Of a stretch of DNA of 64,000 bases, positions 1 through 64,000 are shown in pieces. This DNA is from Zygnema cylindricum (Eukaryota; Streptophyta; Zygnematophyceae; Zygnematales; Zygnemataceae): contig JBBHKE010000190.1 of assembly GCA_037447655.1 (NCBI GenBank), positions 62,001 to 126,000 of the forward strand, read 5' to 3'. The notes beneath the pieces are model-generated. The model searched no databases. It had not been told where the DNA came from and was given only the letters and a program-made list of their open reading frames with translations. Positions within the stretch are counted from its first letter, which is position 1; every line of letters begins with the position of its first letter. A program made the translations under genes and the position numbers.

Positions 1-2610
1 AATCAGTGTAGCGAAAAGCCAAGACCCAGATCCAGGTCCGCCACAAGAGAGAACACGGCCACGCGAAGAATCAAAGGGAAGCGCCTGGAGAAGGTCAGAT
101 TTAATGGCGGCAACAACCCGATCACAAATCGAATCCTGGACACGCTCAATAGATTTTGTAACAAGGGTGGAGAAAATTGGCACATCTACTAGGGCATGAG
201 AAGGAAGAGAATGTGACGCGTCCAATAGAGATCGCTGGAAGGCGAACACACCTGTCTAAAACCCGAGGGATAACAATAGCTAGAACGAGGGTGTCCCTAG
301 CCAAGAAACGGGAAACAAGAGTGGAGGCAGTAAGACACCAAATTCCCAAATATGGAGCGTGAGCAACACAAGCAGTGGATAGTAAACCTAACCCCCTAGT
401 AGAGACAGGGAGGGATGCCTGAATGTGGGCCGATGGTCCAGACTTGCTATGAAATGCCCCTCGACCTAACATAGTGTGGAGGACTTCCATGAGGCGATCG
501 TTAAAAGCCGAGAGAGGGGAGATAAATGTCGGAGTGGGAGGGGAAGTACGAGTAAGATAAGAAAGGCGGTGGGGAAAACACCTGGTTAACATAGCTAAAG
601 CAACTCGGGGATCGCGAAGGCTAAGAAGATCGTCCACCTTGGCTAGATCTTTCTGTAAAGCATCATGAAGGAATTGGGTCACGAAAGTATCCGAACCAAG
701 GGGGCAACCAAGCACTCGAATGCCATCGGAGGCAGAAGGGGTTTGAAAACCAAGAGGTGGAGTAAACGAAAGTTGAATATCCTGAAGAGACTAAATAACA
801 CACTTCGACGGTTGGACTGAAAGGTTGAGTTCGGCTAAACGTTCCTTGAAAAAATCATATGCCAACACGACTTGTTCTCTGGGTCCAATAATGTGCGTAT
901 CATCTTCGACCGAAGGGAAAAGGCAAGAAGGGAAGGCGGCTACAGAGGCACGAAGGGCCCGGTAATGGGCGAGGGCGAACAAAGGTCCGCCGAGAGGGTC
1001 GCCTTGGGGAGTGCCAGTAGTAGAGGAGAGAGGAATGAGATCACTATCGGCTAAGAAGGAAAGGCTGCTTGTCAAAGAATAAAAAGCCCTCACAAAGGGG
1101 AATAATTGGACAATCGGAGATGGAGCCGCCATAAGCTCCGGAAAAATCACTTTCCGATCCATCGTATAAAAGGCATTCGAAACATCGTCCTGAAGTACCA
1201 ACCAATCCGGATGTACATGCAACAAAGCCCGAATCCCGTGGACCACGGCCTCATAACCCCGTTTCGTGGCCACTCCAAACTGATGAGGAGAAAAATAATC
1301 ATGAAAAGCTGGTTGGAGCTGGAGACATATTGCACGAGCCACCAATCTATATAAAACATCTCCCACGACGATAGGGCGGATCCCACCATTAGGTTTGGCA
1401 ACTGCCACAAGGCAGGACGCCGTGAGAAAATCACAAATCCGAGGGGGAACATCCCCACTTGCAATAAGGGAACATACTCGAAAAAATACATCGAACCCCC
1501 GGGCACCTGATTCAGGGGGCAAAACATCGCGAAAGAACTAATACACTGTGCCCGAGGGCCCCCCCGCTGAAAGGTGAGGAGAAGAGCTTAGAGCCTTAAT
1601 GAAAACTTCCCGGTCCAAAGTAACACTCTCAAATGGCTCAAAGGCGTGGATGGAAGGGGGTAAAGGGGAAGGGGCGGGGGGGTGGAGAGCTCGAAGGACC
1701 TCAATAGTGGAAGAAGATCTAGGGGCAGGGGTGAATGGCTTTAGGGCCCGAACCGCTCGAGAAAGCTCACCAACACGGCCTAAGTGAATTGCTCGACGAT
1801 AAGAGGTCGGGACATTCGATGGCCTAGGTGGCCGACGTGGTATGAAAGATGTGCTCGATACCCGATCCTCATGCTCGGCGTGGAGGGCCTTCTAGTCACC
1901 ACGAAGGAATCGGCGACAACGGGCCATAGTTTCTCTAGCCCCACTGCCCCCTCCACGACCTAGAAGGGCTAGCACCTAGAGAGAGAACATAAGAAGAAGG
2001 TGCCAAGGAGCAATGTCCGTTTGAAGAAATGTGGGACAAAGGGAGGTGGAGGGCATCTTGTACTATTGTCCTGACGGCCATAGGTATACGGGTGTACAAT
2101 CGCGGGCGTGGAGCTCCCAAATCGTAAGCCCCCAAAACATCTAACTCACGAACGAAATTCGAATCCTCATCTGTGGGGCCGGAGGGGAGTGTGATCGGCG
2201 ACGATTGAGGAGAGGTGATAGACAAAGGACCACCTAAGGTTATACAATGTCGACATCTCCGTGTGTGAAGAGATATACCGGCCCCAGCGGTAAAAAGGTT
2301 GTGACACCCAGGACATTCCAAACGCCTAGAAGATTTACGAGGTTTGGGTGGTGGTGGGGGAGGGAGAAGGGAATAAGAAGGGCTTCTGGACATGGTCAAT
2401 AAGTCAAAGAAGCCATGGGAATTGGGAGGGTGAGAGGAAAAGAAAACGTGGGAGAGGAAAAGGAACCATGTGGGATGGATGGGGAAATTGGTAGTGGGCC
2501 AGAATATAACATAAAGTTTGATGTCGGAAAAGAAGGGGGGGGAGAGGGGGGAGGAGAGGGGGGGGGGGGGGGGGGGGGGAAGAGGGGGAAGGAGAGGGTT
2601 CACGTATCGG
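1..2610 (-). mobile_element. Non-LTR retrotransposon, copy 1 (zinc finger + RT), decayed, runs off the left edge
   Basis: This minus-strand LINE-type element reads right to left. A Cys-rich zinc finger (CPGC...HTRRCRHC, about 2330-2250) is followed by a conserved linker (about 1850-1530) and reverse transcriptase blocks (1522-791). The RT shows VAKPNGGIRPI, GVATKRGYEAVVHG, a TPQGDPLGGPLFALAHY block and the active-site region VEDDTH where ADD is usual. A thumb-like region follows at 715-146. Stops and frame changes separate the parts, so it is a dead copy. The linker and RT align by eye with the second copy near 21370-24441, which shows what is missing to the left: the CCHC and endonuclease end. 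The 5' side ends in long G runs. The family resembles restriction-like-endonuclease (R2-type) LINEs. The assignment to non-LTR is firm, the clade is not. Confidence 0.85.
791..1522 (-). pseudogene. Reverse transcriptase core of LINE copy 1
   Basis: The open stretch of 243 codons covers RT blocks of a non-LTR element. It begins near PPESGARGFDVFFRV, passes the template-contact block VAKPNGGIRPIVVGDVLYRL, the LQDDVSNAFYTM block (one catalytic Asp), the GTPQGDPLGGPLF block and VEDDTHIIGP, and ends at NLSVQPSKC. The second-Asp motif reads V-E-D-D where the family normally has A-D-D. The upstream coding sequence in the same strand and family is separated by a stop codon, so no full-length polyprotein is made here. 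Confidence 0.8.
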
Positions 2611-2634
2611 TTCTCAGTGTGTAAGGGGTATAGG

Positions 2635-2670
<36 letters not shown>
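2529..2670. repeat. Long poly-G / homopurine tracts
   Basis: Two nearly pure G runs (about 2529-2580 and 2631-2670) are separated by a short mixed stretch. They sit at the 5' edge of LINE copy 1 and next to a Copia LTR fragment. They could form G-quadruplexes, and their exact lengths are the kind of feature that assembly often gets wrong. Confidence 0.85.
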
Positions 2671-2721
2671 GGAGGAGAGGCTTAAGAAATGTTTATTGTT
2701 TGTTTGTTTTGACTATGGGGG

Positions 2722-2832
2722 CAGCCATGGCTATCTCTGTCTTCCAGTGACTACGACAAGTATGGATGACTTAGACAAGACCATATGACAAACACACAGA
2801 ATAAATTCAGACCTAGAAAATACACAAATTTA
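2722..2832 (-). repeat. Fragment of a Copia LTR terminus
   Basis: The stretch with AGCCATGGCT, CAGTGACTACGACAAGTATGG and GACCTAGAAAATA matches, in the same order, the U3 end of the complete Copia LTRs near 61530-61670 and 42760-42900. Only the outermost part is present and no coding region follows, so it is a truncated remnant. Confidence 0.6.
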
Positions 2833-2833
2833 A

Positions 2834-3155
2834 CAGCGTAAATCCGGAGGTCGATGATTCGAGGAGTAGATGCTGTCGCGTAGTGAGGGAGGAAAAGACG
2901 ACATAGCGTAAATCCGGAGGTAGATGATTACGAGGAGTAGATGCTGTCGCGTAGTGAAGGAGGAAAAGACGACATAGCGTAAATCCGGAGGTAGATGATT
3001 ACGAGTAGATGCTGTCGCGTAGTGAGGGAGGAAAAGACGACATAGCGTAAATCCGGAGGTAGATGATTACGAGGAGTAGATGCTGTCGCGTAGTGAGGGA
3101 GGAAAAGACGACATAGCGTAAATCCGGAGGTAGATGATTACGAGGAGTAGATGCT
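2834..3155. repeat. Minisatellite, about 70-bp unit, five copies
   Basis: Five direct repeats start at about 2836, 2906, 2977, 3045 and 3116, each carrying GCGTAAATCCGGAGG, GAGTAGATGCTGTCGCGTAGTG and GGAGGAAAAGACGACAT. The third unit has a 3-bp deletion. A diverged copy in reverse orientation occurs at about 40600-40750. No coding potential is apparent. Confidence 0.9.
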
Positions 3156-4005
3156 GATGCTTCTATTCCAAAACGAAGTCAAACATTCATAAGTAGCAAC
3201 ACTCTGTGATTTTTTTTCACTCCAGTTAAATGTTCAAATATCTTTCCATCAGGGTAAAAGGATTAAAAAAAAAACAGAAATTTGACAAAATTTTAGAGAT
3301 TGTCAAATTTTACATGAGGAGGTTTCAAAGCTTATCCATGATGGAGCTAATTTTAATCCTATTCATCTTGTTAGCGTTAAGCAAAAGTGCATATAATGAC
3401 GAAGAATTGATTATTCTAACCTTTATGATGTATATCGCATAGAGAAACATCAAAGTGTAGTTCCCATAGATTTATGGAATTTGCAGATGTATTCGGAAGG
3501 ACGATGATTTGACGACGAAGGGCATGTGGAGGTGTTTGCATCTGCCCTCGTAACATAAGAGCGTTGTTGTAAATAGTGTGACAAATGAGCGTTGCTAGAA
3601 ATAGTGTGACGAATGGGCGCTAACAAAAATAGTGTGACGAAAGTGCGTTACGACACTGTTTGTATTTTTGTTGGATTTTTGAATGCGTATATCGTGTGCA
3701 AATTTGTTTGATTTCCGTTGGTTGCCATCTTAACACGTATGCTCATTATCCAATGTGTCCCGGCTCAAATATTTCTGTAATTGGTGATGTACCTCGCGAG
3801 GTACATCACCAATTACAAAAGCTTTCGAAGCGAATGCTTCGCGAAAAAATATCCAACGGTCATTGTCAACTCCCAGTCTTTTGGAGAATATTGGCAAGAT
3901 TCTTTGTAATGTTTCTTTCCGGATAAAAACAAAATAAGAGGTACGGCGAGGGGTCTGAATTTTTGTAAACAACCTCACTTTTCGTCTAATGCAACTTCAC
4001 CCTTA
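3156..4005. mobile_element. Harbinger-like non-autonomous element with 42-bp perfect palindrome (left end undefined)
   Basis: The right end shares CACTTTTCGTCTAATG and the terminal ...ACCC followed by TTA with the complete element at 24966-25686. Both have a perfect palindrome centred on TCGCGA followed by GCTTCGCG and AATATCCAACG. Within it are three tandem repeats of about 29 bp with AAATAGTGTGACGAAT (about 3560-3655). The left terminal repeat could not be identified, so the start given is only a bound. No transposase ORF is seen. Confidence 0.5.
3776..3817. repeat. Perfect 42-bp palindrome centred on TCGCGA
   Basis: The arms 3776-3796 and 3797-3817 are exact reverse complements with no spacer, and the centre is CCTCGCGAGG. 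The strand could extrude as a 21-bp-stem cruciform. The arm sequence is unrelated to that of the equivalent palindrome at 25448-25485. Confidence 0.95.
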
Positions 4006-6300
4006 GTTCGAGAATTTTTCCGAAATCGTTTGGTTCGGTTACGAAAACCATTCGGTAAATGGAGAGAAATCTTCGGTGTACAAAAACATTAAGGAAAATG
4101 TATGGTTCAGCGGTTGAGCGGTTCTTTTCTTTGCAATCCAACAGTTTAGTTTGGTTCGAGATATCCGAACCCGGCTAGAAACCACTTACTTCGGTTCGGC
4201 CAAAAATGAAACCGAACCGAACTGAACCAGAACAAGGTTAACGGAACCCGGAAAATCTAAAATACATCATATATTGTTCTCAGCGTCAGTGACACTATAT
4301 CAGCGCCCCTACATTGTACCACTCAAACTGCAGATGGTGCCAATACAATTGATTGTTATTTTTCCTTGCCGCTAATTTTTTTGAAGAATTTTAATATTCT
4401 ACCAAGAAACTCTCTGAGTAAATGAAAAAAAAGGCAAAGGCGGAACTGACACCGCGAAAGGCAAAGAAGAAACTTAATAAAGGAATGAAGGTGGAAGAAC
4501 CATAGAGCGGAAACAAAGCGGAAAAACTTAGGACAAAAAATGTTGAAAAGAAGCATAAGCACAACAACACAAAAAAGGAGATAGCGTCCCAAAACTAAAC
4601 TACTTGACTTAAAAAAATTGAAAGACCGTAAAAAACCACCCCACATCCCCCAAACGCGCGGAGCACGCTGAGGCAGTTCCAAGTAGTTCCAAAACACGTT
4701 GACAGTCTATAACAACTATAACAGATTGAAGAAAGAGAAAAATTTGCACTTGTTGTAAAGTCGCGGATAGATCCTCTCCTTTCAAAAAAAGCGATGACCA
4801 CAAGTACTACGGATATCATCCGAAGCTTGTCCCAAGCAATCAAATATCTCTAATAGTGATTGTTCCGTTTCAATAGTCTCTGGTTACACATTCTTTCATC
4901 GCCATGACAGCCTGCAGGCAACATACTGAAACCATCAAAACATATGTCGTTATATTTGCATCGTTGTCTGTGAATTAAGAAAACATTTTAATGAAGGACA
5001 TCTGTATAGCTCGAATGTTAGTGGCGACTACTCTCATAGTTATCTCACTACAAGTTTCTATTCCTAACCTTACGTAGCTGGGATGTCTTAAACTCGGACC
5101 CCTTGTTTGCTTTCACACGAAGTGGAGCCTGACGAGATTTGAAGCATATGAAAACGAACACCAGAAGTGCTCCTAACTTACTGCCAAGAAATTGGAAAAA
5201 TAATGTTGGTGGCAATGTTTTATTCATATCCTTCAAGAAAAATCAATTCTAACATGCTTGCACGTATCCCTACATACACTTCCCATCTCTTGCATACATG
5301 CCTAAAGTTGCCACGTTGAACAATATGCCTATCAAGAGACAAAGCATCTGACACAACGCAATGGACATTCAGCAAGATCACTAAAAAAGTTTTTGTCCTT
5401 ATAACAGTGGAATGTACATTAACAATGAAAACCGATTGAAGCCGGCTGCGTCAGGTAATTTGACCAAACCTTTGTTTTGAAACAAGAAAAGGAAAACATG
5501 TAAAGGAAAGAGGGCAGAACAAAAGTGACCTTCCCATGGACGAAGTATGTGCAAAGATATAGGCTTGACTAAAATATGATCTGCTGTACTTTATCCTAAT
5601 TGCCGTTGACTAGGTAGATTAAAATAATTGCCAACGTTTCTTAGGCATTATGAGAAAATAAAAAAGCCGGTGAACAATAAATCAGAATACTAATACACAA
5701 TTTCTTACCGTCAAACATCCATCAACTACAGTCGACCGTTACGATTCTTGATATTACCGAAGTTTTCTCAAGTTAGATGCATAGCAATCTGTAAATCAAA
5801 ACCTTTAAAGTAAATACAGTGGAAACCAAAAACACGTTCATAAGCAGACACTAAACACCATTAAATCTTTTGCGTTTAGTGAGAGTTGAGAGTGAGCAGT
5901 GTATGAGGTTAGGAGACCTGTAGGTTATCCTTCGGAAAACCTGAGCTACGTAATGTACAAAAATGAGACTTACTGATGTGGATGAGGATTTACCGTCAAT
6001 CACAATCATCATCATCTGTACTTCCTGTTGACTATTATTGCTAGCTTCGACTTCGAGCTTCTATACTTCATAAACTCACAATGGACTTGATATGCAAGAG
6101 TTTTCCGCAACCTTTATAGCTTCTCAATGCATCACAGCCAGCCTCCTTTACCAGAAGCTCGACATTGCTGAAATGAATAAACTGAACCCGAACGAAAAAA
6201 GTGTAATTTCTACAACTCTCTACGAAGAGGGAAAAATACAGCCATAGAGAGTTGAAAGGAAGTGGATACCAATCAACCTGCTGCAAGAGTCGAAGCTTAA
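4006..6300. other. Intergenic; no gene recognised
   Basis: About 4020-4250 is enriched in GGTTCGG/CCGAACC on both strands, as in subterminal parts of DNA transposons, but I cannot define ends. The rest is AT-rich with only short chance ORFs. The stretch 5850-5960 resembles 20765-20890, both carrying AGACACTAAACACCATT and CCTGTAGG, and 5097-5150 resembles 21137-21205, so old dispersed repeats are present. Confidence 0.5.
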
Positions 6301-6307
6301 AAAACTC

Positions 6308-7166
6308 CTAGTGTCCTCTTGCTCCTCCTCTTGGTGGTCGTGAAGACAATGGAAGACTCTGTTTACTAGTTGACGCAGGAACCGGTGCAGTAGCCTTTTG
6401 CCTCTTAAGCTGCACAAGACAACACAGAATGACAGTCGAAATGGATATTTATTACTGTTAAAAAGGAAAAAAGTTCGAAATGGTAGTTAGCATACAACTG
6501 CATAATATGGAAAATAAGTCGAATACTCAACTGTTATATAAGAAAAAAAAGTCAAAATGGTTGTTGGCATAGTAACTTTTACATTGTGGAAATAAAGTCA
6601 AAACGGTGGTCAATATACTCGACTGTTATTACATGGAAAAAAATCGAAATGGTCAGTATGCTTAACTGTACTGTTGTAAATCGAGCAAGTTTTGTGAATA
6701 ATGGATACGTACTTTTTTAAGGGGCCTTCATAATCAATATATCATACCGCCAATAATTGCGATGCATAGTTTTTGTATCGCAATATCGTACAATAACAGT
6801 ACAATGATTTTCGTACTCTTAAAACGTTTTTTTTTCTACGCTGCTGAGGCTGAAAAAGTTTCCCAGTATAGTGTCCTACACTGTACCGTATCGTAATCAA
6901 TTTGTACCAAACGTTTGGCTTTTTGGTTGACACTGATTTATAAGATCCAGTTTAATAAAATTCACCGCAAAAATGAAGCATTCCAAGGGGCCTTTTAATA
7001 AAATGGACACATGGCCCAATGGAACAATGAGGATCTGAGTGAACCTTTGCGTTGTTCCGTAAGGCGTAAGTATCGTACAAAGTTATTTTCGAGGAACTAT
7101 CAAGGAAAGAGAGTACGCATAAATTTGGTACTTTGAAAATCTGCAGAAAGTGAGAAAAAAGGCAGA

Positions 7167-7210
<44 letters not shown>

Positions 7211-10200
7211 ATTTTGTTTCTGGGCAGTGGGCTTGTCTTTGGACTTTGTAGCCGTAGATTTTGTCGCAACGAAAAGTTCAAGAAAGCATTTGATTTTGAA
7301 ACATGTTAAGAGACTATTCGTGAATGTAAAATTTTGGGCCATTCAAGTGTTTGGTGTAGGTTTGGCGCGATATGTTTTCTGTGTGGTCAAGATTCACGTA
7401 TGGATCACCATACGGTTATCAGTCAATTGTACCGACATTTATAGGCAAACTTGATAAATATCGAATTCTCAAGGTTGCGGTATTGGTAAATACTGATATC
7501 GTGATATATCAACCTTGAATTCGTTCGATATATAACATTGCTCAAACTGCTATGGAAATAAAAGGTCAAAATGGTGGTAAGTATACTCAACTATTATAAC
7601 ATGGAAAAATAGTCGAAACAGTGGTCAGCATAATCAACAGTTATCATTAGGACAAAAGGTCGAAAAGGTGGTCAGCATATTCGACTATTATAATATGGAA
7701 AAGAAGTTGAGATGGTGGTCAGTATACTCAAAAGTTATAATTCGGAAAAAAAGTCGAGAAGGTTGTCAATATAATTAACTGTTGTTATATGGGAAAAAAG
7801 TCGAATTGGTTGTCAGAATACTCAGCTGTCATAATATGGAAAAGAAGTAATGGTGGTCAATATACTAGATTATAATATGGGAAAAAAATCTAAATGGCTC
7901 TCAGCATACTCGATTGTTATAATATGGAAAAAAGTTGAAATGGAGGTCAGTATACTCAATTGTTATAATCTGGGAAAAAGATGTCTAAATGATTGTTAGT
8001 CCATAGTTATAATATGGAAAAAAGTCGCAATAGTGGTCTGTTTTTGTTATGATATGGAAAAAATGGGTGGTCAGTATACTCGACTGTCATAATATGGAAA
8101 AAAGCCGATTAGTACAATCAAATGTTATAATACTGAAAAAACACCGATTATAACCTGTTTGTGTGATGGGTTACGCATGGTGCCAGCAGCTTCTGAAGTA
8201 AACGGTACAACACAACAAATGCTCTCACGCCAAAAGCAAAAAAAGAAAGACGGCGGAAGTCTCATTCTTCACCGAAGAAAATTCTTATTACTTTTTTAGT
8301 ACTCTTGTCAGCAGCATTTCCGATGGAGACAACTGGAAGAAAAAACAGAGAGAACGATTTCCGAGCTTGTCCAATATACCGCACATAAAAATACCAAGGA
8401 ATCGAAGTGATGCAAAGGGCAGGAATTTTTGCAGGAAATGGCCTCAAGCAAGGACAGTAATATTTACCCTGTCTGCGTTGAAAAGCTCATCCGCGGCAGC
8501 CTCATTCTCCTTACGTTTTTTCTCACGCCGCGTGAATTCCGTGACCTCCTTCTGTAGGTCTGACTCCCTGCTATCGCTCCATACATTCGTCTTCAGTCGC
8601 ATTACCAACACTTCCTTCCAAAGTCATGTTTTTCATCTATTCAAAGTAACTCTTCTCATCTATTCAAAGTCAGTCTTCTCAACCATTCAACGTCAGTTTT
8701 CTCATCCATTCAACGTCAGTCTTCTCATCCATTCAAAGGCACACTTCTCACTCCATTCAAAGTCACACTTCCCATCCATCACCAACATATACGGTATCTT
8801 CCACCTGGCAATTACCGCAGTGTACTACAACATTTTAATATGGTGTTTTAATAGCCCGTGTTGCCGTACGGTATGAACTGCCAAACAAATTTCTATGACG
8901 AGAACCAATAAGGACAGAATTAAAAAAGTAACACTTCAGAACCCCCGCCATGAATTCGTTTATGCTTGCAAACAACACAACATCTGCCATTTGTTCGACC
9001 AAGACGTGAGTATGACATACGCATACGATACATCATCTCCAGCCATATGTCACTGTCACTAGTAGAAAGTCTTGAAAATTGCAATGATAGAATTCACCAA
9101 GCCACTAAATAATTTTTAGCTTAAGCATAAACATTAAAGCTGCAACACTTTTCACAGGTGAAGACCACTGAACTCCACCAATCAGTCAGATTTTTTTTGG
9201 TGGTCCACCTGTAATTAATGTGTACAGACTAGTATTATAGATGGGAAAGTTGTATGGTGCATGACAATCCATGCGCATGGGAAAGGGGCCTACATGGATG
9301 CGTACAAACATTTGTCCTTTTGCTGATTACTCTGGACAACTCTATTTAAGTTTTAGCCCCGGACTACCAACACCTGAAACTACACCGTTCATCGCTATCA
9401 GGGTAAAAGAACTATTGTTATTATTATGGTGGAGTGGTGGCTGGTTTATTAACACTATTTTCTGAGATTAGGAAAAGAACAAATAGTGCTATAGGGATGA
9501 AATATGGTGCATAGTAATTACGATGAAACAGTTTCCTGAGTTGTGTCAATCAAAGCAAATAGCACCAAAAGAGAGGCAAATACAGCAGGAATTGTGGCGA
9601 AAACCAACCTGTAAGGCTCTTTTGCAAAGGGAACAAGAACAGCATAGCTATTCCCAGAGTCCACTCCAAGGTGAACCTGTCATTCTCCCACACCCAATAG
9701 AAAATTTCAGCAAGGACCAGGTGAATATTTTCTGAAACATCTGAAGTCCACTGGGTCAAACATGTATGAGGTATTAGGGGGAGATAATAATAGGAATAAA
9801 TAGGGATAATAGACGATTCATAAACTTGGAGCTGTAATTAGTCAGCTAGTCACCTGTCAGAAAGTGAAGATCATAACATGATTCTCCTTATGACCAGGAG
9901 GCAGATACATAAAATTGAGGATCAGCGTTTTTTTTAGATCACACTGTTGGATTGCAACAAACAGAATCCTACAGTATACGATCATTACAGTTACCTAAAC
10001 CATCACGGAAACAAAAAGAAAGCTTTCAGATTCATTATCCTGCCTTTGGAGTGGAAGGGGGTAAACATGTTTAAATGCAGAACAAGAAAAATGAGTAAAT
10101 GAACGAATGTGATAAAACAGCAGAAAGATAAAATGTCAAGAATGTGTGAAAAACTCCACATCCTGCTTTCGTTAATGGAAGGGCAAAACAATAAATCCAC

Positions 10201-13200
10201 TAGTATACTATGTAGCTACCGTATTTTGCCAACCATTAAACTTACCTTCCGGAAGCGCTTGAAGTTGGGAACAGCTTTCCCGTTACCAACAGATTCCTCG
10301 CGACAGTTTTCTGAAGGTTTTTCAAAACAAATTTTGGCATAAACGATATCCACATTAGATTCACCAGCTTCCTTTGCACAATCAGATGTCTGTACTTCCC
10401 GTACTCCAGGACCACTTTCATTGACCACCATATTTCCTGCATGAACAGCTCCTTTTTCTTTCTTCGATTTCGAGTGAGAATATGTCCACCCACCATTTCT
10501 TCCATTTTTCCCAGCAGGCTCTCCGCTACCAGCTTCTTCCTCTCTAACTTTATCTCCTCCTTTCCTTTCTATGTTTGCAACCTGTAAATCCCCTCTTCTC
10601 TGACTCTTCATCTCCCGAGCGGACTCTTGTCCAGATACTAAACTTTCTTTCGCTGTTTCTCCTTTTTGCAGTGAAGTCAAAATGGAATTCACAGCGCTGT
10701 CATTACCACTATCCTTCTGGAAAGGCCGAAAACTGTTAAGAATCGTTGGTGATTCAGCATTCCGTCGATTTAACTGTTCTCTGGAACCTTGTGTTTGTGG
10801 TCTCTGTTGTGAAGTACGACTCGCTTGTTCAGTAATGTTAGGCATGTTCTTTGAGCTTTTTAGTACCGATACTGACGTCAGTTCCTGCAAGCAAAACCTT
10901 GACCTTGACATGATTGTTTATCCCATAAAAGCACAACCATCACATTTAAATGATGGGAGGATCTGTCATTTACAAAAACCTCCCAAAAAGGTTGAGAGAC
11001 AGAAAATGAACTCTATCCTGACATTAAAAACTTCAAATGTCCGCATAAGCAAGTCACTAAACCCAGTGGGTTGAAAAGGGCCATTGAACAGCAGTTACAA
11101 CTTCTACTGAAACAATTGCTTCAGAGATCTCATTGGAAGTGACCGTTTGCTTTGGCAAAAAAAAAAAAGAGAAGAGAAGGAAGAAACTATTATGTCCCAT
11201 AATTGATCACGAACAATAGCAAGTGACTTTCTGCAAAAACCTGGAGCTTCTAGAGCAGATAAAACCTAGAGACCTATTCAAGATTGGTTTCGACGGACTT
11301 CGACTTTGACTCGCTTTCAGACTCTTACCTTCGAGGCCCTACCACCCTGGACAGTTTCTCTTTCCCTGCCTGAGACAGCAGTGTCCATCTCAGCATCCCT
11401 CTCCGAATTGTCGACAGTCTCATCTGTCGAGGCACTCTTTGCCACCTTTTCATCTAAGATTCACCCAAGTCAAAAAAGAAAAGGAGTTAAAAAAAATAAA
11501 GCAGAAGAAAAAAAGGAGAACGGAGGCATGCGAACCGGATAACTAGAACTGCAACCTCAACTGTGAAGCAATATCCTGGGGCAGGGACTATCAAACATAT
11601 TTCTTTTCGCTATTTCATCCTAATTCTTATTTGGACGCCCCCAGCTTTGGCCACTGCCAAGCCTCGAATTTCTAAGATACAAATTCTGAAAAAATAATCC
11701 CCAAAGAATTGGAAAAATTCCGAAAAATGATTCCCCATAAGCAACTGCCAAAGACTACCTGCATTGGGAGCTTCCAATAAAGTCTCAAAATTGCAGGTGC
11801 CTATCAAAACTGCTTCTATGAGCCTCAGTTCCGTTGCGACATGGAGTTTGTCACAATACGCCAAAAGGTTGGCAGCGGTAGACTGCTTAACCAATTTAAG
11901 ATTTTTCTGATTCGAAGGAAGAACAAAAACACGATGTTTCATTTCAGCACTAGATTTGAGCACCTGCAACCACAAACAGGAAACACAAAAACAGACGCTT
12001 GACCGAGAAAAGAATATCAGACAGATGTAGAACATCAAACAAATGTGTTTACTTTAATTGAGATGATCCTATACCTTCATAACAGTAGCAGACATCAGCA
12101 GTCGTGAACCACCACTTATACATGTTAACACATTTCTTCCTAGTCTGAGGGTGAAAACATAGTAATTGGAAGGAATCGAGAAGCGTCGACTAGGATTTCT
12201 TGCAAATGTAGAGCTTGCTTTTCTACTCATAAAACAAACTTATACTGCAGAATGCAAGCATCATGCCTTTTTGGAGTGACTTCCTGTCCAATACAAGCTG
12301 TTTCCGGTGGAAGCTGTCGCCTGTAATATATGCCTTGCACCGTACAGAAGTTACAACTAAACCAGAAATTGGGGGATTGTGATTACGTAGGGCAAAAAAA
12401 AAGAGTTAAGGAACAAGATGAATCACGTCGTATTTAACCCTCCTTTTCCCAGCCCACGCGTGCCGGTATCCCGTGTGTGGTTTTTCAAGGAGTGCCTATA
12501 TCACTTCATAGCGTTGAACTAAATGGATAAGCCACAAGGGGGTTCATAACATAATGCGCACCCTAGAATTAGTTCACTTGTTTAGCAACTTAGGAAATTT
12601 GGTTCTCAACAGATTTGAACACATGAGCTGACACTTAAATGGCCTACAACTTGGCCAAACGATAAAAGCAATAACGATATTGATAGTTGACAAAAGCAAT
12701 AACCGAAAGGTAATAAAGGACTTCACTTCCGAAAAGTATAATTTTTTGAAAATACAGAAAACCAGCACACTACAGATGGACACATGGATACTCTGCAAGC
12801 CCGGCAATACCAAAGTCCCACATCTTCATAATTTCCTAAACATGGAGTGTTGAATTCATATTGATTCACTTCAAAATACACGAGAACAAATTTTAGTTAC
12901 TGCACTTCCTTTAGTCATAACTTCAACTGAAGTCAATCAATAAAACCTGATTTATGCATAAGCACAGAACAGAAGAAACAGAAAAGCCAACAAAATCAGA
13001 AGGGTGTTTCTACACATTGTTTAACGATTCCTGTTTCCTGAGATTCCGCAAGGCAGAGCAGTAAGCATCCTGCAATTAAGCAAAAAAAAGGTTAGGAAAA
13101 GTCACCTCCATTGTAAGCATCCCTATGACGCCTCCAGCTCCTTCAAGCAACAGTGCCAAATTTTCATTGTACTGCACTCCACACCCAATTTTCTCGGAAT

Positions 13201-16200
13201 AAGTTACCAGCTATTCGATACTACAAGAGAAAAGATCAAAAGAAGAAAATACTCCTTCCTGTTTAAAACTTCTTCCCATCCTTCAAGACGTGCAAAGTTA
13301 TGCAAAATGCCTACACTTCAAATGATTTAATTGCTTTTAAGCTGTTACTCATAGCTTATATACAGTTAGCTCACATTCCTAATACAAAATCTCATAGCAG
13401 AAAAGCCACATGACACGGTGCTTATATATGTTTCTGGTTGACTTTTGGCTAGTCGTGCACTTCCCTTTCACAATTGGTATGTTTAGATGACACGACAAGG
13501 CACTTGAATTTGAAAAAATGAAATACTCTTCATTGAACCATCAACAAGAGGATCATGTCATTCAGATATCTACAAACAGATATCTACAAACATTTCTGGG
13601 ACTGCTGCTGTAACAATATTCCTAGAATAAACAAAGGGGTATTTTAAACAAGACCTATGGTACAAAATCACATGGACGGTGAAAATCCCTGTTTTGTCCT
13701 AAGAGCCAAGATAAAAGTAACCCTAAAATGAAAACCTACAACCAGTGCTTTCCGCTCGCATAAATACTTTGGCTTTGACACACAAAAAACCGGGTTGAAT
13801 ATTGCTTTGTAACTGTTGTCTATACACTAGTCACTGTCACTCACGATTTAAAACGACGATTGAACCATTGGCAAGATCAGCAAGATGATTGAATACATCT
13901 ATGAATAAGGAACCATCATCCTCAAAGTTAGGAAGCAAAAAACGAAGCAAAATAAAAACACAAAAGCTAAAGTAAGCTATCAACCTTTCATGCAACTGTG
14001 GCTGTCTGTGGCAAATCTATGGCTGCTATAATTCATGTCTAGGAATTGAACCTTACAGTTTCCTTGGGACACCAAAAGCAAGTATAGTTTGGATCCATAC
14101 AAATTCACGCGGACCCATGAAGAAAATAAACCCCTCAAACAGCTTTGAGCGCTCAATGCTAGAAAGTGCCACTGTCACTGGGGCCTCAGTTTGAATCTCT
14201 TGTATATCATCAGAAGAACCCCCACCGACAAATACCTGTGGTACAAACCTACAGAAATCAAAGTTACCGACACCCATCAGCAAAATCTGAATAGTACATG
14301 CATCCACATGAGATGCAAAATTGATCTATTTTGATGCTTTTTCCTCCTCCAGAAGAGAGGGGATCAAGGGTCTTCTTTCCATGTTATTGAGTTGGTCTAT
14401 CGTGACCACCTGTCATAATGTGACATCTACTGGATCCCTTTTTGTCTGCGTGTTCTTTACTAGACCAGTGTAAATACGCCGTCCACAGCAGGCTATTTCC
14501 ATTTCCTCCAGCCCCTTGAGGGCAAAAAGTATGCGGTCTGCTGAGCTACTCTCCACGAATAATTATTTTTTTGAGTTTAATAAAACAACTGCCCTTCACA
14601 AGTGAATTGGATGAAAATAGAAAACCATTACAATCGTTCTTCTGGAGTGCTGAACTGAATGAGATCCACGTCTGAAAAGGTTGTCGAATAGATATTCTCA
14701 TGAACCCCCATTAACCAGGTTAGTTTTGAAATTTGGACCAAACCTCCACACATTGCTCTAAAAATATCGCGTCAACATTATCCACAAGAAAAGACACAGG
14801 TCTGTGATTTATGTGAAACGGCCAAGAATGCATAATGCAACTAAACAATAATTACAAGTTTTCAATTTATTCCAGTATTTGATTTTGCCTGGTCGAACTT
14901 AGTCATTTAACCTCTAAGGGACTAATCCAATCCTATGGCCAATATCCGGGCATGACCAAACCTGTCCTGCAAATTTAACAACCATTCTTTTTGAAAAAGA
15001 GAGCTTCACCACACTGAAGCGCACTGTGTTTTGAGGCGACAAGAATCAAAAGCTGCCTTTGTAGTATTCTTTACAGTTGTGCAGAAGAGAAATTATAGAG
15101 AAAATGAAATCAAACACAATAAATCAACATGTCTTCAAAGGCTAGCATGAAATGAAAGCTCACTCTTCAGGATTTGGTAGTGGAGTGTCAGTTGAATTGA
15201 CAAAAGAGAAAGCCTGCAAACAATAAGAGTCGTTGAAGTTATTTATTGAACTTTTGGAATAAAAAATGCACATTCAACAGAGATGCAACCCACTTTATAT
15301 TTTACATTACTTACAAATAAATGCAAATGAGAGCAGTCAAAAAATCGACAGCGCATGTTAGACAGCTGCCAATTTTTTCGTCTCATATTGCTCAGCATGC
15401 TGGTGACAACTTAAAGAACTTTCCACAAACAGCACTTGCAAACCAATAATGGATAAATTGTGCAAATTTGAACAAAGAAAGTGAAAAATGACCATTGAAA
15501 ACGGGACTAAAAATGATTATTGTTCAGGGCACTGTCAAATACATCTCCTTCTGTCGAACTCCCAGTCTAACGGACTGCCTATTTGCATACAAAACATCAA
15601 GCGTCACTAGATGGCGAAACATTACCAGGAGATAATCAAGTGTCAAAATAGGCTTATGGGAGGCAATCGCTTTTGCAACAACTGGTGAGAGAACGCTTTT
15701 GCCCTCAATCAGAAGGTGAGTGCAGGCAGAATTCCACTCACGTACAATATGGATACCTGCAGAGCACAGAACAAATGTTCGTCTTTTAAAGTTTTGAAAG
15801 TAAAAACATACCTCCCGGAGATTACATTCTGAAAGCCCTGCATTAAAACCAAACAAATTAGAAACCAAACGCCTAAAACATATATAAAGCAGCTCTTCCG
15901 CATATGTCAACCATCGAGCCTATTCGATCGTGGCTAGAAAAAACTAAAAGTCAGTTTGCCCTTCGTAAATGTAAGTAATACAGTTTGTCTGCAACTATTG
16001 GGCTTGACGCAATACCATGAAGTTCAAGCCAATTTCCAAAATATTCAGGTCTCGCCTCTAATTGTACGCTCATATAAATACCAAGGACCAAGTGGCTAAT
16101 GAAAGCACCTGCGCAACAGTGCTAAAGAAACACGGAAAACAAGCTTCTCTGCTCGCCACCTTTCATGTTGATTTTGTTGCAAATTTATCATCGTGTTAAC

Positions 16201-19200
16201 AATGTTTATACACACAACTCTGGATACAGTTTTCCCATGTCAGGTGCATCCTAGACCATGCAGGTTTTGTACTAAACACAGTCTGCGTGGTTCACCTTAA
16301 TAAAACCAATGGTAAATAAGCAAAGAGGTTCTGAGAATAATAAGCTCATCCAGGAAACTTCAAATATGCCAAAACTGATATAAATGATGAAGCATGAGAT
16401 CCACTGCTGTAAATACCCGCTTTACATTAATTGAATAATCGCCAATTTGAATCGAACACCAGGACTAAACAGTCTAGGCTACAAAAAGTTAAACTAGTGG
16501 CAGTCACTGCTCCCAACCATACAGCAAAGCTAGAAATCTAAAACCCATCTTGACATTTCAAATCTTACCATGTTCTACCGCAAGTTTTTCGACCTCCATT
16601 TTCTTTGCCGAAGCGTCAACTTTAGAAATGCAAAGAACTAATGGAACAAAAATGAGTCTGCATGCACAGTACATTTCAGTCAATTAACTAGAATATTTTC
16701 TAGGAGTGAGTGAATCGACCCTATGGATGTCGCAAAAAAATATAATGTGTCTTTACTGGTGCAAGTCTCATTGCCTTACACTGGCAATCCTACACGTTAA
16801 CGTATGTCAGCTTTATCCACACTGGAGGATTAATTACTAAGTTATGAAAGAGCATTCGTGAACTGATAGTAAAAACTCGCATTGAGCTAGCCTTAGAACT
16901 GCATTAACAGCGCCAATAACATGTTTGCTTTGAATATCCCCGAAATGCCCATCTAATTTCCCATGAACTACACTGCCCATCCCTGTCAGAGTCAATCACT
17001 CTAATTCGAGTGAGTGTTTTTTGAATCCAAATTGTAAATTAGCGTTGATAACACTAATTGGTTGAGTGGCCCATAATGAGCCACGTTACGACACATAATT
17101 TAGAGTAGTTGATTCTAATAACCCACAAATTCTAGTAACAATGGGCTGTGTAGCGCATGCCACAGATACCACAGAACAATAAAATATAACTGCCTAATGG
17201 ACCGTGACTCACCAATCACTGACTTTCATGATATCCACAATGTGAGCTGGTCTCACATAAAATCCCCCGAACTTGAGAAATAAACTGGTTCAACTAATAC
17301 TGAACCAGTGTCAGTACTTTGAGTGTCAATTTAAAGTGAAATCTAAGTGGAAAGTAAACCAGATCCGGAACTCTGTGGGCCTTTCCTGGCTAGGGTGACA
17401 AGAAGTACACAACAAGTAAGTTCCATAGGCTTTTTAAGTTTTTGTATGCATGCATGCATCAACTTCTAAATGTACAGCTTGCTTCATTGTGTATCCTGTT
17501 CTTTATCCCTCCGAGTCTTGTCGTAAAAAAAAACTTAGGAAAAGCTTTCTTTGGCACTCATCCAAACTGGAATAGCTTTACGGCTTCAAGTTTGACTCTG
17601 TTCCATAAGAACAATGACTCACTGAGTGTTCTTTGACTCCCCACGTGTCCTCTTTTCAAATGGGGTTTTTTCAGGTTTTTCCCACAATCCTTGAGTGAAA
17701 CCATGTACTTTAACAAACTTGTGGCATAGATGATAGCAATGGATAGGACTTGGTGAAGAACCTGAATACTGTTTTATTGGTTCCAAAAATGACAAGATCT
17801 CCATCGTCAAGGAATTTCCCGCCCTCTGGTACAGGGATGCCCGGCAATGGTTCACCTTCCTCAGACTTTCTTACAAATGTTCCAAGTTTCGACTTATCTA
17901 TCACCTTAATCGGAGGCCTTGGAGGTTTGTCACCATGCTTTACAGGACAATACTCTGGAGTATCTCCAACAATAACCTCGGAATGCAAACGTGATACTGC
18001 TTTATCAGTGTTGATGACAACTGTGCAGTCTGTGAAACAACAAAAAAACATCAATTTCATGTTGTGAGAAGAGAAATAGCGTTTTACTCTCACAAGTATA
18101 AGAGTTCCTCAACTTCTCTGGTCATAGATGCAAATTCGATCCTCAAAAATGGTACAAATTTATGACTTACTGTGCTCCACTCTTTTCTTCAGCCAGTCTG
18201 ACAAGTTCTGAAAGGTTGGTCCACTTTTGCAGAGGTACTAGAATGTAAAAAGTGAAAGAATGAACAAACTGCCCCATATCACTTGCCCGAATTCAAAATT
18301 GAAACCATGGTTGTACTCAAGTGTTCTTGAGCCTTCACATCAGAATGAGTTAATCATTTACCTTTACGGCCGACAGAATAAGATCCCGCTCTTGTGAAAT
18401 TGTAAACACTCGGACCTGCAAACCCGTCCATCAGAAAATACATTCAAATTTCTTCCCAGTTTAATCTACTATATGCCCATGAATTATTGTGAATGCGAAT
18501 AAAGTAAAAACTCAGAAAATAAGAAATCTCATACGGAGCAGCGATTTTGCAGAGATATTCCACGATATATGTGATCGGGCCATTTGTAAACAGAAAAAGT
18601 TCATTTATTGACAAAGGATGGAGCAAATATCCAGCTTTAAATGATTGCAGCTTCTTATACTGGATAATGCCTCTGACAGAGGCTTTCCTGACCATAATTA
18701 TTGAAGGTGCTAAGATCACATGTATTTTTCTCTCTTTCCTAAAGAGAAAGCACAGAAAGAAAAAAATGCTCAATAGGCCAAGTGAAGGATCACTAGAGAC
18801 TGCATTCCTCCACAAAATTCCTCAAGTGTCATTTATTGCCGGCAAAATGTGCATTTCAAACGTCATCAAAGCATGAAGTATTCAGAAAAGAAAAACGAGT
18901 CTATCAAAATTATCAGCCACTATCAGCCACATGCCACTCAACGGCCAGCTTCAAGAGTAAAATACAAAGTTGAAATTCTACTACCTTCTAAACCAGGTCT
19001 AGAGTAATCTAGACCAGGTCTACAGAACCTTGAGGCTTGACAAACTTTAGTGAATGTTTGAAGGACCGTTTATAGCTAATATGCAGACTTTCTGTCAAGA
19101 TGTAAATGAATATAAATTTGAGCAAACAGGAAATGCAAGAATTATTGCACGTTTCTGCTTTTTTTGTTGTTGTTGGAATAAAATATTGTGATATGAATGT

Positions 19201-20626
19201 GTTAGATGTTGGCCAAGTGCAAGCTCAAGTCCTCGTTAAAGCAATGGTAAACAGAGGACCGGTTTCCAAATTTCACCACCACTCTTTCTGAACGAGAGAT
19301 ACAGTCAAGATACAGTTTAAAAAAATCCTTTCCTTATGTCAAAGTCCATTCGACAGAATAAGCCATGTCATAGTGGCATTCCTCAATCAGAGAAAAAAGG
19401 TATCAAGGTAAGCATAGAGCAACGAAAAGAAAGTTACAGCTGAAAATAACGGTATTTTCAGTGGCTTTGCCAGGTCAGATCATGAATAAAACAAGTGATC
19501 ATGATAAAAAAAGTTTAAAGTGTGATATATTTGCAGTGATACAAAAAAATTGCGGGCCATTGAGGTAGAAATACTCAGACGTAATCAGACCAGTATAAAG
19601 ACTTGTTAATGCAAATGCCTTACTTTCAAACAAGCTAAGCCTCGCATGCACAGCTTGCTCCATAGAAAAAATGTTCACATTTGCAATTCGATCCCGACAA
19701 GCTTTGGGCTAGAAAAAACAAGCCATTTCTGATACTGTGGTATTCAAAAGAACGCTCAAAGAAATATGGTCCATTTTCCGGACTAATCAATGAGTCATGT
19801 TGATGAGTTGAATAGTGTGTACCACATTCATCTGGAATCTAGTGTGTATCACATTAATCTTGAATCTACTGTGAATCACATTAACATTGAATCTAGTGTG
19901 TATAACCTTACTCTTACTATATACATAATCTTGAATCTTGTGTGGAATCACATTAATATTGCCAAAATAGCGATTGGAATAAACTACAAAGCATCAGAGG
20001 TAGACAGTCTTGTTTCCAGAAATGACTAGAAAACCTATGCTGAACAAAAATTAACGGCTTAGAGGCTGTAAACCACATAAAATTAGTGGTTATATCAAAA
20101 TGCCTTTGGTTATAAAATAACAGGAGGTAGGCAGTCTGTTCTTTCGGCTTCGTCTACAACAAAAAAACCATCAAAATGAACTCTCAACATTCTGATGGTT
20201 AATTTATTCTTCAGGATTAGTCTAAAAACTGCTTGTCCCTTGAATAGAGCAGATGTACAAGCCCATATTTCTGCACACCTTCGAAAAATTAAGGTCGAAT
20301 TAAAATCTCCTGCAAATACTGGCATGCTAATGCAGACAGCGCCTGGCATTATGTTCTTATTACACAAAAGCATACTACTTTAATGGTACCTCAGATATGG
20401 CACAGAACCTGATATATGTCGTACATAAATATAATGCACAGGCTGGAAAACAATCCAGCTAAAACATTGAAAGGCATATTTCTGTCCTCAGCGTTTTGCC
20501 ATCATTCTTCATTATTTGCCTTGCTTTATAATTATTGCCACGAATGTTTAATTAAAGTGCAGATAATAAATCCCTACCCTGTTTTCGGCTGTCTGCTATG
20601 CCAATCGAAGTAAACACCCACACCAT
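6308..20626 (-). CDS. NBS1: NBS1 (nibrin), MRN-complex subunit; about 14 exons
   Basis: This is the DNA double-strand-break sensor and adaptor that links MRE11-RAD50 to ATM in the nucleus. Exons in phase: 20626-20578, 18415-18362, 18029-17762 (FHA: GRK at residues 32-34, SRLH at 47-50, KLGTFV); 16657-16569 and 15756-15626 (BRCT1, REWNSACTHLL); 15213-15164; 14248-14101, 13171-13106, 11963-11759 (BRCT2, LFEGFIFFM, LLLEGAGG); 11453-11329; 10884-10246 (disordered, ending in the MRE11-binding motif NFKRFRK); 8567-8468 (RREKKRKENEAAADELFNAD); 6409-6308 (LKRQK, then a basic tail, stop TAG). Every junction up to 10246 keeps frame with GT-AG. The start MVW matches plant NBS1 as I recall it. One short exon between 10246 and 8567 is unresolved, so the product is about 675-700 residues. 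The DELF...LKRQK end resembles the ATM-binding motif. The exon 3 donor (GTTCTT) is weak. Confidence 0.92.
6420..6670. repeat. Minisatellite in the last NBS1 intron, block 1
   Basis: Imperfect repeats of about 45-60 bp contain ATATGGAAAA, AGTCGAAATGG, GTCAGTATAC and CTCGACTGTTAT. The unit is the same as in the larger block at 7550-8140. Confidence 0.75.
7169..7208. repeat. (TA)n microsatellite
   Basis: A run of about 19 uninterrupted TA dinucleotides ends in TTTT inside the last NBS1 intron. Confidence 0.95.
7550..8140. repeat. Minisatellite in the last NBS1 intron, block 2
   Basis: A dozen or so imperfect units of about 45-50 bp carry TATAATATGGAAAAAAGTCG, AATGGTGGTCAG and TATACTCAACTG. Same family as 6420-6670. 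With the TA run it accounts for much of the 2-kb final intron. Confidence 0.8.
8630..8785. repeat. About 22-bp tandem repeat in an NBS1 intron
   Basis: Six to seven copies of a unit near CATCCATTCAACGTCAGTCT, with variants, lie just upstream (on the minus strand) of the exon at 8567-8468. Confidence 0.85.
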
Positions 20627-21370
20627 AGCAACTCCCCAACACAAAAAAAAACACGACAATTTAACGAAGTAGCTAAAGGTCGAAAAATAGCTTATGTCTT
20701 CCTCTCAATCCTCCGGCAACTGAATGGTATAAAAATGTTGGCTGAGACTGTCAATTGCGTTCGGAAGACACTAAACACCATTGAACATATTGCGTCGGTA
20801 CAGTAATGTAGCTGTGTGCAAGGACGAGTAGAAGGCCTGTAGGATTCTCCACGGAAAATTTGAGATATCCGAACATATACTATGTAGTGTGGCCTGATCG
20901 TCCGTTGGGGTTGGCGAAGGTGCAGACCTTGGGCGTTACAGCACTACCTCAAAAGCTATTATTGTGGGATTAATCAAGAGTTCTCACGCGGAATCCATTT
21001 AAATATTTGTTTCAGAAGTATACAACGCAATCCGTATTCTAATTAATAGGCACATCGCAGTACACGGTTGACACTTGGCTAGACACGTGGAAGTCTAGCT
21101 CCACTCCGAAGCCGACACTACAGTACAGTATGGGTTCGTACCCTTTGTTTGCACTCACGACAGCCTGGTGAATCCACGTTTAGGTTGAGATTTGAAGAAC
21201 ATAATTTAAGATTATTCCTGTCTCGAAAGAAACCAACTTTATTTCAAAAAGTGCGATGGAAAAATCCATCAAAGTACAAAGGGGCTCAAAAAGAAGAAAT
21301 AGACGCTTGTTGCTAAAGAATAGCCAAAGGAAAAGAAGGTAAACAAAACATGTGAAGACACCAACTCTAT
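20627..21370. promoter_or_regulatory. Upstream region of NBS1; no other gene seen
   Basis: This 0.74-kb stretch separates the NBS1 start codon from the 3' end of LINE copy 2. It must hold the NBS1 promoter and 5' UTR, but I see no clear TATA box. It includes a diverged copy (20765-20890) of a sequence also found at 5850-5960. Confidence 0.35.
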
Positions 21371-21449
21371 CTAAAAAAAACTGCCAAAACTAAGCAAATA
21401 TAATAAAGATGACACTAAACAAAAGAAAAAACTACACAACCCTAACAAG

Positions 21450-22139
21450 CTAAACTCCACACCCCCGAAGATCGTGGATGTGGATTGGATCCCTTGGTGG
21501 AAGATGTGGGAGGCCCCGCCGGTCATCCGCCACCGTACTCCGCCGTAGAAGGGCCGCGGCCTGCGCTCGTTGAAGAGCCACTGATACTCGTTGACGGTAA
21601 AACGCGACGAGAAGGCTCGGGGGAGGGCTTCCTGGACCCCGGGTCTCAAATGTTTTCTTCGCACAGTCGCGGAGGAAATCATCAAAGGACTTGTCCAAAG
21701 TACCAAAAATTTCTGCGGCAAATGGCACAAATTGGTCCGCCGGGTCTCGGTGAGCATAATCTCTTTCCTTAGAAGTTGCTGCGTCCCGAGCCGCCACCCC
21801 TGTGTGTACCGCCGCGCAAGAAGAAACGTTGGTCCCAGTCGGATCCGTGAGGACCACATCACCCAAAGTCCTCCCAGCCCCATGAAGGAAAACCAAGACA
21901 ACTCGAGGACTTCTAAGGTCGTTAGACTGGGAGCGAGGAGGTAGTACATGAGAAACTTCACAACTCACGGTGTAGCCTGCATCAGTACCAATTGCAGCAA
22001 TTGAGTCACGAACCAAATCATGCGCAACCGTACGTTCACCGCCCCTAGAGCAACGGAGTAGATGAATCCCGTCCGAGTCGATAGGTTGATTACAAACACA
22101 ATGGGGTCGCCCAAGAAGTGCAGGGTGGGGCAAACCCAA
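21450..22139 (-). pseudogene. C-terminal CCHC and restriction-like endonuclease of LINE copy 2
   Basis: The open stretch of 229 codons starts at LGRPHCVCNQPIDSDGIHLLRC, a C-x-C...H...C zinc knuckle, followed by a helix starting GGERTVAHDLVRDSI. A segment with RSPRVVLVFLHGAGRTLGDVVLTDPT contains the Asp-Val motif typical of restriction-like endonucleases of early-branching LINEs. The conserved Lys of the nuclease fold is not obvious, and the protein's function as nicking enzyme is inferred from this arrangement after an RT. Confidence 0.65.
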
Positions 22140-23139
22140 ACGAAGACGTAAGGCATATGTGAACTGGTCGGACGTCGGACGAAGGGTTGAAAAAATGGGT
22201 GTGGCTTGCAGCCATGCACCAGCCCCTGGCCCAGAACACGAACGCAGTCAAGCACGTGATTGAGCAGAAGGAAGCCCGTTTAAAAGGTTATGGAATTCAG
22301 CGGCTGCCAATTGCTCAGTTAACCGTTGTTAGAGATGAATGTTGTTGTCGGAAATAAAAGTTTGAAAGGGTGGAACCTGGTTACTTGCATCAGGTGGGAG
22401 GAGCGCACGCGCGGAGAGAAGAGTCTCATGAAAAGGAAAAAGGTTTTCCTCCACCTTAGGGACGACTTGGGCCAGAATTAGAACGTCGTCAACGATAAAA
22501 CGAGTGGTGATGGTAGGTGCCACCAAAGACCAACTACCCAAATATGCCGCCGGTGCAACTCAACCGTCATTCGAAATAGGGAGACTAGCTTGTTGGCGCG
22601 CAAACGAACTCTCCGGCCGATCAAAAATCACATGCCCAACAAGGTGGTGGAGTACGCTAAAGAGTTTGTCGTCAAAGTCTTTAAGAGAAGACAAAAACAG
22701 AATCGTTGGTGGACAGTCCGGGCAAGATAAAGAGGACGTTGAGCAAAACAACGGGTGAGGATTGCAAAAGCCACTTGGGAGTCGGAGAGCTTAAGAAGGT
22801 CATCAGAGTGCGAGAGATCCTCCAACAACGCATCTGTAACAACTTGATTCACAAAGGATAGGGTTCCAATAGGGGATCCTAAAGCTTTAATTCCCTTTGT
22901 TGAAGACGCAATTCGAAAACCCATAGGGACGGGGTAGTCAAAAGGTAAGCCTCGGGGGCACCACGCTACATACTTAGATGGGTTAACCGATAAACCGATC
23001 TTAGAAAGTTGTTCTGCAAAATGGGCGAAGGCAAACAAAACTTGATCTCGGGGCCCGACAATATGCGTATCATCCGCAATCGAAGGGAATAAACAACCAG
23101 GAAAAGTCGAAGCAGAGTCTCGTAGTGCTTGAAGGTGAC

Positions 23140-24027
23140 CTAATGCAAAAAGGGTGCCCCCAGACGATCACCCTGGCAAGTGCCAGTCGCAGATTCTATC
23201 GTGGCACCATCACCAAAAGGACCACCAAGAGGAAAAATGAGAGGGCTTGGACGAGAATAAAAGGCACGCACAAAAGGAAAAATCTGGTTGATCGGTGATG
23301 GAGCATGCCTTAACTCGCGAAAGATATCATTTCGGCTAATTGTGTTAAATGTGTTGGCAACATCCACTTGAAGGATCACCCAATCCGGATGGAGGTCTAG
23401 AAGAGCCCGAAGGCCATGAACAACTGCCTCACAACCCCCCCTGGTAGCAACTCCAAACAGGTGCGGTGTAAAGTGGTCATGGAAAGCCCCTTGAAGTTGG
23501 ATACACATTGCACGAGCCACTAATCGATACAGAACTTCTCCAATAGCAATGGTGCGAATGCTACCGGCTGGTTTGGAAACAACGACAAGAGGTGCCGCAG
23601 AGACAAGCGGTATAACTTGGTGAGGGACGTTCCCCCGAGCCACCCCAGAAGCCACTTTAAAAAGGATGTCAAAACCTTGAGAGGGGATTTCAGGAGGAAA
23701 TATGTCTCGCAAGAGTTCATAAACCATGCCAGATGGGCGTCCCGCCGAAAGATGAGGAGACCAAATCAAAGCTTTTGTAAATGCTTCTCGCTCTAAGTCG
23801 AAAGACTCGAGTGGATCATGCACCTCGACGAAAGAATGGAGCTCGTCACGGGCAGGAGGATGGAGCAAACGCAGAGCTTTAACTGTTGCCTCTAAAGACG
23901 GAGACGGGGTGAAAGGTCGAAGCGCACGAGCAGCTCGAGGAAACTCTCCAGAACGACCAAGATGGACCGCCCGATGTAATCTCGCGGTGGACGTTACAAG
24001 TGGGGCATGGCGTTTGGGAGGGGACAT
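23140..24027 (-). pseudogene. Reverse transcriptase of LINE copy 2
   Basis: 295 open codons include the linker TARLHRAVHLGRSGEFPRA (matching copy 1), the VVSKPAGSIRTIAIGEVLYRL block, LQVDVANTFNTI with the first catalytic Asp, and the GTCQGDRLGAP block where the usual GDPLG is changed to GDRLG. The reading frame is lost right after this block, and the remaining active-site motif continues in another frame near 23070. Confidence 0.8.
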
Positions 24028-24965
24028 AGAAAGACTGATGACCCGATCCGGGTGCTCCTATTGCAATGACTCCTAATCCCCCCTCAAAAATCGTTGGGAA
24101 CGAGCCTTCGTCTCACGAGCCCCGCTCGCACCTCCTCTTGTTGGCAAAACCAAAACACAAAGAGGAAATAAGAGGAGTAAGTGCCATGCCGCGTCGTTGG
24201 CGATGTCCTCAGCGAATAAAGCTAAAGGAAATCGAAGAGTCGCTTGGACAGAATCACGAAGATTACTCGGGATTCGAGAATACAATCGAGGGCGTGGGTA
24301 GCCCAAGTGATAACACCCCGAAACGTCGTGACGACGAACATATTGCCAATCAGTAGGAGATGGTTGTTGGCGATTAGTTGGTGGAGAAGGCTGGCCTTTG
24401 TCTAAAGGAAAAGCACACATGAAGAGAACCAATTCAGACATTTTTGTTTCCTATGTCGTACACGCAGGAACGTGTTTTATAGTTTTTTGTATCGGTATCC
24501 ATTTTCCGATATCCAATATGTACCTTCTTTAGAGGTCGCAAACGGTCAACCGAAACCGTGACCGACCATTAACCGACTGCCCGCGTCGGATCCGAAACGG
24601 ATTCGGTTGCCAAATTTTGGGGGTCGCGCGGTTACGGTCGGTTGATTCACCAGGAAAAAAAAAAGGGTCGGTCACGGTCCGTCAACCAAAAAACAAAAAA
24701 AAATGAAAATTTTGTACTGTCCCTAAAATCCAACATTCTTGTACTTTGTACTCTTTAGCATCGTGGAAGTACGTGACATCATGATTAACGTCGCAAATCT
24801 GACACGGTACTGTAGTAAGCTATTTTATTTCGCAAATCAAAGGGAACGCAACAAAGCGTCGCAAATCTGACACGGTAGTACACTATTCATTTCGAAAATC
24901 TTAGGGAACGCGACAAAGCGTCGCAAATTTGACACGGTAGTACACTCTTCATTTCGCAAATCTTA

Positions 24966-25686
24966 GGGTAACATTCTAGTTGGCGGTCCCAGTGAATATA
25001 TGGACAATTCTACTAACAGCGTTTGAAGTCCGCTCCATTGTGTCGGGCCAGTAACCAACCTTACTCAATTATGATTAGCGCCACATAAGGTTACATTACA
25101 GAGTCAAAAAATCTTTAAAAAATATACAAACGGAAAGTCAGAATAAAATATCTGTATGACCAGAGGTAGTTAATGATTCGTACGTAAAGTTTGCGGACAA
25201 ATTTTGATTTTGAAAATGGAAATCAAAATTTCGAAACAGAATGGCAAAAAGACGCGGCAAACTTTGAAGGTCGCGGCAAACTTTGAATGTCGGTGGATGT
25301 CAGACGCAACGTGCGAGGATATTTTCGAACTCACCTACATCCAGCATGGCAGGCGGCATATGGCCTGCACGACGTGCACGCCTGTGATCGCTTGTTCAAA
25401 GTAGATATGTATTTCCTTTTTGACGTGTACCAATAGAAATCATCTTATGGGCCCCAACTCTCCTCGCGAGGAGAGTTGGGGCCCACTACATGATGTGCCC
25501 GATTGCTTCGCGGATTTCAAAAAATGAAATATCCAACGCCTACATCATTGGAGCTTCCCGACAGCTTTCTAGTAACTATGTTTCGTCTGACAAAAAAAAA
25601 ATAATGGTACAGCTCTGTACGGTACTGTACGAAAACGTACGGGATCCAGTAACGAACCCCACTTTTCGTCTAATGGAATGTAACCC
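24966..25686. mobile_element. Harbinger-like element inserted in hAT element A
   Basis: The insert starts GGGTAACATTC and ends GAATGTAACCC, flanked on both sides by TTA (24963-24965 and 25687-25689), the 3-bp target duplication typical of PIF/Harbinger. It splits the 62-bp repeat array of the surrounding hAT element. It holds a 38-bp perfect palindrome and no transposase. Its right half matches the element ending at 4002. Confidence 0.7.
25448..25485. repeat. Perfect 38-bp palindrome centred on TCGCGA
   Basis: The arms 25448-25466 and 25467-25485 are exact reverse complements without a spacer, and the centre is CCTCGCGAGG. The arm sequence differs completely from that of the palindrome at 3776-3817 although the surrounding elements are related. 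Confidence 0.95.
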
Positions 25687-26379
25687 TTAGGGAACGCGAC
25701 AAAGCGTCGCAAATCTGACACGGTAGTAACACTATTCATTTCGCAAATCTTAGGGAACGCGACAAATCGTAATTATTGGCTTATTTCGTCGTACATTGAT
25801 TAATTTTGTACTTTTTCGGTTACGGGCGGGCACGGTAGTCGCGAAAAATCAAGATTCGGTTAAATTTTTTTTTCGTAAACGACGGTCGGTTAACGGTTAA
25901 CAATTTTGGAGCGTGACAAAACTCGGTCGGGCGTCGGTTACTCAGATTTTGAAAAAAAAAACGGTCGGTTTCGGGTATGATTTTTTTTTACTTTTGCGAC
26001 CTCTGACCTTCTTTTTACTAATAGTTGATATATAGATGTGGTATATTGGTAAAGATATAATCGGGGTCGATTTCTGATAAATCGTAATGATTTACCGATA
26101 ATTATCGGGCCGATAATTATTGACGATAACTCCGTATTGTGGTACGGCAATGGATTGTGCAAAATTTTCAAAAAGCCTCCACCCTCCCGCGGTCGCGATA
26201 CCTACGTACTCAATTTGTAATTTATTTCTGTACTATTACTTCGTCCTTTTCGTATGGACCACCCTCCCAACCGATGATTATCGCGATTATGGTTGTTGCC
26301 TTGTTGGTTCACGACCGTTAAATCGGGACCCCTCGCCGTTCAATAACCGATAATTATCGTTATCGCCTTTAGCCCTTTA

Positions 26380-27004
26380 CAGAGGTCGCAAAAGTCAAAA
26401 AAAATCATACCCGAAACTGACCGTTTTTTTTTTCAAAATCTAAGTAACCGACGCCCGACCGAGTTTTGTCACGCTCCAAAATTGTTAACCGTTAAGCGAC
26501 CGTCGTTTACGAAAAAAAAAAAAACCGAATCTTGATTTTTCGCGACTAACCGTGCCCGCCCGTAACCGAAAAAGTACAAAATTAATCAATGTACGACGGA
26601 ATAAACCAATAATTACGATTTGTCGGGTTCCCTAAGATTTGCGAAATGAATAGTGTACTACCGTGTCAGATTTGCGACGCTTTGTCGCGTTGCCTAAGAT
26701 TTTCGAAATGAATAGCTTACTAGAGTACCGTGTCAAATTTGCGACGCTAATCATGATGCCACTTACTTCCACGAAACCAAAAATTACAAATAACAATAAT
26801 GTTGGAAAAAAAAAGTACAAAATGTTCATTTTTTTTTGGTTTTTTGTTTGACCGACCGTAACTGACCGTATTTTTTTTCCTGGTGAGTCAACCGACCGTA
26901 ACCGCCCGACCCCCAAAATTTGGCAACCGAATCCGTTCCGGATCCGGCGCGGGCGGTCGGTTAACGGTCGGTCACAGTTTCGGTTGACCGTTTGTGACCT
27001 CTGG
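26380..27004 (-). mobile_element. hAT-like non-autonomous element B, inverted relative to A
   Basis: The ends CAGAGGTCGCAAA and TGACCTCTG are flanked by GCCCTTTA (26372-26379 and 27005-27012), a perfect 8-bp target duplication. The sequence is the reverse complement of element A without the Harbinger insert and with fewer internal repeats. It is shorter (625 bp) and has no ORF of note. Together A and B form a large inverted repeat around 26006-26379. Confidence 0.75.
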
Positions 27005-27012
27005 CCCTTTAT

Positions 27013-29440
27013 CGTAACAAGTTTTCTCCCGGTACACAGTACTACAATACATTGCTGTACTAGTGTATTGTACTGTTTCAGCAAGTGTTTTGTATAATCC
27101 GATATCGATAACATCAGTTATGGAACGATGAGGGGACCTAATATGGGGTTTTCACAATCCAGTCTGTGAAAAAAACAGTAGGGGTGTACAATTATACCGT
27201 ATATTTACAACGATAAATCTATCATACAGTTATCGTTATAATTGTCTCCGCTATAAATAAATAGTTATTTTTTGGATAAATATTTGTAATTTATCGCTAT
27301 AATTTCTTGGACAATATATAAAAACAACATATCAATTATCAATAGGTCAAAAAAATGAACATATTAGCTACATAACACTAGTTTCAACGACATAAAACTG
27401 CTTTGATATGAAACGTTTTCCTTGAGCTTTACTAAGCATTATTTTTTACTCCACACACTTTCAAATTTTGACAGTTATTATTTTAAAATTCTCCATCAAT
27501 TTGTAGAACATGGTAAATCTGACAATCGAGAAGCACCACTAACACGTAGGCAAGTGTTTATCCATATTCTTTCATGGTTATCGACTTGCGCCCAACGAAC
27601 ACCCTAACGCCATCTCTTAGCAAACAAGTTAGGCTTTAATATCACCTATCATCAATTTGAAGTTTGTAATGGGTTATCCTCTTATTTAAGTCCACATGTT
27701 GTATACAATTAATAAGGGCTTATTACAACTTTAACAATCGTTATTGTCTCCTCGTTCATTTTGCAGTTCGAGGCTCGTGACCTGGTTCCCACCAATTTTC
27801 TCCCTTACCATGGTCATGTTATCGACAAGTTAGTCGCCAAGTTTAAGAACCTACAAGAGGTCATCCCTATGGAAAAACAGAAGGTCCACTTCAGTCTTGC
27901 TCAAAGACGGGGTTGAAGCGTAACTTGGTGCCACACCAATTTGGGCCTTGCTCTGGTTTTGTTATCCGCAAGTTTCATCTACGTTTCGCGTACACCTTTT
28001 TCCTGCCACACATTTCACTAGACAAGCCCCATTATATTTGTGGAAAAACTTCATATTAGCAAGGTTTTTGTTTTTTTAACTATTTGCACAAGGGTACCAA
28101 AAACCAACGCATGAAATGGTTTAAGATACAATCATTGTCGTAAAAAACAAAGCAAGTTACAAATTCAAACGTAAAATATTGGATGTACCGTTGCAAACTT
28201 CTCCAATTATGGGTATAGATGGCTTCCGCATGGACTATGTGGTCTTTCACCCAGGGAAAATGACATTGGTTGACGTAATCCACGTGAACATTTAATATCA
28301 TTTATTTCCTTGCTCATAAAATTGCGTATCCGTGTCGCAACCAAGGAAACAAAGACCTATAAATAGTACGACTACGGGCACTATAACCCAACCTATCGCG
28401 CCACACGATTTGCTTTTATATTTAGCACGTTTTTCACTTACGTAAAATCATTGACAAATTTAGACCCCAATCACATTTTTTATTTTGATGGTTTCGGCAT
28501 CGCGCTTTTGGATTTTGTTTTCTTTATTATGGATTAGCGGTGTAAAAAAAAAAGAATGATATCCAAAATTTAATACCCGGTTGCTTCAGTAAAGGTATAA
28601 GAAAGTTTAAAGATGTTATTTTAAAAAAGACATTAAATATTATTTATAAGTTATGTTTGTACTTGGGACGTAAATAAAGTTGTTGTAAGCTTAATGATGT
28701 ATGAAATTAGTACATGTAAGTTTTCAACAAATATTTAGTGAAGCGGAAACTCATAAAATTAAAAATGGAATTCCTACTAGTTAATTTTATTTTACTCTTG
28801 TTAGAAAGAAATGATATTAATATTACTTTTGGCTGTTTTTTTTTTGCATGGTATTTTTCTCTTGTGATCTTACTGAAAATCATAATAATTACTATGCACA
28901 AACAAACTATATGACGAGATGTACATACAAGATGTCACTGTATGACAAGATGTAATGATGACGCAATTTGTACTATAGTTTTCATATTTTTTTTTTGAAA
29001 AAAGAAAGAAAGAGAGAAGAAAGATTTCCTCGCTGCTGACTCTGTTTTGGACGACAAAGAAAAGAAAAAACCCTTACTTTAACGCATGGGAATACACCCT
29101 CACTTTTGGTTTTCCAATTGCAGCCTTTAATGGTAGTGAACAAATTTCCATTTCAATCAAGTTTTGTACTTAATGGTTTAACCATCGCGGTTTTCATATT
29201 AAAATCTTCTTCCAACAAAGTGATATTAAACATTACATCGCGAATCGTTGTTAGCGTTAATCACGCTAATTTGGCGCCCCTAAATTTTTACCCAAATTCT
29301 TAAATAGAGTGATTAAAAAAACCCTAAAAAACAAATTAGAGTGACTGATTTCCTTGAAAATCCCATAATTCCCAGTTAGCGTTAATCACACTAGTTGTTC
29401 TTTAACACTAAATGTTTGTTAACGCTAATAGCGATTCGCG
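27013..29440. other. Intergenic; one exon-like stretch, otherwise nothing recognised
   Basis: The stretch is AT-rich. At about 27767 a good acceptor (CATTTTGCAG) precedes some 50 codons of coherent-looking sequence (FEARDLVPTNFLPYHGHVIDK...) ending in TGA at about 27916. I do not recognise it and see no partner exon. Near 29230-29440 are repeated GTTAGCGTTAATCACACTA motifs ending in GCGGTGTAGTG, also found in other intergenic parts of the window. Confidence 0.35.
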
Positions 29441-30223
29441 GTGTAGTGTATCGAGGAGGGTGTTCATTTTCAGTATTATATCGTATCCAATGCCGAAGCT
29501 TGTTATAAAAATCGGCTGACTCAGCTGTACCTTGGTAAAAATGTCGCTATCAAGATAGTCACCCGGACATAAAGTCCGTACAACTTTTGCGGTACGCTTC
29601 GCAATTTGCCCGTTAGAAATAAGATTTGTAACGCACGGCAGAATAACGATCGGACGGTCAGGAGCGTCTCCAAGCACCAGGTCGTCCAGGAATTCTAGTG
29701 TTTTGCCGTACAGTGGCGTATGTAGCGTATCGCGTAGTTTACAATTTACATTTACCGCTGATAATTATTTTCTCCGCACGTGTAAATTTGATCGTAGATA
29801 CGGAATTTTTCCAGGCCTGTGGTTGGTCCTCGCGACCATGCAATCCCGGGCGTCGTGCATCGCAAGCTGGATGTCGTACGACTGGTTTGTTTCCGTCGCA
29901 GGCGTCGCAACGTGGTTTTCCAGTTTCTGATGACTGATAACAAACACACTGTGGCAACATCAAAGAGAGGAGGTCTGAGATTTGCTCGTTTGAGACACGT
30001 GTCGGCCTCAGAATACTCGAGACGAGAAAACCCTTGTTGACATGCCATGTGTACAGACACTATTTGTCTACGGAGAAGCAGGTGCACTAATGGCTGCGGG
30101 ATTCTTATGATCCGTTAGTAGACGGAATAGGACAAATCCAGGAGAGAAGTGTACCAGTTTATTTAATTAATTAAAGAGATTTCTAGGGTTTTCTTGTGAG
30201 AAATACGGGGGGTGGGGACAGCC
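29441..30223. promoter_or_regulatory. Upstream region of the LysM-lysozyme gene
   Basis: Several overlapping ORFs occur on both strands at 29408-30087, but none resembles a known protein and their overlap suggests chance in a GC-richer promoter or 5' UTR. No TATA box can be assigned with confidence. Confidence 0.3.
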
Positions 30224-32824
30224 ATGGCTAGCTCCATCTGCCCTAAAGAAATTCTGGTAGAGGAGGGTGACACGCTCTGGACTTTAGGGCAAAAGCTGAA
30301 CGTTGATTGGTTAGAGCTTCAGGCTTGTAATGGTTTAAAAGATGACCTAATCTTCACTGGTGAGGTGCTGAAAGTTCCACAGATATCACGTGTTGCCACC
30401 TCCAAGCCGCACGTGCCAAGAACAACGCCTGCACTTTCCGTATCCAAAGCGCCGAAGCCAAAGAAGACAAAACCTATAGTGGTACAACCAGGAGATACAG
30501 CATGGGATATTGCGATAAAGTTTGGTTTAACCCTAGAAGAGTTGGAAGCCGTGAATGATTCCATCCCAGACCTAATTTATCCCGGAGACATCCTTTATTT
30601 GCCCGAAGATGCAGTGAAACGGCATCGAGCCTTCTCGTCACTCAAAGCTGTGAAGGCTAAGATAAAGGGCGTGTCTCCCAATGCACATTTCTTTGATGTG
30701 TTTCCTCCCGAGAAAAGTGAGTGAGCATCTTCGTTACAAATGTAATTTTGAATTAAAGATAACATTCTTCAAATAGCTGAATCTGTAAGCTAACATTCTG
30801 CATGTTTTCACTGAGAAATCTGATTTTCGTTCCTGTGCGTGACCTAGAGTTGTTCGAGGAAATTTGTCAAACTCGACTGCATAAATGTGTGTTGTTAAAT
30901 TGCTGCATTGCGTGATAGGTTGCCGTTTATTTCTGTCCATGATATGTTCACGAAAAGCAGTGATTTTAACTATGTGAGTTTTTTTTTGCAGATTTGGATG
31001 ATTATCGTGACAAGCATCGCGGTCTCCTTGACGCTATGCGTTTGGTTGAGACGAGCTTTATAATGCCAGCTCCTGTCGGGGATGATGGGTTAAGCATAGG
31101 GCCATTGCAAATTAGGTGAATTTCCTGGAATATGCCTCTTTTTTTTTGAATCTTGGCTCTGTGAGCTTGGCGTGTTATGAATTTATCCTAGTTCTTGCTT
31201 TTTGATTCCTGACTGGAAATGCTGTGGATGGCGGTTCTAGGATACCAGGCATGTTCTTGTTTTTGGCGAACGTTGGAAGGTTCTATCAATGTCGTTTTAA
31301 TGCCGGCTGTGGTATGGAGAATGTAATCATGTTTCATTGCGGATGTTGATATTCATTTGAAGTCAGAAATGCTCAATTAATGCAGGTTCGGCTTTTTGTG
31401 TTTTCCTGTTTAACCCCATTGAGAAATCTTTGCTTTCTTGGAGCGTTCTGTAGTCACGACTATCACACAGATGCCTGGTGGCTGGCGAACACTCCAGCCA
31501 TGTATGAGGATTGCGAGGATGTTGAATATTCGGAACGTACTGTCATCAATTACTGGCTCCGTTACTGTCCTTGGGCATTGGAGTTTGATGACTTGGAGAC
31601 TTTAGCGCGTATCCACAATGGAGGACCACGCTTTTGGCGGCACATAAAGACTGCTCGTTATTGGTAAGCTATATGCATTACACGTGGGCAAGTTTCCCGT
31701 CATACCCATGGGTTCGTCCGCTTAGATGATGTTTATGCATATTATCTGCAGTCACAAGAGAAAGCAAGGCATGGAGATCATTGCTAGGAAACCATCTCTT
31801 CCCATTGTGCTCCTATCGGTCGTCAATCTTGTCAATCGATTGCATATTTCTAACTCCCTCAAAGTTTTTGTCTGCGTTTCTTTTTTTTTTAATATTGCAC
31901 TTCTCTTGTCAATTAATAGCAATTTACACAGTTTGCCTTGCAGGTCACTTGTATAGTATTGTCTTGATGCCAATTTATCTTTTCCTTGCTGATGTTTGTG
32001 TGTATCGTATCGCCAGGAATCACATTTCATTGCTTTTATTAATCATGACTGAAGTGAGTTGATGAACGAGCATGCAACGAGGATTCTCAGAATGCTCACA
32101 ACATCTAGCGAAGGATGGTAGATTTTCGCTTGCCTCAGCAATACTTCCAACACAAATTACTTTATATGGACATTTACTGTTCTAACGAATGGACTCGTGA
32201 CAGCCACACGGAGGATGTTCTTGCTATGTCAATGAGTTTAATCGTTAACCTTGTAGAGGACATGTATACTGCAATGTGGTAAACGAGTATGAAAATACCA
32301 GGGGAAAGATCTGCAATGCGTATTCATATTTGAGTCTGGTTGATGGGCTTATGGGCGAATGGGCTCAAAGGAATTTTTTTTCCTTTTCTCTCACTTTAAT
32401 GGTGGGTTGCCTTATCGTACTATTCCGCGGATTGCTACTAGCGTTAGCAACACTAATTCGGTGGCGGTCCTTTTTTTTTGGCCACTTGGCATAAAATAAC
32501 ATAACTAATATTAATTGTTTGTTCTTTATATATATTTTTAAGCTAGTAGAGATTCACTGTGTAGCTTACACATGTTGTTTTGTGGTGCTCAGGAAGAAAG
32601 TGAGGAGCGCTATGAGGCAGTTTGGGTACTACAAGGGCATTCCAGAATTGAACCCGAATTTGTCGACAAACCGGCTTTCGTCCAATGGAATGTTCCCCAT
32701 ACTGCAGAAACACTTGACTTTAAGCCTCCCGTGGGTCGATCCTCAAGGTTGGAACTACGATGCCATTGATTATAACGCACTTCTGGAGTCGCTCGAGTCG
32801 CAGCCTTTACGCAAGAGAAGGTGA
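30224..32824 (+). CDS. LysM - invertebrate-type lysozyme (destabilase)-like fusion protein, four exons
   Basis: Exons 30224-30716, 30992-31115, 31454-31663 and 32593-32824 join in phase with GT-AG introns into 352 residues. The start ATG has a strong context (ACAGCCATGG). Two LysM domains (residues about 8-52 and 84-127, both with GDT-W cores) are joined by a Lys/Pro-rich linker and would bind N-acetylglucosamine polymers. Residues about 172-280 match destabilase-type lysozymes: VET (E184), DDG-LS-GPLQI (D195/D196), YHTDAWW, a YxxRY-type helix and ARIHNGGP. Glu and the Asp before GLS are the catalytic pair in that family. Most of the family's conserved cysteines are missing and there is no signal peptide. 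The last about 65 residues are unassigned. The stop overlaps a donor-like AG|GTGAGA, so a further exon is possible. Peptidoglycan or chitin breakdown is inferred. Confidence 0.85.
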
Positions 32825-35800
32825 GACCAGAGTCTTCGGGGTACTATTCGGGTTAATAGCGAAGGAAAGTCTTCCACTGTTATTTTTTTTTGCTGAAACT
32901 TGGGCAGGCAAAGAGAATACTTTAGTCTAAAGAATGTAATGAAGTGGAGCAAGTTAGTTTCCTGTTATTTAGGGTTTTATATGTCGGGCATTTCCCTGCT
33001 GTACAAGGAGAGACTGCTGATGTGTTTAAATACGCGTGATTGCTCTCGAGTTGCGGATGGGAATACAAATCGTAGGGGTTTTTAGGGTTTTCCTCCTCCC
33101 AAACTAGGGGACAGGGCATAGGTTGTTAAAGGTGACAGACAAATACTGCACTTTGTAAAGATCCAGGGCAGAAAAGTTGAAGGAAAACCGAACTTTCATC
33201 TGGCTTCTGTTGTTTTTTATTTTCGGCAAGAAATATCTCTGTATGGTTGCTCAGTTAGAGCCGGTGATTGGTGGACCCGGTTTGGGATGGACGGCTAGGA
33301 TCGTCACAGGCTAGACTATCTATTTTGGGCCCACATCACTTTTGTTCATTTTCCCAGTATTGTTTTCCCGGTATTGGGCCTTTGTCAAATCTGTGAATGA
33401 TTGGTATTTGGTTGGCTCTGAAATAGGTGTATATCTTTGACTAATTTTTCAGTATTTGTGTTTCAATTTTGTTCATTTGTTGTATTATTGTTGTTGTCAA
33501 CTACAAATTGATAGGCGGTGGTCTCGTTAGAGAGTCGTTGCTTTTTCATGCAAATGAGAAAAAAAATTGCAGGAAATTTTCGAAAAGTTTTTTTTTTTGA
33601 TGTGGCGTTGTATTGCTAGAGGGAACCATTATTGCACTGGATACTGGAATGTTGGAGTTGTTGATGTTCTATCGGTTTTTTTTTCCTTGGTTCTGATTTT
33701 GTTGTTGTTGTTGTTTTCTTATTGAGTTGTTTGTTTTTTGTGTCCTGCACTACACCGTGAATCGATGTTAGGGTCATTAACATCAAATGGTGACGGCTTT
33801 TTTTGCCCTCTGTTTTTATATCACAAAATAGCGTTAATACCATTGCTGGTTTTCTTTCTGAATGCTAAATGTTTAACCGGTTGAAACCTGTTTAACCGGT
33901 TAAAAACAGCCACGTCCCTCGTAGCTGAATTAGAATAATTAACACTAATACAAACCCAACGTGAAGTTTCCATTTACTCTGAGAAAGGTTATGGTGCAAA
34001 CCTCGTGATGTTGTTACCGTTAATGTCGATTTTTGACACTCGGATCCACTTTTTTCTGTGCACGTTAGATATTAAATGTGACGGTTACTACAGCTAATAG
34101 GGTTGCGAGAAAAGGTAATATTATTTTCTTCTTTTTCTTTTCTTCTTCCTTAAACGGAAGTCAGAAACTTGCTTTTGAGGTGCATGTGCATTATTCCTTC
34201 CCCCCGTTCCAGACTATTTCTTGTGTCATCGCAGCCTAACTATAAAACCCTGCCCCTCGTCAGTAGAGTGGTGAATTATTATATTAGTAATTATTATATT
34301 AGCTTAACACTCGATTAAAGTTAAAGATACAGTATTATGTTTCACAATGTGGCTCATCGACCCCCACTAAGTTAAATATCGTTGTTAATTCGAATTACTG
34401 TTTTTCAGTTTCAAAAGATTGGATCTATTAAAAGTGATTAACCCTATTAGTGATAGGAAGTGTGTTTCTTGTTTTCATTAGTTGCTCGTCTATTATTGAG
34501 TTGCTTGACTTCTTCACAGGGTTGTTTTACAGGTGTCTCACGAAAAAAAAACAGCTAAAGAATAAAACAGAAAAACCAAAATCAAACCAAATTTTTTAGT
34601 ACAAAATTCTTTAAACTAATGAAGGGAATATAACCCCCTCCAGTGCGAATATGAACGTAATAGAATCATTTTGTGAAAATTGTCCCCATCTTTGAATGGG
34701 AGTCTACGTGGCACACTGTATTAGTTGTTTCATGTTTTTTTGTTGTTTCTGAAATGGGGTGCACAGATTTGTTTGCTTTTCCAAGTCCATTTTTATTGTC
34801 AGTGAAGATTTAGTTACTATTCACAGTTATCGCTATTCGAAAGAGTGTATTATTGTCGTTAACACTTTGTTAGAATTAGGTACACTAAACCGTTTTGAGC
34901 AACGTGGCTCATTTTGGGGCATTTAACAGTGCTATTAACACCACTATGTATGGTTTGAGCTCAACATAACACTCCTTCAACGGGAGTTAGAAACTCTTTC
35001 TTCGGTTTGGACTCCTACATCCGCCCTCACTTGACTTCGTGTAATTGTGCGACTGTTTCCTCGAGCACAAGAACGTGATTTGCGATGTTGTCCCTTGTCT
35101 TACTTTCCATATATGACCACTTGTAGGGCCATCTCTCCCTATTCCCCTACGGGGTCTTCCACTTTCTTAATGGTGGCAAAATGATTGAAGAAATGATATC
35201 GAGCTTTGTTACAAACACGCAGTAGTAAACCGTTACAGTACATAGGAATAATGGAAAGGAAAAGACAAAACGAAATTGGACTAACTCACCCATATTCACA
35301 CAAACAATTTGGGCGCATGATGCAATTTATGGTGCTATTACGTCCGTTGTTTTAGAGGCAGGGCTCTCTACCTCCAGCATGAGCTCACATTTTATCCCAT
35401 GGGGTTGTCAATCCTACATAACTCGATAGTTCTCATCATAGAACAACTACAAGAGCATACAACGGCAGCATAGTTCACAATATAATAGATTAATAAGTCC
35501 ATGTCCCATAGTCGCACGCCCAGCGTTCGCCTTGAGTTGTCCCAAGTTTGGACTTTTGAGACATCGTTGTGGTGAATCCCACCTTTTGGATAGTATTGGG
35601 GATACATAGGAGTGACGACATAGGACACAGCTATCGGCGAAGTTCAATTTTGGGTGTTTTTTTAGGCAAAGTTAGTCAGGAGATGCTTTCGATGCTGTGA
35701 TGGGGGTCGCGATACTTGGTTGTTTGGACTTTGGACCATATGGTTAATGCGTCAAATCAACTGGGTTCGATACATATCGTTCCCCTAGAAAGTGTGGGTA

Positions 35801-37673
35801 CTGTACGAATGAGGTCAACGTAGTCTTATGTCCTATAGGCGTACATCCCATGCCTGTCTCGAATAATCTCACTTTTTGGACTTTTAAGAAATTGTTGTGG
35901 TGGACGCTGCCTTTTCGATAGTAGTGAGGGCACAAAGGAGTCGCAACAAAGGATACGGCCCTGGGCGAGGAGCGATTTTGGGCTTTTTTTTGGGTAACGT
36001 GAGCAAGGAGATGCTTTAGATGCTATTATGGTAGTCGAGATACTTTGCTCGTCTGGACGTTGGACCATATGGTTAATGTGCGAAAACAATGGAAACACTA
36101 TATAATGCTACCCTTAAAGAGTATGCACATTATATGAGCATTTCACGCATAGTAAGCGACTGTAGGGAAAACAATGCGTCGTTTCCATTTGTTTTTACAC
36201 ATTAAACCTATGCTTGGACTAGTTCCGCATTACTTGAGGTCGAGACTCTTTTGAGTAGAGACCAGGGAGATCTACTCAAAATCTTTTATCATGGGAGTTT
36301 GTCTTTCGTGGCTTTGCATGTATATTATAACAAAGTTATTTAACCGTTCCATGGTTAACCATGTGCGTACATGGAAAGAAACGAAAAGTAAAACCATGTT
36401 GCGCCGGCTTCCATCACGCCCATCCATTGTTGTAGTAGTGGATCATCAACTTTTCCAAACGTCCCCAATGGGGACCGCTATGTTATGGAGTAGCTTAGGA
36501 AGTTGTATCCCGTTTGGGGGAACATCGTTTGCTTCAGATTGTCTGGTTCAAGCAGTTACGGGTCTGATAAGAGTTTGGTGGTTTTGTCTTTGTTTTGTTT
36601 CTCTCGTGTTGCAACTGCTACACCGTATATCACCATTAGTGTTCATAATTTTTTCGCCACTTCAATCCTCTTTTCTCTGTACAAACTTGTCCGACTTTCA
36701 CATGGAGACCACCAATCGGAAGGTGGGAATCTTGGCTTTCACTAAACTTGACTGTGTTACAAACATTGTCGAGAAACATCTTTCGTAGGAATCTAAAAGG
36801 TGATAATATGCTTTATAAAATCCGAGATATGGAAAACCATCTGAGAATTTGAATTAAAAATCTGAATGCATCATGACCACTATTTCAGGAGTGCGATAAA
36901 AAAAAAAGAGGCAAAAAAATCCAATCCATCAATTTTGGTTTTTCTGCCCTCTTGCATCGGAGCAACTTCTTTCCTGTATTCGCATTTCTGTCCACAGTTC
37001 ATAAGTGCCAAAACAATAGAAAACATTATATGTGGTGAACTCCTACTATAAGCTCATTATACTAAAAAAAACCATTTATAATATATATATACAATACACC
37101 TGTGGAGTACGAGGTTAACACACACAAGCCTTTTGAGGTGATTTTGAAAAATTGAACAATCGTTCACTTGTCACGTTCCATCACCTCAACACCGAGAAAT
37201 AACTTCTACTCTCATGCATTTTTTTGATTGGTCAGTTAAAAAAAAAGCTCATTTTCATTATAGACTTCCAAGCCGAAGGGAGTAAAAGTATTCCCCAAAG
37301 ACCACTATGTACGGAACATTCCAAAAAGTACAACATACTTCGAAGAAGTTAAATACTAGAAGATGGTCTCAAAGGGGTATAACGGAATTGACCAGATAGT
37401 AATAATGAAGGTGGACAAATGTCCACACATGACTGGCAGGTTCTCAGCCAATCCCAGTTAAACAAAATACATTGAGATTACTTTCCTAAACCATTTTGCT
37501 CAACCTGTTTTAATGAGGTGTTGCATATACCGATGACCTTTTAACTCAGTCCAAAAACCTAATATAAAGTCCCCGACTGGATAATGTTGAAAAACCATAC
37601 AACAGAGAGACATTCCTAAGCTGACCCTTACATGTATATTTTGCTCACTGACGCAGTTTATCCAAATCTAGCT
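32825..37673. other. Intergenic; repeats but no gene recognised
   Basis: About 4.8 kb without a supportable gene. Short ORFs at 36291-36788 and elsewhere lack recognisable motifs. Positions 33755-34950 carry dispersed CACTACACCG, GCGTTAA and ACGTGGCTCAT motifs seen elsewhere in the window. Positions 35480-36140 are two tandem copies of a roughly 330-bp unit. Confidence 0.5.
35480..36140. repeat. Tandem repeat, two copies of a roughly 330-bp unit
   Basis: GGAGATGCTTTCGATGCT at about 35677 recurs as GGAGATGCTTTAGATGCT at about 36007. GGACCATATGGTTAATG recurs about 328 bp apart, as does TTGTTGTGGTGGA/GAATCCC. The copies are diverged by perhaps a quarter and hold no ORF that I recognise. Confidence 0.75.
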
Positions 37674-39212
37674 TCATTCTTCTTCACTCTTTTTCTCCTC
37701 CTCTTCTTCCTCCACTTTAAAAATAAAGCTCGTAGATCTCTTAGACAGGACAGCCTTAGCAAGAGAATATGCTTTTTCAGCGGCCACCGTTCCCTGAGCT
37801 AGCCATATAGCCTTTCGAATCTTAGTTTTTGTCCTAGAGGTTTTTTTCTTTGGCACTGCATCACAAACAGGTTTAACAATTTGAGTACCAAAACCATCAG
37901 AGCATCCCTTGTGGTGTCATTCCCTTTACCTCACCACAAACCATTGCATAACGAGAAGTCAAGAAAATAACCTCTAAACTGGAAAAAATTCAAACAAACC
38001 AGAATACATAATGAGCCTGTAACACCATATGGCATTGTAACATTAAAAGCGCATTCCTTAGAATATTAACAGGTGTCCTTGTAATTTTTTTTGAGCAAAT
38101 GAAAGGAAAATGCACTGGTTTCTAACGCCCATACAAAAGCACGCTCAGTCAAAGAGCAAAAAATGTGAAGACTAGGAAGGCTAGAACATCCAGAAAGGCC
38201 CCGTTTTGCTGGTAACTATTTAAAGTTGACCATACTGAAAACCAGCAAACCTCAGTTAGAGAAAGATAAATAAAGAAAAACATCGTGATTACCAACTTGC
38301 TAAAAAAAATGAGACCGTGACAAAGACAATGACAATATAGGAAGAGGACCAAGTTCATGTGAAACTGTTAACAGGAGTCGACGGTAAAAACCAGTTGCTG
38401 AAACATTTAACAAATGCATATGCATTGGATTAATAATTCACGAATAAATTGACTTTGACGATCTGAAAATAGGGTATAAGAGGCAAAATGGGCATTGCGT
38501 GAATTAATCGACCCAGAGCAGCTGGTAAACCCATTTTTTTTTCACAAATCATAATTAACCTGCAGTTTCCTGGACGCAGGGTGAGAGTTCTATAAAAATA
38601 AAATTGGTTACGGTAACCTAAACCTTCAAAGATATTTGAATCAATGCTTTTTTGAAGGTATATACCTATCATACCAGCTGTTATTTGCAGTAATCTTAAA
38701 CTGACGAGGCTGATTCTATGCAACACCTCTGCGTGTTAATTTAAGGTATTTTCGATTTTCAGATTAATAACATGTGAGCCTGTTGGCATTTTCATTACTG
38801 CTTGTTCCATGACAGACAAAATATGAAAAAATCAAGCAAGAATTTTGTATATGCTGGAATTATTTGCTTATAATAAAACACCAAGTTGAAAAACCTCCAT
38901 TACAGAACCGGTAGGTATTAACCAACAGTCAAGCTCTTGAAATTCTTTCAATAAAAAAATTTTCAAATGTGAATCCTCACCAGCCATAAATAGCCTTCCA
39001 GGAACGGCAACTTCCAAGGAAGATAAATTCAAAAGGTCAGCGGAACCGCTCAGAAACGAACTCGATCCGGACACGTGGCAAGCTCCTGCGGAAAGTCGAA
39101 CACATTCTAACTGCTGTAAAACAGACACGTGGCTAAGGCGAGAAGAATTGGTGAGGACAACACAAGAAGCGGACGAAGGGCATGCTAAACTGCATGCGGC
39201 CATGGCAGCCAT
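37674..39212 (-). CDS. rpl32: Plastid ribosomal protein bL32, nuclear-encoded with transit peptide
   Basis: Two exons, 39212-38981 and 37855-37674, joined across a 1.1-kb GT-AG intron in phase 1, give 137 residues. Exon 1 encodes a Ser/Ala/Leu-rich, acid-poor N-terminus (about 75 residues) typical of a chloroplast transit peptide. The start GCCGCCATGG is a near-ideal context, with a second ATG three codons on. The splice recreates MAVPKKKTSRTKTKIRK (from residue 76), which is the usual N-terminus of plastid-encoded L32. ALSLAK is present as AYSLAKAVL, and the body ends STSFIF. An extra tail of Glu and Lys (KVEEEEEEKKSEEE) follows the normal end. The protein belongs to the large subunit of the plastid ribosome. 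The structure shows transfer of the gene from plastid to nucleus; whether a plastid copy remains cannot be seen here. Confidence 0.93.
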
Positions 39213-41890
39213 GGCGGCAAAGGTGCTTTCGCCTTCTCCTTGACTTGCTGTCTTGAGAATTGGAATGACAAATAGAATCAAAGTGAATCGCGCGGAGACC
39301 CAATTCTCAACCCTGCTCCCCTATTGCGCACGGCTTTGAGGTTGTACGGTTGTAAAGCTACAGTGGCGATTCTGCGGTCACTGGATCGGACGATCAGAGA
39401 TGAAACACATTTTCAGCCCCTGGCCGGCTCCGTGTTCTCTGCTTATATCTACGCCGTTCTATTAGGATAAGTGCAAATGAGCGCCTAGGTACGGTAGAGG
39501 CGCAGAGGGGAACACGAGTATTATCCATAGTTCAAATGTGTGCAAAACTGAAAATAATTGGAAACACTGTGTGCGGTTTTCCCGTACTATACGCTTGCTA
39601 TCTTTGATAAATTAAGTAGGTCGGAGTTATTTTCGCCTTTTTTTTTTGCAATTGTATGTACAGTACTCTATATACGTAGCTGGGTGTAAATTTCATTACC
39701 AAACAATTTAAATTGTCGGTGTTCGTACGCAGAGCCGTTCGATAGAGCCGATACACACTCACTGAATGTACGACCTATGCAACAAAAACGTCCGGACGAT
39801 AAAAAATGTGTCTAAATGATCATGTGTCACGATTACAAACAAAATGCGGCATAATCTGCAGGCTGCCAGACAGTTTACACAGACGAAAAGTTATCGAATC
39901 TTAAAGCTTTGTCCTTTAGGGGATCGTACCCTGAATCTGCGTACGGGCATCGACAATTATAAATTGTTTGGTAATGAAATAATACCTCTTGTACTTTTGT
40001 GATTGATGCATAAACACGAAATGAGTACGGTTAAGTATACAAGATTCAAGAAGGCGAAAAATAGCAAAACAAATGAGGCGAAAATAGCTCCCACCTTCAC
40101 GTATGACACGTGTAAAGTACGAAAACCGCACGTATTGCTGTCAGTTGTTTCTGCACGTTTGACGTTTCGAACAGAATCTGTAGTTTACGGTAAGGGACTT
40201 GTACGGTGTCTATTGACGGTTCTATGATTCATAGAACAAGTACTATAATGTGATTCATACTTTGTGCGACATGTACGAATTGGTGACGTACATATCGACA
40301 GTGGTACAGAAATAACAAACCTGCTGTGGCACAACCGTACTGTATTGTCATAAAGTGTATAGTTTTTTATAGTGTTATGTATCGCTAAACTTACAATCGC
40401 AAATAGTTGCGATAAACACTAATTTAGACATCAACACTAATTTGGATCTAATTTGGATACACATTCCCATACCATAAGTCCACAAATCTCGGAGGAGCAC
40501 AGGGAGAGAGTTGCGGAACACGCGGACGATCTATAACTTTAATAGATGACCGAAGGAGGATAGAAGCTTGCACTCGTTGTAAAGCCATAGATAAAATAAG
40601 TTATATGTCTCTAAAAAACAGAACATCCTCCCGGTAACCATGTACCTCCGGATCTAGCCTATTTCGTCTTTTCCTCCTACATTTTTGTCTTTTCCTCCTA
40701 CATTACGCGACAGAACATCCTCCCGGTAACCATGTACCTCCGGACGTACATCACTATATTTAAGAGACAACGTACTTTCATTTTTCACGGTACTTGGAAA
40801 AAATCCCTAATTAGAGTAATGCAAAATATATAATAAACTACGCTATTTGAGAATTAAAAAAAAAACCGGGACGGAATTAGCGTACACTACGCTAATAGAG
40901 ATTGGCGGTGCAGTGAACTAGAGAACTGCATATAGTGTTTCCTTACATTTTATGCAATGTTGGGATGTTGCCTTAACTGTATTCCTTTCTTTGGCAGTTT
41001 TTAGTTTGTGGCCGGTTTGCTGGATCTGTAATCTACTTTTTTTTTTTTTTTTTTCCGTGGTTCATTCACGGTAGAAATTTTGTTTGGTTGCCCGTCCGCG
41101 TTTTTTTTTTTCCCGGTTTTTTTTCCCGGAATGTCATCTACACCGTGTCGGTTCGCTAAAAAATGGTCGATGGCGTCGTTTGTACTTTGATCTTACGTAA
41201 GATTAGGACGTTAGTACATGAGTGTGCAACGAACACACATACAGTATGCCTACGTTGCGGGGTTTTGTGCAAAGTTTTGTGTGCCTACCAAAGGCCTACC
41301 ATAAAAAAACCTACTTTTCAACTATGGTTTACACAAACAAAAAGTTATCAAATCTTAAAGCTTTGTCTTTTTGGGGATCGTACCCTGAATCTGCGTACGG
41401 GCATCGACAATTATAAACTGTTCGGTAATGAAATAATACCTCTTGTACTTTTGTAAATGATGCATTACACGAAATGAGTACGGTTACGTACACATGATTC
41501 AAAAAGGCGAAAAATAACAAAACAAAGGAGGCGTAAAATAGGAAAACAAATGAGGAGAAAATCATAGATGTCATGTGAGCATAAAACACACGGAGTAAAC
41601 TAACGAAAACAAAGTACAGTGCGCATACAACAGTTTCAAAATTTTAAAATTTGTAGGTAAAATTCGTACTTTTTTTGGACTATCAAATTTCAATTTTTTT
41701 CAATATTGAATACCCTAAAAAACTGAAACGTGCAATTATCCAGCGACCAGACTGCCTCGTACAATTTCCGTACAATATGAGACGTACGAAATTTACGAAA
41801 TTTACGAAACACACGAATACTACGTAGTTTTCAGGAGAAGGTCCAAATCCGTATAAATTGGACATCTATGCATAGATGTCCCGTGCGCAT
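39213..41890. other. rpl32 upstream region and old repeats; no gene recognised
   Basis: Positions 39213-39500 must contain the rpl32 promoter; no TATA box is clear. Positions 39888-40090 are repeated at 41340-41540 (shared GGGGATCGTACCCTGAATC), and 40083-40395 matches 52919-53245 beyond the Copia element. Positions 40600-40750 are an inverted relative of the minisatellite at 2834-3155. Tracts of T occur at 41038-41054. Confidence 0.5.
40600..40750. repeat. Inverted, diverged relative of the 70-bp minisatellite
   Basis: On the minus strand this reads TCCGGAGGTACATGG, CTGTCGCGTAATG and GGAGGAAAAGACGAAAT, the same blocks in the same order as the array at 2834-3155. CAGAACATCCTCCCGGTAAC and TACCTCCGGA each occur twice, so at least a partial duplication exists here. 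Confidence 0.6.
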
Positions 41891-42915
41891 TGAAACTCTG
41901 AGACCTCCATAAGTCCTCAGAGTGGACAGCTTCCAAGAAGCCTATAGGATAACCCTGACCCCTTTGTGTTTTAGCAAAGACAACTGCCACCCTGGCAGAC
42001 AATACCTCTGACCACCTTCACCCCTATAAAGGCAAGACTCCCTTGAGTCGATAGCAAAAAGAATCTCTGCATTTGTTCCCCTGAGCAAGAAGTTATGGAG
42101 GGTCAAAGTTGACCTTTTGTACAGAAGCTCTCTGGGAGAGAGGGTCCTATCTTCTAATTTTTCTAAGTCGTATCTCTCTCACAGACTCTATCTCCTGATG
42201 TACGGAGCGAATCAAATTACAGTTCCATACACAAAAGTACACCTACCGGTGTACTTTCTGTACGGACACTATACGACATGGCATAAATGTCGACACGTGG
42301 TATGTCCGGATTCACTCCCTTAATCCTCGGAGATGCCGCGATCCAATGTCGTTCCGCCACGTGTCATTCGATGTGCCGATGACCATAAACCGCCGAAATC
42401 CTCTTCCGCGATCTCGGCGTTAATTTCGGCCGTATGATTAAGTTCACATTTAATCGTAGCCGCAATAAATACATGCGCGGTATTGGTTTCTTATCCGTAC
42501 CGTAATCCGTACTTTTACATTACTGGATCTATGTCTTCTGTAAACAGTTTCAATTAAATGAACTATCCTACGTATAAATGTTTAATTAAGTATCAATCCA
42601 TATAATACGTAACACTAGTTAAAGACTTAACGGCTAAGGCTACCGGATACCGGCTGCCTGCCATCCGGTAGGTACCAGGATCAAATTTTGTGACCAGCAC
42701 ATATCCTTTTAGTAAAAAAACCCCTAACTAATATATATTTCTTGTAAACCTCTGGATAGCCTAGGTAGCCCTGGCTCTAGCTCCCTCTCCAATTTCTCAG
42801 TGACTGCGACAAGTTTGAGAGTTGGAGAGAGAAGTTAGAGGTAGACTACCTTGGCTTCTTTCTATATTTCTATTTAGACCTAGAAAATACTTTAAATGGA
42901 CCATTAATTTCTACA
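41891..42915 (-). repeat. 3' LTR of the outer Copia element
   Basis: 1,025 bp, beginning TGAAACTCTGAGACC and ending ...ATTTCTACA on the plus strand. It contains the tRNA-like module at about 42621-42696 (its T arm mutated to AAATTTTG) and the GTAC cluster near 42203-42280. It is clearly the partner of 51403-52426. Confidence 0.9.
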
Positions 42916-42964
42916 CTCCCCTTATTTTCTAGTCAATCTTTAATTTCACACCACACTTCTCCTA

Positions 42965-43303
42965 TCACAAAAATAGCTTAGGGGAAGGCACAAGTTTGGT
43001 CATCATATCTGCTACCATCTCACTATCTGGTCGGTACTCTAAACTGATTATTTTGTTTTCTACTTTCTCTCTAACAAAGCTGAGTCTGATGTCCATGTGT
43101 TTGGCTTTAAAATGATGTGTAGGATTGGCAAAAATAGCGATTGCTGCTAGATTATCACAAAAAAAAAATTGCAAACCACTCTTAAGGTGACCTTGCTCAC
43201 CAAGCAAAGACATGACCCACATCAATTCTTTTACAGCAGAGCAAGAGGCCATATATTCCGCCTCCATGGTGGACGGAGCAATAACTTTTTGCTGTTTGCT
43301 ACT
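42965..43303 (-). pseudogene. RNase H of the outer Copia element
   Basis: MEAEYMASCSAVKELMWV is the Copia RNase H signature (TEAEY-type, with E and Y), followed by CDNLAAI and HIDIRLSFVREKV-like HMDIRLSFVREKV. It is out of frame with the RT upstream (break near 43290). Confidence 0.85.
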
Positions 43304-44291
43304 TCAACAGGAAGCCCTATCACCCTCATATAATACATATCCAGAAGTGCATCTCCTCATCGGAGCATCACTATAACTGGCATCACTCCAAGTAGTGATG
43401 TAAGTATTCTCCCCACCCAAATGCAACCATAGATCCCTAGTTCCTATCAAATATCTAAGGACTCTCTTAGCTGGCTTCTTATCCATCTTAGTAAGAGCAT
43501 TTAGACTTCTACTCAACACTCCTACAGCTGCAGCTAAATCCGACCGGGTACAATTCATAAAATAGATAAGACTTCCCACTACTTGCCTGTAAGGAATAGT
43601 CTGCATGAACTTCTGTTCTTCAAGAGATACTTCCTCGTCTAAGACTATGACTCCTTCTTCCTCACTCCCCTCACTTCCCTTCTTCAACTCCATTGGAGTT
43701 GTACAGCTATTAGCTTTATCCATTTGAAAATTTTCAAGCATGTTCCCTATTCTTTCCTTTTGAGTCAATCTTATAATCTTTCTTTTTCGGTCTCTCTCTA
43801 CTTGAATTCCCAAAATATATTTTGCTTCCCACATATCCTTCATTTCAAATCTCCCCTTAAGATCGGTTTTCAGTTTATTAATTTTTTCCATTGATTTACT
43901 TAAAACAAGCAAATCATCAACATAAATTGCAATAAATATAAAACCTTCCCCATCTTCGAAAACATAGATTGAGTGATCTGAGCTGATCCAAATATATCCC
44001 AGACCGGTAAGAAACTCATCAAGCTTCTTATTCCAATGTCGAGGCGCCTGTTTCAAACCATAAAGAGATTTAATCAGCCGGCATACCTTACTCTCCTCTC
44101 CATCCTCCACAAACCCTACGGGTTGTCGCATAAAGATCTCCTATTCCAATTCTCCATGCAAAAAGGTTGTCTTGATGTCCACCTTCTACTGCTGCCAGGC
44201 TGAGAAGTATGCGGACGGAGGGAAATCTGACCACCGGGGCAAAGGTTTCCTCGTAGTCAATTCCCTCCTTTTGTGTAAATCCCTTTCCCAC
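43304..44291 (-). pseudogene. Reverse transcriptase of the outer Copia element
   Basis: The region includes [20 protein letters not shown] at the N-terminal side, a damaged stretch with a deletion compared with the third Copia element (which keeps the DIKTAFFNGVLEEEIFMRQP block), then RLIKSLYGLKQAPRHWNKK and the catalytic AIYVDDLLVLS. Palm and thumb end at VLRYLIGTRDLWLHLGG and the GYVLYEGD block. The catalytic YVDD is intact but the frame is broken upstream. Confidence 0.88.
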
Positions 44292-44600
44292 TAATCAGGC
44301 CTTGTAGCGCTTGATTGTGTTATATGGGTTCAGTTTTAATTTGAAAACCCGCTTACAACCGATTGGTTTTCGGTTAGGTGGACAATCCACCAGCTCCCAA
44401 GTATCGGCTGCCATAATTGAGGCCATCTCCTCATTGATGGCTGTCTTCCACCGGTTTCATTCTGGACAAGTCATCGCCTCTCCATAAGTTTGAGGTTCAT
44501 CTTGATGAGATAGTTTAGTTACCTTGTTATTAACCTGTTTTTCTTGCAGTCTTTTGCTACTTCTCCTCCCCCCCTCAAAATCTGGGGCATGAATAGATGG

Positions 44601-45604
44601 TTATCCTGGATTCTTTCGCACAAACTCGGCTTCTCCCCTATCCCTTGATTCCGAATCAATTTCTACCACGTCTTCCGCTTCGGGTAGAGTTGTCACTAGA
44701 GTTTCCACAGCCGAGTCCTTTTTAGTCTGATTTGTACCTGCAAGAATGTCATCTTCTCTAAAACGTGGATAGTTAGGAAGCTCAAAGTCATCGGAATTTT
44801 CTGACTCAAATCTGATTTTAACTGACTTTGTATACTTGAAGGGATCCACAGACTTTCCTTCATCAATAACTACTAGATGCTTTACTAAGATTATATCTTC
44901 CCTTTTTAGATCATAAACTCTATATCCTTTAACATCCTCATAATATCCTAATAAGTATCCCGGTTTTCCTTTAGGATCTAGCTTCCAATTCGAGCGATCA
45001 GTATCTAGACTGAATACTTGACTTGTGAAAACCTTTAAGTGAGATATGTCTGGTTTCCGACTTGTCCATCTCTCATAAGGTGTTTGATCTTTTATAGCTG
45101 AAGTAAGAACTCTATTTTTGAGGTAATTAGCACAGTTCATTGCTTCTGCCCAAAACCTTTTTCCTATCTTTTTATATGACAACATACTTCTAGCACTATC
45201 ACTTAGTGTTCTATTTAACCTTTCAGCTACCCCATTCTGTCCCGAGTTTCTTGGAATTGTCTTTTGGTGTTGGACCCCATCTTCCCTCAAAAAATCCTCA
45301 AATTTGGTAGAAGTATACTCTCCACCATTGTCAATCCGTATTCTCTTGATTGGAGTTTCATAGATTTTTTCGCTCCATGCTTTATATTGTCTAAAACAAT
45401 CCTGAGCTTCGGACTTGTTTTTCAAAAAATACACTCGGGAATACCGAGACCAATCATCAGTGATAGTCATCATAAATCTCTTCCCCCCCGGTGAGGGCAC
45501 TTTAGCCGCTCCCCAAATATCTGTGTGTACTAGATCTAGAAATTTATCTCCCTTATAGGTGGCTGTTTTAGGAAAGGGTAATCTGTGTGTTTTACCTAGA
45601 GCAC
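44601..45604 (-). pseudogene. Integrase core of the outer Copia element (5' part displaced)
   Basis: The integrase catalytic core has TDDWSRYSRVYF (first Asp), RIDNGGEYTS (second Asp) and NSGQNGVAERLNRT (Glu), then the C-terminal region GYLLGYYEDVKGYRVYDL. Its HHCC zinc finger lies 4.1 kb away at about 49850-49757, cut off by the nested element. Upstream of the core, LDLVHTDIWGAAKV marks the usual entry. Confidence 0.9.
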
Positions 45605-45805
45605 TGTTGAAATTTATGTATTTTCTAGGTCTGTATTGGAAAAATAAATAGAGTGTTGAAAAGAGATGACTAATAGTTCACTTCTATATTTCAGTTAGAA
45701 TGTAAAGAGAGAGAAAGAGAGGACCAAAGGCACGCCATGGTTGCCGCATCATTTAGAAGGAGATAGAATGAATTAGAAAGTATTTTACTAGTTTTAGCAA
45801 AATAC

Positions 45806-45872
45806 TGCCGCCGGCCGGATTTGAACCGGGGTCTGTAGGCAACTAAATAGACCAACGCCTTATCCATTAAGT
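45806..45872 (-). other. tRNA-like module in LTR U3 (Arg-tRNA-like), antisense to the element
   Basis: On the minus strand AATGGATAAGGCG (A-box and D-arm-like, 45868-45856), a GGTCT/AGACC stem with an enlarged loop, and the perfect Pol III B box GGTTCAAATCC (45827-45817) with a CCGG stem follow one another at tRNA spacing. AATGGATAAGGCG...TGGTCT resembles plant arginine tRNAs. The acceptor stem is not paired, so this is not a functional tRNA gene. Confidence 0.65.
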
Positions 45873-46174
45873 TTCTATCGAAACAATTCACGTAAGTCGT
45901 TTTACGCACATTTACCTATTGATTCAAAGGACTAATTCGCAGCAGACTAACGAAAACGCGCATTAATCAATTGATGCATGAAAGCGAATCGAAGCAGTAT
46001 AAATACAATTGATCGGACAACCACCATTACAGCCGCCACCCACAATAAGCTTTCGGCGGCCTTTGGGGATAGCGTCACGCGGTGCCACGTGGCGCCACAT
46101 TATTTGACACCGGAGAAGATGGGAGGAGGAACCATGGCTCCCGATTTGGCACATGTCACCTTGTAGACCATGTC

Positions 46175-46229
46175 GTACAATGGCCGTACAATAAGTACAT
46201 CGCCCATCGTACCTTCTTGTACTATATAG
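46175..46229 (+). promoter_or_regulatory. GTAC cluster and TATA box of the nested LTR
   Basis: GTAC occurs at 46175, 46186, 46195, 46209 and 46219, ending in ACTATATAG. GTAC is the core recognised by SBP-domain factors, including the algal copper-response regulator. The role here is a hypothesis. The same cluster in the right LTR is at about 49226-49273. Confidence 0.55.
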
Positions 46230-46698
46230 TGTTCCTATTGGACTAGGGTTTAGTAGTAGGTAGTCATGAGTAGGCAAACTAAGACTTAGTGATATTTCGG
46301 TTCTCTCTAAGAGAGCTTGTAACTATAAAGGTCATCTTTGACCAACCATAACTTAATGCTCGGGTGAGCAAATTCAGTGATTCTCTTTGCTGCCGACTCA
46401 GGGGAGTCTAGGCTACACAAGGGTGTAGTCGGTCAGAGTCTTTTCGTGCCAGGGTGGCACTTATTCAGTGGGAAAGTCAAAGTGGGGAATATTGTCCAAA
46501 ACACATATTCAAACTTTGCATTCTGTGGTGGAACTGAGCACACGGAAGGTCTTCTCTTCACAGAGGTGAAGGTGTATTAAGGTTCTAATTGTCAAGGGAT
46601 CATTCATTTGGGTTTATATCAACTTGGAGTCGGCACTATCTAGATTAGCTTCTTTTGGATCTACGAGTCCTATGGGCAATGGAGCCCATAGAATTTTA

Positions 46699-46713
46699 GG
46701 TTATGGGCCCACC
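46699..46713 (+). promoter_or_regulatory. Primer-binding site, half-tRNA(iMet) type
   Basis: GGTTATGGGCCCACC directly abuts the 5' LTR. It is complementary to the anticodon region of initiator tRNA-Met, as in Drosophila copia, where a 5' half-tRNA primes reverse transcription. An ATG (46703) inside this site opens the gag frame. The outer element has a degraded GGTTAT... at the equivalent place (51402 leftward). Confidence 0.75.
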
Positions 46714-46870
46714 ATCTAGGGTGCCTATGTTTGATGGAACAGACTTCACTTATTGGGAGTTTATTATAGAGGGATTGCTTTTCGAGAAGCACTTATGGGG
46801 AATTGTTTCGGGACAAGTGAGATGTCCGCCACCTGACTTTGGAGGAGGTTATTATGGAACCGGAGTTTAG
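46703..46870 (+). pseudogene. Gag N-terminal fragment of the nested element
   Basis: 55 codons beginning at the ATG within the primer-binding site: MGPPSRVPMFDGTDFTYWEF resembles the start of Copia Gag (xxFDGTNYxxW). It stops at TAG (46868-46870); the rest of gag continues in another frame from about 46903. Confidence 0.7.
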
Positions 46871-46902
46871 ATGAATCAAAAGGTGAAGGGAAAAACCATT
46901 CC

Positions 46903-48615
46903 GTGGATGGGGAAATAGGGGAGAAGGATAAAGGGACACTTATGGTGAGGGGAGCAATGCTCTACGTCTCATCTTCACTTAGAGGGGTTACAATTAAAAC
47001 TGAAGAAAATGATGGTAAAATTTGGGAGTATAAAATCACTATAGCAAAACATCTTGTACTTAGATATGTGTCTCAGTCCATAGCTATCACTCTTTTAAGT
47101 CTTACCAAGTCTTCAGAAATATGGGAAACTCTAAGGCAGATTTATAAGAGTGAGACTATTCAGAGGCAACAGTTAGTAAAACAGGAAATAGAGGCCTATG
47201 TTTATAAAGGCGGTAGCATGATAGAGTTTTGCAATGATATTGTTGCGTTATATGTTGAGCTAGCTAGTGCGGGATATGTAGAATATGAGGAGAGTAAGAT
47301 TAATACACTACTCATGAAACTCCGAGATGAGTACGAAAATATCATTTATCGTATGCAGGCAATGGATGGCTCCTCATGGACTTGGAGGTTTACCATGGGG
47401 ATAATTCTTGTGAGGGAAAGCACTTTGGAGCTTCGTAGGGGAAGTGAGAGGGTAACTGCCTTTACAGCTGGTGGTGATTGGCGGAAGCGTGATGAGAGGA
47501 ACGGTGGTGACGAGCGGAAGCTTGATGAGAGGAAGAAAGACGAAGGTAAACCTTATCGAAACTTTGGTGGAAAGAGAGGGAGAGGAAAAGTAAGGGGAGC
47601 TTTGGAAAAGGGTGTTTGCTTCTTTTGTAGAGAACCGGGTCACTATATGGAGGAGTGTCCTTGTTTGGAAGAACTTAGAAGTTGGAATATGAAAGAGGAG
47701 GAAGAAGGGGAAGAGGATGAAGAGGATGAAGAAATATTGGAGCTTCTTCACATCGGTAGAATGGAGAAGAGAGAGAAGTACACAGAAATTACACGAAAGC
47801 AACGATGTGCTTTTGGAGGTATAAGGGAAGTAATAGGAAGGGAGGTACTTGAGGGAGTTAGAAATGATGAGGATGTGAAAGAGTGTAAAACGTATGACTT
47901 AGAAATGAGAAAGTCAAATCTAGGATACATAAATGAAAAAGGGAAAAATAAAAATAATGAGGATAATTTTATAAATATTTTGGAAACAGAAAACTGGTTG
48001 GAAAGGGAGACTTCAACGAATTTTGAGGAAAGGGGAGAAGTAAAACTAGAGGGGGTTTTAAAGGATAGGGGAGAAATGAAATATTTAATGAAAAGTTTAG
48101 GGGAGGAGAAATACTTTTTGGGAATCATTATTGAAAGTGATAGTGGAAAGTACTCCATGGGAGAGAGTGAGGAAAGTTCAGAAAATGGGGTGAGTATCAT
48201 GGATAAAAATATGAGCTCGGAAGATGTAGATTTTATGAGGAACTTATTGGGGACTCTTGATATAACGATAAATATGGGGGTTAATGGTTTTCACATCACT
48301 AATGGGAGTGATAGCATTTATGAAGGTGTGCTTGTAAAAGGGTTAGCATCTGGGTGTTTGTCGTTGATTGGGGATGGGGCTGGTTTTTTGAATTGCAAGA
48401 GGGAAATCGGATTCTGTGTGGATGGAAAAGAGATGAGTGAGATAAAATCTTTTCTCGGATTTATGAAAAATGGCATGCAAAATAAAATTTGTGATGTAAT
48501 TATTATTTGGGTTCATCGAATACACTTCTTTAAATACAAGGGTATTCACTTAGAGTTTTATGAGGAGAAAAGAAAGAAGAAAAGGGAAAATGAAGAAAAA
48601 AAAGTTTGTGTTTAG
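46903..48615 (+). CDS. Gag plus relic pol ORF of the nested element (570 codons)
   Basis: The first about 240 residues are Copia-type Gag (EIWETLRQIYKSETIQRQQL, YVYKGGSMIEFCNDI, LLMKLRDEYENI), then a basic DERK-rich linker and one CCHC knuckle, CFFCREPGHYMEEC. After an acidic run come 300 residues with no protease or integrase. They hold echoes of RT (LGEEKYFLGIIIES, MSSEDVDFMRNL) and RNase H (MSEIKSFLGFM, GIHLEFYEEK) without the catalytic residues. The frame stays open for 1.7 kb. There is no ATG at the 5' end, because the natural start at 46703 is cut off by a stop and frame change, so expression would need read-through or an internal ATG (for example at 46942). Confidence 0.75.
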   Translation: MDGEIGEKDKGTLMVRGAMLYVSSSLRGVTIKTEENDGKIWEYKITIAKHLVLRYVSQSIAITLLSLTKSSEIWETLRQIYKSETIQRQQLVKQEIEAYVYKGGSMIEFCNDIVALYVELASAGYVEYEESKINTLLMKLRDEYENIIYRMQAMDGSSWTWRFTMGIILVRESTLELRRGSERVTAFTAGGDWRKRDERNGGDERKLDERKKDEGKPYRNFGGKRGRGKVRGALEKGVCFFCREPGHYMEECPCLEELRSWNMKEEEEGEEDEEDEEILELLHIGRMEKREKYTEITRKQRCAFGGIREVIGREVLEGVRNDEDVKECKTYDLEMRKSNLGYINEKGKNKNNEDNFINILETENWLERETSTNFEERGEVKLEGVLKDRGEMKYLMKSLGEEKYFLGIIIESDSGKYSMGESEESSENGVSIMDKNMSSEDVDFMRNLLGTLDITINMGVNGFHITNGSDSIYEGVLVKGLASGCLSLIGDGAGFLNCKREIGFCVDGKEMSEIKSFLGFMKNGMQNKICDVIIIWVHRIHFFKYKGIHLEFYEEKRKKKRENEEKKVCV

Positions 48616-48654
48616 TGGGAGTTGAAAAGAAATTAGACTAGAAAATAAGGGGAG

Positions 48655-49751
48655 TGTTGAAATTTATGTATTTTCTAGGTCTGTATTAGAAAAATAAATA
48701 GAGTGTTGAAAAGAGGTGACTAATAGTTCACTTCTATATTTTAGTTAGAATGTAAAGAGAGAGAAAGAGAGGACCAAAGGCACGCCATAGTTGCCGCATC
48801 ATTTAGAAGGAGGCAGAATGAATTAGAAAGTATTTTACTAGTTTTAGCAAAATACTGCCGCCGGCCGGATTTGAACCGAGGTCTGTAGGAAACTAAATAG
48901 ACCAACGCCTTATCCATTAAGTTACTATCGAAACTATACACGTGAGACATTTTACGCATATTTACCTATTGATTCAAAGGACTAATTCGCAGCAGACTAA
49001 CGAAAACACGCATTAATCAATTGATGCATGGAAGCGAATCGAAGCCGTATAAATACAATTGATCGGACAACCACCATTACAGCCGCCACCCACAATAAGC
49101 TTTCGGCGGCCTTTGGGGATAGCGTCACGCGGTGCCAGGTGGCGCCACATTATTTGACACCGGAGAAGATGGGAGGAGGAACCATGGCTCCCGATTTGGC
49201 ACATGTCACCTTGTAGACCATGTCGTACAATGGCCGTACAATAAGTACATCGCCCATCGTACCTTCTTGTACTATATAGTGTTCCTATTGGACTAGGGTT
49301 TAGTAGTAGGTAGTCATGAGTAGGCAGACTAAGACTTAGTGATATTTCGGTAACTCTCTCTAAGAGAGCTTGTAACTATAAAGGTCATCTTTGACCAGCC
49401 ATAACTTAATGCTCGGGTGAGCAAATTCAGTGATTCTCTTTGCTGCCGACTCAGGGGAGTCTAGGCTACACAAGGGTGTAGTCGGTCAGAGTCTTTTCGT
49501 GCCAGGGTGGCACTTATTCAGTGGGAAAGTCAAAGTGGGGAATATTGTCCAAAACACATATTCAAACTTTGCATTCTGTGGTGGAACTGAGCACACGGAA
49601 GGTCTTCTCTTCATAGGGGTGAAGGTGTATTAGGGTTCTAACTATCAAGGGATCATTCATTTGGGTTTATATCAACTTGGAGTCGGCACTACCTAGATTA
49701 GCTTCTTTTGGATATGCGAATTCTATGGGCAATGGAGCCCATAGAATTTCA
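48655..49751 (+). repeat. 3' LTR of the nested element
   Basis: 1,097 bp, TGTTGAAATTTATG...GAATTTCA. The antisense tRNA-like module is at 48856-48922 with its B box at 48867-48877. It differs from the 5' LTR by about 30 substitutions and one 3-bp indel. Confidence 0.9.
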
Positions 49752-49756
49752 AGCAC

Positions 49757-51296
49757 ATCCACTACAATCACTTATATTATCATTCTCACTGAACTTAATC
49801 CCTTCCAACACTCCCATTTTTTTCATCGATCTTAACTTGTCTAGATTCACATGCCCAAGCCTCTTATGCCACATCATAATATCATGAACACCAGCATAAT
49901 AAAGTTTCTTCTTTTCATTACTTAAAACCAGCCTTAACATCCCATGGCTACCTTTCTCAGCAATGAAATAGACATCCTCCTCAAAACTAGCAGTAAAGAC
50001 TCCTTCCCTAGTGCTAGTAAAAATACCCTTATCATCTAATACGGATGTAGAGATGAGGTTTTTGTTTAGCTCCGTAATAAACAATACATCGAAGAATGTT
50101 ATTATGGATGTCTTTCCTTCTACTAACACTTTCAGATCTACCGATCCTACAAGAGTAGTGGTGACTATCATCCCATCCCCGTACTCTATCTCTACGGTGG
50201 GAATCTTTCTTATCTTATTGAACAGGTGCCTATCCTTACACATGTGCATGGAGGCACCTGAATCTACAATCCAGCCTGCTTCACCTTTAAATCCCTCGTA
50301 ACCACAATTCTGCCTTCGTGGAATTTCGACCTCGTTTTTTGCCTCCAACTCCTCATCTAAAACGAGCTCATCGTCCTCGCCCTCGGATTCCGCCTCATGT
50401 ACCTGTGTCACAAGTGCTTTTTTCTTTCCTTTTCGAGTACCACCGGTCTGCCCCTCCTTTAACCGAAGCTCGGTTAGTTTAGTGCACTCGGCCATATAGT
50501 GCCTAGGTTTCTTACAAAAATGATATAAACATTTGGGAGCCCTTGGTCCGAACTCGTCGGTCTGATTTTTCTGCTCCCTCCCCCCATAGTTTCCGACCGA
50601 TTTCCGCAAATCCTTGTTCCTCCAATCGGTCGCAGTTGCCAAGGCCTGGCCACTCTTTCCTCCCCTTCGGATCTCAATCGTATTCTCCCGAACGAGAATC
50701 ATCCCTACCACTGAGTTCCATATCCACCTTGAGTCCGGCAAGTCCTGCACATAGTTGACTATGTTCTCAAACTCATCGGGTAATTTCATCAGTAAACAGT
50801 TAACCTTTTCTTTTTCACTAAAATCTTTTCCCGCACTCTCTAGCTCCATGAATAGTGTAGCAAGTTCATTGCAAAAATCCAACATTTTCCCCCCTTTGTA
50901 TACATACTCCTTAACTTTCAGATCTGCCGACTGTTGTTGCTGAATCGTACCACTTCGGTACATCTCTATGAGAGCCATCCTAAGATCGGATGCCCTTTCT
51001 TCCTGCAAATGAAGACATGCAAGTCCTTGAGTGACATGGCGTAGGATGAAGTGCGTTGCCGCCATATTGTTGAAGTCCCTGGTTTCAGTATCATTCTCCT
51101 CGTTCCTCGGAATAGGTGACATGAATGCCGAACCAGTTGCTATTGGTGTGGTCGTCTCCTTCTCCTTTCCTTTGTCCACCACCTCTCCTTCCTTTGTTTC
51201 CTCCGTTGAAGGTGGATCCTCTTTCCTGGTGAATCTGCTTCCTCCAAACCCTGGAGGGATTCCAAGACTTGATGGACGCCCCAACCGTCCACTCAC
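49757..51296 (-). pseudogene. Gag, protease and integrase zinc finger of the outer Copia element
   Basis: An open stretch of about 510 codons starting MSGRLGRPSSLGIPPGFGG. The Gag core (RMALIEMYRSGTIQQQQ, YVYKGGKMLDFCNEL, LLMKLPDEFENI) resembles that of the nested element. The zinc knuckle is altered (CLYHFCKKPRHYMAEC: spacing C-x4-C and Gly to Arg). The protease motif IVDSGASMHMC is intact. MWHKRLGHVN...DCSGC is the integrase HHCC finger, after which the nested element begins. Apart from that insertion this part is unbroken. Confidence 0.88.
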
Positions 51297-51402
51297 TATC
51301 CCCTAAAACCTTTTTTTGCATAGAGCTCCTATCATCATACTTTCCTAGTATATGAAGCCAGTTACATTAAAGATTGCTACCCTATAGGGTGAACTAATAA
51401 CC

Positions 51403-52426
51403 TGAAACTATGAGACCTCCATAAGTCCTCAGAGTAGACAGCTTCCAAGAAGCCTCTAAGAAAACCCTGACCCCTTTGTGTTTCAGCAAAGACAACTGCC
51501 ACCCTGGCAAACAATAACTTTGACAACCTTCTTACTTGTAAAGGCAAGACTCCCTTGAGTGGATAGCAAAAATAATCTCTGAATTTACTTCCCTGAGCAG
51601 TAAGTTATGGAGGGTCAAAGTTGACCTTTTGTATAGAAGCTCTCTGGGAGAGAGGGTCCTATCTTCTAATTTTTCGAAGTCCTATCTCTCTCACAGACTC
51701 TATCTACTGATGTACGGAGTCAATCAGATTACAGTTCCGTATGCAAAAGTACAGTTGTCGGTGTACTTTCTGTACGGATACTGTACGACATGGCCTAAAT
51801 GTCGACACGTGGTATGTCCGGATTCTCTCCCTTAATCCTCGGAGATGCCGCGATCCAATGTCATTCCGCCACGTGTCATTCGATGCGGCGATGACCATAA
51901 ACCGGCGAAATCCTCTTCCGCGATCTCGGCGTTAAATCCGGTCGTTCGATTAAATTCACATTTAATCGTAGCCGTAATAAATACATGCGCGGTATTGGTT
52001 TCTTATCCGTACCGTAATCCGTACTTTTACATTACTGGATCTATGTCTCCTGTAAATAGTTTCAGTTAAATGAACTATCCTACGTATAAATGTTTAATTA
52101 AATATCAATCCATATACTACGTAACACTAGTTAAAGACTTAACGGCTAAGGCTACCGGATACCGGCTGCTTGCCGTCCGGTAGGTACCAGGATCAAATCC
52201 TGTGACCGACACATATCCTTTTAGTAAATAAACCGCTAACTAATATATATTTCCTGTAAACCTCTGGATAGCCTAGGAAGCCATGGCTCTAGCTCCCTCT
52301 CCAATTTCTCAGTGACTGCGACAAGTTTGAGAGTTGGAGAGAGAAGTTAGAGGTAGACTGCCTCAGCTTCTTTCTATATTTCTATTTAGACCTAGAAATA
52401 CTTTAAATGGACCATTAATTTCTACA
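51403..52426 (-). repeat. 5' LTR of the outer Copia element
   Basis: 1,024 bp, TGAAACTATGAG...ATTTCTACA on the plus strand. It has five GTAC motifs at 51712-51786 and the tRNA-like module at 52132-52208. A short inverted repeat (TCTAGCTCCCTCTCCAA / TTGGAGAGAGAAGTTAGA) lies near its U3 end. Confidence 0.9.
52132..52208 (+). other. tRNA-like module in the outer LTR, antisense to the element
   Basis: On the plus strand: ACTTAACGGCTAAGGC (A-box/D-arm-like), an ACCGGA/TCCGGT stem, then CAGGATCAAATCCTG, a perfect 5-bp T stem around a B-box-like GGATCAAATCC (one change from the GGTTCRANTCC consensus). The copy at 42621-42696 has a mutated T stem. Confidence 0.6.
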
Positions 52427-53352
52427 CGCAAATCACGCACGATATAAACTAACAAATACTACGTACGGTACGCATCAAACGATGTTGAAAAGTTAATAAA
52501 TTGCGTACCTTACTTTGTACCCGTACAATATTTTTACACTGACGTAGAGTGTCCGTCTATGTTCGTACATTTTAGGAATATTTTAGGGGATTTTTAGGGT
52601 TTTCAAGGTACATTGCCGTACACTCCATTATATTTCAGTACGGGCGCCATAGATATTCCGTACAATTAAAATTTTTTAGGGTACACTTTCATACAATTTC
52701 GTACATTTATGTTAGATTTTTGTACTGTTAAAGATTTATAAGGATTTTCAAAGATTATTTATAAGGATTTTCAAAGATTATGCTTTCTGTACTTTTTTGT
52801 ACATGGCCGTACAGTGAATTCTACACAAATTCTACGAAAAGTATATAATCAACAAATACTACGTAGTTTTCGTAAAAAAGTTGAAATCCGTACGAATTGG
52901 ACATCAACGCATCTATGGAGAAAATAACTCCTACCTTCACGCACGACACGTGTAAAGTACGAAAACCGCACGTATTGCTGTCAGCTGTCTTTGCACGTTT
53001 GGCGTTTCAAACAGAATCTGTAGTTTACGGTTAGGGACTTGTACGGTATCTATTTACGGTTTTATGATTCATAGAACAAGTACACTACTGTAATGTGACT
53101 CATACTTTGTGCGACATGTACGAATTGGTGACCTACATCGACAGTTGTACAGAAATAACAAACTTGCTTTGGCACAACCGTACAGTATTGTCATAAACTC
53201 ATAAAGTGTATAGTATTTTATGGTGTTTTGTATCGATAAACTTAGGGCACTTTCCCATGTAACTGAAACTTTAATCTTGTAACTTTATTTCTAGCGAAGA
53301 TTCTCTTCACAACTTTCAGAGCATTCCGATGTAAGCGCAAATAACTTGTTAC

Positions 53353-54177
53353 TAGTGTTGTGTATCGGTAAAAAACTTATCGCGATAACACCGATACCGA
53401 TAGTTATCGGTTATAGAACGGTTAGAGGTCCCGATATATCGGTCTGAGACCAACAAATTCCATATCGGCGATAACTTTAAAAATATATAGTACGCATTAG
53501 TACCTTATTATATACTGTATTATACTTTTGAATTATACAACGTGGCATGCCACGTACATGAATTTGTTCTGTAACTATTTAACTGTAATTATTATGGACA
53601 ACGCAACACAGAAAACGTTGGCTAGTTAAATGAACAGTAATTTTACGGCAACGTACAGAACTGTACCAGAAAACTGGTGAACATGGAACGGAAAAAGGAC
53701 GATGGACACAAAGTACAACAAACGCAAAATAACATTCTATGCGCCGCCGGAGTCGAACAGACGACTTGGAATGAGAGATTACGAGCGGACGGCCAGCGTG
53801 AGCACCTGCATCCCGGAATGGCTCTTTTGGCGGCTTATGCCAAAAAAGCCGACAGATTGACACGTGGCGGGTCTCCAGTGGATCCAAAGGAAGAAAGGGA
53901 CAAACCAATGGGATCGGATGTGAAAGGGACACCGTTATTCGGATCCGTACCAAAATCGTACTGTTGAGTGTACTTGTCGTACATTTATATGTACGGTCCG
54001 TACTTTTATTGCGATAGTTATCGATATCGGTGTTATCCCAGATAATTATCAATAAATATCGGTTATTTATCGGCGATAACACCGATAGCGATATATCGTA
54101 CCAATATATTGATTATCGAGTACCCTAAAAAAGGACCATATCGGTTATCGATAAATGCTTACTGATACACAACACTA
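53353..54177. mobile_element. hAT-like non-autonomous element with tRNA-like interior
   Basis: The inverted ends TAGTGTTGTGTATCGGTAA and TTACTGATACACAACACTA are flanked by CTTGTTAC and CTTGTTTT (6 of 8 matches to a hAT-type 8-bp duplication). Subterminal regions are dense in TATCGG/CCGATA repeats. At about 53750-53850 the minus strand carries a GTTCGACTCC T-arm within GCCGCC...GGCGGC ends, resembling a class II tRNA or SINE. An 96-codon ORF (53677-53967) overlaps this and is probably chance. Confidence 0.55.
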
Positions 54178-54287
54178 CTTGTTTTTTCAAAAAGTGACAA
54201 GAGTAGACATGTGTGAAACGTGTGACACGCAAACGGTACACAAAATGTCGCGAAACTTCCACTCGGCTTGAATTCCTGTCGAGCGTG

Positions 54288-54660
54288 CCAAAACACCGTG
54301 GTGTTTTGGCGAGATGTCCAAGGAGGTGTGCATGAGAAACTTGCAATTACCCCAAATGCTGAAGCCGCCGCCCGGATCTATGACAATGCCCTTCTCTGTC
54401 CCTTCCCCCCCCAAGGGTAGGCATAAGTATAATGAGGAATGGAGTAAAGAAAAAAAAGGACAGTACTGAAAAAGTACTCTGTACCCCCTGTCGAGCGTGC
54501 CCGAGAATCCCAAGGGAAAGGCCCACAGCCTGGAGTGGTTGGCCTCAGATTCCTGCAAAGAGCCCCCCCAAAATGCGAAAGGCTTCCAGAATAATGATCA
54601 TGCCCACCGCTGACCCCCCATCCTTCCCATAGATATGCATGCAAAGATAGGAGAGACACC
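54288..54660. repeat. Two diverged tandem copies of a roughly 190-bp unit
   Basis: CTGTCGAGCGTGCC occurs at about 54277 and 54487, and the sequence after each aligns loosely (CCAAATGCTGAAGCC versus CCAAAATGCGAAAGG). It lies beyond the 3' end of the Gypsy coding region and may be part of its LTR, but I could not define LTR ends. Confidence 0.35.
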
Positions 54661-54856
54661 TAAACCAGGAGTAAGAGTAAGTGCATGGGAAGGCGAAAAG
54701 AGCTCCCCTCCCCCTTCCTTTCCCATTTGGCTGAGGAAAGGGATTTGGGTTCTTGGTAATCAGGTCGGTGCCCTTATTTCCCCCCCTCTTAGTCAGCCTT
54801 GACTAAGAAAAAGAAATAATTACCCGCCCAATTCACAGTTCCCGCAGAACCATGGA

Positions 54857-55334
54857 CTAGGGGATGGAGAGCGTGATTCCCACGAGGAGGGGAGACATGC
54901 TGGATGCCAACACTGACCGCACTGATTGCAAACAAAGATGTCGTGCTGCGGGGAGGACTAGTTGCATAATGAAGAACAGGAAAGAGGATCTACAAAGTAA
55001 GTCAAGTGGAAAGTGGGTACGTCTTCCAATCCTCGGAGATGGCAAGGGGCCACATTGATCTGATTCTCTTTAATTCTTCGACCATCTTTCCCTTCCAAAG
55101 TCAGAACTACCTTGTTTGAGACTTCCACCACTTTCAAAATCACCCGCCCGGCAGAAATGTCAAGCGTGTCCTTTTTCTGTTGCATTCGATATACAAAGTC
55201 TCCTGGCATAAATCATCACTGTCTGGGCACATAATCCCCGTTCCGGCGCTGGGAATACCACAATTGATCCCTGTGTAGTGCCACCTATAAATTCTCCATG
55301 GCGAGAGGCATTTCTTGGTGGAAGATTTTGGCAC
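54857..55334 (-). pseudogene. Gypsy integrase C-terminal region
   Basis: GDFVYRMQQKKDTLDISAGRVILKV and VLTLEGKDGRRIKENQINVAPCHL resemble the SH3-like/GPY part that follows Gypsy integrase cores. Frame is lost near 54950 and the remainder is not recognised. Confidence 0.6.
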
Positions 55335-55343
55335 GATCGGAGA

Positions 55344-56347
55344 TCAGTTTTTCGACAGTCCCCTTGTTATCCATTTCCGAAAGACCACTACTTCGGCCGA
55401 GGCAGCCCCGGGCAGAATGGGATGTCGTTCGAATAAAATGAAGTAAGGCCTATACGAGTGGAGGGAAGCCTGTCTGCTGAATCTGTATCCCATGGCAATC
55501 CAAGGCACCATTTTTTCCTCCCAAGTCCTCTTCCACGGCATATTTCCGTAGTTAACGATTCACTGTCTGTACGCACCTTTCGGCCAAACCGTCGGCTTGA
55601 GGGTGGTCGCGACTGGTAAGTCGGCAATCCAAGGCACCATTTTGTCCCATTCTCCCAAGTCCTCTTCCACGACATATTTGCGTACTGATCGCTTCACTGT
55701 TTGTACGCACCTTTCGGCCAAACCGTCAGCTTGAGGGTGGTCCAGACTGGTAAGTCGATGGTCGATGAGGCATTTCTTCAAAATATTTGTAAATTCTTCA
55801 GCGAATTCTGATCCTGGTCTGTCAGAACCTCTGTCGGCGCTCCAAATTATGATTGGACCCTCTGCAAGAAAGCGTCAGCGATGGACTTGGACTTCTTTCG
55901 GGGCAGAACCACAAGCTCTATCCATTTTGAGAAATGTACAATCATGACCAAGATGAAACGATTCCCACGTTTGCTGGTCGGAAGAGGTCACAAAAGATAC
56001 AAAGACCACCGATAAAACATCCCCTGGATAGGAAGAGAATGCAGCTCATCCCCACCTTTTTTGACAAAGGAGGCCTTAACTCGATCGCAGGATGAGCAAG
56101 TCTGTACAATTCGGTTGACTTGGGCCCGGAACCCGTGCCACCAGTAAGAGCCTGTAACTAGGGAAGTGGTCCGCTTTTGCCCGAAGTGTCCACATTGCTT
56201 GTGGAGATTAGTAATCAGAGTTTCTCGATCTGATGGAGGAGGAACCACTTTCCTCGTACCGTCTAACCCTTTCCGTAGGAGAACACCTTGGTCCCATTCA
56301 TACGCCGCCATCTGGGTCTGAACTCGAGACAATTGAACTCCAGCCAA
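55344..56347 (-). pseudogene. Gypsy integrase: HHCC zinc finger and catalytic core
   Basis: The zinc finger reads HKQCGHFGQKRT...TCSSCDRVKASF, followed by the core in several frames and the late-core MVPWIAMGYRFSRQASLHSY. A tandem duplication of about 130 bp (55495-55622 and 55623-55757) repeats the segment that encodes the conserved Glu helix. Confidence 0.8.
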
Positions 56348-56431
56348 ATGGGGAAGAGGCGATCCCTGCTAGATGGATTGGAGAGCCTCGGAGTTGTTCC
56401 AGATGTCTTTCCGCCCAGCTCCTATGGGTGC

Positions 56432-56960
56432 CTACCCCTCAACATCTACTGCAAAAGTGGACAATGCCCCCCCAGATGGAGGAAGCCAAATTAAGGCGAA
56501 GGATGCTCGAATGAGTCCCAAACTGATTTCCTGGTCTTTGTCATGCCGAGCCCCGGTGGAATCCAGTGTGGAAGGATCAGGGTTTCGGCTAAGTCCGTCG
56601 GCATTCCCATGGATTTCCCTTGCCCTGTGAACAATGTTGAAATCATATTCCTGCAGGATATGCACCCATCTGGCGAGTTTGCCGGTCAACTTACTATTCT
56701 CCATGATCCATTTCAAGGGTTGGTGGTCAATGATCAGTGTGAAATGGACCCCGTACAAATAAGGCCTGAAATGCTGGATGGCCCACACAGCTGCCAAAAG
56801 CTCCCCATGGTAATTGCTATAATTCCCCTCAGCTCGGTTGTTGCTCCGGCTGGCGTAAGCCACCACATACTCGGCTCCGGCGTCGTCAACTTGAGCCTAA
56901 ACCGCTCCCAATCCAAACCTACTCCAATCAGTGTAAAGAAGGAAAGGTCTCTGGTGATCA
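56432..56960 (-). pseudogene. Gypsy RNase H
   Basis: VAYASRSNNRAEGNYSNYHGE is the YASR...ExNY-x-x-xxxE signature, followed by AAVWAIQHFRPYLYG, LIIDHQPLKWI (catalytic Asp) and ARWVHILQEYDFNIVHRAR...NADGLSR. Confidence 0.88.
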
Positions 56961-57059
56961 CGCATCCGGAGCACTGGGTGCTACTTCAGGGCATCTTTCA
57001 AAAGCTGGAAAGCATTCTGCTGTTCCTCGGCCCACAACAATTCTTGATCTTTCCACAAT

Positions 57060-58060
57060 AGCTTTTTTAGGGGCTGGGCATGACTACTAAACTCAGGAAT
57101 AAACCTGGGATAGTACTTGGCCTGGCCGAGAAAGGTTTGCAAGGCGGAAATGTTCTACGGGGGAGGAAGAGCGTCAAAGGGCTGCAACCTTAACCATATG
57201 GGGACCCACTGTCCCGGGAGTCACCTCATGTCCGAGGTAAATATTTTTTTGCACCCCATAAATACCCTTACTCGGGTGACATTTCAAGCCCGCTGCTTGA
57301 AGGGCCCGGAGAACGATTTGGATATGCTCCAGGTGTTCTTCAAAGGTCTTAGAGATATTATCACATTGTCGATGTAACACCGGGCACAATCGATTCCTCA
57401 GAGCGCTTCGTCCATGGCCCGTTGGAACTTGGCAGGTGCATTCTTCAGTCTGATGGGCATATAAATCCACTCATAAAGTCTGGATTCGGTCCAGAATGTC
57501 GTTCTCTCCCGTTGTTTTGGTTCCATGGCAATATGGTGGAATCTATTCTTCATATCCAGTGTGGAGAAGATGGTGGCTCTGGCAAGAGAGTCGAAAATCT
57601 CTTCCGGAGTTGGCATTGGATAATGGTCATGAATGGTGGCCGTGTTCAGCATGCGGTAATCCCCATACATTTGGAAATCTACAGTTTTCCCAGATGAATC
57701 CTTCTTAGGAGGGAGAACTGTGGGGTAAGCCAACCCATGGAGTCCTGTGCTTTCCTGAACCAACACGGCGTCTACCAAAGTTTAGACCTTTGCGGTGATA
57801 AACTCCTTCTCCTTAAAGCTGAGAGGATATTGTTTTTGCCAAACAGTTGCGGTTTTGTCAATCAAGGCAACACGAAAGGTGATTCCTTTGTATATTCCGA
57901 CATCTGTTTCTGACCAGGAGAAAACCTGATTGTTCTTCGCCAAGAGTTCTGTTAGCTGTTCTTTCTGCTGAGGGTACAGCTGCTCCCCTAGAGTCGAGTC
58001 CATCTTTCCCGGCTCAACTACGTTCAGGCTTGCAGTAGTCTCCCCCACAGATGATGTCAA
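57060..58060 (-). pseudogene. Gypsy reverse transcriptase
   Basis: The domain runs from VFSWSETDVGIYKGITFRV and QKQYPLSFKEKEF through VLPPKKDSSGKTVDF, DYRMLNTATI, FSTLDMKNRFHHI (Asp) and MPIRLKNAPAKFQRAMDEAL to the active-site box at about 57378-57366. That box reads Y-I-D-N instead of Y-x-D-D, removing a catalytic Asp. A stop at about 57780 and frame changes split the domain. Confidence 0.88.
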
Positions 58061-58269
58061 ATTTTAGCCTAACCTGTGGATCCGCCTTTACTCCTCCAGA
58101 TAATACTTTACTGCTGACAACTTCCGCTAAGCTGTCCCTTTTTGAACTACCGTTCCCCTCCACTGAAAGAACTCTTGGGTGTATTTTTCTCCTTTGTCTC
58201 CCCCCCTCAAGCTGCAAAGTGGCTCGCATGGACAACAATTTTGGAGCTTGAAGGTAACTTCTGCGGGAA

Positions 58270-59235
58270 TCTGGAGAATGGAGACTAGAATATGCAAACG
58301 CGTGTTTTGTAACCCATGTAATGGCATTCAAATCCATGCTTTGCCCGATTAAGCTACACCTTTGCAGGTCTAAAATACCTGGTGCGGCCGTGGTTCCCGG
58401 ATGGAATTCCATGGCTTGTTCTCGTTCCGAAATTGATGGTGTCGTCCAAATTCCTGCCTTGCTGTCAAAAATCATCCCAGCTGCTCCTTTTCTGTAGGCG
58501 TGACTTTGAGGAAAAGAGACCAACGTGGGGAGGGCTCGGCGAGGAGATCCGAGTGTGTTGCATTTGAAGAAAGGAGGACGATCCGGTTTGGCTACAGGTG
58601 TGGCTATTCTCCCTTTCCCGAGTATTTGGTGTACTGATGTTTGGGGTTCGGGGTCTGTTTCTCCAACAGAGACCGGTGAAGCGGGATCATATTGGTCCAA
58701 TATGCCCGGAGTCTGTGTGCTCGAGATCCCATCTAAGTAGCGTCAAAAACCAAAGGAGCTCCTAAAGTCCGCGTTACTTGTTTCCAACTGTCTGCAACCT
58801 GTTTTCGTTTATCATCCTCGGGTGGATGTTCTCCAGGATGTACCCCACATGTGTGTTCTAGAGCTGCTGTATCCACGATATTAATTTAATGATTTGGTAG
58901 AAGGTGCCACTCCTGCGGTCTTGATGCCCTTTTCCTTGTCCTGCGAAGGAGTATCCCTGAGAAGGCCATCCTACCACAACCAGATCTATTCTACCCAGAT
59001 TTGCTAAATGGGGTGCCATAATGTTATCCACGTTCTTGGGAAGACTCCGGTGAGCTTTGGAAATAGAAGACACTGGAAACTGCTGAGGATATAGGCGGTG
59101 CAGCTGATAAAGGCGATGTTGGCTGACAGCTCGTGCTTCTGGTGAAATCTCTGCTGCTGTATATGACTCCACCCGATATCCTGCTTTCAAAACTGCTTCC
59201 TAATCGGAACTCAATCCTAGAAATAAAGATTAAAT
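58270..59235 (-). pseudogene. C5-cytosine DNA methyltransferase domain inside the Gypsy element
   Basis: Motif order matches C5-DNA methyltransferases. Motif I, SLFLGLSSD-EAVLKAGYRV, contains stops. AAEISPEAR follows, then IDLVVVGWPSQGYSFAGQGKG, where motif IV normally reads PCQ: codon 58962-58960 is TCT, so the catalytic Cys is Ser. Next come DRRSGTFYQIIKLI and the motif VI remnant YILEN. LVFDAT, a stop (58735-58733), GSRAHRLRAYWTN, SPRRALPTLVSF, then ISEREQAMEFHPGTT and CSLIGQSMDLNAI follow. It would methylate cytosine in DNA using S-adenosylmethionine, presumably the element's own copies. This copy is dead. It lies between the protease and RT, in the element's own orientation, so it is part of the polyprotein and not a host gene. 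Confidence 0.85.
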
Positions 59236-59399
59236 CCGAAGTCGGGTGTCGGGGATTGTTAATGACACCAATTGTCGATTGAAGTCCTTGTTACCAGTCT
59301 TGGTTGGGAAAACATTTGACCGGGTTGTCGAATCTATTTTCGGTGATAATAAGGCTGAGAAAGCCTGATCTACTCCCAGCCGGAGTTTTGCCACATGCA

Positions 59400-60662
59400 A
59401 TAATCTATTCATGTATTCCCCTTCCCATCGCTTGGAAATCGGAAATTGCTAGATGTCTCCTGCAATATCTGTTGAACTGTGGAACAACTCCGCCGGAGAG
59501 GTTGTAAAATACACTATGTAACAACGAGACACAGGAACATTGGTCTTCCCCCGGTTCCATAAATCCAAAGGAACCACAAGTTTGGTTCCTTCGAGATTTC
59601 CAGGGTCCTGAACTGTACATTGCTCTTTCCAAACACTTAAACTTATATTCACCCGGGTCCAAGTAGCCATCCCCAACAAGATTTCAAACTGATTCCCTAT
59701 ACCACTAAGAAAGGAAGTTCAATTTTTACCTTCTGTTCAGCATCATCGGAGAATTCAATGTTCATGGCTTTGATGATTCCATGGACTAGTTGATTGCCGC
59801 TGCTTAGTGTGCTTAAGCAGATGTTACTCGGGCAAATTTGAGGTCTGAGTTCCTCCGGCATTTTCTGCAATGCTGAAGTGGTGATAAGGTTTGGAAGTGC
59901 TCCGGTGTTGACCACAGCGTCTTCGTACCCACCCTTCCCATCAAGTTTGAAGTTGCTCGTCCGGTTCAGAATGAGCGCTATGGACAAGGTTTTGTAGTCC
60001 CTATCCACCATAGGGGTTTTAGGCTCTGCAAACAAATATACCGCCATGGGTGGTGTCGCCCGGTCGACTTTGTCCTTTCCAGAATGAATTTCTTCTCCCA
60101 AGGCCTGAATGAGGATATATTCGGGGAGATTATGGGAGGAAGCGAGGGTTTTGACATGAGTCAAGGCATATGGCATAAGGTGCCTGACTAGCATGACAGC
60201 AGGCTTTGAGGAAGGGAGTGGGGCTCTCGGGGATGAAGCCGGCGAATCTGGTTCTCGATCCTGTTCGTTCCCCTCCTTGTAATCACTTTCAGAGCCGAAA
60301 TCGGGCATTGGTGGAGTTTTGGGTGCCTCCTCGTCCGGACGTTCGGCCATGAACCGCTCAAACCAATCCTGAGTACTCTGTTTGCCCTCTTCCAGTGATT
60401 TCTTCTCCTGCGGTAGTGTCTCGCTCTTGTTATTTTCAAAACCGTGAGGCAATTTAGGTTTAGAAGGAAGAGGAGGAGGTTGAGTGGGCTTGATCTCAAG
60501 CCTTGTGTCACTATTCAATAGTACTGCATAGAGCATGAAAGATAAAGGCCCGGTGGCCTTCCGGTTGTGGTCCTTCTTATTCATTTTTTGCTTGTCTCTC
60601 CTCTGATCAGAGGTTGAGGAGCGGAGTTGTCTATGACCATCTTGTAATTCTGTGTCCTCCAT
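59400..60662 (-). pseudogene. Gypsy Gag/protease region
   Basis: The first 321 codons (60662-59697) start MEDTELQDGHRQLRSS and are Glu/Pro/Ser-rich with no CCHC knuckle. Near the end AVVNTGALPNLITTSALQKM is a retropepsin motif in which the catalytic Asp of D-T-G is Asn, and flap-like LSSGNQLVHGI follows. After a stop at 59697 the region continues in other frames (GMATWTRVNISL, LDLWNRG). Gag homology is inferred from position only. Confidence 0.7.
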
Positions 60663-60689
60663 TGGACTACAGAATACGTAAGCCTCTAG

Positions 60690-61682
60690 ATAGTGGTTAA
60701 CTAACCCACTTTAAGCCACGACCACTTCTGCCCAAGAAGGCAAACTGACAATTTGACTGCACCCCTGTACAGCCTGGACTCCCCTGAGTCCGTAGCAAAA
60801 AGAATCACTGAAAACGGCCAACCAGCCGATAAGTTATAGGGTGGCAAAGATGCCAATTTATACAAACTCTCAGAGAGAGGACTATCTACCTAAATTTTCC
60901 TAAGTCCTAGTTTTTCCTACTTCCCTCTCACAGCTCCTATCTACTGCCTGTACGAACCAATCACAAAACTGTATAGTACAAGAAATTACTACTGCCGATG
61001 TACTTTCTGTACGGCCTCTGTACGACACGGCCATTAAGTGGACGCGTGTCCACTTTCCACTCGTCCGTACGTTCCTCGGAATTCCCGCGACCGAATGATG
61101 TCTTCCCACGTGGCGCCAGGTCATGCCACGTCACTAAATGCCAAAATGACCATTCCGGGATTTCGGCGATGATGTGCGCCGTTAGATTTGACGTGAAATT
61201 CAATCTCGGCCATAATAAATACTTGCGCGATATTTGTTTCGCTTTCGAAACAAAATGCGCGATATCCATTTCAAACAAGTACAGTACTTCGTATTTCGTA
61301 GAACTGTATCTATGTGTGGCGTTAAGGGTTTCAGTTAAATGAATCTAGTACATTACAATAGTTTAAATAGTAATGAAACCCTATATCTCCTAACGGACTT
61401 CTACGACAGACTGGTTAGAGCTAACGGCTACGCCGCGCTTTGCCGGTCGGGGGTTCGAGTCCTGCCGGACTCAACCTTTTGTTGAGAGTGGCTTAACCCA
61501 CTCTTTAGTCCTTCCTATGGAGTTGAGGTAGCCATGGCTCCATTGCTCTCTCTCTCTCTCTTTCAGTGACTACAACAAGTATGGGGGCGAGAGAGAGAGA
61601 AGAGATAGAGGCAGGCTGCCTACATTTTCTTTTCTAATAAATTTAGACCTAGAAAATATATTAAAAACTACTTATTTCAACA
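60690..61682 (-). repeat. 3' LTR of the third Copia element
   Basis: The right end ...TTATTTCAACA (61682) is followed by the plus-strand form of a purine tract, CTCCCCTTATTTTCTAG, as in the other Copia elements. The left end is approximate (TGGTTAACT near 60697). GTAC occurs at 60950, 60976, 61000, 61009 and 61020, and the tRNA-like module is at 61401-61472. It belongs to a different LTR family from 51403-52426 but shares layout and scattered blocks. Confidence 0.75.
61401..61472 (+). other. tRNA-like module in the third Copia LTR, antisense to the element
   Basis: On the plus strand CTACGACAGACTGGTTAGAGC is followed, at tRNA spacing, by GGGGGTTCGAGTCCTGCC. The B box GGTTCGAGTCC (61452-61462) fits the consensus exactly and CGACAGACTGG is A-box-like. 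The D stem does not pair well, so a functional tRNA is unlikely. Confidence 0.65.
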
Positions 61683-64000
61683 CTCCCCTTATTTTCTAGT
61701 CAAATATTAATTTTTCTTTTAACCAGCATTTCTCTCGACAATATTTTAATTTAGGAGAAGGCACAGGTTTGGTCATCATGTCAGCCACCATTTCTTCATC
61801 AGGTCTATACACAAGATTTAAAATTTTATTTTCAACTTTTTCTCTTACGAAGCTTAATCTTATGTCCATATGTTTTGCTTTGAAATGATGTTTTGGATTG
61901 GCTGCGATTGCGATGCAGCTTGATTATCGCATAAGATTTCATGCACTCCTTCCTTCATATATCCCAGTTCTTGCAACAATGACTTCACCCACATTAGTTC
62001 TTTTACTGCAGAACAAGACGCCATATACTCAGCCTCCATAGTAGACAGCAACTACCTTTTGTTGCTTACTGCTCCAACAACAAGCTCCTTCCCCCACATA
62101 CAAAACATATCCAGAAGTGCATCTTCTCATAGGTGCATCCCCATAATTGGCATCAATCCAAGTGGTGATATCAGTGTGCTCCCCTCCCAAATGCAACTAT
62201 AATTCTCTGGTTCTAACCAGATATCTCATGACTCTCTTGGCTGCCTCCCAGTCTCTCTACCTAGGATCATTAAGACTCCTACTGAGTACTCCAACTGTTG
62301 CCGCTATGTCCGGCCTGGTACAGTTCATAAAATAAATTAAACTTCCTACGACCTGTCTATAAGGGATATACTTCATAAACTCTCTCTCCTCTGGACTCAT
62401 CTGATCATCTAAGATCATCACTCCTCTTTCTACACTCCCATCAATTATTTTTTTCAAGTCCATGGGAGTGGTACAACTGTTACCATTTTCCATATGGCAT
62501 TTTTCAAGCATATTACCTATTGTTTCTTTCTGAGTAAGTCTGATAATCTTCTTCCCCCTATCTCTCTCCATTTGGATCCCCAAAATATATTTTGCCTCCC
62601 CTAAATCCTTCATATCAAATCTGTCCCTAAGATCTTTCTTTAGCCTATTGATATTCTCCAAAGACTTACTTAACACAAGCAGATCATCCACATATATTGC
62701 AATAAAAATGACATCATTCTCATCTTCAAACATTTAGATAGAATGGTCAGAGCTGATCCGGATGTATCCCAGATCGGTGAGAAACTCATCTAGTTTCTTA
62801 TTCGACTGTCGAGGAGCCTGTTTCAGTCCATATAAGGACTTTATGAGCCTGCAGATTTTGCTCACTTCTCCTTCTTCCACAAACCCCTCGGGTTGCCTCA
62901 TAAAAATTTCTTCCTCTAACACACCATTAAAAAATGCAGTCTTAATGTCCATCTGGTATATTTCCATGTCTTCCGCTGCGGCCAGACTGAGGAGAATCCT
63001 TACCGATGGGAACCAAACAACTGGAGCAAAGGTCACCTCATAGTCAATCCCCTCTTTTTGGGTGAACCCCTTCGCTCCCAATCGAGCCTTATACCTCTCA
63101 ATTGTTATTTTCTGGGTTCAGTTTTAGTTTAAATACCCATTAACATCCAATAAGTTTTCGGTCTGGAGGGCAATCCGCTAGTTCCCAAGTATTTGCTTCC
63201 ATGATAGAATCCATCTCATCATTTATGGCTCTAATCCATCTTTCTTTCTCTAGACTATTCACTGCCTCTAAGTAAGACTGAGGCTCATCTAATGAGATAG
63301 CTTAGTTACCTTATGGGCAGCTTGTTTTTCATGTATCCTTTTGCTGCTCCTCCTTGCTTTCTCGAACTCCGAAGCTGGAATGGATGGAAGTCTTGGATTT
63401 CTTCTCACTGTCTCATCGGCTCCCCTGTCCATGGAAACCGGTTCTTGTCCCGCTTCTTCTATCTCCTCGAAGTCCATAGGAGTATGTGAGGTTTCTGGTG
63501 AGTCTCCTGTATCTTGGATCTCCCCTGAATCTGTAATCACGGTTTCATTCATGTCCCTTTCGGGAACGACCGAATTCTCATCACTTTCGGACTCAAATCT
63601 GATCCTTATCTTCTTTGTATATTTGAAGGGGTCAAATGACTTCCCTTCATCCATGACAACTAAGTGTTTGACCAGAATGATATCTTTCTTTGCTAAGTCA
63701 TAGACTCTATATCCCTTAACATCCTCATCATATCCCACAAAGTATCCAGGTTTTCCCTTAGCATCTAGTTTCCAGTTTTTCCTATCCGTGTCAAGACTGT
63801 AAACTTGGCTACCAAATACTTTAAGGTGTGAGATATCTGGTTTCCTTCCAACCCATATCTTTTAAGGTGTCACTCCCTTTACAGCTGAGGTAAGGACTCT
63901 ATTCTTGATGTAGTTGGCACAGTTCATTGCTTCTGCCCAAAATCTCTTTCTTATTTTCTTGTCAGCCAACATACTGCGTACACTATCTCCTAGTGTTCGA
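61683..64000 (-). mobile_element. Third Copia element, pol region, continues off the right edge
   Basis: Minus-strand pol: integrase C-terminal part (63738 to beyond 64000, VKGYRVYDLAKKDIILVKHL), RT (63081-62257, DIKTAFFNGVLEEEIFMRQP, RLIKSLYGLKQAPRQ, AIYVDDLLVLS) and RNase H (62051-61860, MEAEYMASCSAVKELMWVKSL). A stop codon at about 62734 interrupts the RT before YVDD, and the RNase H loses frame at AASQSQPIQN. Sequence similarity to the outer element at 41891-52426 is high at the protein level. Confidence 0.9.

Follow-up and report, generated by a model that had tools for sequence, protein, structure and literature searches.

DNA methylation normally silences retrotransposons, which raises the question of what is gained by elements in which selection maintains a methyltransferase. 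The window, a stretch of 64,000 nucleotides of Zygnema cylindricum DNA that was analysed as a whole, poses this question on its minus strand, where it carries what is almost certainly a defunct copy of a Gypsy-type retrotransposon that is present many times in the genome and has a DNMT3-type cytosine methyltransferase (DNMT) as a built-in pol domain. The element is a new family within a published but rare class of DNMT-bearing Gypsy-type elements. Its many copies and its relatives in the model liverwort Marchantia make the benefit of methylating testable.

A methyltransferase domain in a decayed Gypsy-type element

The initial annotation had proposed that a Gypsy-type element encodes a C5-methyltransferase of its own between protease and reverse transcriptase (RT), and this is borne out by a protease upstream and RT and RNase H downstream of the domain. 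The methyltransferase does lie at 58270-59235, where it had been placed, but that range was too narrow: the domain covers about 59280-58194 and the coding match of the copy runs over 59448-54823 on the minus strand, in the order DNMT, RT, RNase H, integrase, PHD finger. The features are as follows.

about 60757-61700, minus strand: LTR of an adjoining copia element, outside this element, truncating its 5' side
59697-60710, minus strand: aspartic protease open frame (337 aa), active site NTGA at 59909-59889 (DTGA in relatives)
59449-59451, minus strand: in-frame UAG (TAG CAA TTT) between protease and DNMT, candidate readthrough stop, retained in relatives
about 58194-59280, minus strand: DNMT3-type C5-methyltransferase domain, broken (frames -2, -1 and -3; stops; catalytic Cys to Ser)
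59229-59203, minus strand: motif I, SLFLGLSSD
58977-58936, minus strand: motif IV, GWPSQGYSFAG
within 58845-58819, minus strand: motif VI, ENI
58729-58691, minus strand: motif VIII, GSRAHRLRAYWTN
58544-58512, minus strand: motif IX, PRRALPTLVSF
58355-58329, minus strand: motif X, SLIGQSMDL
56630-57829, minus strand: Gypsy-type RT and RNase H with stops and one frame change (Pfam RVT_1 E 1.5e-10, RT_RNaseH E 9e-27; tblastn to L014)
55348-56254, minus strand: integrase (H2C2 zinc-binding part recognized by Pfam, core by alignment) containing an internal tandem duplication of 130 bp
54823-55017, minus strand: C-terminal PHD finger, degenerate (tblastn to the L014 C-terminus, 60%)
54277-54461, minus strand: terminal repeat segment B, ending ...GCTCGACA, single copy, 88.6% identical to segment B of L018

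The reference for these assignments was a better preserved copy in the same genome (L014) with an open frame of 1,520 aa, which aligns to 59448-54823 in six tblastn pieces distributed over three frames. Identity to L014 is 55-60% in the DNMT part and 77% in RT/RNase H and most of the integrase. The Ty3/Gypsy order protease, RT, RNase H, integrase is present, with the protease recognized by weak Pfam matches and its active site. The protease frame of the window copy matched no Pfam domain, and the corresponding frame of L014 gave Asp_protease_2 at E 2e-4 and 22.3 bits, below the cutoff of 24.3. At the place of the PHD finger, Pfam found this domain in another copy, L023 (E 1.5e-9), and below cutoff in L014 (E 0.004).

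The methyltransferase motifs quoted in the initial annotation are present on the minus strand in the order I, IV, VI, VIII, IX and X between 59229 and 58329. A 113-aa piece (EAVLK..WIQQL, ~59199-58861) matched the DNA_methylase profile PF00145 with 26.6 bits (cutoff 22, E 5e-6) in an alignment spanning just 53 residues around motif IV. The DNMT pieces past motif IV in the window copy gave no Pfam match, and the motifs other than IV were identified via the alignment to L014.

The decay comprises stops, frameshifts, the 130-bp duplication in the integrase, the replacement of the catalytic Cys by Ser and that of the protease Asp by Asn. The suggestion that the element might disguise itself as silenced chromatin or tune its copy number does not apply to the window copy, which can do neither because it is broken and has Ser at the catalytic position. 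The copy is also cut at its 5' side, as the copia LTR starts at ~60757. The stretch at 60.76-61.7 kb had been considered as the element's own 5' LTR and was rejected, being this copia LTR.

Copies in the host genome and purifying selection

The host genome (352.8 Mb in 2,689 contigs) was searched for further copies. PF00145 was found at at least 123 places (the best 123 of 782 candidates scored), at least one of which is a host gene. With the 1.1-kb DNMT segment of the window, at least 44 rows at 40 places were obtained, the window itself included (best 40 of 584 candidates). The 20 best Pfam places were fetched for locus analysis; 19 carry a DNMT of this element type, 15 have RT downstream and one is a host gene exon. 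The copies fall into three families: A, which is window-like, B, with DNMTs 54-58% identical to those of A, and C, with 38-42% identity. Intact copies had been named as the thing to look for, and better preserved ones with the DNMT ahead of RT were indeed present: both the 1,520-aa frame of L014 and a 2,395-aa frame in L023 encode DNMT, RT, RNase H and integrase plus PHD, the PHD being sub-cutoff in L014. Part of the insertions are recent: the two terminal A repeats of L023 show no difference over 931 bp, and L023 shares 99.9% identity with L024 across 7.4 kb. Of the relatives listed, the 11 closest to the window copy all retain the catalytic Cys and 10 have RT downstream; none of the 11 has a DNMT domain free of stops and frame changes.

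Selection was estimated from dN/dS. For the family A DNMT the median was 0.25 over 45 pairs (40 defined; three identical, two saturated), as compared with 0.27 over 28 pairs for the family A RT, and the seven defined pairs with the diverged copy L020 gave 0.07-0.10. Values for the family B DNMT were 0.12, 0.21 and 1.95, the last from a pair with few changes (L011/L019), and those for family C were 0.06-0.12. The DNMT is under purifying selection about as strict as that on RT, as measured on well preserved copies, since the 20 loci are the best Pfam matches.

These data bear on the possibility of a chance capture, in which a single fragment of a host DNMT gene would lie inside a single Gypsy copy. 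The window copy is broken, and the raw window alone would permit this reading, which the initial annotation had itself named as the alternative. At least 39 other places match the DNMT segment, with 82-91% identity except for one 69% fragment among the matches listed, and the domain sits at the same place in many copies with a fixed spacing to RT. Together with the presence of three diverged families within a single genome, of homologues in further green plants and of purifying selection on the DNMT, this already refutes chance capture, to which we assign practically no probability.

Not every related element need carry the domain. At least 36 of 104 RT places have a DNMT within 2.5 kb upstream (best 104 of 4,421 RT candidates scored), as counted against 163 DNMT places, namely the 123 (best of 782) and the 40 (best of 584); the second piece of one RT place and four extra DNMT fragments were left out. 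Sister elements without DNMT may exist in this genome. As a separate observation, a Gypsy RT (96% identical) at G000:C961:71281-72480 belongs to an open frame that was given as 5,743 aa long.

Among 12 near copies, C-to-T differences occurred at 0.104 in CG, 0.091 in CHG and 0.041 in CHH contexts, and the ratio to other changes differed little (CG 1.91, CHG 2.11, CHH 1.56); this context pattern would be a weak sign of past methylation. Observed/expected CpG was 0.62 for the window copy, 0.65 for a host-gene stretch, 0.63-0.64 for family A and 0.89-0.94 for family C, and does not discriminate. The host gene exon mentioned above, first taken as an element (L015, the same locus as L007), was rejected as such; it lies at L007:1501-1749 and is of the chromomethylase/DNMT1 type. 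Its nearest PDB entries are 9mvy, 7ubu and 4fsx, labelled DNA (cytosine-5)-methyltransferase 1, of which 4fsx is presumably the maize chromomethylase ZMET2. This exon and the slightly raised C-to-T differences at CHG would point to a streptophyte host.

A conserved UAG codon ahead of the methyltransferase

Families A and B share a layout in which a protease frame is followed by UAG and a DNMT frame, which in A continues to RT, RNase H, integrase and PHD. The TAG was found at all 16 distinct readable junctions: 12 of 12 in a first set (9 of 21 rows unreadable) and 5 of 5 in a second (7 of 12 unreadable), one of the latter five being the window copy again. Family C has a single frame in which the stop is absent (2,395 aa in L023); its protease gave a sub-cutoff match in L024 only.

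From its conservation we infer that the UAG is a candidate readthrough stop. Against readthrough, the sequence found here, UAG-CAA-UUY, differs by one base from CARYYA, the motif used by plant viruses. The codon might instead reflect decay, a change from CAG to TAG being a likely deamination and other TAG stops being present in many copies, or it might be reassigned. We consider this improbable: the same codon is TAG at all readable junctions across two families with DNMTs as diverged as 54-58% identity, and it directly precedes the unbroken 1,520-aa frame. Moreover, neither this frame nor the one of 2,395 aa contains an in-frame TAG, so TAG is hardly decoded as an amino acid.

Split terminal repeats

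The relatives have split direct repeats in the arrangement A1-ORF-B1-A2-B2. This is most complete in L023, where A1 (931 bp) lies at the left, followed by the coding part, B1, two bases, A2 and B2, with 100% identity of A1 and A2 over 931 bp and 99.6% of B1 and B2 over 243 bp. The split repeats end in TG...CA, and L023 in TGTC...GACA. Its flanks have TTGG in common, a possible 4-bp target duplication that is not clear at L022. A1/A2 identity is 91.4% in L022 (full pair) and 83% in L010, and L021 has a partial pair; the stretches retrieved for L018 and L024 contained no recognizable A1. What looked like an A1/A2 repeat in L013 proved to be a copia LTR and was rejected. A single B forms the end of L014, of L027 and of the window copy; the window copy has no A segment, and no A2-B2 follows its B (3' end 54277).

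Two like LTRs at the ends, as in Ty3/Gypsy elements, were thus not found, and a standard LTR element is excluded by the split repeats of the relatives despite the Gypsy-type pol. The elements also differ from the DIRS/PAT type, which has a tyrosine recombinase and no DDE integrase: no tyrosine recombinase occurred among the Pfam matches of L023 and L014, and both have an rve integrase. DIRS-like repeats combined with Gypsy domains are seen in L023, L022, L010 and partly L021.

The methyltransferase is of the DNMT3 type

A profile built from 15 DNMT domains of these elements was closest to DNMT3A (E 1e-26), followed by DNMT3B. Weaker matches were the 4onj entry 'DNA methyltransferase' (1e-13), which we take to be the tobacco DRM, DRM2 (4e-10), M.HhaI (2e-9) and DNMT2 (7e-7). 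The motif order I-X is canonical and not rearranged as in DRM, and an AlphaFold model of the element DNMT was confident (pLDDT 88.4, pTM 0.87). Judged by these comparisons, the element enzyme is DNMT3-like. The catalytic Cys of DNMT3 is present in the relatives and replaced by Ser in the window copy.

Residues were counted in 51 aligned domains, which came from proteins of relatives and from two host copies retained by length filters. The catalytic Cys was found in 48 of 49 domains with a letter at that position, the ENV Glu in 50 of 50 and the motif VIII Arg in 51 of 51. In protein P0013 Tyr replaces the catalytic Cys, which counts against the explanation that we favor below. The domain might no longer methylate DNA and be retained as a module for nucleic acid binding or RNA methylation. 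This reading could draw on motif IV, in which the residue preceding the catalytic Cys is Glu (ECQ) in 32, Pro (PCQ) in 14 and Ser in 2 of 48 relatives, and on the Gypsy DNMT of Klebsormidium nitens, which according to the text of PMC5890265 gave no methylation in yeast, a result that its authors call inconclusive. Binding alone would not need the near-invariant catalytic Cys, ENV and motif VIII arginine, and loss of DNA methylation is in our view unlikely.

Relatives in other organisms

The DNMT search returned 43 proteins, among them ones from Marchantia, Closterium and K. nitens; Cymbomonas was one of three matches of a separate search. The RT search returned 2,624 proteins, of which the best 120 were analysed. 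Our own profile found a DNMT in the same protein in 41 of these 120 listed relatives. There are two main DNMT slots. The slot before RT is used in K. nitens, Closterium, Marchantia and the Zygnema host, and that between RNase H and integrase in Haematococcus, many metagenome proteins and, by eye, Cymbomonas. Six rows without a visible RNase H were placed in the second slot because integrase comes after the DNMT.

The RT tree (FastTree) contained 131 rows; 32 of 161 proteins had been left out because their RT-RNase H span was missing or odd. All 59 DNMT-bearing rows fell in one clade of 108 of the 131 (support 99), and 27 rows with the DNMT after RNase H fell in a sub-clade of 28 (support 99). 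As many as 52 of the 131 rows begin too close to RT for a DNMT to be scored, and three long rows inside the DNMT clade show none. The DNMT tree had 49 rows, P0043 and P0046 being left out, and rooting with DNMT3A was useless (branch 3.6). Here the rows with the DNMT after RNase H grouped together with the DNMT-only protein P0001 (support 99), and those with the DNMT before RT did not form one group. When six distant or short rows were removed, Cymbomonas included, 12 DNMT-before-RT rows and nine gag-DNMT rows made up one side of the tree (99). RT and DNMT distances were correlated with r 0.50 (51 rows), 0.67 (27 DNMT-RT rows) and 0.44 (24 RNaseH-DNMT rows), each exceeded in 0 of 2000 permutations, and with r 0.47 after thinning to 12 rows (40 of 2000).

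The clustering of the slots on both the RT and the DNMT tree favors inheritance of the DNMT with the element over repeated new capture; the origin may have been one capture with relocation, or two captures. On a larger scale, we consider it about an even call that DNMT-bearing Gypsy-type elements constitute an old green plant and algal lineage including Marchantia, in which the DNMT was gained once or twice, was inherited with RT, is often joined by a PHD finger, which puts a histone reader beside the DNA methylation writer in a single polyprotein, and is made by readthrough in some families, with DIRS-like repeats, ends like those of DDE-integrase elements and an adenine methylase in the same slot of a more distant lineage.

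Comparison with published elements

The initial annotation referred to reports of such elements in charophytes and dinoflagellates, and this was correct, as seen in the main text of de Mendoza et al. 2018 (PMC5890265). Their KnitGypsy-Dnmt3 of K. nitens is a DNMT-bearing Gypsy element which, according to that text, shares with the present elements the Gypsy domains, an unrearranged DNMT3-like domain inside pol and purifying selection, and according to the Fig. 4 legend also a DIRS-like repeat structure. The main text on KnitGypsy-Dnmt3 does not mention a UAG junction, a PHD finger, TG...CA ends or a two-base B1-A2 junction. The same text describes SymbioDIRS-Dnmt3 and SymbioLINE-Dnmt of Symbiodinium, likewise retrotransposons with a built-in cytosine DNMT; these are DIRS elements (with tyrosine recombinase) and LINEs rather than Gypsy elements, and the authors find them unrelated to the Gypsy case. 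SymbioDIRS-Dnmt3 is DNMT3-type and CG-active, and in yeast the Symbiodinium DIRS DNMTs show de novo methylation of CG (PMC5890265).

The K. nitens protein KFL_009030040 (P0038) resembles the Zygnema elements in having the DNMT ahead of RT and groups with them in the RT clade (support 99), but identity in the DNMT is 42% over 72% of its length, and no PHD is seen in this partial protein. Related DNMTs with PF00145 occur in Marchantia polymorpha (Mp_2g26090, Mp_4g09160) and Closterium NIES-53/54, and by similarity only in Haematococcus lacustris (QJQ45_002440) and Cymbomonas (CYMTET_55966). Mp_2g26090 and the proteins of Closterium and Haematococcus also contain RT, whereas in Mp_4g09160, of 1,278 aa, RT is absent and the DNMT lies close to the end. 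The Haematococcus protein differs in carrying the DNMT between RNase H and integrase, where it was detected with our own profile (E 1e-38) and gave no Pfam match; that of Cymbomonas has an RNase H-like stretch ahead of the DNMT, by eye only. Two further Gypsy polyproteins, P0150 and P0154, carry Dam (PF05869, an N6-adenine methylase) and a PHD finger. Dam of P0150 lies between protease and RT, which is the DNMT slot, but both proteins differ in target base and enzyme family, have RTs outside the DNMT clade and bear the PHD ahead of the integrase.

The spread to Marchantia and chlorophytes, the pairing with PHD and the UAG junction were not found in the main texts of the open-licence literature. 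Given this spread, the capture described in print as an event in K. nitens seems to be older or more mobile, and DNMT-bearing elements seem not to have disappeared with land plants.

Proposed function

The explanation that we favor as a whole, and consider somewhat probable, combines a built-in pol DNMT, its synthesis as a readthrough product, self-methylation of the cDNA and PHD-guided integration. The first frames would yield gag-protease, and occasional readthrough of the UAG would give a longer product, by which DNMT, RT, RNase H, integrase and PHD would enter the particle together. Before integration or during it, the DNMT would methylate the element's own cDNA at CG sites, and the PHD finger would couple integration to a histone state. 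A copy arriving methylated might resemble host-marked DNA or gain protection against damage or sensing, at the cost of later silencing. Anatomy, conservation and selection are observed in this scheme, and the activity is taken over from the DIRS enzymes of Symbiodinium. The failure of the K. nitens enzyme, the nearest published one, to methylate in yeast counts against it. Self-methylation of the cDNA is the likeliest role, proposed tentatively and at slightly less than an even chance.

The DNMT might instead act on host chromatin at the insertion site or near it, with the integrase and PHD docking on nucleosomes and the DNMT marking the surroundings, which would bias landing and silencing. 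DNMT3 enzymes do act on chromatin, and a PHD finger encoded together with the DNMT in one polyprotein would fit this role; by BLAST it occurs in 62 of the 120 listed RT relatives and in 18 of the 41 with DNMT. Several DNMT-bearing relatives, e.g. those of Closterium and K. nitens, have no PHD in the protein at hand, and we regard action on host chromatin as doubtful.

Other features of the window

Several further features lie outside the element. LTRs at 45605-46696 and 48655-49749 (96.9% identical) flank an insert at 45605-49749 with a 592-aa plus-strand frame (46837-48615) that has a CCHC-like stretch by eye and no visible RT; it looks like a non-autonomous gag-only element. It has inserted into a copia element on the minus strand, whose LTR-like repeats lie at 41891-42916 and 51403-52427 (93%). 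Minus-strand frames at 146-2681 and 21371-24450, with Pfam RVT_1 matches at 791-1537 and 23140-24057, are probably two copies of one non-LTR retroelement. Finally, a 174-aa frame on the plus strand (30200-30724) contains two LysM domains by Pfam and is probably a host gene.
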